Of a stretch of DNA of 64,000 nt, positions 1 through 64,000 are shown piece by piece. A program made the position numbers and the translations under genes. Below the pieces are notes generated by a model, which did not search any database, was not told the DNA's origin, and saw only the letters and a program-made list of their open reading frames with translations. Source of the DNA: an archaeon (GTDB lineage Archaea > Thermoproteota > Nitrososphaeria > Nitrososphaerales > Gagatemarchaeaceae). The DNA is taken from contig JAKAUC010000013.1 in NCBI GenBank assembly GCA_021827865.1, positions 62,001-126,000 on the forward strand. The letters are read 5' to 3'. Position 1 is the first letter of the stretch; each line of letters begins with the position of its first letter.

Positions 1-105
1 GTCCGCTCCTAGCTGGCCCGAGCAGTAGACCGCGCCCCCGTCGACCCCCTGGGAGTAGGGCCCTATGGGCTCCGGCGCGCCCTTCGACCTGACCTCTGAC
101 TTCAT
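1..105 (-). CDS. RidA family (YjgF/UK114) imine deaminase, N-terminal fragment
   Basis: The reading frame starts at an ATG (complement 103-105) and runs off the left edge, so only 35 residues are visible. They include the RidA-family opening P-I-G-P-Y-S-Q-G followed by V-Y-C-S-G-Q-L-G, which is diagnostic for the fold. RidA proteins hydrolyse reactive 2-aminoacrylate-type enamine/imine intermediates made by PLP enzymes in the cytosol. A TATA-like element (about 128-138) lies 28 nt before the ATG, so the mRNA is probably leaderless. Family assignment is strong; the exact substrate cannot be told from the fragment. Confidence 0.8.
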   Translation of the reverse strand, partial: MKSEVRSKGAPEPIGPYSQGVDGGAVYCSGQLGAD

Positions 106-151
106 GACCCGGGTCGCCCCGGGCGACGGATAAATCGGTTTTGACCGCGCG

Positions 152-535
152 TCACAGGGCGCGGAGGAGCGAGGGATAGACATCTTCCTCCGCTTCGTAT
201 TCGACGAACTCCCTGCGGTCCATGTGCGCGAGCATGCCGGAGGTGACCTTCCCCTTCTTGGCCAGGAGTATGATGCGCTTTCCGGCCTTGTACGCCGCCA
301 TGATCTCCATCCCCACCCCGATGCTCGGGTCGGTGACGTCGGCCACCAAGATGTCCGACGCCTCGGTGGCGTCCTTGTCGCGGCGAAATATGTTGACCGC
401 CCCGTCCTTCTCCAGGGGCCCCAGGACCCAGGGGGATGTGATCGTGTGCCCTGCGTCGGCGACCGCCCTGGCCATCTCTTTGGCCCGGGGGAGCGCCCTG
501 TTGGTAATCATGGGGACGGAGAGGTAGACTTTCAT
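152..535 (-). CDS. nucleoside 2-deoxyribosyltransferase-like protein
   Basis: A 127-residue protein starting MKVYLSVPMI. It has the compact Rossmann-like pattern of the nucleoside 2-deoxyribosyltransferase / DUF4406-type family: an N-terminal beta strand followed by a polar turn, a central D-I-L-V-A-D-V-T-D segment, and a G-V-G-M-E-I-M-A-A-Y stretch with the expected catalytic-type Glu. Such enzymes cleave or transfer N-glycosidic bonds of nucleosides or nucleotides; substrate is not predictable here. I chose the ATG at complement 533-535 because upstream in-frame sequence is low-complexity and a TATA-like element (559-568) sits 28 nt upstream. It is a monocistronic, leaderless-type gene. Confidence 0.7.
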   Translation of the reverse strand: MKVYLSVPMITNRALPRAKEMARAVADAGHTITSPWVLGPLEKDGAVNIFRRDKDATEASDILVADVTDPSIGVGMEIMAAYKAGKRIILLAKKGKVTSGMLAHMDRREFVEYEAEEDVYPSLLRAL

Positions 536-567
536 CGCTCTGGGGCGGGCGGGACGCGGGTTTATCC

Positions 568-753
568 CTATCTGACCAGGGGCGACTTCGCCTGCTGCTT
601 CGCCTTCACGTGGTCGCACTTCGCCGGAGAGTGGGCGTAGCAGAAGGTACGGGAGCACACGTGGCAGGTGTAGTAGTATCCGATGCCGAGCTTCCTGCCG
701 CAGACCTCGCAGGTAGGGGCCGCCTGCTGCTCGGTGCTCGTGTACACGCTCAT
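568..753 (-). CDS. AN1-type zinc finger protein
   Basis: A 61-residue protein. Eight metal ligands follow the AN1 pattern: C15-x2-C18, C30-x2-C33, C38-x2-H41, then C46-x-H48, with an aromatic Tyr cluster between the first and second pairs. AN1 fingers are small zinc modules in archaea and eukaryotes that bind proteins or ubiquitin-like partners; the archaeal role is unknown. The start ATG (complement 751-753) is about 30 nt from a TATA-like element at 781-790, so the mRNA is probably leaderless. The C-terminal tail is lysine-rich. Confidence 0.75.
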   Translation of the reverse strand: MSVYTSTEQQAAPTCEVCGRKLGIGYYYTCHVCSRTFCYAHSPAKCDHVKAKQQAKSPLVR

Positions 754-1006
754 GCCACCTAACCAATGAATAATGCACTTCCTTTTAAGAAAACGTGTCT
801 GAAACTTGCAAAATACGGCGGGGGTTGTGCGAAAGTGTATTTCACTTGTCCCCGTATGACTCGTGAAGACATGGTCCATGGGCGTCGTAGCCCAAGAGGC
901 AAGTGGGCAGGCCGACACGTCGGGCCAGCGGCAGGCCACGGTCGGGAGCTTGGCTGGGAGCCCCGATCGTTTTCCTTAACTGTCGTTTCTGTCACCCCCG
1001 GCCCGA

Positions 1007-1516
1007 ATGAGCGCCGGGGAAGAGTCGATCATCGGCGCGATACTCTATGCTGCAGATTCCCCCGACTACACCCTCCGCTCTGTCGTCTTCACCGACAGGC
1101 AGGTCCTCCAAATCCCGATCTCCAAGATGAGCGAGATAGCCGCCAGGGTAAGCATGGCGCCTACCACCCTGGCTTGGTTGTTCGAGGCCGCCAACCCGGC
1201 TGTGTTCTCGGGTCTGGGAGGCCTGGTCGGAATGAAGATGTGGGGGAGCCTGAAGAAGCAGGTAGCAGCCATGGAACCGGTCCGGGTCGGGAGCGGGCCA
1301 CTCCCCCCTGAGCTGTCGGACGCAGCCAAGTCGAGGCTTCGTTACGACGAAGTCAAGGACGTGAAGATCAAGAAGGTGATGATGTCGAGCGACTTGGTCC
1401 TTTACCTCGCGGCGGGTTTCTTGCACAGCCAGAAGATCGTCTTCGAAGGCCGCGCTGGAGATGCCGTCAAGCGGCTGATCAGGGCGACGCCTCTTTCCCC
1501 GAAGCTCAAGGAATAG
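1007..1516 (+). CDS. hypothetical protein, 169 aa
   Basis: I do not recognise this family. The protein has an alternating hydrophobic N-terminal half (residues about 8-40), a short apolar helix-like stretch with Gly-Leu-Gly-Gly near residue 70 and a basic C-terminal half that ends with a beta-rich segment. The strand pattern (V-V-F-T-D-R-Q-V-L-Q early, K-I-V-F-E-G-R late) resembles a membrane-proximal PH-like or YcxB-like sensor domain, which is only a guess. A TATA-like element (about 972-981) precedes the ATG by about 30 nt. It is not in an operon with its neighbours. Confidence 0.6.
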   Translation: MSAGEESIIGAILYAADSPDYTLRSVVFTDRQVLQIPISKMSEIAARVSMAPTTLAWLFEAANPAVFSGLGGLVGMKMWGSLKKQVAAMEPVRVGSGPLPPELSDAAKSRLRYDEVKDVKIKKVMMSSDLVLYLAAGFLHSQKIVFEGRAGDAVKRLIRATPLSPKLKE

Positions 1517-1547
1517 ACCCGGCGGGGGCCACCGGCCGGCCCGGCTG

Positions 1548-2060
1548 TCATCTCTTGTACCCTAACTTCCTGAGAAAGTCACGCCTCTCCGCCTTGTCCT
1601 CCTCCCCCTCTTCCCCCTTCGGGTACCCTCCGTCTATCACCCCGAGCACCCCCCTCCCCTTCCCCGAGTCAGCCACCACCACGGTGACCTCGTTGGCTGT
1701 GGCGCAGTAGACCTGGGCCACCTCCTCCACCTGCTTGATCCGGTTGAGGACGTTGATGGGGAAGCTGCCGGAGAGGAAGACGACGAACGCGTGCCCCGCT
1801 GCCACCCGGGCGGCGCAGTCCACCGCGAGGCTCACGCAGCCGGGGTCTGACCCGTCGGACCTGATCAGCGATTTGCCCGAGGCTTCGCAGAAGGCCACCC
1901 CGAACTTTATGCCTGGCATGGACGTCGCCAGGGCCTCGTAGATGTCCTCGACCGACTTTATGAAGTGAGACTGGCCGAATATCAGCTGGTGCCCCTCGGG
2001 GACGGACACACCCACTTCCTCGATCTTCACGGCGGCGCCCCGGCCGTCCTCTGACCTCAA
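1548..2060 (-). CDS. adenosine-specific kinase family protein (DUF355)
   Basis: The sequence carries the conserved blocks of the small archaeal adenosine-specific kinase / DUF355 family: G-Q-S-H-F-I-K-S-V-E-D near the N terminus, a central F-C-E-A-S-G-K segment, and A-T-A-N-E-V-T-V-V-V-A followed by G-R-G-V-L-G-V-I-D-G. An archaeal member was reported to bind adenosine and nucleotides; the cellular role is uncertain. The frame opens at 2060, but family N termini fit better with the GTG at complement 2028-2030 (V-K-I-E-E-V). The C-terminal tail after the VIDG motif is charged and specific to this protein. Confidence 0.8.
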   Translation of the reverse strand: MRSEDGRGAAVKIEEVGVSVPEGHQLIFGQSHFIKSVEDIYEALATSMPGIKFGVAFCEASGKSLIRSDGSDPGCVSLAVDCAARVAAGHAFVVFLSGSFPINVLNRIKQVEEVAQVYCATANEVTVVVADSGKGRGVLGVIDGGYPKGEEGEEDKAERRDFLRKLGYKR

Positions 2061-2109
2061 ATCCTTTCGCCCGGCGGGTCGGGGGCTCAGGTCCCACGGC
2101 CTGGGGCCC

Positions 2110-2117
2110 GTTAAATG
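2110..2117 (+). promoter_or_regulatory. TATA box of the pilus operon
   Basis: GTTAAATG lies 26 nt (centre to start) before the ATG of the pilus ATPase at 2140. The spacing predicts transcription starting at or next to the start codon. No Shine-Dalgarno-like sequence is present in the short gap. Confidence 0.5.
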
Positions 2118-2139
2118 CCGGCGCCGAGCTCACTGCTAG

Positions 2140-3798
2140 ATGTCTCGCGTCAGGGAGCTGCTCCGGCCGAGGGGAGAGCCGCCTGAGGGCGCGCCCCCTG
2201 AGCAGAAGGTGGAGCCCCCGGAAGAGATCTCGGGGGTCATAGACACCTACAGGGTCCCGGCCGGAGGGAAGCCCGACTCCTCGGCGGAGGTGTTCGTGGT
2301 GGAGCAGGAGGGGGCCGGGAGGTATCTCGTCCGGCTCCCGAAGCTTAGCGGAGAGGAGGCGAAGGTGCTGGAGGTCCTCAGGGTGAACCTGCTGGACTCG
2401 ATCCCGGCCGGCGCCTTCGGGAGCCCGAAGGATGTGGTGGCCGACTACGTGTGGAGGACGGCCGAGGAGGCGGGGTTCGCCGCGGTAGCCGAGGAGTCCC
2501 ACGACAAGCTCCTCTACTACCTGATGCGGGACTTCGCAGGCTTCTGGGAGGTAGACCCCCTCATGAGCGACGACTATCTCGAGGAGATCTCTGTGAGCAG
2601 GTACGACAGGCCTGTGAGGGTGCTCCACCGCAACTTTAGCGAGTTCATGTTTATGGAGACCGACATAGTCTACCCCTCCGAAGACAGGCTGCAGGCCTTC
2701 GTCCGCCGCCTGGCCCAGCTCGGCGGGACCACTGTCTCTCTGGCCCAGCCCGCCCTTGAGGTGACCCTGCACGGCCCCTCCGACAGGAGGGTCACGGCGA
2801 CCCTGGGGGACGAGATCTCGCGGCCTGGGTCGACCTACGCCATAAGGAAGCAGAGGGAAAGCCCCATCACCCTCGCCCAGCTAGCGTCCCCAGAGAACGC
2901 GCGCTGGCCCGTCCTCGGAGCCAAGGGTGCCGCGGAGCCCCCAGCCTCCTATGAGGAGGTCCACGCCCACAAGACCCTCTCCGTGCTCATGGCCGCCTAC
3001 TTCTGGCTCCTGCTCGAGAGGACGACCAACGTCCTGATCGCCGGGGAGACCAACTCGGGGAAGACCACCATGATGAACGCGATCCTCGCCCTCGCCAACC
3101 CCAAGTTCAAGATAGTCACAGCCGAGGACGTCCTCGAGATCAGCCTCCCCGACCACCTCCACTGGCAGCGGCTGAAGACCAGGGCCTACAGGGCGGGGCT
3201 GTCCCCCGTCTCCGGCCGCTACGAGTACGGCCTCCCGGACCTTCTGAAGCTCGCGCTCAGGTTCTCGCCGACCATCCTCAGCCTTGGAGAGATGCGAGGG
3301 GAGGAGTCGGAGACCGTGGCGGCCGCGATAACCCTCGGCTTCTCCACCATGGCCACCATCCACGCGGAGAACGCCCAGCGGTGCGTCCAGAGGCTGACCA
3401 CGCCCCCAATGAGGTTCTCCGAGGGCCACCTCAGGGACATAACAGCCATCGCCACCGTGCGGAAGATAGTCCTCCAGGACGGGAGGGTGGTGCGCAGGGT
3501 GGTGAGCGTCGACGAGCTGAAGCCCTCCGGAGCCTACGAGCACGAGATAGTCAACGTGTTCAGGTACGACCCGGCGACGGACTCGTTCACGCCGACCACC
3601 CCGGCCGAGGTCCTCGACAGGTCCTACCGCCTGAACGAGATCGCGGAGAGCTTCGGGTGGACCCCGGCCGCCGTGCAGGCGAGCCTGGCGGTCAGGGCCG
3701 CCCGCATCTCGAGCCAGATCGCGGGAGGGGAGCTGGACCCCCGGGCGCTGTCGAAGATGGTCAAGGATTTCTCTGTGAACGAGACCAGGGGCGGCTAG
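2140..3798 (+). CDS. archaeal type IV pilus assembly ATPase (GspE/FlaI/TadA family)
   Basis: A 552-residue secretion ATPase that powers pilin polymerisation from the cytoplasmic face of the membrane. Residues about 1-280 hold the family's N-terminal domains, including R-x-x-Q-L-G-G-T-T-V-S and the S-T-Y-A-I-R-K segment. Walker A is G-E-T-N-S-G-K-T-T at 302-310, the Asp-box/Walker B region is I-L-S-L-G-E-M-R-G-E-E-S at 379-390, and the H-A-E-N His box follows. A TadC/FlaJ-like membrane partner is immediately downstream and four pilin-like genes come after, so the locus builds an adhesive or secretory pilus rather than an archaellum (no FlaI-neighbour set such as flaH is seen). Length is normal for the family. 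Confidence 0.92.
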   Translation: MSRVRELLRPRGEPPEGAPPEQKVEPPEEISGVIDTYRVPAGGKPDSSAEVFVVEQEGAGRYLVRLPKLSGEEAKVLEVLRVNLLDSIPAGAFGSPKDVVADYVWRTAEEAGFAAVAEESHDKLLYYLMRDFAGFWEVDPLMSDDYLEEISVSRYDRPVRVLHRNFSEFMFMETDIVYPSEDRLQAFVRRLAQLGGTTVSLAQPALEVTLHGPSDRRVTATLGDEISRPGSTYAIRKQRESPITLAQLASPENARWPVLGAKGAAEPPASYEEVHAHKTLSVLMAAYFWLLLERTTNVLIAGETNSGKTTMMNAILALANPKFKIVTAEDVLEISLPDHLHWQRLKTRAYRAGLSPVSGRYEYGLPDLLKLALRFSPTILSLGEMRGEESETVAAAITLGFSTMATIHAENAQRCVQRLTTPPMRFSEGHLRDITAIATVRKIVLQDGRVVRRVVSVDELKPSGAYEHEIVNVFRYDPATDSFTPTTPAEVLDRSYRLNEIAESFGWTPAAVQASLAVRAARISSQIAGGELDPRALSKMVKDFSVNETRGG

Positions 3799-3830
3799 CG
3801 TTGCGCGGCGGCTCCGCCGGCGGGGGGCCC

Positions 3831-5453
3831 ATGAGCAGGCTAGTGGCCTGGCGGTCCCGGAGGATCTCAGCCCTGCTGAAGAGGTCCGGGCGGGTCGGGA
3901 ACCCCGTCGCCATGGCCTGGGGGTCCCTGGACCGGGCGGCCAAGGTCGCCCTGGGGGCGGTCCCCGCGGCTGCTCTGGCCGGGACCTTCGTCTCCCCCTG
4001 GCTCTTCCTGCTTTCGCTCGCCCCCCTGGTCCCTTTCTTCGCCCCGGAGGCGAGGCTCAGGGACGGCGTCGCCAGGAGGCGCGAGGGGGTGGAGAGGGAG
4101 CTCCCCTTCTTCTCGGTCCTGGTCGGGGTCCTCGGCGGCGCCGGGATCCCGCTCTACTCCATCCTGAAGGGGGTGTCGTCCAGCGAGGTCTTCCCTTCGA
4201 TGCGAGAGGAGGCGCAGCTGGTGCGGAGGGACGTGGAGATCTTCGGCATGAACCCCAACGACTCGCTGGAGAGGCTGGCGTCCCTCCACCCCTCGAAGAA
4301 GCTGGGCCGGTTCCTCCTCGGGTACACCAGCAAGGCGAGGAGCGGGGGAGACGTCTCGGCCTACCTCACGGTCGAGAGCGGTTCGATGCTGAAGGAGCTC
4401 GAGGACGCCTGGGCTAGGTACGTCACCCGGGTCGGCATCATAGGGAGCATGATGATAACCGTGTTCGGGGTCGTCCCGCTCCTCCTAATGGTGGTGGGGG
4501 TCTTCTCCCCCGGCTTCTCCGTCGTCGGCCTGGTCTTCTTCACCGGGGTGGGGGTCCCAGTGTTCACCCTGGCACTCCTCTACATGGCGGGGAGGATGCA
4601 GCCGTCCCCCGAGGAGGCTCCGCGCGGTAGGGCTGCCAGGAGCCTTCTCGTCGCCCTCCCCTTCGCCGCCCTGGGGGGAGCCGCAGGAGCCGTCTGGGCC
4701 TCGGCTGCCGCCGTCCTTTTCGTCTTCTTCTCGGCCTACGGGATCTCCGTGAGGAGGCAGATGGCCGAGACGCGTGAGCTTGAGGAGGGCCTCTCCAGGT
4801 TCCTCAAGGACCTCCTCGAGTACAAGAGGCACGACTACGACCTCTCCCGGGCGGTGGTGGCCATGGAGGCGCACGGCGGCTATCCCCGCCCCTTCGGGGC
4901 CCTGCTGGCCAGGCTAGCCGCGAGAGTTAGGGCGGGGGTCCCCCTGGACGAGGCCAAGCCCGAGTGCAGGAGCGCCCTCGGGAGGCTAGCATTCCTCCTA
5001 CTGGGGGAGATGAGCCGCTCCGGGGGAGGGAGCGTCGACACCGTCTTCCAGGTCTCGAGCTTCGCCGACAGGATGATCCAGATGCGGCGGAGCGCGACGG
5101 CGGAGATGAGGCCCTATCTCGTCCTCTCCTATGCGTCCCCGCTCCTCCTCGCCTTCGGCGTGACCTTCGTCAGCGCGATCCTCACTACGTTCAGCGCCAG
5201 GGTCGGCCCCGGGCTCGCCTCAGTCCGCCTCGGCGCGTTCCAGGTGGGGTCGGTCCCCCCTGGGCTCACCCAGGTGTCGGACCTGCTGATCGTGGTTTCG
5301 GCCGCCGCCCTGGGACTGATAGGCGCCAAGGTGACTGACCTTACGGTGAGAAACACATGGCGCGCGTCTCTGAACGTCGCCCTGGCCGTGGCCGCGGTGC
5401 TGGTCCTGGCCGGGCCCGGCTCACATTCGCTCTCCGGGCTCCTGCTGCGCTGA
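3831..5453 (+). CDS. pilus assembly platform membrane protein (TadC/FlaJ family, two T2SSF domains)
   Basis: About 540 residues with hydrophobic segments near 35-60 (two close helices), 205-260, 275-315 and a cluster at the C terminus, interrupted by two basic cytoplasmic domains. Each domain has the T2SSF arrangement (charged helix pairs, then E-M-x-R-x-G-G-G-S-x-D before a membrane segment in the second copy). This duplicated layout is typical of archaeal FlaJ/TadC homologues, which seat the ATPase at the membrane. ATG 3831 is a conservative start; an in-frame TTG at 3801, three bases after the ATPase stop, would add ten Gly-rich residues. It belongs to the ATPase operon. Confidence 0.88.
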   Translation: MSRLVAWRSRRISALLKRSGRVGNPVAMAWGSLDRAAKVALGAVPAAALAGTFVSPWLFLLSLAPLVPFFAPEARLRDGVARRREGVERELPFFSVLVGVLGGAGIPLYSILKGVSSSEVFPSMREEAQLVRRDVEIFGMNPNDSLERLASLHPSKKLGRFLLGYTSKARSGGDVSAYLTVESGSMLKELEDAWARYVTRVGIIGSMMITVFGVVPLLLMVVGVFSPGFSVVGLVFFTGVGVPVFTLALLYMAGRMQPSPEEAPRGRAARSLLVALPFAALGGAAGAVWASAAAVLFVFFSAYGISVRRQMAETRELEEGLSRFLKDLLEYKRHDYDLSRAVVAMEAHGGYPRPFGALLARLAARVRAGVPLDEAKPECRSALGRLAFLLLGEMSRSGGGSVDTVFQVSSFADRMIQMRRSATAEMRPYLVLSYASPLLLAFGVTFVSAILTTFSARVGPGLASVRLGAFQVGSVPPGLTQVSDLLIVVSAAALGLIGAKVTDLTVRNTWRASLNVALAVAAVLVLAGPGSHSLSGLLLR

Positions 5454-5466
5454 GCCGAGGGACGCG

Positions 5467-5475
5467 TGTTAAAAG
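5467..5475 (+). promoter_or_regulatory. TATA box of the pilin genes
   Basis: TGTTAAAAG is centred about 27 nt before the TTG start of the first pilin gene at 5497, so the pilin genes probably have their own leaderless promoter separate from the ATPase/platform genes. Confidence 0.45.
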
Positions 5476-5496
5476 CGCGGAGACCCCTGGTGGGCG

Positions 5497-6048
5497 TTGA
5501 AAATCGACAGACGAAGGAAAGCGATCTCGCAGAGCCTCGACCTGTTCATCATCATCGCGGCCGTCCTTGGCGTGGGCGGCGTGGTGACAGCGTCGATCTA
5601 CAACCTCATCAACAGCGCCACGGCGGACGCGAGCATAGTGGTGGTGGGGGCGTCCCTCAAGGCCGGGGCAGCGGCCTCGGACTCGCCCGTTGCCATCTCG
5701 GTCGCCCTCAAGAACAACGGCGGGTCACCCATCTCCTGCTCCACGGCCACCTCATGCCAGGTGGTCTTCGCTGGCACGAGCACAGGGACCGGCGGCGTAA
5801 CCTGCTCCTCGGCCTGCCCGGTGACTTCAGGGGGTAACCTGTCGTGGTCCGTCCTGACCGCGGCCAGCGGTCCCCTCACCTTCGAGGCGGCGCCAGCGTC
5901 CAGCCTCCCGGCAGGGGGCGAGACGTCGTTCGTCCTCAACGGCCCCCTGACCGCCACGTCGGGGAACTTCTGGGCCCCGGGGACGCCGGTGACCATCAAC
6001 ATCCTCTTCGGTTCCGCCTCCGCCCAGGTCACCGTGGTCTCTCAGTAG
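5497..6048 (+). CDS. type IV pilin-like protein 1
   Basis: A 183-residue protein starting with TTG. The N terminus (K-I-D-R-R-R-K-A, then a Ser-Gln-Ser and a 20-residue hydrophobic helix) is a class III signal peptide: a short basic leader to be cut by an archaeal prepilin peptidase, then the pilin assembly helix. The rest is a Ser/Thr/Gly/Ala-rich beta-type ectodomain with four cysteines at about residues 80-110 that may form disulfides outside the cell. The protein sits in the pilus locus right after the platform protein. No prepilin peptidase is present in the window. Confidence 0.8.
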   Translation: MKIDRRRKAISQSLDLFIIIAAVLGVGGVVTASIYNLINSATADASIVVVGASLKAGAAASDSPVAISVALKNNGGSPISCSTATSCQVVFAGTSTGTGGVTCSSACPVTSGGNLSWSVLTAASGPLTFEAAPASSLPAGGETSFVLNGPLTATSGNFWAPGTPVTINILFGSASAQVTVVSQ

Positions 6049-6132
6049 GGGGCCGGCGCCACGGCCCTCCCCTCTGTTTTTCGCCCCTGCCGCAGCCGGG
6101 GGGGCGTCAGCGAGCTCTACGCGGCCCTCCTT

Positions 6133-6540
6133 ATGATCGGGGTCACCCTCTCCCTCGGGAGCCTCGTCGTCGCAGCCGCGACCACCCAGTTCGGCCTGGC
6201 GTCAGACTCAGCGTCAGCAGGCGCCGCCCTGAGCGAGCGCTCCGCCGGGGTGCAGGTCGCCCTGGTCTACTCCGCCGTCGTCCCTTCCGCCGCCTGCGGG
6301 GGATACCGGGGTGGCCAGGAGGGGGAGAACCTCACTCTGGCCCTCTACGACTTTGGGTCCGACGGGTTCGTCCCCGCCGGCTTCGTCGTCAACTCCACTC
6401 TTGTCGCCGCGACCTTCGGCTCCCTGGGGCCCGGCTCCATGGCCGTGTTCCAGGTCCCGCTGGGCGCCTGCGCCCACCCTTCCGGCCAGACCGTTGTCGC
6501 CTTCGATGCGGCAGGGGACGAGGTGCAGTTTGAGACCTGA
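6133..6540 (+). CDS. type IV pilin-like protein 2, start uncertain
   Basis: The first standard start in frame is ATG 6133, but the codons before it (about 6097-6132) encode R-G-G-V-S-E-L-Y-A-A-L-L, which completes a class III signal peptide exactly like those of the neighbouring pilins. No ATG, GTG or TTG exists in this frame between the TAG that ends pilin 1 (6046-6048, same frame) and 6133. The true start is thus non-canonical, hidden by a sequence error (a run of seven G spans 6098-6104), or the leader is lost. The ectodomain has two widely spaced Cys residues and ends in F-E-T. It overlaps pilin 3. Confidence 0.65.
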   Translation: MIGVTLSLGSLVVAAATTQFGLASDSASAGAALSERSAGVQVALVYSAVVPSAACGGYRGGQEGENLTLALYDFGSDGFVPAGFVVNSTLVAATFGSLGPGSMAVFQVPLGACAHPSGQTVVAFDAAGDEVQFET

Positions 6541-7027
6541 CCGCGGGGGTGTGGCGGGCTACCTGGAGGTGTTCATCCTCATCGGGGTTGTCATGGGGGG
6601 AGCCGCCCTGGTGATGGGGGCGGCCCTGGGGTACTTCGCGTCCATGGGCGGGCCGTCGGTGTCCATCGCCGGGGCGAGCATAAGGCAGGGGGCGCACTCG
6701 GCGGTCGAGACCCTCCTCGTCACCGACACCTCGGACGTCACCCTGGGCTCCTTCGTGGTGTCGACCAGCGGCGCCCCGGGCTCAATGAGCTACTGCTACT
6801 CGGTCTACGACCAGGGGGACAGGACGGTCGTCGCTTCGGCCTGCCCAGCCCCAGGCTCGGACCCGGGCTCGGTTGACGTGGCGTCCGCCCTGGGCCCCGG
6901 CGCCACCGTGCTGGTCGAGGTTGTGATATCCGGGGACGCCTTCACAGTCGGCTCCAGCCACCTGGTGGCTGTGACGTCAGCTGCCGGGGCCGGGGGGTCG
7001 GTCGAGGTGCGGGTCGTCCCCGCCTAG
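6530..7027 (+). CDS. type IV pilin-like protein 3
   Basis: A 165-residue protein starting at TTG 6530, overlapping the end of pilin 2 by 11 nt. Its N terminus, R-P-D-R-G-G-V-A-G-Y followed by a 22-residue hydrophobic helix, is a textbook class III signal peptide with cleavage expected after Gly-Gly. The ectodomain is Ser/Val/Gly-rich beta structure with two cysteines (Y-C-Y and A-C-P) likely to pair. The frame is open further upstream, but that part is antiparallel noise over pilin 2, and the signal peptide fixes the start. Confidence 0.78.
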   Translation: MRPDRGGVAGYLEVFILIGVVMGGAALVMGAALGYFASMGGPSVSIAGASIRQGAHSAVETLLVTDTSDVTLGSFVVSTSGAPGSMSYCYSVYDQGDRTVVASACPAPGSDPGSVDVASALGPGATVLVEVVISGDAFTVGSSHLVAVTSAAGAGGSVEVRVVPA

Positions 7028-7033
7028 GAGGAG

Positions 7034-8365
7034 ATGGCATTGAAGATCGACCGCGGGCGGCCGGGGGTCGCGTCGGTGGTGGGGACGGTGATCTTCATCC
7101 TGGTCTTTATGATAGCCCTGGGGGCCCTCGCCTACGCCTCGTCTCTGCAGTCCCAGGCGTCCCAGGCGGAGCTGCAGGCCCAGGGGGTCGACGCCCAGAG
7201 GGCCGCCGAGTCCCTGACCTTCCGCACCTCCACGGCGGGGCTCGAAGCGGTCAACGCCGGGGGTACAACGGTGGTGGTCAACCACGTAGTGCTGAGGTAC
7301 CCCAACGGGACGGTCTACTCCTTCCCCGTCTCCGCTTCGATACCCGCCGGCGGCGTGGGGGCGGTGGCGCCCCTGGTCCCCTCTGGCGCCTGCTCCCCGG
7401 GGACCACCTCCTGCGCCTCCCGCTACGAGCAGATAGTCTCCGGGAACCCGGCGGGGTCGTCGGTGGGGCTGCTCACGGCGCTGGGCAACGTGTTCTGGTA
7501 CACATTCTCCGGGGCGCAGACGGGCTGGACCCAGGCGAAGTTCACGGCGTCCGGGACCTGGTCGGTCCCCCCTGGGGCCAACTGGGCCTACGTGGTCTGC
7601 ATCGGCGGAGGCGGAGGAGGGGGAGGGAGCGGCGGGGCGACTGACGCGGGGGGGCCTTCAGGGAGCGGAGGGGGAGGTGGGGGCGGGGCCGGGAGCCTGG
7701 CCCAGGGGTTCGTTGACATCCAGGGGGCTGGGTCCCTGGCGGTGACTGTCGGCCAGGGAGGGGGAGGGGGGGCGGCCGGCGGAGCGACGACCAACGGGGG
7801 GGCCGGCGGGGGCGGGGGGGCGAGCTCCTTCGGCCCCTTCGTGGCGTGCGGTGGAGGTGAAGGGGGAGGGGGGGCGCCCTACACCGAGAACGGAGCCCCC
7901 GGGGCGTTCTGCGCGCCCAACGGGGCGCCCGACGGCGGGAGCGGCAACGGAGTCCCAGGGGGGGCGCCCGGAAATCCCGGGGTCGCGGCGGACGCCCTGC
8001 AGTACACCGCCTACGGAGGGGGTGGCGGTGGGGGCGGGGACTTCTACACCCCGCCGGGGAGGGGGAGCCCTTCGGACTCCTTGACTCTGGGGGCCGCCTA
8101 CGTGGGGCTCCCCGGGGGCGGGAGCAACTGCGCCTTCGGCGGGGGCGGGGGGTCTGCGTCCCCCTTCGGAGACGGCGGGACGGGAGGGGGTGGCGCAGCG
8201 GCTTGCGGGTCGGGGACCCCCGGCGCCAGCGCGTCCCTGAACACTGGCGCGGGGGGTGGCGGAGGGGGCGGGGCCTACTCCACCTCGTCTTCATGCGGGG
8301 GGAGGGGAGGGGAGCCCGGGGGGAGCGGCGGGTCCGGGCTGGTGGTCGTCTACTACCAGGGGTGA
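7034..8365 (+). CDS. pilin-like protein with long glycine-rich (poly-Gly) domain, probable pilus adhesin
   Basis: A 443-residue protein. Residues 1-45 are a class III signal (basic leader with R-G-R-P-G, then a hydrophobic helix V-A-S-V-V-G-T-V-I-F). Residues about 45-165 are a pilin-like beta domain. From about 175 the sequence F-T-A-S-G-T-W-S-V-P-P-G opens a 265-residue domain that is close to half glycine, with runs of 5-8 Gly separated by Ser/Ala/Asn, and ends V-V-V-Y-Y-Q-G. This opening and ending match the glycine-rich domain known from phage tail-fibre adhesins and bacterial surface proteins, where polyglycine-II helices form a sandwich. The ATG is preceded by AGGAGG. It closes the pilin gene set and could cap the pilus. 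Confidence 0.8.
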   Translation: MALKIDRGRPGVASVVGTVIFILVFMIALGALAYASSLQSQASQAELQAQGVDAQRAAESLTFRTSTAGLEAVNAGGTTVVVNHVVLRYPNGTVYSFPVSASIPAGGVGAVAPLVPSGACSPGTTSCASRYEQIVSGNPAGSSVGLLTALGNVFWYTFSGAQTGWTQAKFTASGTWSVPPGANWAYVVCIGGGGGGGGSGGATDAGGPSGSGGGGGGGAGSLAQGFVDIQGAGSLAVTVGQGGGGGAAGGATTNGGAGGGGGASSFGPFVACGGGEGGGGAPYTENGAPGAFCAPNGAPDGGSGNGVPGGAPGNPGVAADALQYTAYGGGGGGGGDFYTPPGRGSPSDSLTLGAAYVGLPGGGSNCAFGGGGGSASPFGDGGTGGGGAAACGSGTPGASASLNTGAGGGGGGGAYSTSSSCGGRGGEPGGSGGSGLVVVYYQG

Positions 8366-8369
8366 GGGG

Positions 8370-9839
8370 TCATCTGGCCGCGGGCCCGACCTCGATGGGG
8401 TCGGCGAAGAACCTCCTGGTCGTCCCTGAAGCGGGCGAGTCGAAGGGGTCGACGCTGACGACAACGGGGAGGTTCCTGACGGCGTAGCCCAGGAGGAGGC
8501 ACATCCTCGGGGGGAGGGTCCTGACTATCGCCTTCACGGTGTCGGCGTCGGCCATGGACGCCTGGGAGACCAGGGCGAGGTCGGAGTCGTTGCTGAAGTT
8601 GTAGAGGAATATGTTGTCCACCTGGCGGTATATCTTCTGGTCGATGGCATCGGGCTGGTTGGTCACGAAGACTGTGAAGACACCGAAGTGGCGCATCCGG
8701 GTGATAAGGTCCTCCCAGTAGGTGTCCCTGAGATAGAGGTGGGCCTCCTCGGCGAAGAGGAACACGGGGGGTATCTTCCGCCTCTCCAGCAGCTCCACCA
8801 GCTTCGAGAGGATCAGCTCGACCACCATCTTCCTGTTCAGCGGGGAGACCCCGCTGAGGGACACGACCAGCGACCCCCCGGACCTGTTCAGGTTGAAGAA
8901 GTCCTGCAGGTCGAACTGCTGGTGGCTGGAGTCGGTGAACAGGCCGCAGGACGCCAGGGTGTGGTACCTCGCGAATAGGGCGTCCCTGACGAACTCGTTG
9001 CACCTCCACTGCTGGATGGCGGCCTCCAGGGAGGCCAGGGACAGCTCGTCCCTTTTGTCGAGCTGCTCCCAGATCTTCACGAACTCCCTCAGCGAGGTGC
9101 CGGGCATCTCGAGGGAGTGGGAGAGGAGGCTGGTGATCGGCCTCAGCCCCATGCTCGCCAGCGAGAACTTCAGGTCCCTCCCTGGCCTCATCACGTTCAC
9201 CTTCCGCCCCTGGCCCGCGTCGGTGCCGTCGCTGAGCTGCCCCACGGTGCCGTACTCGTCGTTGAGGTCGAACACCACGGAGTAGGCGCCGTTCTCGAGG
9301 AGCCCCCTGAGGAGTATCTTGGCCAGGTGGGACTTGCCCGACTCTTTCCGCCCGGTGATCACGGTGATCCTCCCGTCCAGGGCCTCGGCGGGGACCGCGA
9401 AAGACGACTCCCCGTCCACCGTCCCCAGCCTGATGTCCCTCACCCCCAGGGGGGCCACGGTCCCGGCCAGGTCCTCGATCAGCAGTCTGGTCACCGTGGA
9501 GCTGGCCCTGGAGGGCATCCAGTTGGCCCGCGGGGTCAGCTTCCCGCCAGAAATCGTCCCCCGGGCCTTGCAGAGCAGTATCCTCATGTCCCGTATGAGG
9601 GTGGAGATCGTGGTCAGCTCGGTGGGGTCCGACGTGACCCCGGGGGCGGAGGCGGAGAGGACCTCCTCCCGGGCGATCTCTTCCTCTATCCCTTCGACGT
9701 CGAGGTATCTTTCGTCGTAGACCTGGAGGACCAGGCTCCTCTGCGTCTCGGTAGCGACGAGGTAGTCCCCGACCCTCACCATCTCTCTGGGGGAGGCGAT
9801 GACAAGTATGTCGTCCGACTCCTTCTTGAGTATCTTCAC
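8370..9839 (-). CDS. herA: HerA-family DNA translocase/helicase ATPase
   Basis: A 489-residue FtsK/HerA-type ATPase. An N-terminal HAS-barrel-like beta domain (about 10-60) is followed by the DUF87 ATPase core: Walker A G-R-K-E-S-G-K-S at 163-170, D-x-N-D-E-Y-G after the second strand, Walker B V-F-L-F-A-E-E-A at 359-366 with the two acidic residues, then a F-V-T-N-Q-P sensor. HerA forms a hexameric ring that works with the nuclease NurA, encoded one base upstream in transcription order, to resect DNA ends. The usual Mre11 and Rad50 genes are not next to it in this window. Confidence 0.9.
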   Translation of the reverse strand: MKILKKESDDILVIASPREMVRVGDYLVATETQRSLVLQVYDERYLDVEGIEEEIAREEVLSASAPGVTSDPTELTTISTLIRDMRILLCKARGTISGGKLTPRANWMPSRASSTVTRLLIEDLAGTVAPLGVRDIRLGTVDGESSFAVPAEALDGRITVITGRKESGKSHLAKILLRGLLENGAYSVVFDLNDEYGTVGQLSDGTDAGQGRKVNVMRPGRDLKFSLASMGLRPITSLLSHSLEMPGTSLREFVKIWEQLDKRDELSLASLEAAIQQWRCNEFVRDALFARYHTLASCGLFTDSSHQQFDLQDFFNLNRSGGSLVVSLSGVSPLNRKMVVELILSKLVELLERRKIPPVFLFAEEAHLYLRDTYWEDLITRMRHFGVFTVFVTNQPDAIDQKIYRQVDNIFLYNFSNDSDLALVSQASMADADTVKAIVRTLPPRMCLLLGYAVRNLPVVVSVDPFDSPASGTTRRFFADPIEVGPAAR

Positions 9840-9840
9840 C

Positions 9841-10839
9841 CTAGGCCCCTCCCTTGAAGCTCCCCAGGGCTATCTTCCTCAGGGGGAAGGTGTGCAGCTG
9901 CCTCACCCGGAAGCGCTTGGCGACGTATGCCTTCAGGGCCTGGTCGTCGGCCCGGGAGAAGACCGAGAGGTGGTGGGCGACCTTAAGGGAGTCTGGATAC
10001 CCCGACGCGAAGGCGTCGTTCCAGAGTATCCTCCCGAGCGCGGTCTCGACCGGCTCGGGTCCGGCGACGTCGAGCCTGAAGACGAGCCCGTCGTTGGAGA
10101 ACTTCGCCAAGACGGTGCTGCAGCTCCCGCCGTCGAGGATGTGATAGGATGGAAGGGGCGCCCTGGATAGCGAGACCATGGCGTCCTCGGAGAGGATCAG
10201 GTTGCTCGACTTTGAGAACCCGACCATGGTCCGGCCCGCCCGTCCGCGCGCCAGGGCGGAGGCACCGAACCCCAGGGGGTGCTTGAGGGACCCGTCTGCC
10301 ATGACTATGGTCTCCGCCTCCCCTGCGGAGAGCGCCTCGACGACCCGCCTCTCGACCGTGTTCCTGATGAACCGCTCGGCGACGGTGTTGTCTGACAGCA
10401 GCAGCTCCATCTCGGAAGAAGGGACGTGGGGGAGGAGCCCGCTCAGCCCGGACGAGTCAGCGTAGACAAGTATCGGCCCCAGCCTGAAGAACCTGCGCAG
10501 GGCGCCCCCGTAGGACACCCCCACCGCGGTCCTGGCCGCGTAGAGGGAGCCCTGCGAAGACTCCCCGACCAGGACGCACGTCGAGTCGACAGACGCGATT
10601 GGCCGCCCTTCTTGGATAGGAATTATGCACCCAGGGACCAATGATGCGCCTGTCGCCTCGAAGTACGGATACAGCTCCCTCCCATAGCTGCTGAAGACGA
10701 AGGTCTTCCCAGATAGCTCGCGCTCCGCGTTCTCCGCGAGCTCCGCGAAGGCCTCTTCGAACTCCCTGGCCAGGGAGTCGAGGGTCGACAGCTGCCCGTC
10801 CTGCATTGGGAAGGTTGCGATGGCCATGTTGCGCAACAT
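9841..10839 (-). CDS. nurA: NurA-type 5'-3' nuclease
   Basis: A 332-residue protein with the RNase H-like NurA layout: first catalytic Asp in I-A-S-V-D-S-T (D85), later Asp in V-M-A-D-G-S-L (D182), a G-F-S-K-S motif, and a C-terminal H-x-S-V-F-S/D-x-x-A-L segment. NurA loads onto HerA and digests DNA ends for recombinational repair. The ATG (complement 10837-10839) lies inside a perfect 16-bp palindrome, and a TATA box at about 10855-10867 sets it as leaderless. Transcription continues into herA one base after the stop, so the two form an operon, apparently under repression. Confidence 0.88.
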   Translation of the reverse strand: MLRNMAIATFPMQDGQLSTLDSLAREFEEAFAELAENAERELSGKTFVFSSYGRELYPYFEATGASLVPGCIIPIQEGRPIASVDSTCVLVGESSQGSLYAARTAVGVSYGGALRRFFRLGPILVYADSSGLSGLLPHVPSSEMELLLSDNTVAERFIRNTVERRVVEALSAGEAETIVMADGSLKHPLGFGASALARGRAGRTMVGFSKSSNLILSEDAMVSLSRAPLPSYHILDGGSCSTVLAKFSNDGLVFRLDVAGPEPVETALGRILWNDAFASGYPDSLKVAHHLSVFSRADDQALKAYVAKRFRVRQLHTFPLRKIALGSFKGGA

Positions 10840-10900
10840 GGGCTATACAATAGATGGTAATTAAATATTGCGCAAGAGCAACATGCACAATAGATTTATC
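10825..10900. promoter_or_regulatory. divergent promoter/operator region between nurA and a wHTH gene
   Basis: CATGTTGCGCAACATG (10825-10840) is a perfect 16-bp palindrome covering the nurA start codon. The core TTGCGCAA recurs at 10868-10875, just upstream of the nurA TATA box (rightward side of 10855-10867). The 9-mer ACAATAGAT occurs at 10847-10855 and 10887-10895, and GCAACATG at 10833-10840 and 10878-10885. Together these form an approximately 40-bp imperfect direct repeat. A second TATA-like box, AGATTTATCC (about 10891-10900), would serve the rightward wHTH gene. The arrangement fits a dimeric repressor bound on both sides of the nurA TATA box. Confidence 0.65.
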
Positions 10901-10922
10901 CAGGATACCTTCGCCCGACCGC

Positions 10923-11423
10923 TTGGTCCCGCTCTCGCAGAGCCCCCATTCTGAGGTCGCGGATTCAAATATGGGCATCTTGGACAACAGGCGCAACAAG
11001 ATCCAATTGTCAGAGCCGGGGAGGCCGCCAAGCGTCACTGTGAAGATGAAACGAGGAGCGTGGGAGATAGAGATAACCGCCCAGGAGGACAGGGTCCAGC
11101 AGGCCGTGGAGAGCGTCCTGGCCGGGATGGCGTCGAAGGAGCAGGTGCTCGTGCAGCCGCAGGAACCGAGCCAGGACATGAGGCGGGTGGGGTCGAGGGG
11201 GGTGATCGTCGAGCTCTGGAAGGAGGGTTGGTTCGCATCCTCGCGGTCCCTCGCCGAGGTGCACGAGGAGATGAGCAGGAGAGGATACCACTACGACAGG
11301 ACCGCTGTCTCGCACACCCTCGTAGACCTGGTCAGGGAGGGCACCCTGTCGAGGGAAGGGAGCATACGGAACTATCGCTACGCGCAGAAGTATCCGTTCA
11401 GGGCGCAGGCCGGAACTTCTTAG
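10923..11423 (+). CDS. winged-helix DNA-binding protein with N-terminal beta domain (paralogue 1)
   Basis: The N-terminal part carries a short beta unit (V-T-V-K-M-K-R-G-A-W-E-I-E-I-T) followed by a helix of the form E-D-R-V-Q-Q-A-V-E. The C-terminal 75 residues are a winged helix with S-R-S-L-A-E-V-H as helix 2, Y-D-R-T-A-V-S-H-T-L-V-D-L-V as recognition helix and N-Y-R-Y as wing. The TTG at 10923 lies 27 nt from a TATA-like box and would be leaderless; ATG 10971 is the alternative. The gene is divergent from nurA-herA and is the best candidate for the regulator of the palindromes between them. Its 3' end overlaps the next convergent gene by 26 bp. Confidence 0.65.
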   Translation: MVPLSQSPHSEVADSNMGILDNRRNKIQLSEPGRPPSVTVKMKRGAWEIEITAQEDRVQQAVESVLAGMASKEQVLVQPQEPSQDMRRVGSRGVIVELWKEGWFASSRSLAEVHEEMSRRGYHYDRTAVSHTLVDLVREGTLSREGSIRNYRYAQKYPFRAQAGTS

Positions 11424-11910
11424 ACAGCTGCTCCGCGAGCCTGCTCGCCCCGACGGTGGTTATCCTGTACTTTCCCCCCTGGTCTGAGTCGACCCGCTCG
11501 ACGTTCGCTGACTTTGTCAGCTCGCTGAGCCTGGAGCTGATGGTCTTGGCATAGAGGCCGGTCGCGGCCTCGATGTCCCCCACCCCCATGGCGTCGGTGG
11601 CGGACTTGCCGCTGAGGGCGGCGATCCTGGCCGCCACGAGCTGGAGCGTTATCACGTCCCTGTCGCTGAGCTTCTTGTCCTGGACCCAGACCCGCGGCCC
11701 TTCAGGGGTGACCCTGACGAACTCCCTGAACATCTGGACGAGGTCGTTGAGCGAGTGGTTCACGCTTATCGCCCGCGCGAGGTCCATGTTCGGCACCTCC
11801 TTCGACACCCACTCGTGGAGCGAGCGCATGACCACCTCCGGAGAGCCGGACAGCTCGACCCTCGACTCGCCGTAGCCGACAGAAACTCTTAGCTCCCTTT
11901 CGCTGGACAT
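11398..11910 (-). CDS. winged-helix protein with N-terminal beta domain (paralogue 2)
   Basis: A 170-residue protein. Residues 5-35 form the same beta unit as the neighbouring wHTH protein (L-R-V-S-V-G-Y-G-E-S-R-V-E-L-S-G-S-P-E-V-V). The C-terminal half is a helix-turn-helix: S-A-T-D-A-M-G-V-G-D-I-E-A, then G-L-Y-A-K-T-I-S-S-R-L-S-E-L as recognition helix and a K-Y-R-I-T wing. It is convergent with, and overlaps the 3' end of, the preceding gene, so antisense interference is possible. DNA target unknown. Confidence 0.65.
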   Translation of the reverse strand: MSSERELRVSVGYGESRVELSGSPEVVMRSLHEWVSKEVPNMDLARAISVNHSLNDLVQMFREFVRVTPEGPRVWVQDKKLSDRDVITLQLVAARIAALSGKSATDAMGVGDIEAATGLYAKTISSRLSELTKSANVERVDSDQGGKYRITTVGASRLAEQLSKKFRPAP

Positions 11911-12006
11911 GTATGCAGATGGCTCCTGCGCACCGGGTTTCTTGTCAGGTTAAAATCAGTTGCTTTGAGCCGGATGTCGGACCCAGGGGCCCCAGCTGCA
12001 GGGGGA

Positions 12007-12765
12007 CTACTTCGCGTAGATGGATGGGTCCCTGACGCCGGCGTCTCTGAAAGCGAGCTTGCGCCTGCCGCAGTTCGAGCAGACGCCGCAGTGCACGGGG
12101 AGCTTCCTCCCGTCGACCTCCCTGAATCCGTAGCCCGCATAGCAGCTGTAGGTGTGCTCCCAGGGGACCCCCAGTTTCTCTCCCAGCCTGACTACCGCGT
12201 CCTTGTCGTAGGTGAGCAGCGGCGCCGATATCTCGTATCCGCCGTGGTGGGTCGCCTGCTCGGCGAGGCGGTTCATCTCCGCCAGGAACTCCGGGGTGTT
12301 GTCTTTCATGGCCACCGGCGTCTCCCTGCGGATCCCGATGTAGACGTTGTACCGTTCGCCCTTCGAGATGTAGAAAGACTCCGCGTGCGAGAGCCCGACG
12401 AGCAGCAGCAGGGCGTTCCTGCACGGGTCCCACCACTTTAGGATGCGCTGCCGTGCCTTCTCGGGGTCCCACAGGTCCTCGTGCTTCGTCTCGGCTATCT
12501 CCTTCTCGGGATGGGTGAGGACCGACGTGCTGATGTCCCCCAGCCACCTCAGGTCTATCTTCTTCAGTGGGACGTTCAGGTCCTTGGACACCTGCTCGAT
12601 GCAGAACTCCTCGTACTGGTAGGTGCGCTGCCTGTAGTCTGCGAAGACCAGCAGCATGTTCTTCGGCCGCATCTCCTTGGCCACATGGTATGCTGTGGTC
12701 ACGGAGTCCACCCCTCCGGAGATCATCATCACCGCGCTCCGCTGCTCGCTCATCCTAGGCTCCAA
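12007..12765 (-). CDS. queC: 7-cyano-7-deazaguanine synthase QueC
   Basis: A 252-residue PP-loop ATPase that converts 7-carboxy-7-deazaguanine to preQ0, the precursor of archaeosine at tRNA position 15. The PP-loop S-G-G-V-D-S is at residues 16-21. The zinc site is near the C terminus: H-T-Y-S-C-Y-A-G then C-G-V-C-S-N-C-G, giving the four conserved Cys. Its start lies within the end of queT (11-nt overlap), so both are co-transcribed. Other archaeosine genes (queD, queE, tgtA) are not in this window. Confidence 0.92.
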   Translation of the reverse strand: MEPRMSEQRSAVMMISGGVDSVTTAYHVAKEMRPKNMLLVFADYRQRTYQYEEFCIEQVSKDLNVPLKKIDLRWLGDISTSVLTHPEKEIAETKHEDLWDPEKARQRILKWWDPCRNALLLLVGLSHAESFYISKGERYNVYIGIRRETPVAMKDNTPEFLAEMNRLAEQATHHGGYEISAPLLTYDKDAVVRLGEKLGVPWEHTYSCYAGYGFREVDGRKLPVHCGVCSNCGRRKLAFRDAGVRDPSIYAK

Positions 12766-13300
12766 ACCTCCGTTGGACTATCCCCAGCTTCGCGACCGCC
12801 CTGTATAGCATGTAGCCGAGCACCGCGGTGGCTGCAAATATCCCTATCGTCACCTGCGGAATCTCCACGGTCAGGGGGAGGCCGAAGGCGTAGCTCAGCG
12901 CGTAGCTCACCGTCAGCCCCAGCGCGACCGAGTAGAGCGTCAGCCCTAGGAACACGCTCCTCTTCCTCAGCTTCCAGAGGACCCAGGAGAACACCAAGGA
13001 TGGTATGACGTTGATGAGGTCTATGGGCCCCAGCGGATCCCCCAGGGCAGGCTGGTTCGCGATGAATACGCCCAGGGCCTGCCCCGCCACCCCGGGCCAT
13101 CCGATCAATGGTATCAAGCCTGTCAGAACGTTCGCGACGCGCAGGTTGACCGCGCCGTAGCTGATCGGGCTGAAGAGGACCGACAGCGCGACGTACATCG
13201 CGGCGTAGACCGCCGCCGTGGCCACCAATACGGTTCTTCTCACTAGTCTTTCTCCCCCAACGCCGGGATTTGTAAGGCGGATCGGGTCGAGGTAACTCAC
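12755..13300 (-). CDS. queT: QueT family transporter (ECF S component for a queuosine/archaeosine precursor)
   Basis: About 181 residues with five to six hydrophobic helices and the QueT-typical motif Y-G-A-V-N-L-R-V-A-N-V-L after the first helix. QueT proteins are substrate-binding S components of energy-coupling-factor transporters thought to import preQ0/preQ1-like bases; linkage to queC here supports this. GTG 13300 is 31 nt from a TATA-like element (rc of 13327-13335) and would be leaderless. The alternative GTG at complement 13241-13243 removes a 19-residue hydrophilic extension and has GGGGGAG eight bases upstream. Confidence 0.85.
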   Translation of the reverse strand: MSYLDPIRLTNPGVGGERLVRRTVLVATAAVYAAMYVALSVLFSPISYGAVNLRVANVLTGLIPLIGWPGVAGQALGVFIANQPALGDPLGPIDLINVIPSLVFSWVLWKLRKRSVFLGLTLYSVALGLTVSYALSYAFGLPLTVEIPQVTIGIFAATAVLGYMLYRAVAKLGIVQRRFGA

Positions 13301-13326
13301 CCGCCGAGGGCGAGCACCCGGGGCGG

Positions 13327-13440
13327 CTATTTAGCTCTGGACCGCGCCCCCTCCTGGGAGGGGAGCAGGGGATCCCGGTGCCTCCCCTGGCAGCGTCCGC
13401 CGGGACTGCTGCGTCCCTGAATACTAACACTCGTTAAATA
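13327..13440. promoter_or_regulatory. divergent promoter region, queT-queC and radical SAM gene
   Basis: GCTAAATAG (complement of 13327-13335) is a TATA box for queT, and TCGTTAAATA (13431-13440) is one for the rightward radical SAM gene starting at 13474. Between them is GC-rich sequence without an obvious long palindrome. I saw no recognisable preQ1 riboswitch. Confidence 0.4.
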
Positions 13441-13473
13441 GCCTGCCTCCGGACGGCTGAACCAGGATACGCC

Positions 13474-14559
13474 GTGACCTTCACAGAGAGGCCTGTGCTT
13501 GTTTTCTGGGAGACGACGAAGGCGTGCCCTCTATCCTGCGTCCATTGCAGGGCGTCGGCCATCCTCGGACCCGTCCCCGGGGAGCTGACGACCGAGGAGG
13601 GGTTGCGGGTGATCGACCAGGTCGGGTCCATGGGCACCCCCCCGCCGGTCCTCGTCTTCACCGGAGGGGATCCGCTCACGCGGGCCGACCTCCCCGAATT
13701 GATCTCCTACGCCAAGGGCGCCGGCGTCCCCTTCGCTGTCTCCCCGGCGGTGAGCCAGAACCTCACCGATGGGTACCTCGCGAGGCTCCGCGACGCCGGG
13801 ACCTCGTCCATCTCGATCAGCCTCGACGGCGCCCGCCCGGAGACCCACGACTCGATCAGAGGCGTCGCGGGGACCTACGAGAGGACCCTCGAGAGGATCA
13901 GGGCGGCGAAGGACATCGGGGTCAGCGTCCAGATCAACACGGCCATAATGAAGGCGAACATCCGCGAACTCCCGGAGATGCTCCCCCTCGTCAAGGGGTT
14001 GGGCGTGAAGATATGGGAGCTGTTCTTTCTGGTACAGGTTGGGAGGGGGTCCGGGGTCCTGGACCTGACCCCCGAGGAGTACGAGAGCGCCTGCAACTTC
14101 GCCTACGACGCCTCGCGGCGCGGGCTGGTCGTCAGGTGCGTCGAAGCACCGTTCATACGGAGGGTGGTCAACAGCCGGCGCTCGGCGGACGACTACTGGC
14201 AGGACGAGACCTACCTCGCCATGAGGGGGGGCCTCGGCGGCGCGGGGGACGCGCTGGCGCCTACGACCCTGGGGCCCAGGGGGACTCTGGACGGGGACGG
14301 CATCGTCTTCGTCGGGCACGACGGGACAATCTACCCCGGGGGGCTGCTTCCAGTCCCGCTGGGCAACGTCAGGAAGGACGACCTGGCCACGGTCTACAGG
14401 ACGGACCCGCTCCTGAAGAAGATAAGAGACAGGAAGTTTTCCGGGCCATGCGGGAGCTGCAGCTACTCCGAAGTCTGCGGGGGGAGCAGGGCCAGGGCCT
14501 ACGCGCACAGCGGCGACCCCCTCGGCTCAGACCCCGCGTGCCTGTTCGTCAGGGCCTAG
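13474..14559 (+). CDS. radical SAM/SPASM protein, NirJ/AhbC/AhbD-like
   Basis: A 361-residue radical SAM enzyme. The SAM-cluster motif C-P-L-S-C-V-H-C gives C18, C22 and C25 (CxxxCxxC); F-T-G-G-D-P-L follows at about 66-72. The C-terminal SPASM segment C-G-S-C-S-Y-S-E-V-C-G-G-S-R-A-R-A-Y-A with later G-D and a final D-P-A-C is nearly the signature of NirJ and AhbC/AhbD, which act on tetrapyrrole side chains. Its position opposite the hem operon supports a role in heme maturation. The other possibility is a peptide-modifying SPASM enzyme; no precursor peptide is adjacent. GTG start; the membrane gene follows 16 nt later. Confidence 0.8.
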   Translation: MTFTERPVLVFWETTKACPLSCVHCRASAILGPVPGELTTEEGLRVIDQVGSMGTPPPVLVFTGGDPLTRADLPELISYAKGAGVPFAVSPAVSQNLTDGYLARLRDAGTSSISISLDGARPETHDSIRGVAGTYERTLERIRAAKDIGVSVQINTAIMKANIRELPEMLPLVKGLGVKIWELFFLVQVGRGSGVLDLTPEEYESACNFAYDASRRGLVVRCVEAPFIRRVVNSRRSADDYWQDETYLAMRGGLGGAGDALAPTTLGPRGTLDGDGIVFVGHDGTIYPGGLLPVPLGNVRKDDLATVYRTDPLLKKIRDRKFSGPCGSCSYSEVCGGSRARAYAHSGDPLGSDPACLFVRA

Positions 14560-14575
14560 CCCCAAGGGTGCTCAC

Positions 14576-15061
14576 ATGTCCCTGCTCTTCATCCTGGTCC
14601 TCTGGGTGCATCTCTTCTCCGCGATAATCCTGGTCGGCGGCTCCTTCTTCATTTGGCTCGTCGTCTGGCCCGCCTCCTTCACCATAACGGAGAACGAGGC
14701 CGAGCGGACGCGGATAGTCGGGAGGGTGGCGAAGCGTTTCGCCTACTTCAGCCACGGCACCGTGACGCTGCTCTTCCTGAGCGGAGCGTACCTCGCGTGG
14801 CCCTACGTCGTGGCGCCGGGGCTCGCCCTCACGACCCTCAGGGGGGAGGTGCTGTTGGCCAAGGTGGCCACGGTGGTGGTGACCATCGCGCTGATGTATG
14901 CCAATAACCTGTACCACGGCCGGAAGATCATGCGCCTGGCCGCCCAGGGGCGGCTCGACGATGTGAGGAGGGTGAGGAAGCTGACCCACATCGCGTCCTA
15001 CGTGACTCTCGGCCTGCTCCTGGTGATCACCGTCCTGGGCGCCACCCTGGTGGCGCTGTAG
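14576..15061 (+). CDS. four-TM membrane protein, HemJ/CopD-like
   Basis: A 161-residue protein with four membrane helices (about 3-28, 58-80, 95-118, 137-160). The first helix carries W-V-H-L-F-S and the second is preceded by a basic R-V-A-K-R-F-A-Y-F-S-H; the third begins L-L-A-K and is followed by N-N-L-Y-H-G. Conserved helix-embedded His and a Lys at the third helix are shared by the CopD-like fold and by HemJ, the oxygen-dependent-pathway protoporphyrinogen oxidase of many bacteria. It is co-oriented with the radical SAM gene. In this locus it is a candidate for the missing porphyrinogen oxidase, which is inference. Confidence 0.6.
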   Translation: MSLLFILVLWVHLFSAIILVGGSFFIWLVVWPASFTITENEAERTRIVGRVAKRFAYFSHGTVTLLFLSGAYLAWPYVVAPGLALTTLRGEVLLAKVATVVVTIALMYANNLYHGRKIMRLAAQGRLDDVRRVRKLTHIASYVTLGLLLVITVLGATLVAL

Positions 15062-15138
15062 CCCGGGGTCTCGCCGGCCGGTCCGCGGCCCGTCGTCCAG
15101 CTCCGTGGGGGGCGACTCCCGGCTGGAGGATATGCTTG

Positions 15139-16038
15139 CTAGAGGAACCCTCTGTCGACTATGAGCGAGCGGAGGCAGCTTACGAACTCTTCGGTGTCGT
15201 TGAGGGACTCGCACCTCCGGAAGGCGACATTCCGCTTGTCGGCCCAGGCCCTGGCCTCGACGTCGAGGTCGTAGAGGACTTCGAGGTGGTCCGAGACGAA
15301 CCCTATGTGCGCCACCAAGAAAGCCCTGTGCCCCTGTTCGTAGAGCGCCTCCAGGTGGTCGAGGATGTCAGGTCCCATCCAGGGCTCTGACGTGTGCCCC
15401 GCGCTCTGGAACGAGAAGGTCCAGTCCTTCCTCCCAAGCTCCTGGGCCACCAGCCCCGAGGTCTCCAGGAGCTGGGATTTGTAGGGGTCCCCGGCCGCGA
15501 GTATCCGCTCTGGCAGGCTGTGAGCGGAGAATATCAGGGCGTAGCCCGGGGGGAGCCCTGCCTCAGCCCTTCTCACTCTGTCGGCCCACGCCCTGATGAA
15601 GATTGGGTTCGTGTGCCAGGACCTCACAAAATCCAGCCTCATCTTCCGGGGGGCGGAGGCGTTGGCGTCTTCGACCGCCTTGACATAGGAGCCGACGCTC
15701 ATCCCCGAGTAGTGAGGCGCCAGGGTGATTGCCAGCAACTCGTCGGCCTCGCGGGATGCACTGGCCACCACCTCGGAGATGAACGGGGGGGAGTGCTTCA
15801 TGGCGGCCAGAACCTTGGTATCAGAACCTTCCCTGCGCAGCTTCTCCTGCAGCCCTGCGCGCAGGCGCTCCGTGATTTCGATCAGGGGGGAGGTCCCGCC
15901 GATCACCTTGTACCGCTCGACCAGGCCGTCTACTTCGGCGGTGGTGGGCTTCCTTCCTCCGCGGATGTGGGTGTAGTAAGCTTCGACGTCGCCGAGCGTC
16001 TTCGGGGTCCCGTAGGCCATCAACAGCACCGCTTTCAT
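15139..16038 (-). CDS. hemH: ferrochelatase, probably coproporphyrin ferrochelatase (HemH/CpfC)
   Basis: A 299-residue class I ferrochelatase that inserts iron into a porphyrin. Catalytic His is in F-S-A-H-S-L-P-E-R-I (H173) and the metal-site Glu in D-H-L-E-V-L-Y-D (E253). The N terminus (L-L-M-A-Y-G-T-P then Y-Y-T-H-I-R-G-G-R-K-P) resembles the Gram-positive enzymes that use coproporphyrin III. It lacks a membrane anchor or a 2Fe-2S C-terminal tail. Last gene of the operon; its ATG overlaps the hemE stop as ATGA (16035-16038). Confidence 0.92.
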   Translation of the reverse strand: MKAVLLMAYGTPKTLGDVEAYYTHIRGGRKPTTAEVDGLVERYKVIGGTSPLIEITERLRAGLQEKLRREGSDTKVLAAMKHSPPFISEVVASASREADELLAITLAPHYSGMSVGSYVKAVEDANASAPRKMRLDFVRSWHTNPIFIRAWADRVRRAEAGLPPGYALIFSAHSLPERILAAGDPYKSQLLETSGLVAQELGRKDWTFSFQSAGHTSEPWMGPDILDHLEALYEQGHRAFLVAHIGFVSDHLEVLYDLDVEARAWADKRNVAFRRCESLNDTEEFVSCLRSLIVDRGFL

Positions 16039-17072
16039 CTTGGAGCCCTCGTCTGCTCATGGACGTAGTTAACCAATTTCCTCAGGTTTGCAGGGTCTGT
16101 TTCAGGGAGGACGCCGTGGCCCAGGCTGAAGATGTGGCCCCTCCGCCCCCTGGCCATCCCGAGTATCCCAGCCGCAGCCTCGGTCATGGGCGCCCCTCCC
16201 ACCTGGGCGAGGACAGGGTCCAGGTTGCCCTGCACGGACATGCCATCGCCGCACCTCCTCCAAACTTCCTCCAGGGGGACCCGCCAGTCTACGCTTAGGA
16301 CGTCGGGGCCCGCCTCCTGGAACTTCTCGAGGAGCGGGTAGGAGTCGGCGCAGAAGTGGATCCGTGGGACCCCCTCTACCGAACGGAAGACCTCTCGGGT
16401 GTAGGCCAGGACGTGAGTCTCGTAGTCCGAGGCCGAGAGGCAGCCGACCCAGCTGTCGAAGAGCTGTACCGCGTCGACCCCGTGCCTCACCTGCATCCGG
16501 AGGAAGGCGGAGACAGCCTCGGTCAGTTTGACCATCAGCGCCCGCCATAGGTCCGGATCGGAGTGCATTACTTTCTTGGTCGTGCGCAGGTCTCGGCTGG
16601 GCCCCCCCTCCAGCAGGTAGGCGGCAAGGGTGAATGGAGCCCCCGAGAAGCCGATGAGCGGGACGGAGCCGTCGAGCCTCCGCAGGGTCTCCTGGATCAC
16701 GTCGCCGAGGTAGACCATGTCGACGGCTGGGTCGAGGCTCCCGAGGGCAGCGACGTCGGCCGGGGTCCTGACCGGCTTCAGTATCACCGGGCCCACATTC
16801 TCCCTGATCTCGAGGGAGACGCCGATCGCCTCCATCGGGAGCATTATGTCTGAGTAGATTATCGCAGCGTCGACGCCTAGCTCGTCGACCGCGTTCTCGA
16901 CGACCAATGGCGCGGTCTTGGGGTCCTTCGCTATGTCGAGGACTCCCCGCCCCCCCTTGATCTTCCTGTAGCTGGGAAGGAAGCGCCCCGCCTGCCTCAT
17001 GAACCAGACCGGTGTGTACTCCGTCTCCTTCCTCAGGCAGGCGTCGATGAAGGCCGAGCCGGACGCGGTCAG
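16035..17072 (-). CDS. hemE: uroporphyrinogen III decarboxylase, probable CTG start
   Basis: Decarboxylates uroporphyrinogen III to coproporphyrinogen III. The diagnostic P-V-W-F-M-R-Q-A-G-R-F-L-P-S-Y-R is present, but its Met (ATG at 17000) is the first standard start codon and lies inside the motif. Family members have about 20-25 residues before it. The upstream in-frame sequence encodes a good N terminus (F-I-D-A-C-L-R-K-E-T-E-Y-T) and leads back to CTG at complement 17070-17072, whose last two bases are shared with the hemL TGA stop (CTGA). I therefore extend the gene to 17072; a product starting at 17000 would lack part of the active site. G-F-S-G-A-P-F-T and F-D-S-W-V-G are present. 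Confidence 0.85.
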   Translation of the reverse strand: MTASGSAFIDACLRKETEYTPVWFMRQAGRFLPSYRKIKGGRGVLDIAKDPKTAPLVVENAVDELGVDAAIIYSDIMLPMEAIGVSLEIRENVGPVILKPVRTPADVAALGSLDPAVDMVYLGDVIQETLRRLDGSVPLIGFSGAPFTLAAYLLEGGPSRDLRTTKKVMHSDPDLWRALMVKLTEAVSAFLRMQVRHGVDAVQLFDSWVGCLSASDYETHVLAYTREVFRSVEGVPRIHFCADSYPLLEKFQEAGPDVLSVDWRVPLEEVWRRCGDGMSVQGNLDPVLAQVGGAPMTEAAAGILGMARGRRGHIFSLGHGVLPETDPANLRKLVNYVHEQTRAPR

Positions 17073-18361
17073 GCGCTTACCCCCTTGAAGGCATGCTTCA
17101 TGGCGGCGACGGTCGCGTCGACGTCCTCGTCCGAGTGGGCTGTGGAGAGGAAGATGGTCTCGAAGGGGGACGGAGGGAGGTACACCCCCTCTTCCAGCAT
17201 CTTCCTGTGGAACCTGGGATACAGCCCGTGGGCCGACGCCTTCGCCGTCGAGTAGTCATTCACCCTCCCGGGGCCGAAGAAGAGCCCGACCATGGAGCCC
17301 ACCCGGTTCACGGTGACCTCCACGCCACAAGCGGCCGCTCCCCGGATGATGCCTTCCTCGAGGGCGGTGGAAGCTTCCTCCAGGCGGCTGTACGCATGTC
17401 CGTCGAGCTTCGAGATGGTTGCGAGCCCCGCCGCCATCGCGACTGGATTGCCTGCGAGGGTTCCCGCCTGATAGACGGGCCCTTCGGGGGAGACCAGGCG
17501 CATCACCTCGGCCCTGGCTCCGTAGGCGCCGACCGGGAAGCCTCCCCCGATCACCTTCCCGAGGCAGGTTATGTCCGGCCGGACGCCGTAGAGCCCCTGG
17601 GCGCCGCCTGGCGAGACCCGAAAGCCCGTGATCACTTCGTCGAAGATCAGAAGGGAACCGTGCTCGGTGCAGAGCCCCCTGAGTTTCTCGAGGAACCCAG
17701 GCTCCGGAGGTACGACCCCCATGTTGCCGGCGACGGGCTCCACGACGGCGGCGGCGAGCTCTCCGCCGTGCTCGCGGAACGCTTCATCGAGGCTTTCCAT
17801 GTCGTTGTACGGTATCGTGATGACCGAGGTCCCCCCGGCAGGGACGCCGGCGGAGGACGGGAGGTCGAAGGTGGCCAGGCCCGACCCTGCCTGGGTGAGG
17901 AACGGGTCAGCGTGGCCGTGGTAGCAGCCGTCGAACTTCAGGAAGGTGGTCCTGTTGGTGTAGGCCCTCGCCAGCCTCAGGGCGGACATGGTGGCCTCGG
18001 TCCCTGAGTTCACGAACCGCACCTTCTCCACGCTGGGGAGGGCCGAGGCGATGCGCTTTGCGAGCTCGAGCTCGGGGACGGTGGGGGCGCCGAAGCTCGT
18101 GCCGTTCCTGACCTCCCTGAGGACCGCATCCACCACGTCCTTGTCGCAGTGGCCAAGGACCAGGGGCCCCCAGGAGCAGACGTAGTCGACGTAGCGGTTG
18201 CCGTCAGCGTCCCAGATCTTCGAGCCCTCTCCGCGGGCGATGAACAGCGGATTCCCTCCGACGGAGGAAAAGGACCTGACCGGGCTGCTCACGCCGCCGA
18301 CCATCACCTTGCTTGCCTCTCGGAAGAGGCGCGCGGATTCGCTCGTGTCCAAAGGAGCCAC
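17069..18361 (-). CDS. hemL: glutamate-1-semialdehyde 2,1-aminomutase
   Basis: A 430-residue PLP enzyme converting glutamate-1-semialdehyde to 5-aminolevulinate, the C5 route. The PLP lysine is K269 in C-L-G-K-V-I-G-G-G-F-P-V-G-A-Y-G, and D-E-V-I-T-G-F-R and N-S-G-T-E-A-T are intact. Length is standard. GTG start at complement 18359-18361 shares one base with the hemQ stop (TAGTG), so translation is probably coupled. The stop overlaps the likely CTG start of hemE. Confidence 0.95.
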   Translation of the reverse strand: MAPLDTSESARLFREASKVMVGGVSSPVRSFSSVGGNPLFIARGEGSKIWDADGNRYVDYVCSWGPLVLGHCDKDVVDAVLREVRNGTSFGAPTVPELELAKRIASALPSVEKVRFVNSGTEATMSALRLARAYTNRTTFLKFDGCYHGHADPFLTQAGSGLATFDLPSSAGVPAGGTSVITIPYNDMESLDEAFREHGGELAAAVVEPVAGNMGVVPPEPGFLEKLRGLCTEHGSLLIFDEVITGFRVSPGGAQGLYGVRPDITCLGKVIGGGFPVGAYGARAEVMRLVSPEGPVYQAGTLAGNPVAMAAGLATISKLDGHAYSRLEEASTALEEGIIRGAAACGVEVTVNRVGSMVGLFFGPGRVNDYSTAKASAHGLYPRFHRKMLEEGVYLPPSPFETIFLSTAHSDEDVDATVAAMKHAFKGVSA

Positions 18362-19053
18362 TACCCGAGGAGCGAGAGCATGGTGGTGGGATCCATGCGC
18401 CTGCAGGTGAAGATTGGGGTCTCGAGCTGGGTGTACATGCTCGCCTCCGAGCCTCTCAGCTCTTCCACCAGGGCCAAGAATTCCGCCGGCTCATCCCCTT
18501 CGAAGGAGAGGACGAACTCCTGGTCGTCGATGCCGAAGGAGTAGCCGGTGTGGATTTTGATCTTGGGGTACTTGTGGCCTACCTTGAAGTGCTCGGCCAT
18601 GATCCGCTGGCGCTCGACGAAGGGGAGGCTGTACCACTCTCGTTTCTTGATGAACGGGTAGACGAACATGTACTTCGCGTTCGTCCAGCCGCTCCCGCCC
18701 TCCCCTTCCTGGCCGGGGTGGGTGTGGGAGCCGAGGTACTTGGAGCGCCTCGTCATGGCGAGGTACGAGTAGGGGACGTCCAGGTACCTCCCGAGGCCTG
18801 TGGCCAGGAGCCTGGAGAGGGCCGGCTGGAAGGCGTCCAGTTCTGGAGACTCTAGGATTATCAGGAAGTCCACGTCCCCCCTGATCCCGACCAGGGAGAA
18901 GCACGAGGGGTCGAGCCTGGTTTCGGCCAAGGTCTGCAGGAACTCCTTGCGGTGCGCCTCCTTCGACGGGCCGTCCAGGGACCTCCACTCCCTGGCCGCT
19001 TTGAAGAACGTGTACTTGTAGAACCTGACCTCCATCGGTCCCTTGGACTCCAC
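18361..19053 (-). CDS. hemQ: coproheme decarboxylase (HemQ/ChdC, chlorite dismutase family)
   Basis: A 230-residue chlorite-dismutase-fold protein. The block V-Y-P-F-I-K-K-R-E-W-Y-S-L-P (Y132 likely corresponds to the redox-active Tyr of ChdC), M-A-E-H-F-K-V-G-H-K-Y-P (H155 as probable proximal heme ligand) and G-I-D-D-Q-E-F-V-L-S-F-E match coproheme decarboxylases rather than true chlorite dismutases. ChdC turns coproheme into heme b using peroxide. Operon context with hemH and without hemN/hemF supports this. The Met next to the Tyr in Firmicutes enzymes is Phe here. GTG start overlaps the hemB TAG by one base. Confidence 0.85.
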   Translation of the reverse strand: MESKGPMEVRFYKYTFFKAAREWRSLDGPSKEAHRKEFLQTLAETRLDPSCFSLVGIRGDVDFLIILESPELDAFQPALSRLLATGLGRYLDVPYSYLAMTRRSKYLGSHTHPGQEGEGGSGWTNAKYMFVYPFIKKREWYSLPFVERQRIMAEHFKVGHKYPKIKIHTGYSFGIDDQEFVLSFEGDEPAEFLALVEELRGSEASMYTQLETPIFTCRRMDPTTMLSLLG

Positions 19054-20033
19054 TAGCGGGACCCCCTTAGCCAGCCGGCTGCTTCCTCTGCGAAGTATGT
19101 GATTATGAGGTCCGCCCCCGCCCTCTTTATCGAGGTCAGCACCTCCAACGCCGCGGCCTTCTCGTCGATCCAGCCCCTCGAGCCGGCCGCCTTCAGCATG
19201 GCGTATTCGCCGCTCACGTTGTAGGCGGCGATGGGGGCGTCGAACCTCGCCCGGGCGCGTGAGATCACGTCCAGGTAGGGGAGGGCGGGCTTTACCATCA
19301 CCAGGTCCGCGCCCTCATCGAGGTCCGACTCTATCTCCCGGAGGGCTTCCCTCCCGTTGCCGGGGGGCATTTGGTACCCCTTCCTGTCGCCGAAAGACGG
19401 GGCCGAACCGGCCGCCTCCCTGAATGGCCCGTAGAACGAGGAAGAGAACTTCGCCGAGTACCCCATGACCAGCGTCCTCTGGAGGCGGTTTTGGTCCAGC
19501 GCCCCTCTCAGGGCCCTGACCTGGAAGTCCATCATAGCGCTCGGAGCCACCACGTCGGCCCCGGCGTTCGCATAGGCCACGGCGGCCTTCCCCAGGAGGG
19601 GGAGAGTCTCGTCGTTGTCAACCTGGCCGTCCCGGGTCACGCCGCAATGGCCGTGAGATGTGTACTCGCACAGGCAGACGTCCGCCATGACCAGCATCGA
19701 AGGGACGGCGCGCTTGACCTCGCGTATGGCAGACGGGACGATCCCGTCCGCGGCGTAGGCCTGGGTCCCCAGCTCGTCCTTGGCTTCGGGGATCCCAAAA
19801 AGGAGCATGGCGCGGATCCCGGCGTCGGACAACCGGGCCGCATAGCCGGCGACCTTGTCCACGGAGTACCTGTTGACGCCGGGGAGGGCGGCGATGGGCT
19901 CGACCAGGCCGCTCCCGTAGCGGACGAAGACGGGCGCTATGAAGTCAGAGGGGTCCACGGTCGTCTCGTTGAGGATGGCGCGCATGCCCTCGGTGCCTCG
20001 GAGGCGCCTCAGACGCAGCGAGTCCGGGGGCAT
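19053..20033 (-). CDS. hemB: porphobilinogen synthase (5-aminolevulinate dehydratase), zinc type
   Basis: A 326-residue enzyme that condenses two 5-aminolevulinate molecules. The zinc site is intact: C120, C122 and C130 in D-V-C-L-C-E-Y-T-S-H-G-H-C-G. The Schiff-base lysines are K195 in G-Y-S-A-K-F-S and K248 in L-V-M-V-K-P-A. The ATG at complement 20031-20033 shares one base with the hemD stop (TGATG). The frame is open further upstream, but that sequence is within hemD and lacks family similarity. Confidence 0.94.
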   Translation of the reverse strand: MPPDSLRLRRLRGTEGMRAILNETTVDPSDFIAPVFVRYGSGLVEPIAALPGVNRYSVDKVAGYAARLSDAGIRAMLLFGIPEAKDELGTQAYAADGIVPSAIREVKRAVPSMLVMADVCLCEYTSHGHCGVTRDGQVDNDETLPLLGKAAVAYANAGADVVAPSAMMDFQVRALRGALDQNRLQRTLVMGYSAKFSSSFYGPFREAAGSAPSFGDRKGYQMPPGNGREALREIESDLDEGADLVMVKPALPYLDVISRARARFDAPIAAYNVSGEYAMLKAAGSRGWIDEKAAALEVLTSIKRAGADLIITYFAEEAAGWLRGSR

Positions 20034-20782
20034 CAGCTGCGACCCCCGCTCAATCTGGCCAGCAGCTCTATCACGGCGTCGAGGGTGGAGACGGCGGGAG
20101 TCACCGTATCGGTGAAGCCGTGCTCCTTCGCGGCCGCTTCGGTCACCGGGCCGATGCACAGGGCCGTCGCGGTTCTCAGCCCGGAGAGCTCCTCAGGAGG
20201 AACAACGGAGCAGAGCCCCCTGACGGCGGAAGGGCTGGCGAACACTATGAAACCGGCGTCCCTGATGTCCTGCGCCCTCTCAAGCCTGGGGACGGTTGTG
20301 GAGTAAAGCGCGGCCGCCGCCACCCTGAACCCGCGCTCCCGCAGGCGGCCGACCAGGCTCTCCCCTGCGATGTCGGCGTGGAGAAGCAACACGGAGCGGC
20401 CGATGTCAGATGGGAGCTCGTCCCCCAGGGCGGTCGTGCGATAGGAGGAGGGGACGAACTTCGCGGCGACCCCTGCCGCGGCCAAGGCAGAAGAGGTCTT
20501 CGGGCCCACGGCGGCGACGGCGGGTCTTCCCGCCCAGGGCAAGCGTAGACCCAGTTGAGCCGCCCGCTGGACGAAGAAGCGCACCCCCGTGGCTGACGTC
20601 AGCGCCAGCCAGTCGAAGGACTGAAGCCGGCCGAGCAGGGCGTCGACCTGAGACCAGTCCGATGGAGGGGAGAAGGCGAGGCTGTCCACCACCACCGGGG
20701 AGAGGCCGATACCCCTCACCCTGGACGACAGCGCGGCGTTGCCTTCCTTTGAGCGGGTAAGGACGACGGTCTTCGAGGTCAG
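20033..20782 (-). CDS. hemD: uroporphyrinogen III synthase, probable CTG start
   Basis: Closes and inverts ring D of hydroxymethylbilane. The two-domain pattern is visible: T-V-V-L-T-R-S-K-E near the N terminus, W-L-A-L-T-S-A-T-G-V-R-F-F at the first domain crossover, A-V-G-P-K-T-S-S-A-L, then I-V-F-A-S-P-S-A-V-R-G and C-I-G-P-V-T-E-A-A. No ATG, GTG or TTG precedes T-V-V-L-T-R in frame at a sensible position. The only fitting start is CTG at complement 20780-20782, overlapping the hemC TGA as CTGA, the same arrangement and same following codon (ACC) as hemE. This gives 249 residues, normal for HemD. Confidence 0.87.
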   Translation of the reverse strand: MTSKTVVLTRSKEGNAALSSRVRGIGLSPVVVDSLAFSPPSDWSQVDALLGRLQSFDWLALTSATGVRFFVQRAAQLGLRLPWAGRPAVAAVGPKTSSALAAAGVAAKFVPSSYRTTALGDELPSDIGRSVLLLHADIAGESLVGRLRERGFRVAAAALYSTTVPRLERAQDIRDAGFIVFASPSAVRGLCSVVPPEELSGLRTATALCIGPVTEAAAKEHGFTDTVTPAVSTLDAVIELLARLSGGRS

Positions 20783-21705
20783 CCCTGTTGCGCCCCCCCT
20801 TCCAGTATCGTCGAGCCGCCGAGCTCGAGCATCTCCTTGCCGAGCCGCTCCCCCAGCCCGGCCGGGTCCGTCGATGTCGCGCTGCGCCTGAGGACTCGGG
20901 TCCCGTCGGGGGAAGCCATCATCCCAGTCAGCGTGATAGACCTCCCGTTGTGGGCCGCGAAGGCCCCGATGGGCAGGTTGCAGTCGGCGCCCACGCCCCT
21001 CGCGAACTCCCGCTCGCACTCGGTGGCGGCCATGGTCTTGGCGTCACTGATCTTGGAGACTATCCGGTTCACTTCGTCGTTTCGCTTCAGCGCCTCCACC
21101 GCCAGGGCCCCCTGGCCCGCAGCCGGGACCAGCAGGTCGGTCGAGAACCTCTCGGCGATCCTGCCGCCAAGAGACATGCGGTCCAATCCCGCCGCGGCGA
21201 GTACCACGCCGTCGATCCGAAGCTCTGTCATCCTGCGCAGCCTCGTTTCGACGTTGCCGTGGATGTCGACCAGATTCAGGTCCCTCCGCAGGTTGAGCAG
21301 CTGCGCCTTGCGCCGTAGGCTGCTCGTCCCCAGCGACGCTCCTCGAGGTAGCGCTTCGAACGGCCCTATCCGTGCTGCCACAAGCGCGTCTCTCGGGTCC
21401 CCCCTGGCCGGGGCGGCGGCGATGGTGAGGCCTGGGTCCAGCTCGACCGAAAGGTCCTTCATGCTATGGACGGCGATGTCCAGGTCCCCCTTCAGGAGCA
21501 TCGACTCGATGTCTCCCGTGAAGACCCCCTTGCCGTCCGACTCGCCTCTCTGCGCGGGTGGGATGAGGTCGCCGCGCGTCTTCACCGGGACCACCTGGAG
21601 CTCGACCCCTTCCGAGGCGCCTTCGAGTAGGTTCTTGACAATGGCAGCCTGAGCGAGGGCGAGGGGGCTGCCCCTGGTTCCTATCCGGAGCTTCCTGGGG
21701 TTCAA
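20779..21705 (-). CDS. hemC: hydroxymethylbilane synthase (porphobilinogen deaminase)
   Basis: Assembles four porphobilinogens into hydroxymethylbilane. The N terminus L-R-I-G-T-R-G-S-P-L-A-L-A-Q-A is canonical, the catalytic Asp lies in H-S-M-K-D-L, the substrate-binding stretch is T-S-S-L-R-R-K-A-Q-L, and the dipyrromethane-cofactor Cys is in G-V-G-A-D-C-N-L-P-I-G. A TTG at complement 21703-21705 overlapping the hemA stop as TTGA gives the correct N terminus; the frame upstream is only the shadow of hemA. Confidence 0.94.
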   Translation of the reverse strand: MNPRKLRIGTRGSPLALAQAAIVKNLLEGASEGVELQVVPVKTRGDLIPPAQRGESDGKGVFTGDIESMLLKGDLDIAVHSMKDLSVELDPGLTIAAAPARGDPRDALVAARIGPFEALPRGASLGTSSLRRKAQLLNLRRDLNLVDIHGNVETRLRRMTELRIDGVVLAAAGLDRMSLGGRIAERFSTDLLVPAAGQGALAVEALKRNDEVNRIVSKISDAKTMAATECEREFARGVGADCNLPIGAFAAHNGRSITLTGMMASPDGTRVLRRSATSTDPAGLGERLGKEMLELGGSTILEGGAQQG

Positions 21706-22886
21706 TTCGCGACGTCCAGTGGGAATATCTCTTCGAGCAGCCTGAGCTTCTTCTGCTGGGCCTCGGGAGACGAGTCCCCCTTCACGAACTCTGCGTGAGG
21801 GGCCATCAGCCTGCTCACGATCCTCCTGCTCATCACTTCGACCACCTTGCGCTCCCGTTCGGACAGCTTCGGGAGGCGCCTCAGAGCCGATGAGGCTTCG
21901 TTTGCTCTCACCTCCTCTGCCCACTTGTAGATCGTAGCGAGGGCGGGATTCAGCTTGGTGGCGGTGAGCCAGGCGTTGAACCGGACGGCCTCGGCGTCCA
22001 CGGCCTTTTGGAGCGCGAGCCTCAGCCCGTCGTTGGACCGGCCCGCCATTGACGCGACGTCGTCAAGGTCGAGGAGCTCGACCGAGGGCAATGACTTCAC
22101 GGCGGGATCGACGTTCCTGGGGAACCCGAGGTCGAGCACCACTCTTCTCCCCGTGTCGGGGACATCCTTCGTGGAGAGCACGTAGCTGGGCCGCCTGGTC
22201 GCGCAGATGACCAGCTCGCACTTTGCTATGACGCTGCGGAGGGACTTCCGAGTGACCCGCACCGAGTTGGGGATGAGCCTGCCGCCCCCGCGGCGACTGG
22301 TGAGGAGGTGTATCCTCGCGTCCTTCATCCGGAGCGCGGCGAGCCTCGCCGTCTCCCCGGTGCCTGCCACAAGCACGTTCGAGGGCTCGCGCTTCAACCG
22401 CTCGAGCGCGAATCCGAGGGCGACCTCGCTGAGCGACTGTGCATCCGCGGCCAAGGCGTACCTCCTGCGGACGCGCAGGGCGGAGGTGTAGGCCGCGTCG
22501 AAGAGGGGCGCCAGGACAGACTTCGCGTTTCCTGAAGCCCTGGCGTTGATGCCCGCCGCCCGGACCTGCCGCAGGATCTGGCCCTCGCCCAGGGCGACGG
22601 AGTCCAGGCCTGTCGCGACGCCGAACAGGTGGGATATCGCGTCGAGCCCCTGCTTGACGTAGAACCCCTCCGGAGACCGGTAGCCAAGCGCCCGGACCGT
22701 CGAGTCGACGCTCCCTTCGCCGCTGACCGAGGCGTAGAGCTCTACCCTGTTGCAGGTCTGCAGGACAGAGTACTCGCGCAAGCCGCCCGCAGAAGCGACC
22801 CCCTGAATCCCCTCGACCTCCTTGGCGAACCTCTCCCGGAAGCCGATGTCGGCGGTCTTGTAGGAGGTTCCCAGCAGGAGTATCAT
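21702..22886 (-). CDS. hemA: glutamyl-tRNA reductase
   Basis: First enzyme of the C5 pathway: NADPH reduction of glutamyl-tRNA to glutamate-1-semialdehyde. Motifs: L-L-G-T-S-Y-K-T-A-D-I-G-F-R-E-R-F at the N terminus, catalytic Cys in L-Q-T-C-N-R-V-E-L-Y, G-E-G-Q-I-L-R-Q-V-R, and a Rossmann V-L-V-A-G-T-G-E-T segment. ATG 22886 places the start exactly where family members begin. A TTG at 22949 in the same frame would add 21 residues and lies closer to the TATA-like box at 22980-22988, so the start is not settled. First gene of the eight-gene hem operon, so regulation is probably set at this promoter. Confidence 0.93.
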   Translation of the reverse strand: MILLLGTSYKTADIGFRERFAKEVEGIQGVASAGGLREYSVLQTCNRVELYASVSGEGSVDSTVRALGYRSPEGFYVKQGLDAISHLFGVATGLDSVALGEGQILRQVRAAGINARASGNAKSVLAPLFDAAYTSALRVRRRYALAADAQSLSEVALGFALERLKREPSNVLVAGTGETARLAALRMKDARIHLLTSRRGGGRLIPNSVRVTRKSLRSVIAKCELVICATRRPSYVLSTKDVPDTGRRVVLDLGFPRNVDPAVKSLPSVELLDLDDVASMAGRSNDGLRLALQKAVDAEAVRFNAWLTATKLNPALATIYKWAEEVRANEASSALRRLPKLSERERKVVEVMSRRIVSRLMAPHAEFVKGDSSPEAQQKKLRLLEEIFPLDVAN

Positions 22887-22978
22887 CGGGACAGAACCGG
22901 CCCAGGGAGAGAAGTCGCGCCTGACGCCGTTGGCCGGTAGTAGCGACAAGTGAAGGAGCCGGCGGAGGGATTATGGTA

Positions 22979-22989
22979 TTGTATTTAAC
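22979..22989 (-). promoter_or_regulatory. TATA box of the hem operon
   Basis: On the minus strand the sequence reads CGTTAAATACA, a good archaeal TATA element. It is the only such element before hemA, and no other is obvious inside the tightly overlapping operon, so it may drive all eight genes. Transcription would start near 22957. Confidence 0.5.
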
Positions 22990-23214
22990 GTTTGATAGGG
23001 TGCGCCGTCCGATGCGCGCCTGGCCTCGTCTACGTGGGATGGATCTGCCGTCCCCGGGTCGCGTATCCAGCCGAGACGCGCGGCAGGCCCCCTGCGGATT
23101 GGGGGGTGATACCGGACCGGGGTCGCGGCTCGAAACACGGTAGGACCCCGCCGTGGGGCCCGGTCGCCTGGCTGCGGCCGTTGATTACGGGCGTCGCGGG
23201 TGCGCTCCGCCGGT
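22990..23214. other. GC-rich intergenic region, no gene recognised
   Basis: About 225 nt between the hem promoter and the beta-propeller gene. It is rich in C and G blocks with several short inverted repeats (for example GGACCCCGCCGTGGGGCC near 23142-23159). Open frames cross it, but their composition does not look like protein. I do not find RNase P or SRP RNA signature motifs. A structured RNA or degenerate sequence are both possible. Confidence 0.3.
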
Positions 23215-24561
23215 CTAGGTGACAGACACCACAGACGAATAGATGTGCCCGTAGCCGTAGTAGTCGGAGAGCCCTCGTCCATCGGACCACATCGCCACGA
23301 ACCCTGAGCCGCCGACCTGTTCGACGGACATGAAGTCGCCGTGCCAGGTCATTGGGCCGGAGGCGAACCCTGGCTCGCTGCTCAGCGGGGTGGGCCCGAC
23401 CAGCTTGGCAGCGGAGCCCTGGTAGGCTGAAGCATAGGCGTCCCAGGCCCCCGTGGAGTTCCCCATCCAGGTCACCACCACGACGCCGTTCCCGTTTGAG
23501 GCGAGGGCCGGTGAATCCGCGATCCCCGCGGTCGAGGACTCGACCACGACCGGCCCAGACCACGCAGATTTTCCTGGCTCGAGCCAGGTCAGCATCAGCG
23601 AGCGGCCTGCGTCCGTGGCGTAGGCCACGTAGGGGGTGCCGTTCGGTGCCACCGTCAGCGCCGGGCCGGGGACGAAGGAGTCAGCCCCCCCGATGTACAT
23701 CCCCGTGGGGACCGTGAAGTTGGCGACGGTCGACCAGCCGAGCTTCCCCGACTGCGAGCCCCGGGTCAGCGCGGCGTAGATGACGCTGACGGAGGAGCTC
23801 CCCGGGGTCGGGTCCGAGTACCCGTAGGCGGAGACGGCCATGGTCCCGTTGGGGAGGAGCGCGGCGCCGGTGATCCAGCCGTAGCGGGTCGAGAAAGCGT
23901 TAGAAGACGGCTTGGCGATCGTCATGTTGGGCCTCACGGTCGCCCAGTACAGCGCGTAGGAGCTGTCCCAGGTGAGGTACACCCCGCCTGCCTTCGACGT
24001 CAGGATCCAGGGCCTGTTGAACCCGAGACCCACCGAGACGGCCCTCTGGGTGAAGTTGAATTGGCCGGAGCCTCCTTCGGTCCCCGTGGCGACCATGATG
24101 GAAGTCGCGAACCCCCCCTCCGCGTAGCAGGCGTAGGCCACATAGACCAGGGTCCTGTTGGGAGCCACGGCGGTCGAAGGGTCGAAGCAGCTGTAGCTCA
24201 GCGAGCTGGTGGAGTTGCTCACTTCCACGGGGGCGGAGAAGCTCTTGCCGCCGTCTGTGGAGGCAGAGAAGAGTATCTGCGTCCTGAAGCTCTGGCTCGA
24301 GCTCGGGTTCACCTGCGGAGACGAGGTCGAATAGCCGATCCACGATGCGTAGACCTGTCCGCCGGCGCCCACGGCGACGCTCGGCTGGACCCCCTGGACG
24401 GTCCCCTGCGCATAGGCCCATGGGAGGCTCGTCCCAGGGGGATAGGCGTCGACCTGCACGTTGGGACCCGCGGCCACTTTGGATATGGGCCCCTGGGAGT
24501 ACATTGTGGCGAGATACCCGCCGATGACTACGACTGCGACCAAGACAGCCGCCGCAGCCAA
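23215..24561 (-). CDS. membrane-anchored or secreted beta-propeller protein (BNR/sialidase-like repeats)
   Basis: A 448-residue protein with an N-terminal hydrophobic helix (A-V-L-V-A-V-V-V-I-G-G-Y) and no cytoplasmic remainder, so it is anchored or exported. The rest is repeated beta-sheet blades with an Asp box (S-T-D-G-G-K-S-F) at about residue 105 and several V-Y-A-S-W, V-Y-L-T-W, V-V-V-T-W strands, as in sialidase-type propellers. The catalytic Arg triad of sialidases is not evident, so binding or structure is likelier than glycan cleavage. Many N-x-S/T sites suggest glycosylation. TTG 24561 gives no basic flank; an in-frame CTG at complement 24577-24579 would add S-R-R-P-L before the helix. 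Confidence 0.75.
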   Translation of the reverse strand: MAAAAVLVAVVVIGGYLATMYSQGPISKVAAGPNVQVDAYPPGTSLPWAYAQGTVQGVQPSVAVGAGGQVYASWIGYSTSSPQVNPSSSQSFRTQILFSASTDGGKSFSAPVEVSNSTSSLSYSCFDPSTAVAPNRTLVYVAYACYAEGGFATSIMVATGTEGGSGQFNFTQRAVSVGLGFNRPWILTSKAGGVYLTWDSSYALYWATVRPNMTIAKPSSNAFSTRYGWITGAALLPNGTMAVSAYGYSDPTPGSSSVSVIYAALTRGSQSGKLGWSTVANFTVPTGMYIGGADSFVPGPALTVAPNGTPYVAYATDAGRSLMLTWLEPGKSAWSGPVVVESSTAGIADSPALASNGNGVVVVTWMGNSTGAWDAYASAYQGSAAKLVGPTPLSSEPGFASGPMTWHGDFMSVEQVGGSGFVAMWSDGRGLSDYYGYGHIYSSVVSVT

Positions 24562-24844
24562 TAAGGGCCTGCGGCTCAGCCTAGGCCCCCCTGGGTCCCG
24601 GCCCTTGGAGCGAGGTTCACGGCTGAGGGCGGCTGCGAGTCAGACTAAAATGGATATCCATGGCGCGGGCGTAGCGCCTCCTGATGATGGCTGGGTTCGG
24701 AGCGTCCGTCGCGGCCGCCCAGCTGGGCAGCCGGACGCGGGGCTGGGCCGGGTTCATCTCCCCGGCTTCCATTCGCTGCGACGTGCGATGGATCCTGGCA
24801 GAACCGATGGGCGAGCCGAGAGCAGGTTGGCGAGGCCGAGGCTC

Positions 24845-25429
24845 CTAACCCGCGACGTAGACGAATGCGGCTACGAGGATGAGGGTGGCGGCGACGAGGT
24901 AGTCCACGTACTGGGGCCTCACCTTCGAGAGGGCCGCCGACAGCCCCAGGACCGCCAGGAGCACCACCAACGAGACCGACACGACGGCCGCGGCGACGAA
25001 GGCCCCCAGCATGGCGTATGTGTATGCGGGGCCGAACCCCCGGGCGACCACGATGAAAGGGACCAGGGCCGGGTCAGGGATCACGCTGACAAACAGCGAC
25101 ATGCTCTCTACCTCCTTGCTGGCGCCTGACTCCCTCACCGCGTTCAGTGTCACATACAGGGCTATGGCCAGAAGGAGGACGACGGCGAAGAGGTTCACAT
25201 AGTAGGCAGGGAACACGAGGGAGCCGATTACCGCTATGGCGACGGAGAGGACCGCCGAGGAGGCGCCATGAGCCAGTCCGATGCCTGACGCGAGGGCGAG
25301 GGACCTGGTCCTCGAGTAGCCCATCCTATGGGAGGCGACGGTCACCGGGACCCAGTGGTCCGGCGCGACCATGTGAAGCACCGATAGCGCGACTACGATG
25401 GCGATCAGGACCTGTGGCGAAGCGCTCAA
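24845..25429 (-). CDS. NicO/UreH-like polytopic membrane protein
   Basis: A 194-residue protein with six hydrophobic helices. Helix 1 ends in L-H-M-V-A-P-D-H-W, and helix 2 contains G-L-A-H-G, matching the paired His/Asp motifs of the NicO/RcnA and UreH-TauE-like transporters. Such proteins move nickel, cobalt or related ions, or serve cytochrome and urease maturation; the substrate cannot be fixed from sequence. TTG start. No metal enzyme gene is adjacent, apart from the hem operon 2 kb away. Confidence 0.6.
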   Translation of the reverse strand: MSASPQVLIAIVVALSVLHMVAPDHWVPVTVASHRMGYSRTRSLALASGIGLAHGASSAVLSVAIAVIGSLVFPAYYVNLFAVVLLLAIALYVTLNAVRESGASKEVESMSLFVSVIPDPALVPFIVVARGFGPAYTYAMLGAFVAAAVVSVSLVVLLAVLGLSAALSKVRPQYVDYLVAATLILVAAFVYVAG

Positions 25430-25556
25430 GCAGAGGTGTCACCAGGCTCTGGAGAAGCGACATAAGCCTAGCGGTCCGACAGATTCGATTCCAGGGCCGG
25501 CGACGGGGCGCTGCATGCGGAGGGCTGTTTCTGCTTGACGCGTGTAGGGGCTCCGC

Positions 25557-26075
25557 TCAGGCCAGCGGGATCGCGCCGGCTGTGGGCTCCTGGGGATCTT
25601 GGAGACCCATGTCTTCTGGGAGCACCCTCGCCACCGAGACGGTGCTAGCCGAGGTGTAGACGTACTCCCCGTCCTCGGCCTTGAAGCGCCTCAGCTTCGT
25701 CGTCTTCGCCAGCCTCAGCAGCGCGACCGCGACTGACTGCTTGGGGTAGTTCAGCCCGTAGGACTGGAGCGCGCTCCGGACGTCGGAGAGCTTCCTCCTC
25801 TCGCGCCCCCAGGGCCCGGCGAAGAACTTGGCTATCACGTCGGCGAGGGAGTCCCCCTTTTCCAGGGACACGACTGGGAACTGAGTCTGGTCCCCTGCTG
25901 CTGCCTCTTCGACGCGGACCTCGGGAGGCGCCTCCGGCGAGACGGGTCGCGCCCTGGCCTGGCCTGGGAGCTTCGCAGCTAGCTCCGGGATCAGCTCCAT
26001 GGCTTCTCTGAGGTGCTCCGGTTCGGCCTCGACCTCAGCCTCAGCCTGGCCCAGCTTCACCCTTATCTTCGCCAT
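25557..26075 (-). CDS. winged-helix protein with N-terminal beta domain (paralogue 3)
   Basis: About 172 residues. Residues 2-30 give the beta unit I-R-V-K-L-G-Q-A-E-A-E-V-E-A with the helix P-E-H-L-R-E-A-M-E. A Pro/Glu/Ala-rich linker (about 40-75) leads to a C-terminal winged helix (K-L-S-D-V-R-S-A-L, Q-S-V-A-V-A-L-L-R-L recognition helix, G-E-Y-V-Y-T wing). The layout equals that of the two proteins near nurA. The ATG at complement 26073-26075 fits the family N terminus better than the slightly longer frame. It follows lrp on the same strand with a 39-nt gap. Confidence 0.65.
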   Translation of the reverse strand: MAKIRVKLGQAEAEVEAEPEHLREAMELIPELAAKLPGQARARPVSPEAPPEVRVEEAAAGDQTQFPVVSLEKGDSLADVIAKFFAGPWGRERRKLSDVRSALQSYGLNYPKQSVAVALLRLAKTTKLRRFKAEDGEYVYTSASTVSVARVLPEDMGLQDPQEPTAGAIPLA

Positions 26076-26114
26076 TGAACCCGAACGTCGTTGCACCCGC
26101 CTTGTCTTTTAAGC

Positions 26115-26624
26115 TTAGACCGGGACTCGGAAGTCTTCCTTCACCGTCGCCAGGACCAGGTGGGAGTTGGTCCTCTCGACGAAGGGCATCGCGAGGAGGC
26201 CCTTGGTGAAGCGGCTCAGCTCCTCCCTGTCCTTGCACTTTGATACTATGATCGCGTCTATCTCCCCCGTCACGTCGTAGACGGCGCAGACCGTGGGGAG
26301 CCTCGCTATCTCCCGCTCCATCTCCAGCAGCTTCCCCTTCGAGACGCTGATCTCGGTCACCACCGTCAGCTCGTACCCCAGCTTCTGGAAATCAAGGACG
26401 GCGGTGAACCCCCTCAGGACCCCGCCCTTCCGGAGCCTCTCCAGGTGCGCGGTCACGGTCGACGTCGACACGCCGAGGCTCTCCCCCAGCTCACGGGCAG
26501 AGGCCCTGCCGTCCACCAGGAGCATCCTGACTATCCTCAGGTCCAGGGGGTCGACAGTTTGTCCAGGCCGGGGGCCCTTCTGACCCCAGTCGTTCGGTCG
26601 AACGTCTATCTTTCGTTTCGCCAA
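26115..26624 (-). CDS. Lrp/AsnC family transcriptional regulator
   Basis: A 169-residue regulator with an N-terminal HTH (D-L-R-I-V-R-M-L-L, S-A-R-E-L-G-E-S-L-G-V-S-T-S-T-V-T-A-H-L-E-R-L) and C-terminal RAM/AsnC domain (V-Y-D-V-T-G-E-I-D-A-I-I-V). A 22-residue basic N-terminal extension is unusual for the family. It starts with TTG and is divergent from glnA, with which it shares a TATA region; control of glutamine synthetase by this regulator is a natural inference. RAM domains usually sense amino acids. Confidence 0.88.
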   Translation of the reverse strand: MAKRKIDVRPNDWGQKGPRPGQTVDPLDLRIVRMLLVDGRASARELGESLGVSTSTVTAHLERLRKGGVLRGFTAVLDFQKLGYELTVVTEISVSKGKLLEMEREIARLPTVCAVYDVTGEIDAIIVSKCKDREELSRFTKGLLAMPFVERTNSHLVLATVKEDFRVPV

Positions 26625-26656
26625 TTGGACAATCGTCGTACAAAGATGACGTCCAT

Positions 26657-26668
26657 GTTATATATTTT
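26657..26668. promoter_or_regulatory. shared TATA region of lrp and glnA
   Basis: TTATATATTT (26658-26667) is near-symmetric and sits 25-26 nt from a TTG in the glnA frame on the right and about 38 nt from the lrp TTG on the left. Next to it, TTGGACAATCGTCGTACAA (26625-26643) is an imperfect inverted repeat that could bind the Lrp dimer. Confidence 0.5.
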
Positions 26669-26687
26669 GCGACCGTATGCGGACCGT

Positions 26688-28148
26688 TTGACTTTCCACG
26701 TGGCTGCGAACGGGGAGTTCGCCAAGCGGACCTACGCCCGCGAGGAGGTTCTCGGGTTGCTGGGCAAGGAGGAGGTGAAGTTCGTCGACCTGCAGTTCAC
26801 CGACGTCCCCGGGAGGCTCAGGCACGTCACCCTCCCCACCGAGATGATGAACGAAGGGATGTTCAGCGACGGCGTAGCCAAGCTGGACGGCTCGTCCGTC
26901 AGGGGGTTCGTAGACATCAACGAGTCAGACATGCTCCTGGTCCCCGACCCGTCGACCTACGGGGTCTTCCCCTGGACCGAGGGTCAGCTCAAGACCGCCC
27001 GCCTGATCTGCGACGTGAGGGCAGGCTATGGCAGGGGGAGGTTCGCCAGGGACCCGAGGCACGTCGCCCAGGTGGCGGAGCAGAAGATACGCGAGGCTGG
27101 GTTCACTGATTCGCTCTGGGGCCCGGAGGTAGAGTTCTTCGTCTTCGACGCCGTGACCTGGGAGGCCAACAACCCGTTCTCCGCCGGATTCAAGATATCG
27201 TCGAGGGAGTCGGCCATGGAGTCCAGGGGGACGAACTTCCCGATCAGGTTCAAGGACGGGTACTACCCCGCCGAGCCGGTAGACACCCTCAGCGGCTATC
27301 GTGGGGTCTGCGTCAACTACCTGCGGGACGGGTTCGGGATACTCAGCAACGCCCACCACCACGAGGTGGCGACGGCGGGCCAGTGCGAGATCGACATCTA
27401 CAGGGACGAGCTCGTCACCATGGCCGACAGCACCATGACCTACAAGTTCGTGACCAAGAACGTGGCCAGCAGGATGGGGATGATAGCCACGACCATGCCC
27501 AAGCCCATATTCGGGGACAACGCCGTTGGGATGCACGTCCACTCGAGCCTCTGGAAGGGGGGGAAGAACGCCTTCTTCGACCCGGCCGACGAGTACGCCG
27601 AGCTGAGCCAGACGGCCAGGTACTACATCGGGGGGATCATGGCCCACAGCAGGGCCCTCTGCGCCATCGTCGCCCCCACGACCAACTCCTACCACAGGCT
27701 GGTCCCCGGCTACGAGGCCCCGGTCTACATAGCATGGAGCAAGATGAACAGGTCCGCCAACGTCAGGATCCCCGCCTATGAGAAGGGCTCTGAGGGGGCG
27801 AAGCGGATAGAGTTCAGGACCCCGGACCCCTCGTGCAACCCATACCTCGCCTTCGCAGCGATCACCGCCGCAGGCCTCGAAGGCGTCAGGAACAAGACCG
27901 ATCCAGGCGACCCCGTCGACCAGGACATCTACAAGCTCACGCCCGCGAAGCGGAGGGAGATGGGCGTGGGGGAGCTCCCCGGGAGCCTGAAGGAGGCCGT
28001 GGAGAGCCTCTACAGCGACTCGAGCTTCCTGGACGGGATATTCCCAAGGGACCTGGTCGAGGTGATGATGGAACTCGAGATGGAGGCCTACAGGAGCGTG
28101 GCCGCGAGGCCCCACCCCTACGAGTTCAACCTCTACTTCGATTTATGA
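26688..28148 (+). CDS. glnA: type I glutamine synthetase
   Basis: Forms glutamine from glutamate, ammonia and ATP. The beta-grasp opening V-K-F-V-D-L-Q-F-T-D-V-P-G and catalytic-domain motifs are present: G-P-E-V-E-F-F-V-F-D, N-A-H-H-H-E-V-A-T-A-G-Q-C-E-I, G-M-H-V-H-S-S-L-W and N-R-S-A-N-V-R-I-P. The adenylylation-type Tyr loop of bacterial GSI-beta is not apparent. TTG 26688 lies 25 nt from the TATA box (leaderless); GTG 26700 is a near alternative. The open frame upstream of 26688 runs over the promoter and is not coding. About 486 residues, a little long because of the N terminus. Confidence 0.94.
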   Translation: MTFHVAANGEFAKRTYAREEVLGLLGKEEVKFVDLQFTDVPGRLRHVTLPTEMMNEGMFSDGVAKLDGSSVRGFVDINESDMLLVPDPSTYGVFPWTEGQLKTARLICDVRAGYGRGRFARDPRHVAQVAEQKIREAGFTDSLWGPEVEFFVFDAVTWEANNPFSAGFKISSRESAMESRGTNFPIRFKDGYYPAEPVDTLSGYRGVCVNYLRDGFGILSNAHHHEVATAGQCEIDIYRDELVTMADSTMTYKFVTKNVASRMGMIATTMPKPIFGDNAVGMHVHSSLWKGGKNAFFDPADEYAELSQTARYYIGGIMAHSRALCAIVAPTTNSYHRLVPGYEAPVYIAWSKMNRSANVRIPAYEKGSEGAKRIEFRTPDPSCNPYLAFAAITAAGLEGVRNKTDPGDPVDQDIYKLTPAKRREMGVGELPGSLKEAVESLYSDSSFLDGIFPRDLVEVMMELEMEAYRSVAARPHPYEFNLYFDL

Positions 28149-28212
28149 GGACGGGTGGAACTCGCTGCCGGCGCCTTGCTCCTCCCGTCCTGATTTCTAC
28201 CGATTTCCTTGA

Positions 28213-28650
28213 TCACTGGACGCAAGACTCATTGCCCTCGGGATCGAGCATTATGACGCAGTATTCTCCTCGGCCCTCGTCGAGCTCGTGATGCTTGGTC
28301 GCGCCGAAGCCCGCGAGCCGTTCGACCTCTCTGTTCACCTGTTCCTTTCTTTCACCAAGGGGCTCCCGGAACCCTCCGCTCGCGTTGATGTCGACGTGGA
28401 GCCGGTTCTTACCGAGCTTTGGCGTATCCATCTGCTGGAAGTATATCCTAGGTCCGGTCCCTGAGGAATCGACCATGGCGCTAGCCGAGTTCCACTCGTC
28501 TTGTGGTACGCCTTGGTCTTTGAGCCAGCCCTCCCATGACGCGTAGCCGTCCGGCGGGTCCTGCAGCTTGTAGTGCAAGGCTTCGGCATAGAACTTCGAG
28601 AGGCGCCCAGGATCCCTACAGTCGAAGACAACCTGCAGTTTGGATGCCAT
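28213..28650 (-). CDS. VOC superfamily (glyoxalase-like) protein
   Basis: A 145-residue protein of vicinal-oxygen-chelate fold: V-V-F-D-C-R-D-P-G-R-L-S-K-F-Y at the N terminus, R-L-H-V-D-I-N in the middle and I-M-L-D-P-E-G-N-E-S at the C terminus, the usual metal-site strands (H and E are kept). Members include glyoxalases, dioxygenases and resistance proteins. The ATG at complement 28648-28650 is about 26 nt from a TATA-like GAAATATC (28672-28679, minus strand), so it is leaderless. Stand-alone gene. Confidence 0.8.
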   Translation of the reverse strand: MASKLQVVFDCRDPGRLSKFYAEALHYKLQDPPDGYASWEGWLKDQGVPQDEWNSASAMVDSSGTGPRIYFQQMDTPKLGKNRLHVDINASGGFREPLGERKEQVNREVERLAGFGATKHHELDEGRGEYCVIMLDPEGNESCVQ

Positions 28651-28776
28651 CAAGAGAAGACCGCAACCGCGATATTTCAGGTTGACGGGCCCGCGGAGCA
28701 CTCATGAGCCTTTGGAAAGTTTCTACCCAGGCTGCCTCCTATCGCCGGGGGAAACTCCTCTTTCCCCGCCGAAGCC

Positions 28777-28785
28777 GTATATATC
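28777..28785 (+). promoter_or_regulatory. TATA box
   Basis: CGTATATAT lies 26 nt before the ATG at 28807, one of the clearest TATA elements in the window. Confidence 0.5.
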
Positions 28786-28806
28786 GACCACCAGCTCCAC
28801 GCCAGT

Positions 28807-29052
28807 ATGGCACAATCGAAAAGCGCGTCTGAGGCTGAAAAGTCTGTCGTAGAAGGAGTCTTGGAGGCCCTTTCAGACAAACACTCGCAGCTCGACGTCA
28901 ACCTTCAGGGGATGACGGTGAAGTTCCCGAACATGGGGATAGGCATTGAGTTCAACGGCCTTGTCACTGTGACGGCTCACGTCAGGGACATGACCGAGGA
29001 CGAAAAGAAGGCTTCGGCAGCGAAGAACGTTGGGCTGATGTCGAAGGCATAG
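28807..29052 (+). CDS. hypothetical protein, 81 aa
   Basis: A small soluble protein with a helical N-terminal half (E-A-E-K-S-V-V-E-G-V-L-E-A-L) and a beta-type second half containing V-K-F-P-N-M-G-I-G-I-E-F-N-G-L-V-T-V-T-A-H-V-R-D. No known domain is recognised. The strong TATA box and a leaderless ATG suggest a well-expressed gene. Confidence 0.65.
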   Translation: MAQSKSASEAEKSVVEGVLEALSDKHSQLDVNLQGMTVKFPNMGIGIEFNGLVTVTAHVRDMTEDEKKASAAKNVGLMSKA

Positions 29053-29071
29053 AAGCGCCCAAAGCCAGAGT

Positions 29072-29479
29072 CTACTTCAGCGCTCTCCTCAGCTTCCGCA
29101 GCCCGAGGGGGTTAACGCTGATCCCGCCCGTCAGCCTGGACACGCCCTTGCCCACGCTGAGGATCTTCTCGCCGTCGGCGTAGAGGGTGACCTTCCATCC
29201 GAGGCGGGAGAGGACTCCGACTGCGTGCATAGAACCTTCGAGCATGTTCGCGGTCCCGCCCTGCGCCTTGACCAGGTCGGAGATGCTGATCCCGACCTCC
29301 CTGGCTCCGTCAGCTTCAACATCCATGGTCTTCGCGTCCGCATCGACCGCGAGGACCGTGCGCCCTGCCACCGTGACCGTCGCCTTCCCGGCAGGGACGA
29401 ACGCCAGCAGGTCGATGAGGGAGGGGGCGACGCTCTTCCCTCGCTCGGCGGCCGTCAATGGTACCTCGCCGCCAGGCAT
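29072..29479 (-). CDS. hypothetical protein, 135 aa
   Basis: No family recognised. A beta-strand-rich first half (A-T-V-T-V-A-G-R-T-V-L-A-V-D-A-D) is followed by a helix and a strand pair (W-K-V-T-L-Y-A-D-G-E-K-I-L), then a basic C-terminal tail (L-R-K-L-R-R-A-L-K). No signal peptide or membrane segment. It is convergent with the 81-aa gene. Confidence 0.55.
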   Translation of the reverse strand: MPGGEVPLTAAERGKSVAPSLIDLLAFVPAGKATVTVAGRTVLAVDADAKTMDVEADGAREVGISISDLVKAQGGTANMLEGSMHAVGVLSRLGWKVTLYADGEKILSVGKGVSRLTGGISVNPLGLRKLRRALK

Positions 29480-29777
29480 TCAGCAAGCTCGAGGAAGAGG
29501 GACTTCGCGCCGCTCTCTGGGATTAGCACAACAGCCGCGCACGCGGGCTCTTGTAATACGTCTATCGCACGGGGAACGGACTCGGTGAAGAGGGTCGCGC
29601 CATAGTCCGTCGGGCCGGCGCGAGCTTGAACAAGAAACCTTCCCCGATGCTGTCGATGATTTCGCGTAGAGTGGGTTGGGAAACGCTGAAGGCCAGTGTC
29701 GGCTCGGTGAGCTTCTGCGCCTGTACGGCGAAGATGGCGGCCATGGTAGTTGGCGCTGGTGCCATCGGCCCGCTTTC

Positions 29778-30032
29778 TTAGGCGACGATGGGATTACAGC
29801 CGAAGTGTAAGCCGCCCTGCCAATAGAAATCGCCTACCCCTATGAGCCTGCAGCTCAGCAATTGTCTGTAGTGGATGAATCCGCTGGCAGGCGCGCCGAG
29901 TAAGGCCACTCCGCCCTGAGATGTTGCACCGAGCACCGGGACCCCGAGCACAAGCGCCACAGCGAGCAATAGGCCAACGGCAAGCGCCCCCCTCCGCCTT
30001 CCCGATTTAGGCCCAGGGGCATCCGCGCTCAT
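29778..30032 (-). CDS. small exported protein, hypothetical
   Basis: An 84-residue protein with a basic N terminus (K-S-G-R-R-R) and one hydrophobic helix (A-L-A-V-G-L-L-L-A-V-A-L-V-L), then about 45 outside residues with two Cys (L-S-C-R and F-G-C-N) likely to pair. The ATG at complement 30030-30032 is chosen because the upstream in-frame stretch is Pro/Ala-rich and has no signal. Between this gene and 29479 (about 300 nt) I see only a doubtful 67-residue frame and no clear gene. Confidence 0.5.
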   Translation of the reverse strand: MSADAPGPKSGRRRGALAVGLLLAVALVLGVPVLGATSQGGVALLGAPASGFIHYRQLLSCRLIGVGDFYWQGGLHFGCNPIVA

Positions 30033-30179
30033 GGCGGACGCTCCTATATCGCGCCAGGTTATTGGCCTACCGGCGAGAACATCGAGGAGAGGCGACGACG
30101 CTGAGGGCCATGCTGCAGGTGGCGCCACCGCCAAGGATAGCATCGGCGGCAGCATAGGACGACCCAACCGGGAGCCCGC

Positions 30180-30416
30180 TCAGCTCATCGCTCCGCTCTT
30201 CCAGTGCTTCGGGGCGTGGTACAATTGCATCAAGCGCAAGAGGACGAAGATCGTTGCCACGTCTACGAGGGCCAGAGGTATGTAGAGCAAAGAAGATGGG
30301 GGGATCAGATGGCCCGCGTAGCCGCTGAAGGCCAGCACGAGCAGGCAGGCCAAGAGTGTCGGCCATCTGTGCTTCCAGGCCCGTGAAGCCCGCAACTCCT
30401 CCGGTGTCAGTGTCAT
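30180..30416 (-). CDS. small two-TM membrane protein, hypothetical
   Basis: A 78-residue protein starting MTLTPEELRA with two predicted helices (about 20-38 and 45-66) linked by a short Pro/Ser loop, and a basic tail. No family recognised. Both ends are polar and probably cytoplasmic. The longer upstream frame is not used because it lacks a promoter and has a different composition. Confidence 0.55.
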   Translation of the reverse strand: MTLTPEELRASRAWKHRWPTLLACLLVLAFSGYAGHLIPPSSLLYIPLALVDVATIFVLLRLMQLYHAPKHWKSGAMS

Positions 30417-30615
30417 GACCGGCTTTCGTTCCCTTCGGTCCTTGGAGTGACTTAAACCTAACCTGCAGCCTCGCTGGCTCTGCAGAAGCTGGGACACAGC
30501 TCGTTCTGACTCCCCGCTACCCGCGACCCTTCGCTTAAACGGCTCCTAGACTCATGCTTGCCTTCTGCCGATTTAGTTTTAAACCACTCCGTCAAACAAC
30601 TGGTGGTCAGAGCCC

Positions 30616-31490
30616 TTGACGATGGATTGGGCGAAGAACGGCCCTTTGAGGGGGAAAGTTGCATTGGTCACTGGGTCCAGTCGTGGGGTTGGGAAGGGGA
30701 TTGCGCTTGTTCTCGGCGAAGCGGGGGCCACGGTGTTCGTGACCGGGCGAAGCGTGCGTGGAAAGCCTACGACTCAGGGGCTTCCGGGGACCATCCAGGA
30801 AACAGCCGAGGAAGTCACTGCCAGAGGAGGAAAGGGGGTCCCGGTCAGATGCGACCATTCCCTTGACAGTGATATCAAGAAGCTCGTATCTCAAATCCGA
30901 CGGAAGGAAGGCTGGACATGCTGGTGAACAATGCCTTCGGAGGGGAAGAAGGGAGCAAGAAGATAGTCACCTACGACGAACACCCCTTCTGGAGACACGA
31001 CTTCGAGGAGTGGTGGTATCGCATGTTCTCGGCCTAACTTAGGTCGACCATGGCGACAACGTTCTATTCCCTCCCGCTGATGCTCCATCGCCGGGGCGGC
31101 CTCGTCGTCAATACATTGTGGTGGAACAGAGGTCAGTACCTCTGGGACCTATTCTTCGACGTGGCGTCCGACGGCGTAGGAAGAATGCTCTACGGCCTAT
31201 CCAAGGAAGTTCGCCGAAGCGGAATCACTGCAGTTGCCATCTCTCCAGGGTGGACTCGCACCGAGAGGATGGTTGAAGTTCCGAAAGAGAAACTGGCGCG
31301 ACTTCCGTCCCCAGAGTACGTCGGACGAGCCGTGGTGCATCTGGCGCTTGACAAGAAGAGGCTGAAGAAGAGCGGGCAGATCTTTGAAGTCGGCGCGTTG
31401 GCCAAGGAATATGGATTCAGAAACGTCGATGGGCGACTGATCGACTATCACGCCGAACTCGCAGGGCGGCCCCCGCCAGTTCCGGACTGA
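30616..31490 (+). pseudogene. short-chain dehydrogenase/reductase, disrupted
   Basis: The cofactor motif G-S-S-R-G-V-G-K-G is near the start, followed by T-G-R-S and a normal SDR N-terminal half up to about 30900. The match then continues in another frame from about 30910 (L-D-M-L-V-N-N-A), so there is one frameshift between about 30900 and 30917. A TAA (31035-31037) interrupts the second part where SDRs have N-L-R-S-T. The remainder to 31490 (V-A-I-S-P-G-W-T-R-T-E, then the C-terminal helices) is intact. The usual YxxxK region is degenerate: S-x-x-x-Y/L-S-K is reduced to M-L-Y-G-L-S-K. Two lesions make decay likelier than an assembly error. Confidence 0.8.
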
Positions 31491-31566
31491 GATTGCGCGT
31501 TATGCACATGGTGTCGTACGACCTCGGAAACGCAGGAGTCGCACATGCAATTAACTAAAGTGGTAA

Positions 31567-31576
31567 CTTTATTAAG
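31567..31576 (+). promoter_or_regulatory. TATA box of the arsR-like gene
   Basis: CTTTATTAAG is centred 27 nt before the ATG at 31598, in an AT-rich stretch (31550-31590) that also holds TAACTAAAG and ATCTTTAGT, weakly inverted copies that could be an autoregulatory operator. Confidence 0.5.
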
Positions 31577-31597
31577 TAATATCTTTAGTAGCCCGCC

Positions 31598-31930
31598 ATG
31601 GATGCCTTCTACGCCTTGGCAGAGCCCCACAGGCGCAAAGTGGTGGAGATCCTCGCCCACAGGGGCCAGCTCAGCGCGACCCAAATCTGCGAAGAGTTCG
31701 ATGTGACCCCACAGGCGGTATCTCAGCACCTCAGAGTGCTCAGGGAAGCGAACGTAATCCAGATGGAAAGGAGAGCCCAGAAGAGACTCTACGCATTCAA
31801 TCCGCAGTCGGTGCGCGAGGTCGAAAGGTGGGCGGCCGACATGACAGAGATGTGGGAGAGCAACCTCGACCGGCTGGACAAGGCTCTGAAGGACGAAGCG
31901 GCTTCGGCCAGGGGAAGGAGAGCGCGTTGA
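31598..31930 (+). CDS. ArsR family transcriptional regulator
   Basis: A 110-residue winged-helix protein. It starts with the ArsR pattern A-L-A-E-P-H-R-R-K-V-V-E-I-L, has L-S-A-T-Q-I-C-E-E-F-D-V-T-P-Q-A-V-S-Q-H-L-R-V-L as the HTH and a wing ending R-L-Y-A-F-N. No Cys metal site of ArsR/SmtB sensors is present, apart from one Cys in the HTH. Regulators of this type are typically paired with an AHSA1-domain gene, as here; the pair overlaps by TTGA. Confidence 0.9.
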   Translation: MDAFYALAEPHRRKVVEILAHRGQLSATQICEEFDVTPQAVSQHLRVLREANVIQMERRAQKRLYAFNPQSVREVERWAADMTEMWESNLDRLDKALKDEAASARGRRAR

Positions 31931-32400
31931 CGGCCGGCGAACAGGGCGTGGTGAAGGTCACACGGGTCTTCGACTTCCCCCGAGAATCGGTCTTCAGGAT
32001 GTGGACGGACACAAAGAAGCTTGCGGAGTGGTGGGGCCCCGAGGGATGCGTCAACGTCCGCTCGGAAGTGGACCCGAGGCCGGGAGGCAAGATGAGGGTC
32101 GACCAGCGCAGCCCCAAGGGAGACATCTCCTCGTTCAACGCAACGTTCGAGAAAGTCATCCCGCTTGAGCTCCTGGTCTACAGGTCTGCGTCGCCTGGAA
32201 CGACCGACGAATATGGCGGCTTTTCCCCCTGGGAGTCCCTTCACACAGTGACATTCGAAGAGCTCGGCCCTGGGAAGACCCGGGTGACTGTGGTAACGAA
32301 GGTCATCGCAGGCCTGCCGGAAGAGCGCGAAACCATCGTGAGTGCATACAGGGAAGGCTGGGGCCAGTCCCTCGACAAGCTGCAGAGAGCGCTCCGCTAG
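31927..32400 (+). CDS. SRPBCC/AHSA1 domain protein
   Basis: A 157-residue protein with the activator-of-Hsp90-homologue layout: V-T-R-V-F-D-F-P-R-E-S-V-F-R-M-W-T-D, then L-A-E-W-W-G-P-E-G, R-P-G-G-K and a C-terminal amphipathic helix ending W-G-Q-S-L-D-K-L. The fold is a hydrophobic-ligand cavity. The TTG start overlaps the ArsR TGA (TTGA, 31927-31930), which fixes the start; the longer frame only shadows arsR. ArsR-AHSA1 pairs are common but their ligand is mostly unknown. Confidence 0.85.
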   Translation: MTAGEQGVVKVTRVFDFPRESVFRMWTDTKKLAEWWGPEGCVNVRSEVDPRPGGKMRVDQRSPKGDISSFNATFEKVIPLELLVYRSASPGTTDEYGGFSPWESLHTVTFEELGPGKTRVTVVTKVIAGLPEERETIVSAYREGWGQSLDKLQRALR

Positions 32401-32737
32401 GCCGCTCCCGTTCAGGAAGCTCAGTCTGGTCCGCTGGCCGTCGCCAGCGTCCAGAGGCTGGCACTCGCCTATACGGGGGTGAGCCCCAATCTCCCCCCAT
32501 TCACTCCCGCGAGGTCCCTCCATGTTCACATGGCGAGGATTATCCTCAGTGCATGCTCCAGGGAAATCGCTCCTCGCAGGCTTCCTCTGGGACGTTCGAT
32601 CATGGAACCGGCTGTCCAAGCAGAGCACCGCCAAGATGGGGTACTGTGCTGACGCTGTGCTGACGCCGTGCTGGAGAAGCCTCGGCGCCCGAACCTCTCG
32701 ACCGTGGGGTCTACCATCCTGGCGACGGGGCCTGGAT
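32401..32737. other. gene-poor region with a short tandem repeat
   Basis: No convincing gene is seen in these 337 nt. At 32645-32673 the unit TGTGCTGACGC occurs twice followed by a partial third copy (CGTGCTGG). Weak open frames on both strands have no recognisable similarity. The region lies between a complete gene and an SDR remnant and may be decayed sequence. Confidence 0.35.
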
Positions 32738-33001
32738 TTATGACATCAATTCGTAAGACAAGGACCTCGTCGGTCTTACCAATGCTATCCTGGACCAGCT
32801 TGGTCTGTCTTCATCTCTAGAAGCAAGAACGACTTTCGCACCTGCTCTCGCGAATAGTACAGCGGTTGCCATCCCGATCCCGCGGCCGGCACCGGTGACG
32901 ATACCTGCCTTGCCCTTGGGCAGGCCTCGAAGGCTGCTGAGCTGTGGAAGAGCGGGAAGCTGTTCGCCCTGGCTGACGGTGGCGGGACCTTCCTGCGACA
33001 T
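32738..33001 (-). pseudogene. short-chain dehydrogenase N-terminal remnant
   Basis: Residues 30-67 of the frame read G-K-A-G-I-V-T-G-A-G-R-G-I-G-M-A-T-A and then A-G-A-K-V-V-L-A-S-R-D, a clear Rossmann dinucleotide site of an SDR. The similarity ends abruptly after about 65 residues; the remaining 180-190 residues of an SDR, including the catalytic Tyr, are not found downstream. It is a truncated second SDR, 1.2 kb from the first disrupted one. Confidence 0.7.
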
Positions 33002-33024
33002 ACTCTCATCTCACCACGTCTTGG

Positions 33025-33429
33025 CTAGGTCGTGCCTCCGGCCGCCTGGTCTCTCAGCATGGCGAAGGATCGCCCTACAAGCGTCATCGCGTAGATGAGG
33101 ACGGCGATCAGCAGGTGGACCCACGAAAGGATGGCGTTGTCAAGAGCGCCCACCATCGTCACCCCGATGCCGATCTGTATGACCAGGAGAAGGACCATCG
33201 CCTTCGACAATTCGTTGAGCCCCTTGTGCGGAGGCTTCGACCTTAGGGCCGCCACAGCGGCGGCGCTGACGAGGGCGAAGACGACGACGCCGTTCGCAAC
33301 GTGCAGTAGCGTCGAGAGGCCGAAGGACGAGACTGTGTAAGGCAGGACTCCGAAGGTGATTAGGCCGCCTAGAGCGATTTGAACGAAGACAGCCAAAGAC
33401 GCTACCCGGAAGAGATTCGGGACGTTCAT
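33025..33429 (-). CDS. four-TM membrane protein, half-size CtaA/Cox15-like
   Basis: A 134-residue protein with four helices (about 8-30, 38-60, 72-94, 100-122). The pattern Q-I-A-L-G-G-L in helix 1, L-L-H-V-A-N-G in helix 2, I-Q-I-G-I-G-V in helix 3 and W-V-H-L-L-I-A in helix 4 resembles heme A synthase, which in some archaea exists as a four-helix half-size protein. Helix His residues could bind heme. The similarity is partial, and a generic DoxX/cytochrome-like protein is possible. Its ATG overlaps the upstream SRPBCC stop (ATGA). Confidence 0.5.
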   Translation of the reverse strand: MNVPNLFRVASLAVFVQIALGGLITFGVLPYTVSSFGLSTLLHVANGVVVFALVSAAAVAALRSKPPHKGLNELSKAMVLLLVIQIGIGVTMVGALDNAILSWVHLLIAVLIYAMTLVGRSFAMLRDQAAGGTT

Positions 33430-33896
33430 TCCATCTCGGCCCTCCCGCTTCTGGTCCCGCGCGTGATGGCCCTCGTTCCTTCCGCCGCTTCCCCGATCCT
33501 CTTCAGAGCGTCCTTGGTCACCCTCTCAAGCTGAGTCTTCACGAAGGCCTGGGCAAACTCCGGCACCCCCGAGAACCTGAAATCCCAGGAGATAGCTACC
33601 GTCGTCTTTGCGCCGTCACTCAATCGGGTCAGCTTGAGAACCCTCGTCCCTCTCAGCGGTCCGCTGGTCATGATTAGCTCCAATGATTCCTTCGGATGAA
33701 GCCTGATCGTCTGCTTCCCCTCGCGGCCTATGAATCCGACAGTGGCCTGGCGCTCAATCGTGTTGCCGCTTCTTCGGATGTTGCGGACTGAGCTCAACCC
33801 GCTCCAATACTCCGGGTCTCTGTCAACGTCCGACACGATGTCCCATGCGCGGTCGATATCCGCGTCGATTACCTTGCTTTCCGTGATAGACGCCAC
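33426..33896 (-). CDS. SRPBCC (polyketide cyclase/START-like) protein
   Basis: A 156-residue protein with S-K-V-I-D-A-D-I-D-R-A-W-D-I-V-S-D-V-D-R-D-P-E-Y-W opening, a central antiparallel sheet and a long C-terminal helix with a basic Arg-rich tail. This is the ligand-binding START-like fold; members include coenzyme Q-binding and aromatase/cyclase proteins. It is the first gene of a two-gene unit with the four-TM protein. Ligand unknown. Confidence 0.8.
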   Translation of the reverse strand: MASITESKVIDADIDRAWDIVSDVDRDPEYWSGLSSVRNIRRSGNTIERQATVGFIGREGKQTIRLHPKESLELIMTSGPLRGTRVLKLTRLSDGAKTTVAISWDFRFSGVPEFAQAFVKTQLERVTKDALKRIGEAAEGTRAITRGTRSGRAEME

Positions 33897-34017
33897 CGAC
33901 TTCTCCCCGCCTGGTCCTCAGCTGGGCTGACCCTGAATTTAGTCGGTTCCCAAACGGGGTTCGTGTTTTTGGTCAGCTTTTTAGAACGGTGGATACGCTC
34001 CGCAGTCCTGAAGCGGC

Positions 34018-34947
34018 TTGTGGTCCCAGGACAAGGCCTACTCCGACCTCATGCAGGAGCTGTGGGGTTCCCCCACCAGATGGAACGCCAGAAAGACGTA
34101 CACGGACGTGGCGCGCAAGCTCGGCGTCGACGACGAGACCGTGCGGAACAGGCTCAGGCACATGAAGGAGAGCGGATTCTTGGTCGGCTGGAGGCTTGTG
34201 CCCAACCCTTCATTGATGGGACGCGAATCCGCCCTGTTGTACCTCGAATTCGCTGACCCAGAGTCAAAGCAAGAGGCGATCTCACGGCTGGCGAGGACGG
34301 GCGGGGTGGTCATAATCGCGAGCGTCTACGGTTCGAGTCTCCTCCTGACCCTTTTTGACGACGCGAGCCGCGCATTATCCAAGCGCATCGCAGGGATGTA
34401 CCGGAGCGTGAAAGCGCAGACCATCCCCGGCATGCGTTTCCCTCGGAGCGCCTTCCGAATGACCGTCACGGACTGGCAGATAGTCAGACAGATGCTGGGG
34501 GACGCGGAGCGGAGAATCTCCGGGGTGGCCAAGGAAGTCGCAGTCTCTCAGCGCACAGTGAAGAGAAGGCTCGACCGGATGATGGATTCCTCGGCCATCT
34601 TCGTGATGCCCATGATCAACCAGAGCAGGTCCGACGGCGTAGCCTACCAGCTAATGGTCGAAGGGGAGAGCATGAGTTCCACTGAGGTGGAGAAGCTGGT
34701 CGCGCCGAGAATAGAGAACCTTGTTTTCAGGGCGCCTTACTCCAAGAGCGGGACAATCTTCGGGTTCTACGGAAGAAACGTGGCGGAAGGGAGCGAGCTC
34801 CTGCGGTGGATCAAGGCGCAGCCAGGGGTCAGGTCTGCAAGGATGAGCATCATCGAGGACATCAAATACGTGTCCGACTGGCTGGAAACCGAAACGGAGC
34901 GGCTCGGTGGAGTTATCGCAGCCTCACGAGGGCTCGGTGGCGGCTAG
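34018..34947 (+). CDS. tandem-HTH Lrp-like regulator (paralogue A)
   Basis: A 309-residue protein with two Lrp-like halves. HTH 1 lies at about 25-55 (T-Y-T-D-V-A-R-K-L-G-V-D-D-E-T-V-R-N-R-L), followed by a RAM-like domain; HTH 2 is at about 165-200 (R-I-S-G-V-A-K-E-V-A-V-S-Q-R-T-V-K-R-R-L-D-R-M). A second RAM-like region with F-G-F-Y-G-R follows. The same layout occurs in the protein at 41069-42103. TTG start; a TATA-like box is at 33976-33985. Targets unknown. The 3' end overlaps the convergent DUF998 gene by 24 bp. Confidence 0.8.
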   Translation: MWSQDKAYSDLMQELWGSPTRWNARKTYTDVARKLGVDDETVRNRLRHMKESGFLVGWRLVPNPSLMGRESALLYLEFADPESKQEAISRLARTGGVVIIASVYGSSLLLTLFDDASRALSKRIAGMYRSVKAQTIPGMRFPRSAFRMTVTDWQIVRQMLGDAERRISGVAKEVAVSQRTVKRRLDRMMDSSAIFVMPMINQSRSDGVAYQLMVEGESMSSTEVEKLVAPRIENLVFRAPYSKSGTIFGFYGRNVAEGSELLRWIKAQPGVRSARMSIIEDIKYVSDWLETETERLGGVIAASRGLGGG

Positions 34948-35544
34948 CTTTCTCTGGGAAAGGAGGTAGCTGCCGAACGCTACTTCCCAGATGAGCAGCG
35001 GGTAGACGACTGCCCGCTCCCATCCGCCCGGTCCCAGGGTCTGCTGCATGAAGGCGGAGTTGTAACCACCAAACTCAACCAGTGCGCCGACAAGGCTCAC
35101 GACACCAAGGGACAGGAAACAGAACCGCAGAGGAGGACGAACCTCTCTGTAGGACAGCAACACCACGATGATCCCAGTGAAGATCCCCAGCACGCTCCCC
35201 GCCGAGTGCAAGGCGATGCTTACGTTCTCGGGGAAAGCGGCCACCAGCATTATGCCCGCCCCGGGCAGAAGGCCCAGCATCATGGACCCCCTCCTTCGCC
35301 TGTTCCTCCAGAAGAAGTAGGCCCCAAGAAACCAGAAGAGACCCCAGACCAGCACGGCCGGCTCGTAGAACCAGAAGGTCGCTGCCCCGAGTGCCCCCAG
35401 GTCGCTGATCGCGTTGGCGTGCACACTATAGCCTGGATATGTTGCTTCGCCGAACATCGTCAACAGGAGGAATTCCGTCCCCGAAATGAACAGCAGGGCG
35501 CCCGCGTTCCTCTCGTCCGTGCCCCTCTTGTCTGGGTTCGCCAT
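34924..35544 (-). CDS. DUF998 family membrane protein
   Basis: A 206-residue protein with six helices. It has the DUF998 features: G-Y-S-V-H-A-N-A-I-S-D-L-G after helix 1, E-N-V-S-I-A-L-H-S-A in helix 4 region, and a final helix followed by a short basic tail. Function of the family is unknown. Four nucleotides separate its start from the stop of the upstream PPOX gene, so they are co-transcribed. Confidence 0.8.
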   Translation of the reverse strand: MANPDKRGTDERNAGALLFISGTEFLLLTMFGEATYPGYSVHANAISDLGALGAATFWFYEPAVLVWGLFWFLGAYFFWRNRRRRGSMMLGLLPGAGIMLVAAFPENVSIALHSAGSVLGIFTGIIVVLLSYREVRPPLRFCFLSLGVVSLVGALVEFGGYNSAFMQQTLGPGGWERAVVYPLLIWEVAFGSYLLSQRKLAATEPS

Positions 35545-35547
35545 CTC

Positions 35548-35994
35548 TTACCCGTCCTGACTACCCCTCCCGGGGTCAAGGCTGATGGAAAAATACGCCG
35601 TCTTTCCCCAGAACAATCGCTCGAGGAAGAAGACGAAGTAGCTGATTATGGTGAACCTCCTGGTGAAGGCCTTGCGCACCCCCTTGGCTTCTTCGCCTTC
35701 TACCCGAGCCGCCGTTCCGTCAAGCCAGTCCCCCTTTGGCTCTCCTCGAAACGTGGAAGGCGCCACGCGGACCCTCGGACTCCTGGCTACCCTCTTTGCC
35801 TTCCAAGCATTCACCGCGGTGTGAAAGTAAAGTTTGCCGTTGCGCTCCACGAAGATCACGGGCGTCCGTTTAGGTTCACCGTTTCGCTTGTAAGACTCCA
35901 GATTGAGCACCCTTTGATTCTTGAATGAATCGAGCTTCTGCTCAAGCCACGAGGGAATCGCCACCGATTCGTCCGGATGCGGATTCGAGGCCAT
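35548..35994 (-). CDS. PPOX-class (pyridoxamine phosphate oxidase fold) F420/FMN-dependent oxidoreductase
   Basis: A 148-residue split-barrel protein: R-V-L-N-L-E-S-Y-K-R-N-G-E-P-K-R-T-P-V, then K-L-Y-F-H-T and K-A-K-R-V-A-R-S-P-R-V-R-V, the pattern of PPOX proteins that bind F420 or FMN. It ends in a S-I-S-L-D-P strand. Probably an F420-linked reductase if the host makes F420; no F420 genes are in the window. Confidence 0.8.
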   Translation of the reverse strand: MASNPHPDESVAIPSWLEQKLDSFKNQRVLNLESYKRNGEPKRTPVIFVERNGKLYFHTAVNAWKAKRVARSPRVRVAPSTFRGEPKGDWLDGTAARVEGEEAKGVRKAFTRRFTIISYFVFFLERLFWGKTAYFSISLDPGRGSQDG

Positions 35995-36170
35995 CCATCA
36001 GGGGATGGTCTGCATCTTGTTTCTAAGCGCCTCCCAAAGACTGGTCGCGTTTTTGGACAACGGGAAGCCTGACTGATGTGGCGACGTCACAGCAGTGTAA
36101 GGGCGTTTGAAACCATGCGCACAGGCGCTTAACGCTGGAGGCGCAGCAAAAGCCACGGTCTATTCATTTG

Positions 36171-36767
36171 TCACGTGGTCTCTAGCTTGACGGCCAGGAA
36201 CTCTCCCTTCCCCACATGAAGGACCTGGCCAAGGTATCGGCCGGATTCGTTGACCCGGGCGAAGAAGTCGACCAGCTCTTCAGGCTTCGGCTCGACGGCG
36301 TTGTCGACTACCAGGACCCCGCCCGGTTTGAGGGCGCGGTCGACTTCACCCCAGTAGTCAAGATACTCGGTGCGCTCCGCGTCCATGAACACTAGATCGA
36401 AGGAGTGGAGGGATAGCGTCCTCAAGAATGACCGGGCGTCCCCCTGGTGCAGGTCTACGAGGTTCGATAGGCCGCTTGCCCCGATGTTTTTGCTGGCCAG
36501 CTCTTCTTTCTCAGGGGACACTTCCACGGACACCACCTTCCCCCCTCGTTGCCGGAGCGCTTCAGCTATCCATATCGTAGAATACCCGTTCGAAGTTCCG
36601 ATTTCAAGCACCCTCCTGGCTCCTGTAGCCCGGACCAGGATGGAGAGGAAGAGCCCCGTATCCGGGGTGATGTTCAGCATCCGCCTTCTACGGTCGGTGG
36701 TCTTCAGGTCGTGCGCTTCTCCTGATTCGTAGACCCCCCTCAGCAGCCTCGCCAGGCTGTCTTCCAA
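36171..36767 (-). CDS. class I SAM-dependent O-methyltransferase (family 3)
   Basis: A 198-residue methyltransferase with V-L-E-I-G-T-S-N-G-Y-S-T-I-W as SAM loop, V-E-V-S-P-E acidic ribose-binding strand end, Q-G-D-A-R-S-F-L and F-D-L-V-F-M-D-A-E (metal-site Asp) and V-V-D-N-A-V. It is of the catechol-type O-methyltransferase family that methylates catechols or other small hydroxylated compounds. It lies beside the TrmB regulator and the Cys-rich protein locus, on the same strand as the regulator, with a 139-nt gap. Confidence 0.85.
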   Translation of the reverse strand: MEDSLARLLRGVYESGEAHDLKTTDRRRRMLNITPDTGLFLSILVRATGARRVLEIGTSNGYSTIWIAEALRQRGGKVVSVEVSPEKEELASKNIGASGLSNLVDLHQGDARSFLRTLSLHSFDLVFMDAERTEYLDYWGEVDRALKPGGVLVVDNAVEPKPEELVDFFARVNESGRYLGQVLHVGKGEFLAVKLETT

Positions 36768-36906
36768 CTAGCCTGACTCCCCTTCCCGAATTGCTCCTGA
36801 AAGCAACGGCAGCCAAGGGAGAGGCGAGGCATTAAACATGATGCACCCAGGGGGGACGACAAGATGGAAGGGCGCGCTCCCGGAAAGTCTCGCCGTGGCG
36901 GATGGG

Positions 36907-37662
36907 CTAGAGATTTGACCTGACTTCTATGTCCACGGCTTTGGAAGTTGAACAGCAGGCAGGATTCTCGTAGCTCTGTCTGCTCATGTAGATCATCGAC
37001 TCGTCCTGGGTGACGACCGCCCGGAAGTTCGCAGGCGCGTCTCCGGACACCGTGAACAGCTTCTCGGAGTCGACGATGAGAATGTTGCTCGCGCAGCAGA
37101 GGGTCTTGCTCGGCGTGATTTCCAACTTCGGGGCCCCCCTGAAGGCACCACCGGCGAGAGCCAGCTTGATGCTGGAACCTCTCTTGCGGGCCCTCTTCAG
37201 CGATTCGGCGATTCCAGCCAGGAGCGTCTCGTTGTCGAACATGACCACGACTTCCTTTCTGGACGCCTCTATCGTCTCTTTCATCTTCTCCACTATGTTG
37301 CGCGAGCTCTTGATGATATAGGCCAGTTCCGCGTCTTCGCCGCCTCCACTGGTCCGGATAGGCTCGAGGAGCTTGGCCAGCTCCTTCACTTTCTTCGACC
37401 GCCTCTGGTGGTCGGCATCGATCTGACTCTGAAGGTTCGAGGCAATCTGGTCCGTACCCATCGCCCGATACTGACTGGGGGTGCCATGTTGGACCATAAT
37501 CAGGCTCTTCTCTTCAAGCTCCTTGAGAGCGTAGTAGATCTTGGAGTCGGGGATGCCTGTCAGGTTGCAGAGGCTGGTGGCCGAAACTGGCTGGTTTTCC
37601 AGGATAGAAAGGAAAGCCTTCGCCGCATAGGCGGTGATTCCGAGCTCCCTGATCCTTGACAC
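36907..37662 (-). CDS. TrmB family transcriptional regulator with two Cys-Cys pairs
   Basis: A 251-residue regulator. N-terminal winged helix: A-A-K-A-F-L-S-I-L, V-S-A-T-S-L-C-N-L-T-G-I-P-D-S-K-I-Y-Y-A-L-K-E-L, with Y-R-A as wing. A coiled-coil-like linker (about 75-105) leads to the TrmB effector domain. TrmB proteins normally sense sugars, but here C189-C190 (L-C-C-A-S-N) and C236-C237 (A-C-C-S-T-S) invite a metal or redox role, together with C32. It is divergent from the Cys-rich protein gene, with inverted repeats between. GTG start. Confidence 0.82.
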   Translation of the reverse strand: MSRIRELGITAYAAKAFLSILENQPVSATSLCNLTGIPDSKIYYALKELEEKSLIMVQHGTPSQYRAMGTDQIASNLQSQIDADHQRRSKKVKELAKLLEPIRTSGGGEDAELAYIIKSSRNIVEKMKETIEASRKEVVVMFDNETLLAGIAESLKRARKRGSSIKLALAGGAFRGAPKLEITPSKTLCCASNILIVDSEKLFTVSGDAPANFRAVVTQDESMIYMSRQSYENPACCSTSKAVDIEVRSNL

Positions 37663-37707
37663 TATGGCTTCTTTTGCTTCGTCGACCTCGACCGGTCGCG
37701 TGTTCTT

Positions 37708-37772
37708 ACTCCCTCTGAGTAGTGGGAGTTAGAAAACCGATATATACTTTCCTACTACCTGCGGTAAGTAGG
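37708..37772. promoter_or_regulatory. two inverted repeats flanking the TATA box of the Cys-rich gene
   Basis: ACTCCC (37708-37713) is repeated inverted as GGGAGT (37724-37729) after 10 nt; CCTACT (37751-37756) is repeated inverted as AGTAGG (37767-37772) after 10 nt. The repeat centres are 43 bp apart. Between them GATATATAC (37739-37747) is a TATA box, 27-29 nt before the GTG at 37772, which lies in the second repeat. A regulator bound at the second repeat would block the start site; the divergent TrmB protein is the likely ligand. Confidence 0.6.
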
Positions 37773-38062
37773 TGAATACAAACACGTCGAACCAAGTAAA
37801 TGAGCAGCAGGCAGCAGCGGAGGCCAAACCAAAGGGCGGCTTCGCCGGCAAGGAAATCCCCATGGTCGCCACCGGCAGCTGTTGCGGGACCGGAGCCGCA
37901 GGAAGCTGCTGCGGAACCGAGGGCTCGGCCGTCGGACAGGCGGGGGACTGCTGCGGGAACGTCTCCCAGGCGTCCGGGGCCAAAGCTGCCGGAGGCTGCT
38001 CCGGTGACGAGGCCGCTGCGCCTTCCTGTGGATGCGGGTCGTCAGATTGCTGCACGACCTAG
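37772..38062 (+). CDS. cysteine-rich small protein (11 Cys), function unknown
   Basis: A 96-residue protein with no Cys in its first 36 residues (Asn/Gln/Ala/Lys-rich leader with G-G-F-A-G-K-E-I-P) and 11 Cys in the last 60: C37-C38, C46-C47 and C60-C61 each in a C-C-G motif, then C76, C86, C88 and C93-C94. The spacers are Gly/Ala/Ser. No membrane segment. It could be a metallothionein-like metal store or a precursor peptide with a leader and a Cys core. The leaderless GTG start has the best promoter of the region. Its stop lies inside the start of the M28 peptidase gene. Confidence 0.72.
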   Translation: MNTNTSNQVNEQQAAAEAKPKGGFAGKEIPMVATGSCCGTGAAGSCCGTEGSAVGQAGDCCGNVSQASGAKAAGGCSGDEAAAPSCGCGSSDCCTT

Positions 38063-39372
38063 ACCCGGCCCAAGGAGGCACCTTCGACCCCCTCGAGGCA
38101 GAGGGGGCCTCCCCCATTTTGCCAACGCCGGAGCCCTCTTTGCGAGAACTCCATCCAGAGTTGCGCCGTCTCCTAGCCCTTGTCTCCACCGAGCGGACAA
38201 GCGAGACCCTGAGGGAGCTGTGTTCAGAGAAGTTCCGCGGAAGGAGCAATGCGTCAGGCAACGCCCTTGCAGCCGAATGGATCGAGTCCAGGCTGTCAGC
38301 TCCAGGGCTCCGCCTTGGAACGCAGCCGTTCATGATATCGACCCCTGTCTTCGACCTGCGATCCCTGCCTGAGCTGACGCTGGTCGACGGAAGCGGGCCT
38401 TCGCGTTCCTTCGAACACAGGGTGGAGTTCGCGGAGCACTACAGGTCCGCCCCGCTGATCTACGCCAGGGAGGGCCTTGCGAAGCCCTGGGACCCGAGCG
38501 TCGGCCATGGGGGCGAATGGGCTATCGCGGCCAAAGCCCTTGGAGGGAGCGAACTCGAGGAGGCCAGCCGCCTTGCTGCCGCCGCAGGCGCCATTGGACT
38601 CCTCATCCCGAATGGCGTCGGGGGGGACGGCTTCATGTCGAAGCAGCTGCTGGGAATGCCTGCGGTCCAACTTCCGGTGCTCCGAGTGAGGCCGGACGTC
38701 CTGTCTGGGCTTGGCGGCAAGAGAATCCGCGCGTCCGTTCCCGTCCAGAGGAAGTCGAGCTCTGGCAGCAACATCGAAGCTGTAATCCCTGGGAGTAACG
38801 CAGATTTCGCAGGGTCGCCGCTGGTCCTCGGCGCCCACTACGACGCCGTAGGCGACGATCCCGGAGGCCATCGGTTCCAGGGGGCAGGAGACAACGCCGC
38901 CGGGGTCGCTGTCATCCTCGAGCTGGCCCGGCTGCTGTCTTCGTCTGGCAGCAAACCCGCCAGACCCATCAGGTTCGTGGCCTTTGACGGAGAAGAGGTT
39001 GGCGCCCTGGGGTCGAAGGCGTATGCCGAGGGCCTCCTGCGCGAGGGCGCGGACCCTATGGTGATCAACCTCGATGGGGCCGCAGCCTACAACGGGGTCG
39101 CCTACGTGGAGGCGAGCCAGAACGCAGGCCTAATCGTCGACGCCCTAGACTTCGCGGGGGCGGAACTGGGGGTGCCTCTCGCCTTTGGGAACATAGCCTC
39201 CGACAACAGGATGTTCGCAGGCCGGGGCTTCAAATCCGTGGGCGTAGCGCTGGGCGCCAGGGCCATCCACTCGCCTGCTGACACCTTCGAGTCAGTGGAC
39301 CCGCAGGCGACGAGAAGGGCCGTCGAGCTCTTGCTCACGACCGCCTGGAAGCTGGCGTACTCGAACCAGTAG
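38032..39372 (+). CDS. M28 family zinc aminopeptidase/carboxypeptidase with PA-like insert
   Basis: About 446 residues without a signal peptide, so cytoplasmic. The di-zinc site is complete: H269 and D271 in L-G-A-H-Y-D-A-V-G-D, D287 in G-A-G-D-N-A-A-G-V, E321-E322 in F-D-G-E-E-V-G-A-L-G-S, D348 in I-N-L-D-G-A-A and a late His in I-H-S-P-A-D-T-F. Residues about 100-240 form a protease-associated-type insert. ATG 38032 overlaps the Cys-rich gene by 31 bp, so the two are coupled; TTG 38047 is an alternative. Peptide or amide hydrolysis is expected; the partner peptide could be the Cys-rich product or a glutathione-like thiol. Confidence 0.82.
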   Translation: MRVVRLLHDLDPAQGGTFDPLEAEGASPILPTPEPSLRELHPELRRLLALVSTERTSETLRELCSEKFRGRSNASGNALAAEWIESRLSAPGLRLGTQPFMISTPVFDLRSLPELTLVDGSGPSRSFEHRVEFAEHYRSAPLIYAREGLAKPWDPSVGHGGEWAIAAKALGGSELEEASRLAAAAGAIGLLIPNGVGGDGFMSKQLLGMPAVQLPVLRVRPDVLSGLGGKRIRASVPVQRKSSSGSNIEAVIPGSNADFAGSPLVLGAHYDAVGDDPGGHRFQGAGDNAAGVAVILELARLLSSSGSKPARPIRFVAFDGEEVGALGSKAYAEGLLREGADPMVINLDGAAAYNGVAYVEASQNAGLIVDALDFAGAELGVPLAFGNIASDNRMFAGRGFKSVGVALGARAIHSPADTFESVDPQATRRAVELLLTTAWKLAYSNQ

Positions 39373-39390
39373 AGGGGATCGGACTCGAAC

Positions 39391-40728
39391 CTGGGCAAGA
39401 TCAGAGAGGACTTTCCCGTCATCAGCGAAGGGACGATGGACGGGAAGAAGCTGGTCTATCTCGACAGCGCGTGCCAGTCCCTGAGGCCAAGGCAGGTCGC
39501 GGATGCGATCGGTGGTTACTACAGCGACCTCGGCAGCTGCACCGGTCTGCTTGCTTCGTCAAACGCCCTCGCGGCTAGGACACAGTCCCTCGTGTCGGAA
39601 GCAAGGGTGAAGATGGCGCGTTTCATCGGCGCCGACGAGTCGGAAGTGATCTGGCAGCCCAACACGACATATGGGATGAACTTGGTCGCCATGAGCCTGA
39701 GCAGCCGCTACTGCCCCCCGGGGATCAGAATGGCGAAGGGAGACAACGTCGTTACCACAGACGCAGAGCATCACAGCGGCCTCCTCCCCTTCTGGAAGTT
39801 AGAGCAGGAGAAGGGCGTCCGTCATAGGATCTTCCCAGTGGGCAGCGGAGGCGAAATCGACCTGCAGAAGTTCCAGGACTTCCTCCCCAGGAGGACTAGG
39901 CTCATCTCAGTGGCGTGGGCGTCGAACGTCACCGGGATCATCAACCCCGTCGAGGGACTGGTGAAGATAGCGCACGACAACGGGTCCATGGTCCTTGTGG
40001 ACGGCGCCCAGTATGCCCCCCATCACCCTGTGGACGTGGGGGCCTTGAAGATGGACTTCCTGGCCCTCTCGGTGCATAAGATGTGCGGGCCGTCTGGGAC
40101 GGGGGTTCTTTTCGGCGTCAGGGAGCTTCTGGAAGAGATGCCCGCTGTGATGGTAGGTGGAGAGACGGTAGACGACGTCTCCATCGCAGACGGTCCAGGC
40201 GGACCGAAGGTGTCCCCTAGGTTCAGGGGCCCTCCGGAGCGCTTCGAGCCGGGGCTCCAGAACTTCGCCGGGATAATCGGGGCGGGGGCAGCGGTTGACT
40301 ATCTGAGCAAGGTCGGAATGGAAGCGGTAGAGCGCCACGAAGACGGTCTTACGGGGTACATGATGTCGAGGCTGGCCGACGTCCCTGGCGTAGAAGTCGT
40401 GGGGCCTCAAGCCTACGAGGCGGGCAAGCACGCGGCGCTGGCTTCGTTCAGGGTCAGGGGTAAAGAGGGCAAACTGATCGAGTCGGACAGAATAGCACGC
40501 TGGATGGACGAGGGCGTGCCGGGGCACAAGATCCTGCTCAGGTCGGGCGGTCACGAAGCCCACCCCCTCCTCAGAAGGCTGGGCATCCCCGAACTGTCTA
40601 CAAGCCGTGCGTCGTTGTATCTCTACAACGAAGAGGCGGATGTCAGGCTCCTGATCGAAGCGTTGACGAAGTTGAGGCAGTTAGATGTGGGAACCAAGAA
40701 CCCTGGGTCCCCTAGAGCCCCGAACTAG
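39391..40728 (+). CDS. class V PLP enzyme, SufS-like but lacking the catalytic Cys; probable CTG start
   Basis: A SufS/NifS-superfamily protein. PLP-site elements are intact: E-H-H-S-G-L-L-P-F-W, V-D-G-A-Q-Y-A-P-H, and the Schiff-base Lys in L-S-V-H-K-M-C-G-P-S-G-T-G. The SufS segment R-T-G-H-H-C-A-x-P-L reads R-S-G-G-H-E-A-H-P-L here, so the desulfurase Cys is Glu (codon 40555-40557). It may be a lyase, epimerase or aminotransferase rather than a sulfur donor. ATG 39436 would miss the conserved I-R-E-D-F-P; the in-frame CTG at 39391 includes it. The frame is the same as the M28 gene and 18 nt after its TAG. Confidence 0.8.
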   Translation: MGKIREDFPVISEGTMDGKKLVYLDSACQSLRPRQVADAIGGYYSDLGSCTGLLASSNALAARTQSLVSEARVKMARFIGADESEVIWQPNTTYGMNLVAMSLSSRYCPPGIRMAKGDNVVTTDAEHHSGLLPFWKLEQEKGVRHRIFPVGSGGEIDLQKFQDFLPRRTRLISVAWASNVTGIINPVEGLVKIAHDNGSMVLVDGAQYAPHHPVDVGALKMDFLALSVHKMCGPSGTGVLFGVRELLEEMPAVMVGGETVDDVSIADGPGGPKVSPRFRGPPERFEPGLQNFAGIIGAGAAVDYLSKVGMEAVERHEDGLTGYMMSRLADVPGVEVVGPQAYEAGKHAALASFRVRGKEGKLIESDRIARWMDEGVPGHKILLRSGGHEAHPLLRRLGIPELSTSRASLYLYNEEADVRLLIEALTKLRQLDVGTKNPGSPRAPN

Positions 40729-40785
40729 AGAGCGGATGACTGTCTTTCAACACCCTGCGCATGCTGTTGGAACGGAGAAGGACGG

Positions 40786-41136
40786 TCACTGTCCGCCCAG
40801 GATAGCAGAGAGCAGTTTCCTCTCTGCCTTCCTTCTGTGCATCACAAGCGTAGGCTCTCGAATGCCAAGTTGTTCCGCGAGGTCTTCAGAACCCACCCTC
40901 CTGGGCACGTCGTAATAGCCCATCTTGAACGCGGTGATTATCACCTTGCGCTGCTTGCCAGTCAGTCGGTAGAGAGGAGAGTCAGGGAGGAACTTCGCAT
41001 CTGCCAAGGAGACGACTCTGTAGAATACCCCAGATTTGCTGATGATTCCCAGGATCCTCTGGACCGCTTTAGCGTTGGCCAGGAAGGTTGCTCGCAGTCG
41101 CCCGACCTGGACTTCGAACGGAGGGGAGAGATACAC
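40786..41136 (-). CDS. Bat/HTH_10-type DNA-binding protein
   Basis: A 116-residue protein. Its second half is the HTH_10 (bacterio-opsin activator type) domain: L-T-G-K-Q-R-K-V-I-I-T-A-F-K-M-G-Y-Y-D-V-P-R-R-V, then L-A-E-Q-L-G-I-R-E-P-T and R-R-A-E-R-K-L-L. The family usually has a larger N-terminal sensor domain; only about 50 residues precede the HTH here, so it is short or truncated. The GTG start overlaps the 3' end of the tandem-HTH regulator by 68 nt; an internal CTG (R-A-T-F-L-A-N) would reduce the overlap. Confidence 0.7.
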   Translation of the reverse strand: MYLSPPFEVQVGRLRATFLANAKAVQRILGIISKSGVFYRVVSLADAKFLPDSPLYRLTGKQRKVIITAFKMGYYDVPRRVGSEDLAEQLGIREPTLVMHRRKAERKLLSAILGGQ

Positions 41137-42103
41137 TCCGGGGCCTAGAGGGTCCGCCCGCGCGTCGACGGTCCGGCGGCGTCCCCCTTTGTTCTTTCGC
41201 CACCAGGAGCTCCGCCAGCTTCTCTGGGAACATCAAGGTCTTGGTCACTATGTCCGACCTGGCGCCCGCGAGCCCGGGTTGCGCCTTTGCCCACTTCAGG
41301 GCCTCCCGGACCTCCACCATCGTCGACGCGCCGATGAGGACCCAGCCGCTGTCAGGGTCAGAGAATCCTCCCCACAGGTAGCTAGCGTCGAATCGCGACA
41401 GCATGGCCCGGTCCACGGCCTCCTTCGCTCCGCCGTTCGCGTATGAATAGGACAGCACGGCAGGTATCAGCCCGGCTGTCCCCCCTAGGTTCACGTTAGG
41501 GAGGGTAAACACGGCGTTCTCGCTCCTGAGCTTCACGGCCCTGTTCCTTACCGTCCTAGCCGAGAGCTTCAGCTCTTTGGCGATGTCTACGAAGCTCTTG
41601 CGGGCGTCGCGCGCCAAAGAGCGGATTACGGCGACGTCGGTCTCGGTGAACCGCTCCATCCTGCAGCGGGGGAGGGCCCACCTGACCTGGGTCAGCGTTT
41701 CCGCATTGGTTATGCGGGAGACCAGCTCGATGGTCCGCGATTTCGACTCCTCCCCGCCTGTGATCACGGTCAGCCTCAACGCCCTCCCGTAGAAGTCGAT
41801 TATCCCAACCACCTCGTGGACCACCCTGAGCTTCCGTATCATGTCATCCTTCCCCGACTCCGGCTCGACATCCACCAAAACGTCAGTCAGCCCGCACCCA
41901 AAGTGGCCTGGGTTGGTCATGAGCAGCCAGTCGGACATAGTCCCCGACCTCAGCATGCGCCTGTAGCGATAACTCACCTTGGCGTCATCCGCCTCGAGCC
42001 GCTTGGCTATCGAGCTCAGGGATTCGTTCACCTGAGACATGGACGGGGCGACCGCGCCCTCGAAGATGAGCGCCCGGAGTATCCTGACGTCTAACTCGTC
42101 CAC
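41069..42103 (-). CDS. tandem-HTH Lrp-like regulator (paralogue B)
   Basis: A 344-residue protein with the same double Lrp layout as the 34018 gene: HTH 1 near residues 5-50 (S-L-S-S-I-A-K-R-L-E-A-D-D-A-K-V-S-Y-R-Y-R-R-M), a RAM-like domain, HTH 2 near 155-190 (S-F-V-D-I-A-K-E-L-K-L-S-A-R-T-V-R-N-R-A), and a second RAM-like domain with V-L-I-G-A-S. The last 35 residues are Pro/Arg/Ser-rich and overlap the next gene, so they may not be conserved. The GTG start is 26 nt from CCTAAATAGG, a palindromic TATA box (42124-42133). Confidence 0.78.
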   Translation of the reverse strand: MDELDVRILRALIFEGAVAPSMSQVNESLSSIAKRLEADDAKVSYRYRRMLRSGTMSDWLLMTNPGHFGCGLTDVLVDVEPESGKDDMIRKLRVVHEVVGIIDFYGRALRLTVITGGEESKSRTIELVSRITNAETLTQVRWALPRCRMERFTETDVAVIRSLARDARKSFVDIAKELKLSARTVRNRAVKLRSENAVFTLPNVNLGGTAGLIPAVLSYSYANGGAKEAVDRAMLSRFDASYLWGGFSDPDSGWVLIGASTMVEVREALKWAKAQPGLAGARSDIVTKTLMFPEKLAELLVAKEQRGTPPDRRRAGGPSRPRSVSLPSVRSPGRATASNLPGQR

Positions 42104-42123
42104 CCTGTCCGAAGCGGCCGTTT

Positions 42124-42177
42124 CCTATTTAGGCGTCGCTTCCCTTTCGGCTAAATCGCTTAGCCAGCTCCTTAAGT
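42124..42177. promoter_or_regulatory. divergent promoters, regulator B and SRPBCC gene
   Basis: CCTATTTAGG (42125-42134), a 10-bp palindrome, serves as leftward TATA box for the regulator starting at 42103. CTCCTTAAGTCC (about 42168-42179) is the rightward TATA box, about 31 nt before ATG 42205. GGCTAAATCGCTTAGCC (42149-42165), an imperfect 17-bp palindrome, lies between them and is a plausible operator. Confidence 0.5.
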
Positions 42178-42204
42178 CCGCGCCGATTCTGACGAACAGC
42201 GGAC

Positions 42205-42642
42205 ATGGCGAAATTCGAGAAGAGCGTCCTAATCGAGCGCCCTGCAGAGACTGTCTGGAAGTTCATCGCGGACTTTTCGAATGTGATGAAGTCCACCCCG
42301 CACGCCCCGGACCTTCGGCAGGTCTCCTCGGGCGCGTTGGGGTTGGGGACGACGTTCTCAGGAAAGGACGGGAGAGTGACCCTCGAGCTGCGGATCACAG
42401 AATTCTCGCCAAACCAGAGGCTGGTCGCCGAGTTCGTCAAGCCGGGGTTCGTGAAGGGAACGACCGACGTCTACCGCCTGGAGGAGATTGATGAAAAGAC
42501 GAGACTGACCGAGACGTGGGATACGAGGTTGAACGGTCTCTACAGGCTGTTGGGACCCTTCTTCGCTCCAAGGACCAAGAGAGATGTGACAGCCAGGCTG
42601 GACAACATCAAACGCACGCTGGAGCTAGAAAGGGTGCCCTAG
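42205..42642 (+). CDS. SRPBCC (polyketide cyclase/START-like) protein
   Basis: A 145-residue ligand-binding fold: I-E-R-P-A-E-T-V-W-K-F-I-A-D-F-S-N at the N terminus, P-D-L-R-Q-V-S-S-G, and a long C-terminal helix (D-V-T-A-R-L-D-N-I-K-R-T-L). It is the third SRPBCC protein in 11 kb. It is divergent from the tandem-HTH regulator and may be controlled by it. Confidence 0.82.
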   Translation: MAKFEKSVLIERPAETVWKFIADFSNVMKSTPHAPDLRQVSSGALGLGTTFSGKDGRVTLELRITEFSPNQRLVAEFVKPGFVKGTTDVYRLEEIDEKTRLTETWDTRLNGLYRLLGPFFAPRTKRDVTARLDNIKRTLELERVP

Positions 42643-42821
42643 GGTTCTGCATCCGACACCACGCACATGGTGTTCAATTGGCGAACACAGCTCTGGCTGG
42701 GTAGCCAGTTGGGATTCACGATTTCACAGCCCGCCGCCTACGATGGTCTGCGTCGCTCGAGAGGAGAGCCCTTGACCGATACAGAGGTTTCCGGATGCTG
42801 GACAAAGACCTCAATCGGGCG

Positions 42822-43442
42822 TCATATCCGCCTGATGAGATAGTCCTCTGTCACGCGTCGCTCCCCTCTAGGTGAAGTCGGGGTTTCTGCCCGCCATCGG
42901 AACGAAGTCTGGGAAATCTCCGAGAAGATCCATAGTTCGCCCTTCCATCCCGCGCCTTCTTCGCGGAGAACAATCTCCTCCCCCTCTTTTCTGCCGATGA
43001 AGCGGCGAACAGCGCGCTGGTAGGGCGAAACCCATGTGCTTCTCCAGGCACGAATTGAGGGGTCGTAGAAGCGGAGGGTCGTTCCCTGAGGGACGAGCCT
43101 CCCAGATTCGCCGTCGAGCGGCCCCCAGACGTCTTGGATGCCGGTGCCTCCGAGCGCCCACCTCGCGTGAACTTCACCTATCTTCTTCACTGGGCCACGT
43201 CGCCGTTCAGACCCCGGAGGCAATATGTCCCAGTCCCCTACAAATTGACCGAAGAGCATCAACCGACCTTTGAGCGCAGGGACCGGGCCGCTGGCTCCCA
43301 GTCCGCTGAGCTGCCATCCCTCATCCATTGACTTTAGAATCATCTCGCGGTCTTTAGCGTTCGTCACTGGCGGCTCGCCTGGGATCGGCGCCACGTTTCG
43401 CGATATTTGGCTTTCTCCTGCGAAGGGGACTGAGCGCGCCAC
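42822..43442 (-). CDS. hypothetical protein, DUF1579/calycin-like
   Basis: A 206-residue protein. The middle (about residues 60-190) has the G-D-W-D-I opening, then E-V-H-A-R-W-A-L-G-G-T-G-I-Q-D-V-W-G, T-T-L-R-F-Y-D-P-S-I-R-A-W-R-S-T-W-V-S-P and I-F-S-E-I-S-x-T-S-F-R-W, the pattern of DUF1579-like lipocalin/calycin beta-barrels. The true start may be later (residues 26-39) because the N terminus is poor. Ligand unknown. Confidence 0.6.
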   Translation of the reverse strand: MARSVPFAGESQISRNVAPIPGEPPVTNAKDREMILKSMDEGWQLSGLGASGPVPALKGRLMLFGQFVGDWDILPPGSERRRGPVKKIGEVHARWALGGTGIQDVWGPLDGESGRLVPQGTTLRFYDPSIRAWRSTWVSPYQRAVRRFIGRKEGEEIVLREEGAGWKGELWIFSEISQTSFRWRAETPTSPRGERRVTEDYLIRRI

Positions 43443-43528
43443 CGCGGCGCCCGACGTGAGCAGAGACGGCCGGCATCGGGGGAGACCTGCTGCGCCCCTT
43501 TTAACGCCGGCCTTGGACCGGGGGCCGC

Positions 43529-44179
43529 TTGTACAACCCGAAGTGGTTCAGGGAGGAGAGGAAGGAAGTGATCTTCGACGCCATCGACCGGCTCCCCTTC
43601 GGGACCCTGGTGACCGTCACCGCAGCCGGCGTCTCCGCCTCCCACGTCCCGATGCTGGTTGACAGGGACGGCGGAAAGGGCGGCACCATCCTGGGGCACA
43701 TCGCGCGGGGGAACCTCCAGTGGAGGGACACCGTCCCCGGGACCGACGGCCTCGCCATATTCATGGGGCCCCACGGCTACATCTCGCCGACGTGGTACAA
43801 GAGCAGCATAGCCGGCGGCGAGGTGGTCCCCACCTGGAACTACGTCGCGGTCCACGCCAGGGGCCCCGTGGCCTTCTTCACAGATGAAGGCCGGCTGCTG
43901 GACCTGGTCACCCGGCTCACCGAGAGGTTCGAGGGTGGCTCGGAGTCGCCGTGGAAGGTGTCGGACGCTCCCGCGGACTACCTTGCCCGGGAGCTGAAGG
44001 CCATCGTCGGCTTCGAGGTCAGCATCTCGTCCCTCGAAGGGAAGTGGAAGCTGGGGCAGAACAGGCCCCAGGGGGACAGGGAGGGGATGGTCGCAGGCCT
44101 GAAGGCGAGGGGAGGAGGGGACGACCTGGACCTGGCTTCCGAGATTTCCAGGGCCGAGGGGACCCAGCCCCCTACCTGA
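43529..44179 (+). CDS. PaiB-family FMN-binding protein
   Basis: A 216-residue split-barrel flavoprotein. The PaiB motifs are clear: M-Y-N-P-K-W-F-R at the N terminus, S-H-V-P-M-L-V, G-H-I-A-R-G-N-L-Q-W, and I-S-P-T-W-Y, P-T-W-N-Y-V-A-V-H. PaiB was first described as a negative regulator of sporulation/protease genes in Bacillus, though flavin-linked detoxification is also plausible. TTG 43529 is 27 nt from a TATA-like CCTTTTAAC (43497-43505), leaderless. Confidence 0.87.
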   Translation: MYNPKWFREERKEVIFDAIDRLPFGTLVTVTAAGVSASHVPMLVDRDGGKGGTILGHIARGNLQWRDTVPGTDGLAIFMGPHGYISPTWYKSSIAGGEVVPTWNYVAVHARGPVAFFTDEGRLLDLVTRLTERFEGGSESPWKVSDAPADYLARELKAIVGFEVSISSLEGKWKLGQNRPQGDREGMVAGLKARGGGDDLDLASEISRAEGTQPPT

Positions 44180-44579
44180 GGAACATCGAGAAGGCGTAGA
44201 GCGGGACAGCTACGTAGACCAGCTCGTGCTTGAAGAGCCATCCGCCGCGCCCCTTCAACGCGTAGTCCATGGCCATGTCCATTATCAGGCAGTCCGCTGC
44301 CACGAGCATGGTCCCTGCGATGCCGGTCCAGAACAGGCTCCATACGATGTGCACGTAGCCGAACAGGAGGAGAGCTGACACCGCTATGTAGGCCAGCGGG
44401 ACAGCGCGGAAGAGGAAGCTCCGGTGGTGCAGCCTATGGCCCCACATGAAGAAGGGCCTCGCCACTCCGCGCCTGAACATGGCGTCTCCGAACCTGTTCA
44501 GCGCCGCGGCGATGGACATGACGACCACGAAACCTATCGTCACGCCAATGTACAGATTCACATATGTGCTGAGAACCAT
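44172..44579 (-). CDS. hypothetical four-TM membrane protein
   Basis: A 135-residue protein with helices at about 5-27, 55-77, 80-102 and 115-132 and a cytoplasmic loop containing W-G-H-R-L-H-H-R-S-F, a His cluster that could bind metal. No family is recognised. It overlaps the PaiB gene 3' end by 8 nt in convergent orientation. Confidence 0.6.
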   Translation of the reverse strand: MVLSTYVNLYIGVTIGFVVVMSIAAALNRFGDAMFRRGVARPFFMWGHRLHHRSFLFRAVPLAYIAVSALLLFGYVHIVWSLFWTGIAGTMLVAADCLIMDMAMDYALKGRGGWLFKHELVYVAVPLYAFSMFLR

Positions 44580-44801
44580 CGCGGTCTCCTGCTTGTCTTG
44601 GCGCGTCCCGCCGGGCCTGTTTTATAAAAACTATGAATCGGCGACCCCACCCAGCGCCGCGCCTAGCTGCGCTGGACGGCGTTCAATACCGTAGATTCTT
44701 ATCGTGAGGCCCCCCCTCAGCCCCCATGACTTGCACCCACGCAGACGAGGAGGCGACCTGAGCTGGCGAGCGAACCCCAGCCACCCGCGGCCAAGGGCGC
44801 C

Positions 44802-45104
44802 ATGAAGTCCGTCAGGGATGCCCTGAAGAGAGCCGTGGGCACCACCCAGAAGACCATCGAGAAGGCGACCCCGGTGATTCAGAAGTCCCTTGACGCATCC
44901 ATGGAGGCTGCGGCGAGCGCGTTCACCAAGACGATGAAGACCATCGACGGCGCCACGACCGGGGACCAGGAGACGCTTCTCAGGGCGTACAGGAAACTCC
45001 TGGCGGGGCAGCTGGACTACGTCGAGGCGAGGACGAAGGCGCTGGAGGAGCGGCAGGCTCGCTCGTCCCAGCAGACGCAGCCCCCTGTGGACACTGAACC
45101 CTAG
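44802..45104 (+). CDS. hypothetical helical protein, 100 aa
   Basis: An almost entirely helical, Lys/Ala/Thr-rich protein resembling apolipoprotein- or phasin-like amphipathic helices, with E-T-L-L-R-A-Y-R-K-L-L-A-G-Q-L-D-Y-V-E-A-R-T-K-A-L-E-E-R as a second coiled-coil segment. ATG 44802 is used; an in-frame CTG at 44763 would add 13 Pro/Ala-rich residues and directly follows a short upstream frame (44726-44761). It ends in a region overlapping the 3' end of gatE by four bases. Confidence 0.6.
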   Translation: MKSVRDALKRAVGTTQKTIEKATPVIQKSLDASMEAAASAFTKTMKTIDGATTGDQETLLRAYRKLLAGQLDYVEARTKALEERQARSSQQTQPPVDTEP

Positions 45105-46981
45105 CCGGACGCGCCCGAGGCACGGGCGATCTTTTCCCTCAGCAGCCGCGCCACCAGGGCCCCGTCCGCCCTCCCCCTGACCTCCCTCATCGCATCCCCC
45201 ATCAGCGGCGAAAACGCAGCCTCCCCCTTCTCCCTGATCAGCGCCCCCTGCCTCGACACCAGCGCATCCAGGATGGCGCCCAGGCGGTCCTCGCCTATCG
45301 CTTCCAGGCCCAGGGCATCCGCAGCCTTCGTGACCGACATCCCCTTCTCCCAGGCTGTCTTCAGCACGTCCGGGACCGCCTCCTTCGCCAGCAGGCCGGC
45401 CGCGACCGCCCCCAGGGCGTCGGCCAGGGGACCTGGGCCGTACCCGGGCTCCGCGACCCCCTCTCTCGAGAGCCTCGCGGGGAGGTCGACGAGGACCGAT
45501 GCTATGAAAGAAGGCTCAAGCCTGAGGGTCCCGGCGAGTTCCTCGAACCTCTCGACTGCGTCCGCGTCGTAGAGCTTGAGGGCCAGGTCCCCGCTCAGTG
45601 AGCGCGCCTTCTGCAGGCGCGCGACGATGGCGCGCCAGTCCTCTGGGACCTCTCCCGAAAGCTCCGCCTTCTCCTTCTCGGTGACTGTGATGTCTGGGAT
45701 GTCAGTCTCCGGGTACATCCTCTGCGACCCTGGGCGGGGGCGCATGTACCTGGTCTCCCCGCCGTCAGTGGGAGCCCTGGTCTCGGCCGGGACCCCGCCG
45801 ACGCATGCGGCCAGCCTCGTTATCAGCAGCGGGACCACCCTGTCGACCGCCTCGGCCCTGCCGGCTACCAGGACGAGCGCGTCCCCCTTCCCGCACCCGA
45901 GGGCGCCCCTGAGCGCGGCGTCTTCGGCGGGGGCGATCCCCTGCTTCTCGAACTCGTCCGAGTGTATCACCCCGCCCAAAGAGTTCGCCTTCGCCACCTC
46001 CGCAAGCTCCCTCCCAAGCCGCACCCCGATCTCTGGCTCCCAGCCCAGGAGGCTCCCGAACCCAGGGGCGGAGACGCAGACCGCCTTCCCTCCCCCAGCG
46101 AGGAGCCTCGACAGCGCCGGGGACGCGGTGCTCCTGAGGGTCCCGGTGACGTCAGCGGACCTGCAGGCGACCTTCCTGACCCCCTTCTCCCGCAGCTTCT
46201 CCGCCACCCTCCTGAGCATGGACTGCCTCCTCCGCTCGTATTCGACTATCTTGGGGAGGAGGTTGAGCTTCTGGACCCCCTTCACCTCCACCACGTTCCC
46301 TCCGCCCAGCGAGACGTTCAGGTCCTGGCGGATCGTCCCCAACCCCCTGGCAGCCTTCCCGGTTGACCTGAGGACCCTCCCCAGGTGGAGGGCAACCCGC
46401 CCCACGAGCTCTGGGTCGCCTGCCACAGGCTCCAGCGCTATCTCCACGAGGGCGACCCCGAGGCGGTCGAGAGCGAATTGGCGGGAGGCGTCGTCCTCCC
46501 CGAGTATCCTGGCGGCGTCCTCTTCCAGCGTCACCGACTGGACCCCTACCTTCGCGCCTTCCACCGCCAGCGACCCCCCCAGGCTCACGACGGCGGTCCG
46601 CTGGAACCCGGCGGTGTTGGATCCGTCGATGACTATCTTCCTCATCACGTGCACCTCCCCCAGCAGCTGCGAGCCGAGGGTGGCGGCGATCAGCATGGAG
46701 TCGTGCAGGGCCTCGGGGCTGAGCGGGTGTGGCGGCTCCTCGTCCGCCTCGACCAGGCAGGACGACTCCGGGCTCCAGAAGTAGACGTTGGTCTTGCCCT
46801 TGGCGTACTCGAACACCGCCGCGGGGTCGAGGCGCCCGGTCTCGCTCTGGGCGGGGCGCAGCCTCCTCTCGAACTTCTTTGGGAACTCCTCGGACTTCAC
46901 CGGGGGGCATGAGCAGAACAGCTTTGTGGGGCAGGCAAGCTGCTGATGAATCTCCAGCCCCACGAGCAGCTCTTCGGTCAT
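45101..46981 (-). CDS. gatE: glutamyl-tRNA(Gln) amidotransferase subunit E
   Basis: A 626-residue archaeal GatE, which phosphorylates Glu-tRNA(Gln) and amidates it with ammonia from GatD. The N terminus V-G-L-E-I-H-Q-Q-L and the Cys pair around F-C-S-C-P-P are typical, D-G-S-N-T-A-G-F-Q-R-T follows, and the C terminus has the tail/YqeY-like helical domain. GatDE indicates that the organism makes Gln-tRNA(Gln) indirectly. gatD lies 12 nt upstream in the same operon. Confidence 0.95.
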   Translation of the reverse strand: MTEELLVGLEIHQQLACPTKLFCSCPPVKSEEFPKKFERRLRPAQSETGRLDPAAVFEYAKGKTNVYFWSPESSCLVEADEEPPHPLSPEALHDSMLIAATLGSQLLGEVHVMRKIVIDGSNTAGFQRTAVVSLGGSLAVEGAKVGVQSVTLEEDAARILGEDDASRQFALDRLGVALVEIALEPVAGDPELVGRVALHLGRVLRSTGKAARGLGTIRQDLNVSLGGGNVVEVKGVQKLNLLPKIVEYERRRQSMLRRVAEKLREKGVRKVACRSADVTGTLRSTASPALSRLLAGGGKAVCVSAPGFGSLLGWEPEIGVRLGRELAEVAKANSLGGVIHSDEFEKQGIAPAEDAALRGALGCGKGDALVLVAGRAEAVDRVVPLLITRLAACVGGVPAETRAPTDGGETRYMRPRPGSQRMYPETDIPDITVTEKEKAELSGEVPEDWRAIVARLQKARSLSGDLALKLYDADAVERFEELAGTLRLEPSFIASVLVDLPARLSREGVAEPGYGPGPLADALGAVAAGLLAKEAVPDVLKTAWEKGMSVTKAADALGLEAIGEDRLGAILDALVSRQGALIREKGEAAFSPLMGDAMREVRGRADGALVARLLREKIARASGASG

Positions 46982-46993
46982 CCTCCCCGCCTC

Positions 46994-48304
46994 CTACCCT
47001 GGGAAGGTCCGGGCGGTGGTCTCCCCCGCCAGGTCCCTGAGCATCATCTCCTTCGCCCTCGCCCCGCTGGCCCCGGTCCCAAGGACCCACATCGCCTTCG
47101 CGAGCGCTGTCTCGGCCAGCATGTCCCCCAGCGGGACCACCCCCATGTGCAGCAGGTCCCTCCCTGTGTCGTACACGTTGAGGTCGAGCCTCCCCCGGAC
47201 GCACTGGGATGCCATGCACGCCACCCCCCCTGACCTGATGAACAGCCTCAGCTCCCCGGCGACCTCCTTGCTCACGTGCCCCAGGCCTGTCCCCTCGACC
47301 ACGATTATCTTAGCCCCGGACCTCTTCGCGGCCCTGACCATCCCGCCCGGCATCGAGGGGTAGAACTTCAGGAGGGCCGCCCCTTCGTCGAACTTCGGGC
47401 GAGGCTTGAACTCCCCGCCCCTCGGAGGGAGGCCTTCCGCCACGTGCTCCAGCCCGTCCCTCCCCCAGACGGCCGCGAGCGGGACGTCCACGGACTCGAA
47501 GGCGTCCCTCCTGCTGGTGTGGTTCTTCCTCACCCTCGTCCCGCGGTGAAGGGCGATCTTGTCGTCGCTCTCCCCCTGGTGCATCGCGACGTAGACCCCG
47601 GAGAACTTCGCTGTCCCCGCCATGGCGACCGCGGCGACCAGGTTGAGGGGGGCGTCCGACGAAGGCCTGTCCGGGGAGCGCTGGGCCCCGACCAGTATCA
47701 CAGGTATCGGGACGCCGGCCAGGGCGAAACTCAGCGCCGCCGCGGTGTACCCCAGGGTGTCCGTGCCGTGGGTGATCACCACGCCGTCCGCCCCCTCCTT
47801 CACCGCCCGGGCGACCCTCCGCGCCAGCTTCTCCCAGTGGGCCGGGGTGATGTTCTCGCTTAAGATATCGAACATGATCTCGGGCTCGACCCTGGCGAGC
47901 TGGGAGAGCTCGGGGACGAGGGAGTAGAGCTCGTCCGACGTCACGGCGGGCCTGACCGCCCCGGTCCGGTAGTCGACCCTGCTGGCGATTGTCCCCCCTG
48001 TGCCAATCAACAGGACCTTCGGGAGGCCCCCCGCCGGCCTCGGAGGGGGATGGTGCGCGAAAGATGGCTTCTCGCCCTTGGCCTCGACCCTGGCGCCCAC
48101 CAGCCCGTCCAGGCTGAGCCCGACGTTGTACCCCGACCTGAGCTTGAGCACTATGTGCTCCCCGTCCCCGTAGAGGTATCGCGGAACGAGGGTCCCGGTG
48201 ACCGTCCCCCAGGACGTCCTCACTTCGAGCACGTCCCCGACCGCGGCCCCGGTCTTCTCGAGGAACCGGAGGGCGGCGCCCTTGTAGCCCGAGAGTTCCC
48301 CCAT
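46994..48304 (-). CDS. gatD: glutamyl-tRNA(Gln) amidotransferase subunit D
   Basis: A 436-residue protein of an N-terminal beta-barrel (about 1-85) plus an L-asparaginase-like domain that releases ammonia from Gln for GatE. Catalytic Thr lies in L-I-G-T-G-G-T-I-A-S, and the second Thr-Asp pair in V-I-T-H-G-T-D-T-L-G-Y; the Lys comes later. The ATG is 30 nt from a TATA box (minus strand of 48329-48337), leaderless. Confidence 0.95.
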   Translation of the reverse strand: MGELSGYKGAALRFLEKTGAAVGDVLEVRTSWGTVTGTLVPRYLYGDGEHIVLKLRSGYNVGLSLDGLVGARVEAKGEKPSFAHHPPPRPAGGLPKVLLIGTGGTIASRVDYRTGAVRPAVTSDELYSLVPELSQLARVEPEIMFDILSENITPAHWEKLARRVARAVKEGADGVVITHGTDTLGYTAAALSFALAGVPIPVILVGAQRSPDRPSSDAPLNLVAAVAMAGTAKFSGVYVAMHQGESDDKIALHRGTRVRKNHTSRRDAFESVDVPLAAVWGRDGLEHVAEGLPPRGGEFKPRPKFDEGAALLKFYPSMPGGMVRAAKRSGAKIIVVEGTGLGHVSKEVAGELRLFIRSGGVACMASQCVRGRLDLNVYDTGRDLLHMGVVPLGDMLAETALAKAMWVLGTGASGARAKEMMLRDLAGETTARTFPG

Positions 48305-48338
48305 GCGAACTCAGCCGTGGGCCTCCGGTCTTAAAGCG

Positions 48339-50078
48339 TTAGCGAAGCCGCTTGGACATGTAGGGCCCCTCCTTCTCGAAGCCGAGCCCCCGGTAGTACC
48401 CCCTGGTCCCCACCGCGCTGGTGACGAGGAGCTTCCTCGCGCCGAACTCGGACGAGGCCACCTCCTCCGCCCTCTTCATGAGCGCTCCCCCCAGCCCCCT
48501 GTGCTGCCAGGCCCCCTCCTCCCTCCTGCCCAGCCTGACTGCCCTCCCGTAGACGCGCAGCTCCCTTACCACGGCGGCCCCGGCCGTCTCCTTCCTGTGG
48601 GCCGCGGCCGAGGGGAGGCGCAGTCGGACGAACCCGGCTATCGCCCCGGACGTCTCCAGCTCGAAGGAACCGAAGACCTCCTCCCCGTCCGAGGCGGCGT
48701 ACTTCGTCTGCCTGTATTCGATGTCCTCCTCCGCCAATTCTTCCGGCCCCGTCAGGGCCACCTCCCTGCACCTGATGCACCTGCATCGGACCCCCTTCTC
48801 CTCCGCCCTCCGCAGCACCAGCTGCCTGAGGTTCCCGTCCCTGACGCCACCCTCGATCTCGTCGGCGGGGATCTCCCTCTGGATCCGCATTATCCTGTGC
48901 CATGGGGGGACGAACCGCTTCATCTCGCTCAGCAGCTCCACCACGGTCCCGACGTCGTAGGGCCTGTAGAGGCCTGCGTCGAACTCGCGCGCCAGGGCGG
49001 TCCCGGGTACGACCAGAGTCGGGTAGAGCTTGGACATGTCCGGCTTGAACAGGTCGTCCTCGAAGAGCCGCCGGAGGTCCTCGAGGTCCTCCTCCGGGGT
49101 CGCCCCGGGGAGCCCTGGCATCATGTGGGCGGTCACCTTGAGCCCGGCGTCCCTGGCCACCTGGAACGCCCTGGCCGAGTCCTCGGCGGTGTGCCCTCTG
49201 TTGCTCTTCGAGAGGACGCCGTCCCGCAGGCTCTGGACCCCGATCTCTAGCCTCGTGATGCCATAGCTCAGCATCAGGTCGACGTCCCTGGGCCTGCACC
49301 AGTCGGGCTTGGACTCCAGGGTGAGGCCCACGCACCTGCTCTCCGCCGACTCGTTGGCCGCCTGGGCCTCCTCGAGGGTGGCTGACACGGAGCCGTTGAG
49401 CCCGTCATAGACCCCCTTGACGAAACCCATCTGGTACCCCTCGTCGACCGCGATGAACGTCCCCCCTTCGATGATAGTCTCCACCTTGCTCGTCTCGTGC
49501 CCGTTGGCGCTGTACTTCGCAAGGCACTTCCTCACCTGGAGGTAGGGGTCGAACTCGGCGGAGAGGGCCGACTTCATCCCCGGGCTGCGGGGGAGGTAGG
49601 ACTGCGGGGTGCCGAGCCGGGGGCCGCCGGGGCAGAAGACGCAGGTACCGTGAGGGCACGAAAACGGGGCAGAAAACGCGGTTACAACCACTATGCCTGA
49701 GGCGCTCCTCCTAGGATGGACCCTGAGTAGCCCCTCGAACCCCTCTGCAGAGTCCTTGGGGAGCCTGGCGATTATCTCAGAATTCGACGGGTACCTGTCG
49801 AGGCCGTAAAGGGACGCCGCCCGCTTCTTCGCCTTCTCCAGGTCCCGCCTGGAGCGCACCACGCCGTCGGTGACGAGCTCCGCTACGTATGACGCGGCGT
49901 CCTTGATGTAAAGTCCCTGGTCTGTCACTGGCGCATCCAGTTCTGGCCTGGCTTCCGCTTCAGGGTGAAGCGCTTCTCGTAGGTCCGTCTGTTCCTCACT
50001 TTGGGGATCTTGCTGTCCTTCGGCTTCCCTTCCAGTTTCGGAGTTTGACTTCGGACTCGAGGCGACCTTTGGGGTCAT
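48339..50078 (-). CDS. elp3: archaeal Elp3, tRNA U34 carboxymethyltransferase
   Basis: A 579-residue enzyme with a radical SAM domain and a GNAT acetyltransferase domain; it makes cm5U34 in tRNA from acetyl-CoA. The cluster motif is C-P-H-G-T-C-V-F-C with C141, C146 and C149. E-S-R-C-V-G-L-T-L-E, R-L-E-I-G-V-Q-S and H-M-M-P-G-L-P-G match. The C-terminal GNAT part has W-Q-H-R-G-L-G-G-A-L-M and G-T-R-G-Y-Y-R-G-L-G-F. The first 50 residues are Glu/Gln-rich and variable, so the start could be later. Confidence 0.93.
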   Translation of the reverse strand: MTPKVASSPKSNSETGREAEGQQDPQSEEQTDLREALHPEAEARPELDAPVTDQGLYIKDAASYVAELVTDGVVRSRRDLEKAKKRAASLYGLDRYPSNSEIIARLPKDSAEGFEGLLRVHPRRSASGIVVVTAFSAPFSCPHGTCVFCPGGPRLGTPQSYLPRSPGMKSALSAEFDPYLQVRKCLAKYSANGHETSKVETIIEGGTFIAVDEGYQMGFVKGVYDGLNGSVSATLEEAQAANESAESRCVGLTLESKPDWCRPRDVDLMLSYGITRLEIGVQSLRDGVLSKSNRGHTAEDSARAFQVARDAGLKVTAHMMPGLPGATPEEDLEDLRRLFEDDLFKPDMSKLYPTLVVPGTALAREFDAGLYRPYDVGTVVELLSEMKRFVPPWHRIMRIQREIPADEIEGGVRDGNLRQLVLRRAEEKGVRCRCIRCREVALTGPEELAEEDIEYRQTKYAASDGEEVFGSFELETSGAIAGFVRLRLPSAAAHRKETAGAAVVRELRVYGRAVRLGRREEGAWQHRGLGGALMKRAEEVASSEFGARKLLVTSAVGTRGYYRGLGFEKEGPYMSKRLR

Positions 50079-50580
50079 TGCCCGCCTTTGTCAATGATCC
50101 GTGTGTTGGCGTTTCTTTACACCTCCTACTCTAAGGTCAAGGCGCCTCATTGTCGTATATAGCCTTAGCTCGTTCGGGGTAAACCCCCGACCCTCTACTC
50201 TGTCGTGAGAGAGCCTGCTCTCGCAGAATAAGTCCACCTTGTCGTCCTTGTGATTTGAATCCCTCCCCGTCCAGGAATGCCGCGGTTTGCCCCACCCGTG
50301 CCTCTGTCAGATGGCTCGCGCCGATGCTCGCAGACTTAATCCCGACATGACTGCGGCGCTTACCGGCTCGGTGCCCCGCGGGGTGTCTGTTGCCCCCAGA
50401 TGCTGCACCACAGGTTGGACAAGCAACCTCAGTCGCCAAACTGTGGCAACGCTCGCTGGGCGTCCACCGAGAAGAACGGGGGAGCTGGGCGAATGCTTGA
50501 GGGGAGAGCGCCGAAAGTAAGACATTGACGCCGATGACTACGCAAGTTTATTTTGTCGGGCATGACTGTGACTTTGGCCC
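50079..50580. other. 500-nt region, possible transposase (TnpB-like) remnant
   Basis: No complete gene. A minus-strand frame (50137-50439, TTG start) gives 100 residues with C-P-T-C-G-A-A-S near the N terminus and a Gly/Arg/Ser-rich tail. The layout, a single zinc-knuckle half followed by a low-complexity end, recalls the C-terminal part of IS200/IS605 TnpB, but the second Cys pair and the D-N-A-A motif are missing. It may be a decayed end or chance. The elp3 promoter (GTGTAAAG, minus strand near 50112-50119) and the TATA box of the next gene (50545-50554) are at the two edges. Confidence 0.25.
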
Positions 50581-50925
50581 TTGATCAAGGTCGAAAAATC
50601 GGTATACTCGCCTCCCGAACCCTCAGACGGCAAGCGGGTCCTGGTCATGACGCTCTGGCCGAGGGGGGTCTCCAAGGGGAGGGTCGACGTCTGGATGAAG
50701 GAACTGGGGACCCCCAGGGAGCTGATCAAGCGGTACAAGTCGGGGAAGGTGACGCGGGACGAGTTCAGGGCGGAGTACAGGAAGTCATTGAAAGGGAAGG
50801 AGGGGGCCCTGCGCCAGCTGGCGAGGGAGTCGAGGGAGGGGACGATCACCCTCCTCTGCACGGAGAAGGACCCCTCGACCTGCCACAGGTCGGTCCTTAA
50901 GGAAGAGATTGAGAAGTGTGCCTGA
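50581..50925 (+). CDS. DUF488 family protein
   Basis: A 114-residue protein with the DUF488 signature: V-L-V-M-T-L-W-P-R-G-V-S-K, then L-L-C-T-E-K-D-P-S-T-C-H-R-S-V-L, including the conserved C-x-E-x(5)-C-H-R. Function is not established; the Cys/His cluster suggests catalysis or metal binding. The TTG at 50581 follows AGTTTATTTT (50545-50554) by 31 nt, leaderless. Confidence 0.82.
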   Translation: MIKVEKSVYSPPEPSDGKRVLVMTLWPRGVSKGRVDVWMKELGTPRELIKRYKSGKVTRDEFRAEYRKSLKGKEGALRQLARESREGTITLLCTEKDPSTCHRSVLKEEIEKCA

Positions 50926-51093
50926 CCCCAGGTTGGATGTCGCGGCGGCGACGGGCCTCTGCCCCATCCCGGGCTCGGGGTAGAGTCGGTTGAGCCCCCC
51001 CCTGGCTCGTGGATGGGACATGGCGGACGAAAGGCTGGCGACCTTCCTTGGCCGGCCAATCTTAAAGCGAGAGACCCACCGGCGACAGGAGGG

Positions 51094-51327
51094 ATGAAAG
51101 CCCTCTACTGGGCGGCGGCGCTGGCCTCGTGGACTCTCGGCGTGTTGGGCCTTTTCGGGTGGTACATCCAGAGCGCCGTCCTACCGATGGTCCCCGCGGC
51201 CTCTGCCCGCGGGGAGCTCCTCTCCTCCGCTGACCTGCTCCTCGCTGTCGGAGCCGCCGGGATGGCGCTGAACGTGGCATTCCTGGCCCGGGGGGCTCAC
51301 GAAGACAGGCAGGGGGAGGGGCGATGA
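51094..51327 (+). CDS. small two-TM membrane protein, hypothetical
   Basis: A 77-residue protein starting MKALYWAAAL with two hydrophobic helices (about 3-28 and 45-66) and a charged tail. No family is recognised. A TATA-like CTTAAAG lies about 29 nt upstream of the ATG. It overlaps the next gene by ATGA. Confidence 0.6.
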   Translation: MKALYWAAALASWTLGVLGLFGWYIQSAVLPMVPAASARGELLSSADLLLAVGAAGMALNVAFLARGAHEDRQGEGR

Positions 51328-51668
51328 CACAGGGAGCGGGGGAGGCCACTGCGGATGAGGCGGACCGCCCGGGCGGGCCGATGCGTGCCCTGGCCGCAGC
51401 CCGGGGCGCGCGGAGAGGGATAGGCGCCTCGGGGGTGGTAGCGGTCGAGCTCCTGGTCCTTGCCGTCGCCGGGGTCGCGGCCGCGATCTACGAGTCTGGG
51501 GTGGAGACCTACTGGTGCGGAGTCCAGCAGCCCATGATCAACGGGGTGCTGGTGCTCGCCTGCGCCATCATCCAGGGGGTCGAGGGGACGTTCATCTTCC
51601 TCGGAGTGGGAGGCGTTTTGGCGGCGATCGTAGCCTGGATAATGGGCAAGCTATTGACCGCGACCTAG
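51324..51668 (+). CDS. two-TM membrane protein, hypothetical
   Basis: A 114-residue protein; about 30 polar residues lead to two long helices (about 38-60 and 74-110). A short exposed loop with W-C-G-V-Q-Q-P lies between. ATGA overlap with the preceding gene shows they form a two-gene unit, so their products may act together. No family recognised. Confidence 0.6.
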   Translation: MTQGAGEATADEADRPGGPMRALAAARGARRGIGASGVVAVELLVLAVAGVAAAIYESGVETYWCGVQQPMINGVLVLACAIIQGVEGTFIFLGVGGVLAAIVAWIMGKLLTAT

Positions 51669-51752
51669 CCTCTCGCCCTAGCAGTCCATGACAGGATGGC
51701 AGGGTCCCTCGGCTGGGAGGGATTATATGCAACGCAGCCGTCGTTTGAGGGC

Positions 51753-52076
51753 ATGGAACGAAGGACAAAAATTGCTGCCGCCGCGATAGCGGTGGTACTC
51801 GCCTTCCTGTTCCTCGTCCCCATGATGCAAACGAATTTCGTCATTGCGGCACCGCCCCCCAATTGCAATCTTCGCAGTGCCTTCGGTTGCGTTTACTTCG
51901 CCAAACCAGGCCATTCGTCAGTCACCTACTGGCTGTTCGGACTCGGCGCGACCTATGGCAGCGTGAACAACACTGGATATGGACTTGGCTACGCGACGTG
52001 TTCGTGGGGAGGAATGAACGTGAACTTGACAACCTTCTTACAATACAGGACCTGTTCGTCCCGTCTTACAATCTGA
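51753..52076 (+). CDS. small secreted protein, hypothetical
   Basis: A 107-residue protein with signal sequence M-E-R-R-T-K-I-A-A-A-A-I-A-V-V-L-A-F-L-F followed by an exported part with P-P-P-N-C and five cysteines (N-C-N, G-C-V, T-C-S, T-C-S), which is disulfide-rich for its size. ATTATATG (51722-51729) is a TATA box centred 28 nt before the ATG. No family recognised. Confidence 0.6.
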   Translation: MERRTKIAAAAIAVVLAFLFLVPMMQTNFVIAAPPPNCNLRSAFGCVYFAKPGHSSVTYWLFGLGATYGSVNNTGYGLGYATCSWGGMNVNLTTFLQYRTCSSRLTI

Positions 52077-52491
52077 CGCCCAGGTGATCGGCATCGACCT
52101 CTACTTTACACCGACATGACTGAAACCCCATGGGCCGTGTCTGTGCGGCATTTCGCCCCTGCGCCCCTTATCGTGCTGGAGCCGTCGCCGAAAGGGGGGG
52201 CCGCTCAACCCTGGATCCGAGCCCTCATACGGCGGCGGGCGCTCCATGCCGCTTCAGACCTAGCCCTTCGACCATTCGGTGGCGCCCCTGGTCGCTTTCT
52301 GCACGGAGGATGCGACATCAGCGTCAGTTCCATTGGAAGCATCCGGCTCTGAGAGGAGGGCCTAGACCCCAGAAAAGCGGCGCAAAGCCAGGACCGCGTG
52401 ACAATGCTCGCGAGAGGGCTCCTCTGCCGGGACTGCGAATGTAACTCTCCTGAAACCCTTTAATGGCCAGAGCCGCAAGCGACCGACAGCT
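52077..52491. other. 415-nt region without a recognised gene
   Basis: No convincing protein or RNA gene. Overlapping frames on both strands have atypical composition (Pro/Arg/His-rich). GAGGAG near 52353 and CTCCTC near 52421 could pair over about 70 nt. At the right edge CCCTTTAATG (about 52457-52466) is the TATA box of the nop5-fibrillarin operon. I looked for C/D-box RNA features beside nop5 and did not find a clear C box/D box pair. Confidence 0.35.
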
Positions 52492-53406
52492 TTGTCGAGC
52501 GAGGAGACCCCCGAGGCCCAGGACATCGAGGCGCTGAGGCAGAAGAGCATAGCCGCGGCCGAGGAGGCGATCCGGCAGGCCTCGTCGCGGCCGGACCTCC
52601 ACCTGGTGCAGGCGATCCAGGCCCTGGACGACACCGACAAGTACCTGAACATCACGGCCACCAGGGCGTCCGAGTGGTACGGGCTGCACTTCCCCGAGCT
52701 GGCCCAGATGGTGCAGGACAACGTCGTGCTCTGCAAGATGATCTCCGAGATCGGAGGGAGGGGCGGCTACTCCGCCGACGCTCTCGCCGGGAGGGGGTTC
52801 ACAGACAAGAAGGTCGAAGCGATCATGGAGGCCAAGGAGAGGTCGAAGGGGGGGGACATCTCCGACGGGGACATCGCGCGGGTAAGGTCCCTCGCTTCCC
52901 TCGCCGTCCAGCTGAGCGCGCTGAGGGGCGGGCTGAACGATTACGTGGAGTCGCAGATGAAGAGGGTGGCCCCCAACGTCGCCGAGGTCGCGGGGGCGAC
53001 CATAGGTGCCCGGCTGATGGCCAAGGCCGGGGGGCTCGACAGGCTGGCCATCATCCCTGCCAGCACCATACAGATACTCGGGGCGGAGAAGGCGCTCTTC
53101 AGGTCGCTGAGGACCGGGGCGAGGCCCCCGAAGCACGGCATCCTCTTCCAGCACCAGGCGGTGCACACCGCACCCAAGTGGCAGAGGGGGAAGATAGCCA
53201 GGACCCTGGCGAACAAGATCGCCATCGCTGCCAGGGTGGACTACTACCGCGGCTCGGAGGACCCCACCATCAAGGCGGGGCTCGACAAGAGGCTCGAGGG
53301 GATCAAGGAGCGCTACAAGGAGCCGCCGCAGCGGCGGCCGGAGCGGAGGGACAGGCCCAGAAGGGAAGGCCGGCCCCCGAGGCGAGACAAGTTCAGAAGG
53401 CGATGA
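52492..53406 (+). CDS. Nop5 (Nop56/58-like) box C/D RNP core protein
   Basis: A 304-residue protein. The Nop domain is clear: L-D-D-T-D-K-Y-L-N near the N terminus, W-Y-G-L-H-F-P-E-L, then V-A-P-N-V-A-E-V-A-G-A-T-I-G-A-R-L, P-A-S-T-I-Q-I-L-G-A-E-K-A-L-F and H-G-I-L-F-Q-H. A basic Arg/Lys-rich tail (from about 270) ends the protein. Nop5 scaffolds guide RNA-directed 2'-O-methylation together with fibrillarin, encoded next. The N-terminal domain is shorter than in many archaea. The TTG start is 30 nt from the TATA box. Confidence 0.95.
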   Translation: MSSEETPEAQDIEALRQKSIAAAEEAIRQASSRPDLHLVQAIQALDDTDKYLNITATRASEWYGLHFPELAQMVQDNVVLCKMISEIGGRGGYSADALAGRGFTDKKVEAIMEAKERSKGGDISDGDIARVRSLASLAVQLSALRGGLNDYVESQMKRVAPNVAEVAGATIGARLMAKAGGLDRLAIIPASTIQILGAEKALFRSLRTGARPPKHGILFQHQAVHTAPKWQRGKIARTLANKIAIAARVDYYRGSEDPTIKAGLDKRLEGIKERYKEPPQRRPERRDRPRREGRPPRRDKFRRR

Positions 53407-54062
53407 GCCGCCTCCTGAGGGAGGAGAGGATGGGGAGGACGGCGCTGCTCACCCAGAACCTCGTCCCCGGGAAGAAGGTCTACAACGAGGACCTCCTGCA
53501 GAGGGGAGGGTCGGAGTTCAGGACCTGGGACCCGTTCAGGAGCAAGCTGGCCGCGGCAGTGATCAAGGGCCTCCCTGGCACGGTCGTCGGGGAGGGTGGG
53601 AAGGTCCTCTACCTCGGGGCTTCGACCGGGACGACGATCTCGCACGTCTCCGACCTGGTGGGACCGGGGGGGCTGGTGGTGGGGGTCGAGTTCTCCCCCA
53701 GGGTCGCAAGGGAGTTCGTCGAGAGGGTGGCCAGGGAGAGGATGAACGTCATCCCGTTCGTCGCGGACGCCAGGGACCCTTCGAAGTACTCGGTGGCGAA
53801 GGTGGACGTTGTATACTGCGACATCGCCCAGCCGGACCAGACGGAGATCGCCATCGCCAACTGCGCGGCGCTGCTGAAGCCAGGGGGGACCCTCCTTCTG
53901 GTGGTTAAGTCCAGGAGCATAGACGTCCTCAAGGACCCGGAGAGGGTGTTCAGAGAGGAGAGGGAGAAGCTGGTGGCCGGAGGATTCGAGGTGAAGACAA
54001 TGATAGAGCTCAGCCCCTTCGAGAAGGACCACGCGCTCATCTACGCCGTGGCTGCCAAGTAG
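53403..54062 (+). CDS. flpA: fibrillarin, rRNA/tRNA 2'-O-methyltransferase
   Basis: A 219-residue SAM methyltransferase that acts in box C/D RNPs. Motifs: W-D-P-F-R-S-K-L-A, K-V-L-Y-L-G-A-S-T-G-T-T-I-S-H-V as SAM loop, G-V-E-F-S-P-R and A-D-A-R-D-P, V-D-V-V-Y-C-D-I-A-Q-P-D-Q with the catalytic Asp and Lys in L-L-V-V-K-S-R. The ATG overlaps the nop5 TGA (ATGA at 53403-53406), so the products are co-translated; the longer frame is only the shadow of nop5. Confidence 0.96.
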   Translation: MSRLLREERMGRTALLTQNLVPGKKVYNEDLLQRGGSEFRTWDPFRSKLAAAVIKGLPGTVVGEGGKVLYLGASTGTTISHVSDLVGPGGLVVGVEFSPRVAREFVERVARERMNVIPFVADARDPSKYSVAKVDVVYCDIAQPDQTEIAIANCAALLKPGGTLLLVVKSRSIDVLKDPERVFREEREKLVAGGFEVKTMIELSPFEKDHALIYAVAAK

Positions 54063-54110
54063 ACCCCGACGGCCGCCCTTCAGCCCTTCCGGGCGAGCAG
54101 GAGCTGGCCC

Positions 54111-54776
54111 TCACCGGCCGGAGCTCGCGCCCGGGAGCCTGGCGTACCTCGACCATGACTTCCAGCTCTTCCTGACGAAGTCAGGGAGGGCGGCCTCGCG
54201 CCTCAGCCACTCCGCGAAGAACGACTTCGTAGCCGGGTCCGACGGGTAGCCTGAGCCGAAGTCCCCGTGGGCCTCCTTCAGCAGGGCGACCTGCCTGTCC
54301 CTCTCCACCTTGGCGACTACGGAAGCCGCTGAGACTACGATGAAGTCCCTGTCGGCCTTGTGGAACGCCTTCACCCGGCACCTCGACTTCAGGTTGCTCG
54401 ACACGTCCCTCGCGAACCTCTCTGGAAAGACGTCTGCCGCGTCCACGGTCACCCTCCCCGCCCCGAGCTGGTCGATCACCTTTGCGAAATAGGTCGCCTC
54501 CAGGTAGTTCAGCTTTCTCAGCTTCTCTCCGCGGAAGACGACGGCGTCGATCTCTGAAGGCGGGATGCTGGCCCAGCGGACCCGTTCGGCGGCCCTGAGG
54601 ATCTCCGGGTAGAGGGCCTCGCGCCTCCTCGGCGAAAGCTTCTTCGAGTCCTTGACCCCCAGCTCCTTCAGCCGCTTCACCCCCGCCGGGGAGGCAGATA
54701 CGCCTGCGACGACCAGGGCGCCCAGGAGGCACCCCCTCCCGGCTTCGTCCACCCCTCCGACGACCCTTGGACCCAC
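54111..54776 (-). CDS. rnhB: ribonuclease HII
   Basis: A 221-residue type 2 RNase H that removes ribonucleotides from DNA. The signature G-G-V-D-E-A-G-R-G-C-L-L-G at the N terminus holds the first Asp and Glu; the later acidic residues are in T-V-D-A-A-D and H-K-A-D-x-D-F. GTG start (complement 54774-54776) shares one base with the upstream THEP1 TAG stop (TAGTG), hence an operon. The C-terminal helix region is basic. Confidence 0.94.
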   Translation of the reverse strand: MGPRVVGGVDEAGRGCLLGALVVAGVSASPAGVKRLKELGVKDSKKLSPRRREALYPEILRAAERVRWASIPPSEIDAVVFRGEKLRKLNYLEATYFAKVIDQLGAGRVTVDAADVFPERFARDVSSNLKSRCRVKAFHKADRDFIVVSAASVVAKVERDRQVALLKEAHGDFGSGYPSDPATKSFFAEWLRREAALPDFVRKSWKSWSRYARLPGASSGR

Positions 54777-55324
54777 TAGACCTTCGGTCCCCCGGCTGCG
54801 GCCAGGAGGACCGAGGCGAGGCTGTCAGAGGCGTCGTCCCTGTTCTCCACGGTGAGCGCGAATATCTGCTCGGCGCCGGCCCTCAGCTCGTTGAGAAGGT
54901 CGTCGTCGAGCCTTTCATGGACCACGGCGAGGACGGGTTTCCCCGACGCTACGCACTTCCTTACCGCCCGCCTGAAGTCGGGGCTGACGAGCTCCATGGG
55001 GCCGACCTCGTCGATCACTATGAGCTCCGAGGAGTGGGTCGCCGCCTCGAGTCCCCCGGCCGCCACGGACGCGAGGTCGGTGAGGTTGACCCTGTACCTC
55101 CCGACCCTGGGGCCGAACTTGGAGTCCACCGACGCGAGCATCCCCTTCCTCCCGCTGGTCAGGTCAGTCACATCGAAACCGGTCCTCGCGCCCCCGGACC
55201 TGGTCTCCGAGGCGGTGCACCCTCCGACTATAACCCCCGCGCTCTTCAGCTTGAGGACCACATTCGAGACCACGGTGGACTTCCCCACCCCCGGGGGACC
55301 TGTCACGAGGTAGAGCTTGGACAA
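54776..55324 (-). CDS. THEP1-family nucleoside-triphosphatase
   Basis: A 182-residue P-loop NTPase. Walker A G-P-P-G-V-G-K-S-T begins near residue 9, and L-I-V-I-D-E-V-G-P-M-E-L is the Walker B-like motif of the family. V-H-E-R near the C terminus also matches. The family hydrolyses nucleoside triphosphates of all bases with low rate; its role may be nucleotide quality control. The TTG (complement 55322-55324) starts right at the first beta strand. Confidence 0.9.
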   Translation of the reverse strand: MSKLYLVTGPPGVGKSTVVSNVVLKLKSAGVIVGGCTASETRSGGARTGFDVTDLTSGRKGMLASVDSKFGPRVGRYRVNLTDLASVAAGGLEAATHSSELIVIDEVGPMELVSPDFRRAVRKCVASGKPVLAVVHERLDDDLLNELRAGAEQIFALTVENRDDASDSLASVLLAAAGGPKV

Positions 55325-55408
55325 CCCGCGATCCTCCCCACCGGGGCTACATGAATCTAGCCGAGGCGGTAGAACCGTTAAACACCGGGGGCGCCGCGCC
55401 GGCCCCCA

Positions 55409-56560
55409 TTGAAGTTGGTCCGCCACGTCGAGGGGAAGACGACCCTCCTCGTCCCCCAGGCGAGCATCACAGCAGACCCGCCCCCTACCTCTCCCGTGTT
55501 CTTCAACCCGGCCGCGTCACTCAACCGCGACATCACGGTCGCGCTGACCGCGGCGGACGGGGGGGAGACCTTCTGCGACTCGACCGCCGGGGTGGGGGCC
55601 AGGGGGCTGCGAGTCGCCAGGGAAGACCCGGGGGTGGCGTCGGTGACCCTCGTGGACTTCAACGCCGAGGCGCTGGGTGCCGCCAGGAGGGCGGCGGCAC
55701 TGAACCGTGTGGCAGAGAGATGCACCTTCGAGCCCTCTGAGACCAACGCGTTCCTGGCGACCAGGTTCGGGAGGGACAAGCGGTTCGACTATGTCGACGT
55801 CGACCCCTTCGGGACCCCGGCCCGCCACATCCAGGGGGCGCTGGCCGCGACCTCCGACGGGGGGGTGCTGTCCCTCACGGCCACGGACACGGCGGTCCTC
55901 TGCGGCGTCCACGAGGGGACGTGCAAGAGGAGGTACGGCGGGGCGCCGCTCAACAACCACTTCCACCATGAGACGGGGATAAGGCTGCTCTTCGGAGCGG
56001 TCGCCAGGCTGGGGGCCATGGTGGACATAGGCGCCTCCCCTGTGGCCGCCCACTCGACCAGGCACTACCTGAGGGTATTCGTGCGGGTCAGGGCGGGGGC
56101 GTCCAGGGCGGACGCCGCCCTCAAGGGGATGGGGTACGTGACCTGGTGCTCGCGCTGCGGCGAGACGCAGCGATCGGCGTCCCCGGAGGCGGGGTGCCCC
56201 AGCTGCGGGAAGAGGGCCAGGGTAGCGGGCCCTCTCTGGGCCGGGAACGTCACCGAGGAGGAGACCGTCCGATCTGCCGCCCGGAAGGCGCGCGAGATGG
56301 GGATGGCGGGGGCCGCTGAGACCCTCGGGTCCCTGGACGGGGTCGACGGCTTCCCCCCCTGGAGCTTCAGCCTGGAGAGGGTCTGCTCGTCGCTGAAGGT
56401 GGCTTCTGCCCCCGAGGACAGGATATACAGGGCCCTGGTCGACGCCGGGCACAGGGTGGCGCGGACACCGTTCGAGAAGAAGGGACTGAAGACGGACGCC
56501 GGCTACGCCGAGGTCGTCAGAGCGGTCAAGGCAGCGGCTGGAGCGGGCCCCGCCCCCTGA
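55409..56560 (+). CDS. trm1: tRNA (guanine26-N2)-dimethyltransferase Trm1
   Basis: A 383-residue enzyme that makes m2,2G26 in tRNA. Motifs: V-F-F-N-P-A-A-S-L-N-R-D near the N terminus, S-T-A-G-V-G-A-R-G-L-R, V-D-V-D-P-F-G-T-P-A catalytic, and a zinc-type C-x2-C pair W-C-S-R-C-G then C-P-S-C-G-K. Length and layout are normal for archaeal Trm1. TTG 55409 is 29 nt from CGTTAAAC (55376-55383), leaderless. Confidence 0.95.
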   Translation: MKLVRHVEGKTTLLVPQASITADPPPTSPVFFNPAASLNRDITVALTAADGGETFCDSTAGVGARGLRVAREDPGVASVTLVDFNAEALGAARRAAALNRVAERCTFEPSETNAFLATRFGRDKRFDYVDVDPFGTPARHIQGALAATSDGGVLSLTATDTAVLCGVHEGTCKRRYGGAPLNNHFHHETGIRLLFGAVARLGAMVDIGASPVAAHSTRHYLRVFVRVRAGASRADAALKGMGYVTWCSRCGETQRSASPEAGCPSCGKRARVAGPLWAGNVTEEETVRSAARKAREMGMAGAAETLGSLDGVDGFPPWSFSLERVCSSLKVASAPEDRIYRALVDAGHRVARTPFEKKGLKTDAGYAEVVRAVKAAAGAGPAP

Positions 56561-56569
56561 GGGGCTCGG

Positions 56570-57166
56570 TCAGTCCTTCATCCCTTCGCACAGGTAGTAG
56601 AGCTCGGAGCTTTCGTTCCTGCTGGCCGCGGGCTTGATGACCCTGACCGAGCTGAACCTCCTCCGGAACTCGTCGCGGACCCCCTGGGACCCCGCCCCTT
56701 CGAACAGCTTGCAGTAGACGCGCCCCCCCTCCTTCAGGAGCGAGCGGGAGAGATCCAGCACCCTCAGGGTCAGGTCGATCTGCCTGGTCTGGTCGAGCTC
56801 CCAGACCCCGGTGACCGTCGGCGCGAGGTCGGAGAGGACCACGTCAGCCTTCCCGCCGAGGGCCTGGGCCACCCTTTCAGCCGCGGCGGGGTCGTGCACG
56901 TCCATCTTGATTGAGGCGACGTTCTTCTCCCGAAGGCGGATGGGGCTCAGGTCCACCCCTACCACCAACCCCTCCGTCCCGACCAATGCGGAGGCGACCT
57001 GGAGCCACCCCCCCGGGGCGGCGCCGAAGTCGGCCACCCTGTCCCCCTCCCGGATGAACCCGTATCGCTCGTTGGCCTCTATGAGCTTGAAGGCGGCCCT
57101 GCTCTTGTACCCCTGCTCCCGGGCCAGGCGCCGGTACAGGTCCCGGCGCGCCTCGCTCAGCCTCAT
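56570..57166 (-). CDS. rlmE: RlmE/FtsJ-type rRNA 2'-O-methyltransferase
   Basis: A 198-residue methyltransferase. R-L-A-R-E-Q-G-Y-K-S-R-A-A-F-K-L (K of the KDKE tetrad), F-G-A-A-P-G-G-W-L-Q-V-A as SAM loop, V-L-S-D-L-A-P as catalytic Asp, then K-L-F-E and E-S-S-E-L-Y-Y-L. It methylates U2552 of 23S rRNA in bacteria and the analogous site in archaea. Overlaps the upstream cytidine deaminase gene by ATGA. Confidence 0.93.
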   Translation of the reverse strand: MRLSEARRDLYRRLAREQGYKSRAAFKLIEANERYGFIREGDRVADFGAAPGGWLQVASALVGTEGLVVGVDLSPIRLREKNVASIKMDVHDPAAAERVAQALGGKADVVLSDLAPTVTGVWELDQTRQIDLTLRVLDLSRSLLKEGGRVYCKLFEGAGSQGVRDEFRRRFSSVRVIKPAASRNESSELYYLCEGMKD

Positions 57167-57570
57167 CTCTTCGAGAGTTCGGGGGGGTTGAAGTGCGTTG
57201 GGAGGAGGGACTCCGCGACCGCGTCCTCTGCAAAGCCGTCGACGCCGCGCATCATCACCGTCATGGCTGGGTTGAACTCGACCATCACCTGCCTGCAGGC
57301 GCCGCAGGGCCTCGTGAACTGCTCGGACTTGCCCACCACTGCTATGGCCAAGATCTTCCCCGCCCCCTCGGACACGGCCTTGAACATCGCCGTCCTCTCG
57401 GCACAGCAGGAGAGTCCGTAGGAGGCGTTCTCTATGTTAGCCCCGGTGTAGACCGAACCGTCAGACGTGAGGACCGCGGCCCCTATCTTGACCCCGGAGT
57501 AGGGGGAGTAGGCGTTCTCGCGCGCCTTCCTGGCCGCGTCTATCAGGGCCTTCGTGTCTTTCTTCGCCAT
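57163..57570 (-). CDS. cdd: cytidine deaminase
   Basis: A 135-residue zinc deaminase. The active site C-A-E-R-T-A is present, with the other two zinc Cys in P-C-G-A-C-R-Q, and substrate-binding N-I-E-N-A-S-Y-G. It converts cytidine/deoxycytidine to uridine/deoxyuridine in salvage. Nine nt separate it from the TFE-beta-like gene upstream. Confidence 0.94.
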   Translation of the reverse strand: MAKKDTKALIDAARKARENAYSPYSGVKIGAAVLTSDGSVYTGANIENASYGLSCCAERTAMFKAVSEGAGKILAIAVVGKSEQFTRPCGACRQVMVEFNPAMTVMMRGVDGFAEDAVAESLLPTHFNPPELSKR

Positions 57571-57579
57571 GGCCTGGGA

Positions 57580-58074
57580 CTACCTTGCTGGGACCGGCTC
57601 GGGGTCGGGCGCCCCGGAGCGCGCGGCCATGGCCTCCTGGACCACCCAGGGGCCTATCCACGGGCAGACGTAGGGGCTGATCTCCCCTTCGATGGAGCAC
57701 TTCGGCTCGTACTGGCAGATGATGCAGGGGGCCTTCTCTATGGAGGTCATGTCGGTGGGGAACCTGAGCGGGGTGAGCTTGTAGGTCCAGCGGCCGTCCT
57801 CCAAGACCTTCACCCTCCCGATCAGCCCCCTCCTCTCCAGCCTTATCGCCAGCCTCGACCCGTCCCTGCTGGTGAGGCCGAGCTCCTTCCAAATCTCGCT
57901 CTGCAGGACCCCGTCCCTGCCCCTCTCGACCACCAGCTTGTAGACCCTGGAGGTGAGGTCGACCAGCTCCTCCTCCGTCCTCTCGACCGGCTGTTCTGGC
58001 TCGGCCTCCTTCTTCTGGCGGGGCCTGGGCTGCCTCTTGGGCCCCTCCTTGCTGACCGGTTTCTTCTGCTTCAT
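57580..58074 (-). CDS. TFE-beta-like transcription factor (RPC34/39 homologue) with Fe-S cluster motif
   Basis: A 164-residue protein. A Lys/Pro/Glu-rich N terminus leads to a winged helix (V-Y-K-L-V-V-E-R-G, Q-S-E-I-W-K-E-L-G-L, R-L-A-I-R-L-E-R-R-G-L-I, W-T-Y-K-L wing). The C terminus holds C-I-I-C-Q-Y-E-P-K-C and a later V-C-P-W, four Cys that fit the [4Fe-4S]-type site of archaeal TFE-beta. TFE-beta helps open the promoter together with TFE-alpha. ATG overlaps the TFB stop (ATGA), supporting an initiation role. The partner TFE-alpha is not seen here. Confidence 0.8.
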   Translation of the reverse strand: MKQKKPVSKEGPKRQPRPRQKKEAEPEQPVERTEEELVDLTSRVYKLVVERGRDGVLQSEIWKELGLTSRDGSRLAIRLERRGLIGRVKVLEDGRWTYKLTPLRFPTDMTSIEKAPCIICQYEPKCSIEGEISPYVCPWIGPWVVQEAMAARSGAPDPEPVPAR

Positions 58075-59018
58075 TTTGGCGGCATGAACTCCTGCCTGAT
58101 CACGTAGTTGTCCAATATCTCCCTGCACCTATTTCTTACGGTCACCTCGGTCACCTCGGCGAACTCCGCCACCTCCCTCTGGGGGAGATGCGCCCCCACC
58201 ATGACTGACGAGAGGTAGACGTAGGCGGCAGCGAGGCCAGCGGGGGCCTTCCCGCTCGAGATCCTGGAGTCGCTGGTCTTTCGGGACAGGGTCAGGGCGA
58301 GGTGCTCGACCTTGGGGTCGATCTTGGCTATGTTAACCAGCTTGGAGATGTACTTCTCCACCGACGGGGGAGGGACGTACTCCTTCTCCACTTCCTTCAG
58401 GACCAGCCTGAAGTAGCGGGCCACGCTCCCCTTCTCCATCCCGGCCGCCCTGGCCACCTCCTTGAGGGAGCGGGAGACCCCGCACTTCCTGCACGCCAGG
58501 TACACCGTGGCCGCCGTCATGCCAAGGATGGACTTGCTCTTGGCAACCTTCTTCTTGGCCGAGGTCCTGTAGATCTGGGCAGCGGTCTCGGCGACGTTGT
58601 CAGGGAGGCTCAGCGCGTCGCAGAGCTCGCTTATCTTCGAGAGGACGTTGGAGAGCCCGCGCTCCTCGCTGTTGATCGTCCTGGACCTGCTCTGCCACTT
58701 CCTCATCTTCTCCACCGTCGCCCTCATGGCGGGGTCGAGGTACTTGCCGTGGGAGTCGCGCATCGTCCTCCCTATCTCGGTGCTGAGCCCGAAGTCGTGG
58801 AGCGCCAGCGTCGTCGGCGCGCCCACCCTCACCCGCTTGTTCTTCTCCTCCAGGTCCATGGCCTTCCACTCGGGGCCGGAGTCCGCGGGCGCCAGGGTGA
58901 CGTAGCCGCAGGTGGGGCAGACCTGCTCCCCCTTCTCTGAGTCCCCGATCAGCCTGTTGCCGCAGACGGGGCAGGAGGTCCTGAAACCCTCGTCCCTGCT
59001 CGCGCTCCAGATGCTCAT
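58071..59018 (-). CDS. tfb: transcription initiation factor TFB
   Basis: A 315-residue TFIIB homologue. The N-terminal zinc ribbon is C-P-V-C-G and C-P-T-C-G (about residues 16-38), followed by a B-reader-like linker with F-G-L-S-T, then two cyclin repeats, each ending with S-R-S-L-K-E-V-A-R-A-A-G and L-P-Q-R-E-V-A-E-F-A-E-V-T-E-V-T-V-R-N-R as HTH-like helices. TFB bridges TBP-bound TATA DNA and RNA polymerase. The gene is between gar1 and the TFE-beta-like gene and has the standard length. Confidence 0.95.
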   Translation of the reverse strand: MSIWSASRDEGFRTSCPVCGNRLIGDSEKGEQVCPTCGYVTLAPADSGPEWKAMDLEEKNKRVRVGAPTTLALHDFGLSTEIGRTMRDSHGKYLDPAMRATVEKMRKWQSRSRTINSEERGLSNVLSKISELCDALSLPDNVAETAAQIYRTSAKKKVAKSKSILGMTAATVYLACRKCGVSRSLKEVARAAGMEKGSVARYFRLVLKEVEKEYVPPPSVEKYISKLVNIAKIDPKVEHLALTLSRKTSDSRISSGKAPAGLAAAYVYLSSVMVGAHLPQREVAEFAEVTEVTVRNRCREILDNYVIRQEFMPPK

Positions 59019-59022
59019 AGTG

Positions 59023-59241
59023 TCACTCCGCGAAAGCGGGCTCCCCCGGTCTTCCCGCTCGGCTGCTGACGGCTGCCACCGACGCGTAGGGTGACTTCAC
59101 CGGGCCCATCAGCTCGACGACCTTCCCGAGCTTCCTCCTCCCTTCGTCGAAGAGGAAGGCGCCTGGCCTGACCTCCCTCGTAAGGCGGACTACGAGCCGG
59201 CCACTCTTGGCCCTATGGACGACAGTGCCCACCTGAAACAA
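59023..59241 (-). CDS. Gar1-like H/ACA RNP protein
   Basis: A 72-residue protein with the short Gar1 barrel: G-T-V-V-H-R-A-K-S-G-R-L-V-V-R, D-E-G-R-R-K-L-G-K-V-V-E-L-M-G-P-V-K-S-P-Y-A-S-V, the conserved core that binds Cbf5 in pseudouridylation RNPs. It lies four nt before tfb; this gene order is widely kept in archaea. The TTG start is 30 nt from CGTTTAAAGGC (59267-59277, minus). Confidence 0.9.
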   Translation of the reverse strand: MFQVGTVVHRAKSGRLVVRLTREVRPGAFLFDEGRRKLGKVVELMGPVKSPYASVAAVSSRAGRPGEPAFAE

Positions 59242-59287
59242 GAAAAACGAACGCTCCTCGTCTTGCCTTTAAACGTTGGGGGCTCGT

Positions 59288-59614
59288 TTATTTTTTGCGC
59301 GACTGCTGCGGCTGCCCCTGGCGCCTCTGGGCTATCCCCCTTACGGTCGAGAGCTCCTTTGCGACCTTCAGCAGAAGCGGGCCCTTCGGCGGAGACTTCG
59401 CGACGGAGACGTACCCCGACTCCTTTGCAGGCCTGGAGGGGTAGCGGGCCGGCTGGGGCTCAGGCTGCAGGTTGAGTCGGCGGCAGGCTTCTCCAAGCTC
59501 CGCCAGGACAGGCGCCCTGGTAGCCGAGCTCAGCGGGACCCTGCGCCCGTCGCTGCGCTTCAGCTCGGAGTCGAAGTAGTCCAGCCAGAAGATGTAGCGG
59601 TCGTAATCCTTCAT
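59288..59614 (-). CDS. srp19: signal recognition particle 19 kDa protein
   Basis: A 108-residue RNA-binding protein with Y-I-F-W-L-D-Y-F-D-S near the N terminus, G-R-R-V-P, and a basic tail. SRP19 binds the tip of SRP RNA helices 6 and 8 and prepares the SRP54 site. The ATG overlaps the S8e stop codon (ATGA). The SRP RNA gene was not found in the window. Confidence 0.9.
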   Translation of the reverse strand: MKDYDRYIFWLDYFDSELKRSDGRRVPLSSATRAPVLAELGEACRRLNLQPEPQPARYPSRPAKESGYVSVAKSPPKGPLLLKVAKELSTVRGIAQRRQGQPQQSRKK

Positions 59615-59997
59615 TTCTTCGTCGTGAGGACCGCGTTGACGACCCCGTCAGCGGTCGGGCGAGAGGTGACGACCGCCTCCCCCGCTTCCGTCTCGAGCAC
59701 CGAGCCCCTGGTTATGACTCCCCGCCTCTCGTAGTCCCTGTTCGCAGGGCTCTTCTTTACCCTCAGTATCTTGGACTTCGACGCCTTCCCCGACCTGTCA
59801 GAGACGTTGGCGAAGTCGGCGAATATGACACCTGTCGAGAGCGACCCCCCGCGCCTCCGGCTGGTCCTGACAGACGCCTGGCCCACCAGGGGCTCGATGG
59901 CGTACCCGTCCTTCTCGTAGGCCCGCCTCCCTCTCTGGGGCCTGGACCTGCCTCCGGTCGGCTTTCTCTTCGTGAGGTTCTCGATGGGGCGTGTCAT
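59611..59997 (-). CDS. rps8e: ribosomal protein eS8 (S8e)
   Basis: A 128-residue archaeal eS8: T-K-R-K-P-T-G-G-R-S-R-P near the N terminus, V-R-T-S-R-R-R-G-G, K-I-L-R-V-K-K-S-P-A-N-R-D-Y and R-R-G-V-I-T-R-G-S-V. It belongs to the small subunit body. A TATA-like GCTTAACAT (60029-60037, minus strand) is upstream. SRP19 follows with a 4-nt overlap. Confidence 0.94.
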   Translation of the reverse strand: MTRPIENLTKRKPTGGRSRPQRGRRAYEKDGYAIEPLVGQASVRTSRRRGGSLSTGVIFADFANVSDRSGKASKSKILRVKKSPANRDYERRGVITRGSVLETEAGEAVVTSRPTADGVVNAVLTTKK

Positions 59998-60069
59998 CGC
60001 TTTCCGGTGCCCGCCCTCCTCGGCCCCATGTTAAGCGTATCGGGGCGCAGCGGTCGGGGCGGGGTCAGG

Positions 60070-60612
60070 TCACCTCAGGGTGAGGGTCCTGCTCTCCAGC
60101 TGCCTCTTCAAAGTGGTGAGCTCGGTGCTCAGGCCGAAGTACTCGGCGAACCTGGCCGTGGTCTTGTAGGCCCTGCTCCTCCCCTGCCTCTCGCCGACGA
60201 TGAACCCGACCGCCTCCAGCTCCTTCAGGTGCTGGTAGACCGTCGAGCTCCGCCTGAGGACAAGGTCCGAGGAGGTTATCGGCTGGAAGAAGGCGATGAA
60301 GGAGAGCGTCCTGAGGGCCGCCCTGGACAGGAGGGGCCTCGTGGCGAACTTCCTCGCTGTCTGGGTGTACTTTGCCTTCAGCTGCATGGCGAACCGCGGA
60401 CCCGAGTACTCGACCACCTCCACGGCCTGGAGGGCACCGTTGACAGACCTCGCTATCTCCCTCGCGATGGCAGCGGCCTTCCTCTCGGACGACGTCCCCG
60501 CGACCCGGGCGATGTCCTCGACCGATATGGGCCTCCCCGCGGCGTAGAGGGCCGCCTCGACCTTTGCGAGCATCTCCTTCGGGAGGGCCTCTGCTGCTTC
60601 GTCGCTACTCAA
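60070..60612 (-). CDS. scpB: SMC-kleisin accessory protein ScpB
   Basis: A 180-residue protein with two winged-helix domains: V-E-A-A-L-Y-A-A-G-R-P-I-S-V-E-D-I-A at the start and L-R-T-L-S-F-I-A-F-F-Q-P-I, S-S-T-V-Y-Q-H-L-K-E-L in the second. ScpB binds the middle of ScpA in the SMC complex. The TTG start overlaps the scpA end by 8 nt; it is the last gene of the smc-scpA-scpB operon. Confidence 0.88.
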   Translation of the reverse strand: MSSDEAAEALPKEMLAKVEAALYAAGRPISVEDIARVAGTSSERKAAAIAREIARSVNGALQAVEVVEYSGPRFAMQLKAKYTQTARKFATRPLLSRAALRTLSFIAFFQPITSSDLVLRRSSTVYQHLKELEAVGFIVGERQGRSRAYKTTARFAEYFGLSTELTTLKRQLESRTLTLR

Positions 60613-61267
60613 GCTGGCCCACCGACACCACCAGCGCGTCCTCGTCGGCCTCCTCCTGGCTGATCACCACTTCGCCGTCGTTGGCCGCGAACAGGAGGAG
60701 TATGAAGACGCGCGCGGCGTCGATGGGAGCGAGCCCCCTTAGGAGCTCAGAGAGGTGCGCCTTCCCCGTCGCCCTTAGCCTCTCTATGAGTATCTTCCTG
60801 AACTCGGAGAGGAGGACCTGGAGAGATACGACGTAGTTGTCGAAATTCGGCGGCTGGAGGTCGGCGATGGCGAGGGGGTTCTGCTCGTCCCCCTCCTCCC
60901 TGACTACGACGTCCTGCAGGATGCGGCCGAGCTCGTCGAAGAGCTCGTCTATGTTGGTGGAGTAGATCTCGTACCTGAAGGGCATGACTATGATCTGCGG
61001 GGGCTCCCCGGCGTCGACCAGCCTGTGCTGCATCCTCAGCCTCTCGAAGAGGAACAAGGTCTCGACCTTGAGCCTGTAGATGGTGGCCGAGGAGAGGGCC
61101 GCGGTCCCAGCGGCGCGCATGTCGATGAACTCGGTCTGGGAGATCGCCTTCAGGAACATGTCCAGGAGCTCTGTGAGGTTGATCTCCCAGGGGCTCTTGC
61201 GCTTCGCCAGGGACGGATCTATCAGCACGTTGAGGGGCGGCCGCCCCAGGACAGCCGAGCTAGGCAC
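60605..61267 (-). CDS. scpA: kleisin subunit ScpA
   Basis: A 220-residue kleisin. The N terminus (W-E-I-N-L-T-E-L-L-D-M-F-L) binds the SMC neck, and the central region has the K-V-E-T-L-F-L-F-E-R helix. The C-terminal winged helix (V-F-I-L-L-L-F-A-A-N-D-G-E-V-V-I-S-Q-E-E) binds the SMC cap; it is the usual F-L-A-L-L-E-L pattern. Start overlaps the smc stop by 8 nt. Confidence 0.9.
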   Translation of the reverse strand: MPSSAVLGRPPLNVLIDPSLAKRKSPWEINLTELLDMFLKAISQTEFIDMRAAGTAALSSATIYRLKVETLFLFERLRMQHRLVDAGEPPQIIVMPFRYEIYSTNIDELFDELGRILQDVVVREEGDEQNPLAIADLQPPNFDNYVVSLQVLLSEFRKILIERLRATGKAHLSELLRGLAPIDAARVFILLLFAANDGEVVISQEEADEDALVVSVGQLE

Positions 61268-64000
61268 TCCTAGGCACCTCGGCGGGCTTGTAGTGGACCA
61301 CCCTCGAGGTACCCCCGGCTGAGTAGACCCCGTAGGTGATGTCGCTCTCCGCCATGAAGACGTCCCTGAGGGTGATGGCGATTATCTGGGCCTCGGACGA
61401 CTTCTCCTTCAGGAACTTCGCCAGGCTGCTCGAGTTGACCGCGTCCAGCGGGGCGTCAATCTCGTCGAAGAGGTAGAACGGGTGGGTCTGGACCGCCTGC
61501 ATCGCCAGGATCAGCGCGACCCCTGTCACCGCCCTCTGGCCTCCGCTGTGCTGGGACGACTCGCGGAGCCCATTGCCGAAGTCCGCCCTCATGAATATCC
61601 CTCCGGTGAAGATCTCGTCCGGGTTCTCGAGGTCGAGCTGGGCGATCCCCCCAGTCAGCTTCGCGAAGATCGACCCGAACTCCCCCCCCACCCTGTCGAA
61701 GGCGGACATGAACACCTTCTTCTTCTCAGAGTCCACGCTCTCTATGAAGGATATGATCGAATTCCTTTCGTTCTCGAGGTCGTTGTGCCTGACGGAGAGG
61801 TTCTTGTAGCTCAGGTACATCTCGGTGTACTGCCTGTCAGCCCCCCTGTTCACAGACCCGGCCGCCCCCTGGTACTCCTGCTGGAGGTCCGCCAGCAGCG
61901 GCTCCGAGGACTCGAAGTATTCCAGCTCCTCCGCGTAGCCCAGCATCCTCAGGCTCCCGAGGGCTTCCTCGATCCTCTCCTGGGACGCCGACACCTGCCC
62001 GGCGATGGCGAAGAGGTCCTTCTGGTGCCCGGCCACGGACCTCGAGACGCTGTCCCTCTCTTCCTTCAGCCGCTTCGCCTTCGCGTCGAACTCGTCCAGG
62101 ACAGGCTGGCTCCTCTTGGAAGACTCCTTCAGGCTCGAGATCTGCTCCTCGAGGGCCGCCTTCTGCTCGGAGAGCTCCTTGATCTTGCGCGGCGCCTCCC
62201 TGGCGAACTGCTTGTTCGACTGCAGGTCCTCCGTTGCGTTGGCCAGGTCCAGCTGGTTCTCCTCCAGGGCGCGCAGGAGCACGTTCTCCAGGTTCGCCTT
62301 CTCCCTGGTGAGCGTGAGGTTGAGGTCCTGGATCCGGTTCCTGATGCCGTCGATCTCGGCGGAGACGGACTGCTTGGTGGCGTCGAGGTCTGCGAGGTGC
62401 GCATCCAGCCCCAGGGCCTGGGCCTGGGCGACCACCTGTTGGAGCGAGCTGATCCCCTTCGCGACGGACTCCTTCCGTTCTACGCTGGCCTTTAGCCTCT
62501 CTTCGAGCCGTGTGACTGCGCCGGCCTGCTTCTGGTATTCCGCATTCATGGTCTTGAAGATGCTCCTGTACCTCTTGGCCATCCTGGTGATTGTGGTCGC
62601 CTCCGCCTTCAGGCTGGTGGTCGTGACGATCTTCTTGATCCGCTCCTTCATCATCGAGCGGGTCCCCGACTCTATCGAGCTGAGCTCTGACCTCCTCCTT
62701 TCGATGGCTCCCTTGAGGGCGCCGACGGCGTCCTCCACCTCGCTCATCCCTTCGATGTTCTCCAGGCCCTCCATCAGGTTGACCACGAGCTCCTGGTAGC
62801 CATAGCTGAACGCCCTGCCGCCGGGCTCGAAGGTCTCCCCAGCCTCGGTCACGGCCCTGATCCCCTCGGACGCCATGATGTATCCGACCGCCTCCGTCTC
62901 GACGAGGACCGAGTCCCCGGCGAGGAAGTTGACCAGCCCCTCGAACTCCTCCTCGCACTTTATCACGGCCGAAAGCGGCCCCAGCACCCCGGCCGACTTC
63001 TCCACGTCAGCCGCCTTGACCGACTCGACCTCGCTGAGAGGAATGACCGAGAAGCTCTTCGCCTTCAGCGACTTCGCCGCCTTGATGAGCTGGGTCATGG
63101 ACTTCAGGTCCTGGACGACGAAGGCCCCGAGCCACTTCCCCATCACCGCGTTCACCGCCCTGGAGTACTGCTGCGGATACTTCACCACCTGGCCCAGCCT
63201 GCCGACGTAGCCGGGGACCCCACCCTGGTCGCAGAACTCCTGGAGCTTCATCTGCCCGCTCCTCTCCCCGGCGAGGCTCTCGGAGAGGTGCCTGAACGCC
63301 TCCTCCTTCGACATCTCCGCGGAAGCCTTCTCGAGGATCTTCGACGCCCCCTGTATGGAGGCCACCAGCCTCTCCCTCGTCGTCTCGGCCCCCGATAGGT
63401 TCTCGTCGATGGCGCCGAGCTCCTTTGTCGACGAGTCGTGGAGCTCGAAGAGCTGCTTCGTGTTCGCCTCCAACTTGCCCAGGACCTCGGAGTAGCCGTC
63501 GACCCTGAGCTTCAGCTCGTCGAGGCGCTTCCTCTCCACGCTCAGGCTCGCGTTCGCCGCGTTGATGGCCAGCTCCACCTGAGTCTGCTTCTGGGCAAGG
63601 TCCGCGAGCTTGAACTGCACCTTGGCCGTGAGCTTCCCCTTCTTCTCGATGGTCCCCCTCAGCTCCTCCCCGGCGCGGAAGAACTCCTTCAGCTTCTGGG
63701 CCAGCTCGGCGTGTTTGGCGTCGAGCTTCTCGATTTCGGCCGTCAGCTGCCGTACGGCTGAGCTCGCGGCGTTCGACTCCCGCTGCTTCTCCGCCACGAC
63801 CTGCTTGAGCTGCGGGACGGTCTCCCCTTCCAGCTCGGCGACGTTCCCCTCGGCTGTCTTGAAGTCGGCCTCGAGGGTCTCCAGCTCGTTCCTGAGCCCG
63901 GCGAGCTGGAACTGGAGCTCGACGTGGCTGGCCCCCCCGCCCTGGATGACCTCAACGATGAACTTCGTCTTGTCGCTCTCGACCTGGGCCACGCGGTTCT
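61260..64000 (-). CDS. smc: chromosome segregation protein SMC, 3' part (N terminus off the window)
   Basis: About 913 residues are visible; the N-terminal ATPase lobe (roughly 250 residues) is beyond the right edge. Two long coiled coils flank the hinge (about residues 250-420 counted from 63992, with G-G-V-P-G-Y-V-G-R-L and A-V-N-A-V-M-G). The C-terminal lobe has the ABC signature S-G-G-Q-R-A-V-T-G-V-A near residue 815 and Walker B F-Y-L-F-D-E-I-D-A-P-L-D near 840. It folds and loops DNA with ScpA and ScpB. GTG at 63992 is not the real start, because the frame stays open to the edge. Confidence 0.96.
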   Translation of the reverse strand, partial: NRVAQVESDKTKFIVEVIQGGGASHVELQFQLAGLRNELETLEADFKTAEGNVAELEGETVPQLKQVVAEKQRESNAASSAVRQLTAEIEKLDAKHAELAQKLKEFFRAGEELRGTIEKKGKLTAKVQFKLADLAQKQTQVELAINAANASLSVERKRLDELKLRVDGYSEVLGKLEANTKQLFELHDSSTKELGAIDENLSGAETTRERLVASIQGASKILEKASAEMSKEEAFRHLSESLAGERSGQMKLQEFCDQGGVPGYVGRLGQVVKYPQQYSRAVNAVMGKWLGAFVVQDLKSMTQLIKAAKSLKAKSFSVIPLSEVESVKAADVEKSAGVLGPLSAVIKCEEEFEGLVNFLAGDSVLVETEAVGYIMASEGIRAVTEAGETFEPGGRAFSYGYQELVVNLMEGLENIEGMSEVEDAVGALKGAIERRRSELSSIESGTRSMMKERIKKIVTTTSLKAEATTITRMAKRYRSIFKTMNAEYQKQAGAVTRLEERLKASVERKESVAKGISSLQQVVAQAQALGLDAHLADLDATKQSVSAEIDGIRNRIQDLNLTLTREKANLENVLLRALEENQLDLANATEDLQSNKQFAREAPRKIKELSEQKAALEEQISSLKESSKRSQPVLDEFDAKAKRLKEERDSVSRSVAGHQKDLFAIAGQVSASQERIEEALGSLRMLGYAEELEYFESSEPLLADLQQEYQGAAGSVNRGADRQYTEMYLSYKNLSVRHNDLENERNSIISFIESVDSEKKKVFMSAFDRVGGEFGSIFAKLTGGIAQLDLENPDEIFTGGIFMRADFGNGLRESSQHSGGQRAVTGVALILAMQAVQTHPFYLFDEIDAPLDAVNSSSLAKFLKEKSSEAQIIAITLRDVFMAESDITYGVYSAGGTSRVVHYKPAEVPRSA

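Follow-up and report, generated by a model that had tools for sequence, protein, structure and literature searches.

The window, the whole 64,000-nucleotide stretch of archaeal DNA analysed here, contains a small gene for a cysteine-rich protein that is divergent from a gene for a TrmB-family regulator. The question raised by this locus is what such a pair is for, and which of the surrounding genes belong to it. An initial annotation had proposed a larger set, adding an M28 peptidase, a SufS-like PLP enzyme and an O-methyltransferase, and had left the Cys-rich protein as either metal-responsive or a RiPP precursor. The features concerned are:

36907-37662, minus strand: TrmB-family regulator, 251 aa, winged helix and PLD-like C-terminal domain
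37567-37569, 37093-37098 and 36952-36957, minus strand: regulator codons for C32, C189/C190 and C236/C237, respectively
37740-37746, plus strand: TATA box ATATATA, ending 25 nt before the GTG of the Cys-rich gene
37752-37771: putative operator CTACTACC-TGCG-GTAAGTAG, a dyad of the TACT-N10-AGTA type between TATA box and start codon
37772-38062, plus strand: Cys-rich protein divergent from the regulator, 96 aa from a leaderless GTG start, 11 Cys with CCG, CxC and CC motifs
L079:6708-6836, in the congener G023: short homolog of the Cys-rich protein, a 42-aa Cys peptide

The 96-residue frame with a Cys-free first half was confirmed as a 96-codon GTG ORF in which all 11 Cys lie C-terminal to residue 36. 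Dinucleotide-shuffled versions of the gene encoded a mean of 2.8 and a maximum of 9 Cys, and 11 was reached in 0 of 2000. In a six-frame scan of the window the ORF was the sole stop-free 60-codon stretch with 11 Cys (the two runners-up have 8). Metallothioneins are likewise small and Cys-rich, with CC and CxC motifs. However, searches of Pfam at E up to 1 and of NCBIfam at E up to 0.1 assigned the protein to no family, and thus to no known metallothionein family, and its metal binding is putative.

Direct searches for relatives of the Cys-rich protein returned identical DNA and six weak matches (E 0.009-0.08), which were taken as chance. Loci L010 and L011 agree with the window at each of 12,288 bases, the G177 contig at 19,999 of 20,000 bases and the G008 contig throughout the 3,288 bases compared; these copies, 100% identical and from other MAGs, represent one and the same DNA and show no independent conservation. 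Conservation of the frame in close species, expected from the initial annotation, was thus borne out weakly and in one congener, G023 (BLASTP E 7e-5, 34% identity over 50 columns). The two proteins are more alike in the N-terminal part than in the Cys-rich part, and the N-terminal part of the window's protein has an insert relative to the G023 peptide.

The divergent gene indeed encodes a TrmB-type regulator with two Cys-Cys pairs (C189/C190 and C236/C237). It matched the TrmB winged helix PF01978 (E 1.9e-13, 50.5 bits, cutoff 25.6) and the C-terminal effector domain PF11495 (E 7.8e-7, 29.0 bits, cutoff 22.2). The ArsR/SmtB helix-turn-helix HTH_5 (PF01022) scored 17.4 bits, below its cutoff of 22 and against 50.5 for TrmB; the regulator may work like ArsR without belonging to that family. 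A first structure model, built from 4 sequences (pLDDT 49.2), was superseded by one with a mean pLDDT of 84.7, for which Foldseek gave TrmBL2 (1.0e-15) and TrmB (6.3e-10) as the closest folds; PLD-like folds also matched.

Besides the window's regulator 13 orthologs were found, giving 14 distinct regulators. G008 and G177 (DNA identical to the window), G090 (a fragment that lacks the winged helix and has a stop within the match) and 8 weaker matches without C190, C236 and C237 were left out. In the tree the 14 formed one group against ten of 25 other TrmB rows (support 97/95). In the alignment (A4) C32 was present in 14/14 and C190, C236 and C237 each in 13/14, the exceptions being Gly for C190 in G023, Trp for C236 in G748 and Tyr for C237 in G671. 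Each of the four positions lacked Cys in all 25 other rows. The 8 weaker matches had C32 once and the other three never, so that over 33 rows (25 + 8, one gene counted twice) C32 occurred in 1 and C190, C236 and C237 in none. None of 77 candidate stretches from viral contigs contained a relative of the regulator; 39 plasmid records matched it, of which the five listed were at most 23.4% identical.

The leaderless promoter proposed for the Cys-rich gene is supported by the ATATATA box and the GTG at 37772. Between them lies the window's dyad, CTACTACC-N4-GTAAGTAG, a degenerate copy with 2 mismatches to the exact form. A dyad of this operator type precedes the divergent gene in 14/14 regulator loci, and in a leave-one-out analysis 0 of 300 shuffles reached each held-out score. 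The exact dyad occurred at 7 places in 162 genomes, all within 6 regulator-bearing genomes (6/11 with a regulator versus 0/151 others; Fisher p 2e-8, not corrected for relatedness), and within the order of G556 it was confined to regulator-bearing genomes. Its reversed control matched in 4/162 genomes, so it is the placement of the exact dyad that counts, not its number. Allowing one mismatch gave 18 places spread over 14 genomes, of which 10 lie at regulators, one is the distal place in G733 and 7 lie elsewhere; the reversed control gave 5 places. The G733 site, the sole distal exact dyad, ends 20 bp ahead of an ArsM-like gene with SCCETSSQESCCEPTCGE in its N-terminus. A looser half-site pattern, TACTACCN{3,6}GTAAG, was rejected as not enriched (11/61 genomes versus 28/61 for the reversed control). 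In the window's own genome it matched the operator site alone; a second G059 match lay inside a CDC48-like gene, and the one G051 match examined lay within an unrelated ORF.

Arsenic and mercury genes accompany the relatives of the regulator. Within about 4 kb, ArsM was encoded at 8/14 loci, an AhpD-like protein at 4/14 (one shared) and HgcA at 1/14, with at least one of these at 12/14; at 20 control TrmB loci each was found 0 times. As 4 of the 8 ArsM, 3 of the 4 AhpD-like proteins and the single HgcA served to build the neighbour profiles, their hits arise by construction, but the control counts do not. Seven of the 8 ArsM exceeded the cutoff of the arsenite methyltransferase model NF008823 (G059 fell below it, 228.7 versus 263), and HgcA and HgcB of G556 exceeded the cutoffs of curated models; the AhpD-like proteins matched arsenic-associated models weakly, all below cutoff. 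No sugar operon was recognised among the divergent neighbours read. Several divergent operons contain nitroreductase-like and AhpD-like genes, and ZIP-like membrane proteins were recognised by eye in two genomes, in G733 on the side of the regulator and in G736 past the operon.

The two loci without ArsM, AhpD-like or HgcA genes are those of the window and G023. In G023 the regulator and the shorter Cys peptide adjoin genes for ArsR, MerA and two MerB-like proteins. No mer gene was recognised within 4 kb in the window, and its link to metalloids therefore comes through the regulator family only.

Judged from sequence, we consider it likely that the regulator is a metalloid-sensing repressor, probably of As(III) and perhaps of Hg(II), that controls a Cys-rich metalloid-binding protein. 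This takes up the metal-responsive option of the initial annotation, which is well supported by the 13 orthologs, the shared operator and the arsenic and mercury neighbours. We infer that the regulator would act as a dimeric TrmB-type repressor on dyads of the CTACTAC-N6-GTAGTAG type that span the point where transcription of the divergent gene begins; as the intergenic region is common to both genes, it may also govern its own promoter. The thiolates of C190, C236 and C237, perhaps joined by C32 of the winged helix, would hold a soft metalloid (arsenite most probably, but possibly Hg(II) or antimonite), whose binding would release the regulator from DNA. The Cys-rich protein, once induced, would serve as a metallothionein-like sponge or carrier that binds the metalloid.

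Cys thiolates would be equally able to sense oxidants. The regulator would then respond to oxidants or thiol stress, the Cys-rich protein would serve as a thiol buffer, and arsenic genes would be in the regulon since arsenite stresses thiols. According to the available text of PMC9426492, OxsR of Haloferax volcanii is such a TrmB-family thiol sensor, acting through C24 in response to hypochlorite, and the nitroreductase-like and AhpD-like genes of several operons would fit this. However, OxsR (same text) is a single winged-helix domain with one key Cys, and its type has one conserved Cys at the dimer interface; the regulator here has 251 aa, a second domain and four signature Cys, three of them in or after the PLD-like domain. 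Since the ArsM and HgcA neighbours are also metalloid-specific, we regard an oxidant sensor as unlikely.

Distinctly unlikely is a copper or zinc metallothionein under a regulator sensing such a metal. CCG, CxC and CC motifs are compatible with any thiophilic metal, nothing within the window itself names the metal, and the ZIP-like proteins would agree with this reading. Against it, ArsM, AhpD-like or HgcA genes beside 12 of the 14 regulators point to arsenic or mercury, and no copper chaperone or pump was recognised when the ORFs were read by eye (no copper-family search). The greater similarity of the N-terminal parts of the window and G023 proteins is what might be expected of a RiPP precursor, its leader being VNxxTSNQ...GKxIPxxAT and its Cys-rich core variable; yet the insert in that part, the metalloid context of the regulon and the lack of a recognised maturase among the annotated neighbours of either copy make it very improbable. 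RiPP-type models matched those neighbours far below cutoff (for example TIGR04188, 31.3 bits versus 380, by the O-methyltransferase), which left that option without support.

The enzymes themselves were correctly named: M28 peptidase (PF04389, E 3.2e-31), SufS-like class-V aminotransferase (PF00266, E 5.1e-90; TIGR01979 350.6 bits, below the 475.1 cutoff) and O-methyltransferase (PF01596, E 1.7e-26). The SufS-like enzyme is Cys-less as described, with Glu (RSGGHEAHPL) in the column where 9/9 aligned relatives have the catalytic Cys of R-[ST]-G-H-H-C-A, which sets it apart from SufS. Overlap of the peptidase with the Cys-rich gene holds for the first ATG (38032), but TTG 38140 behind GGAG is equally plausible; the alignment with the closest solved relative starts only at residue 80. 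Hairpins 3' of the Cys-rich gene that might separate the two were no better than shuffles (z -1.0 in the window, +0.5 in G023). Homology of the SufS-like frame reaches upstream of ATG 39436 to about 39388.

In stretches of 3-14 kb around the 13 orthologous regulators (only 3.1 kb for G059 and for G729, and 5.5 kb for G748), phmmer found no homolog of the peptidase or the SufS-like enzyme at E up to 0.001; the O-methyltransferase gave a single marginal match (8.4e-4), to a methyltransferase frame in G748, where ArsM lies. Among 121 genomes, its own included, the peptidase had no full-length ortholog beyond the identical DNA of G008, and five other genomes matched over 85-128 residues. That Cys-rich protein, peptidase and SufS-like enzyme form one system is hardly credible: a common strand and short or overlapping spacing (about 18 bp between peptidase and SufS-like gene if the latter starts near 39391) speak for it, but neither enzyme recurs in the stretches covered around the orthologous regulators and the peptidase has no such ortholog in relatives. 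The gene set of the initial annotation thus did not hold. The unit is smaller, the TrmB-family regulator and the divergent 11-Cys protein; the peptidase and SufS-like genes are probably unrelated to it, and with the O-methyltransferase would be bystanders.

With TrmB, TrmBL1, TrmBL2 and VNG1451C the regulator shares the winged helix and C-terminal PLD/TrmB-like domain (PF01978, PF11495), the TACT...AGTA half-sites and a site that follows TATA, as at repressed promoters. In the available text of PMC4158304, repression is associated with TrmB-family sites that lie 3' of BRE/TATA and mostly cover the start, the known motifs include TACT-N3-AGTA and TACT-N7-8-GAGTA, and neither 'metal' nor 'cysteine' occurs. 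The regulator differs from these proteins in its Cys signature, its TACT-N10/11-AGTA spacing and its arsenic and mercury neighbours. ArsR/SmtB arsenic repressors sense through thiolates, which the proposed regulator would resemble, but they are another protein family; adjacent ars or hgcAB genes are common to both, as with the ArsR beside bacterial hgcAB (PMC10349881, PMC7438021, both in part).

On balance we favour the view that the 14 regulators represent an undescribed clade of TrmB metalloregulators, an archaeal counterpart of ArsR that would sense through C190, C236/C237 and perhaps C32 and, through one operator type, control ArsM, AhpD-like, hgcAB and Cys-rich protein genes including that of the window. 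Our literature search found no description of such a regulator. For archaeal hgcAB, the part of PMC10349881 available proposes control by a PrlF/AbrB-type gene. If our view is correct, hgcAB in one archaeon would be tied to a TrmB-type switch, and a TrmB protein would place mercury methylation under the control of metalloids in some archaea. Archaea would then possess a switch for sensing metalloids that belongs to neither the ArsR nor the MerR family and has a searchable operator, and an orphan Cys-rich protein would gain a testable job.

The window lies on a contig of 527 kb that belongs to an archaeal genome of 1.94 Mb, and the genes named in the initial annotation were found in it. Its Cys-rich frame (37772-38062) is a 96-codon ORF with a GTG start and 11 Cys, every one beyond residue 36. 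This number was reached in none of 2000 dinucleotide shuffles of the ORF DNA (maximum 9), and the other 60-codon stop-free stretches of the window held at most 8 Cys each. The protein had no match in Pfam or NCBIfam, and its full-length matches in direct searches were all 100% identical. DNA identical to the window was also present in the records 'Nitrososphaerota archaeon isolate MAS4_bin.35' and 'archaeon isolate MAS5.bin16'. Two fetched stretches (L010 and L011) equalled the window over all 12,288 bases compared, as did contig C66 of genome G177 at 19,999 of 20,000 bases and contig C5 of G008 (listed as another genus member) over 3,288 bases compared. These copies represent one and the same DNA assigned to different assemblies, likely as mis-binned contigs, and give no information on selection.

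The divergent gene encodes, as first described, a TrmB-family regulator with Cys pairs (251 residues, motifs LCCASN and NPACC). Among 121 relatives it matched proteins in G023 (same genus, 64%) and G059 (51%) and a fragment in G090; all other matches were to TrmB proteins at lower significance (E no better than 3e-17). The fragment (L081:3166-3627) is a remnant comprising the C-terminal Cys domain alone, with a stop within the match. Across the order (400 genomes) there were six matches at E up to 1e-25: three were the window's DNA (in G000, G008 and G177) and three were in G023, G059 and G090. A search of 398 genomes of the phylum gave 13 matches at E up to 1e-20; those up to 3e-49 were the window's own and G632, G651, G556 and G671. 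Within the order of G556 the regulator was matched in 11/162 genomes (E up to 1e-40), which added seven new ones. The 14 distinct full-length regulators were aligned (alignment A4) and, in a midpoint-rooted tree, formed one group versus ten other TrmB sequences (support 97/95).

These regulators share a Cys signature. In the numbering of the window's regulator, Cys was present at C32 in 14/14 and at C190, C236 and C237 in 13/14 each, versus 0/25 other TrmB proteins at C32, C190, C236 and C237. The 8 weaker matches of the phylum search, one of which (L120) is the same gene as one of the 25 (L024), had Cys at C32 in 1/8 and at C190, C236 and C237 in 0/8. Of the 14, three deviate at one position each: G023 has Gly at 190, though Cys at both 189 and 192, G748 has Trp instead of Cys at 236, and in G671 position 237 is Tyr. 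A structural model built from A4 (mean pLDDT 84.7, pTM 0.52) had TrmBL2 and TrmB as its closest folds, followed by PLD-like proteins such as NucT.

A dyad resembling TTTCTACTACY-N3/4-(GT)AGTA was found in 14/14 loci between the TATA box and the start of the divergent gene. In the window the elements are:

37740-37746, + strand, TATA box of the Cys-rich gene (GTG start at 37772)
37752-37771, candidate operator dyad between TATA and GTG, a degenerate copy with 2 mismatches to the exact form

When each site was scored with a matrix built on the other 13, its score was matched by 0/300 shuffles at each of the 14 loci, a result that indicates consistency and not discovery, since the dyads were first spotted by eye in the same regions. 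The narrowest margins were in G736 (18.7 versus a shuffle maximum of 17.1) and G023 (22.2 versus 20.9). A stronger test was the exact dyad, CTACTACNNNNNNGTAGTAG, which occurred at 7 places in the 162 genomes, in 6/11 genomes with the regulator versus 0/151 others (Fisher p 2e-8, with genomes treated as if unrelated). Six of the 7 places were at the regulator; the seventh, elsewhere in G733 (L153:1501-2383), ends 20 bp upstream of an ArsM-like gene (NF008823 170.6 bits, below the cutoff of 263) whose product has an N-terminus rich in CC pairs. The reversed control matched in 4/162 genomes, so that the placement of the exact dyads is remarkable and their number alone is not. A looser pattern showed no enrichment over its control (11 versus 28 of 61 genomes). 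In the 14 loci the TATA box is also directly preceded by a recurring element like TCAGAGAA (GTTAGAAAACC in the window, 37728-37738); it may be a BRE or a second regulatory site.

Within about 4 kb of the regulator, or less where the contig is short (G059, G729 and G748), an ArsM-like gene was present at 8/14 loci, an AhpD-like gene at 4/14 and HgcA at 1/14, with ArsM-like and AhpD-like genes together in G748. At least one of the three was thus present at 12/14 loci, versus 0/20 control TrmB loci for each, with profiles built on 4 of the ArsM, 3 of the AhpD-like and the HgcA sequences themselves; a weakness is that the controls, 13 in the window's order and seven elsewhere in the phylum, come mostly from other lineages than the 11 regulators of the order of G556. 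Two control loci were shorter (4.6 and 6.1 kb). Independently of these profiles, the curated model placed 7 of the 8 ArsM above cutoff (G632, G651, G736, G743, G729, G748 and G813) and that of G059 below it, and the AhpD-like proteins matched arsenic-associated models weakly, all below cutoff.

In G556 (L123:6032-8220) hgcA-hgcB and the Cys-signature regulator are arranged divergently, and the region that separates them contains an exact copy of the operator; HgcA scored 419.6 bits (cutoff 275) and HgcB 116.3 (cutoff 99). The gene that follows (8701-9036) is weakly similar to ArsD/ArsE thioredoxin-like proteins. The regulator loci of G736 and G733 (L136 and L139) carry a block named by eye as ferritin-like, cytochrome b5-like and ZIP-like, on opposite sides of the regulator.

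The two loci lacking ArsM, AhpD-like and HgcA neighbours were those of the window and G023. In G023 a 42-codon Cys peptide lies divergent from the regulator and aligned with the Cys-rich protein over VNxxTSNQ...GKxIPxxAT..C (E 7e-5). Beyond it (L079:6969-9827) lie ArsR and MerA, which both exceed their cutoffs (MerA with 518.6 bits versus 454.45), and two MerB-like genes, above the Pfam MerB cutoff and below those of NCBIfam. In G059 the product of the divergent gene has 94 residues, four Cys close to its start and no family match in Pfam or NCBIfam.

The initial annotation had also assigned the M28 peptidase and the SufS-like enzyme to this gene set, which was not supported: phmmer across the stretches of the 14 loci returned the window's own genes alone. 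The O-methyltransferase gave its own gene and a marginal match (8.4e-4) in a methyltransferase region of G748, and M28 had no full-length ortholog in the 121 genomes besides the identical DNA of G008. As judged from these comparisons, the three genes are probably not part of the regulator/Cys-rich unit. The SufS-like enzyme (39388-40728) does lack the catalytic Cys, as had been proposed; Glu replaces it, versus Cys in 9/9 relatives aligned, and the PLP lysine is retained. The ORFs selected in 28213-43442 have a third-position G + C content of mostly about 0.6-0.8, versus about 0.75-0.93 for most flank ORFs; this is perhaps an acquired region.

No TrmB regulator of archaeal hgcA was found in the full-text literature, most subscription papers being outside its reach, and arsM with a regulator in Bathyarchaeia gave no full-text match. 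For the TrmB family and arsenic in archaea the only match was a Haloferax copper paper. TrmB was absent from the text of PMC8261052 (hgcA, Bathyarchae); regulators of hgcAB are treated in PMC10349881 and PMC7438021, and PMC9426492 concerns OxsR, a TrmB-family thiol sensor. A description of a TrmB metalloregulator of this type was not found among the matches listed in these searches of mostly non-subscription literature.

In the review of the TrmB family (PMC4158304), repression is associated with binding sites that lie downstream of BRE/TATA and mostly cover the start. Because of the position of the site, the Cys signature and the neighbours, we infer that the regulator would repress the divergent gene and that binding of a thiophilic metalloid would bring release. 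With ArsM the most frequent neighbour, As(III) would be the favoured ligand; Hg(II) may also serve, given the HgcA and MerA/B neighbours. The Cys-rich protein would then be a binding protein for the metalloid.
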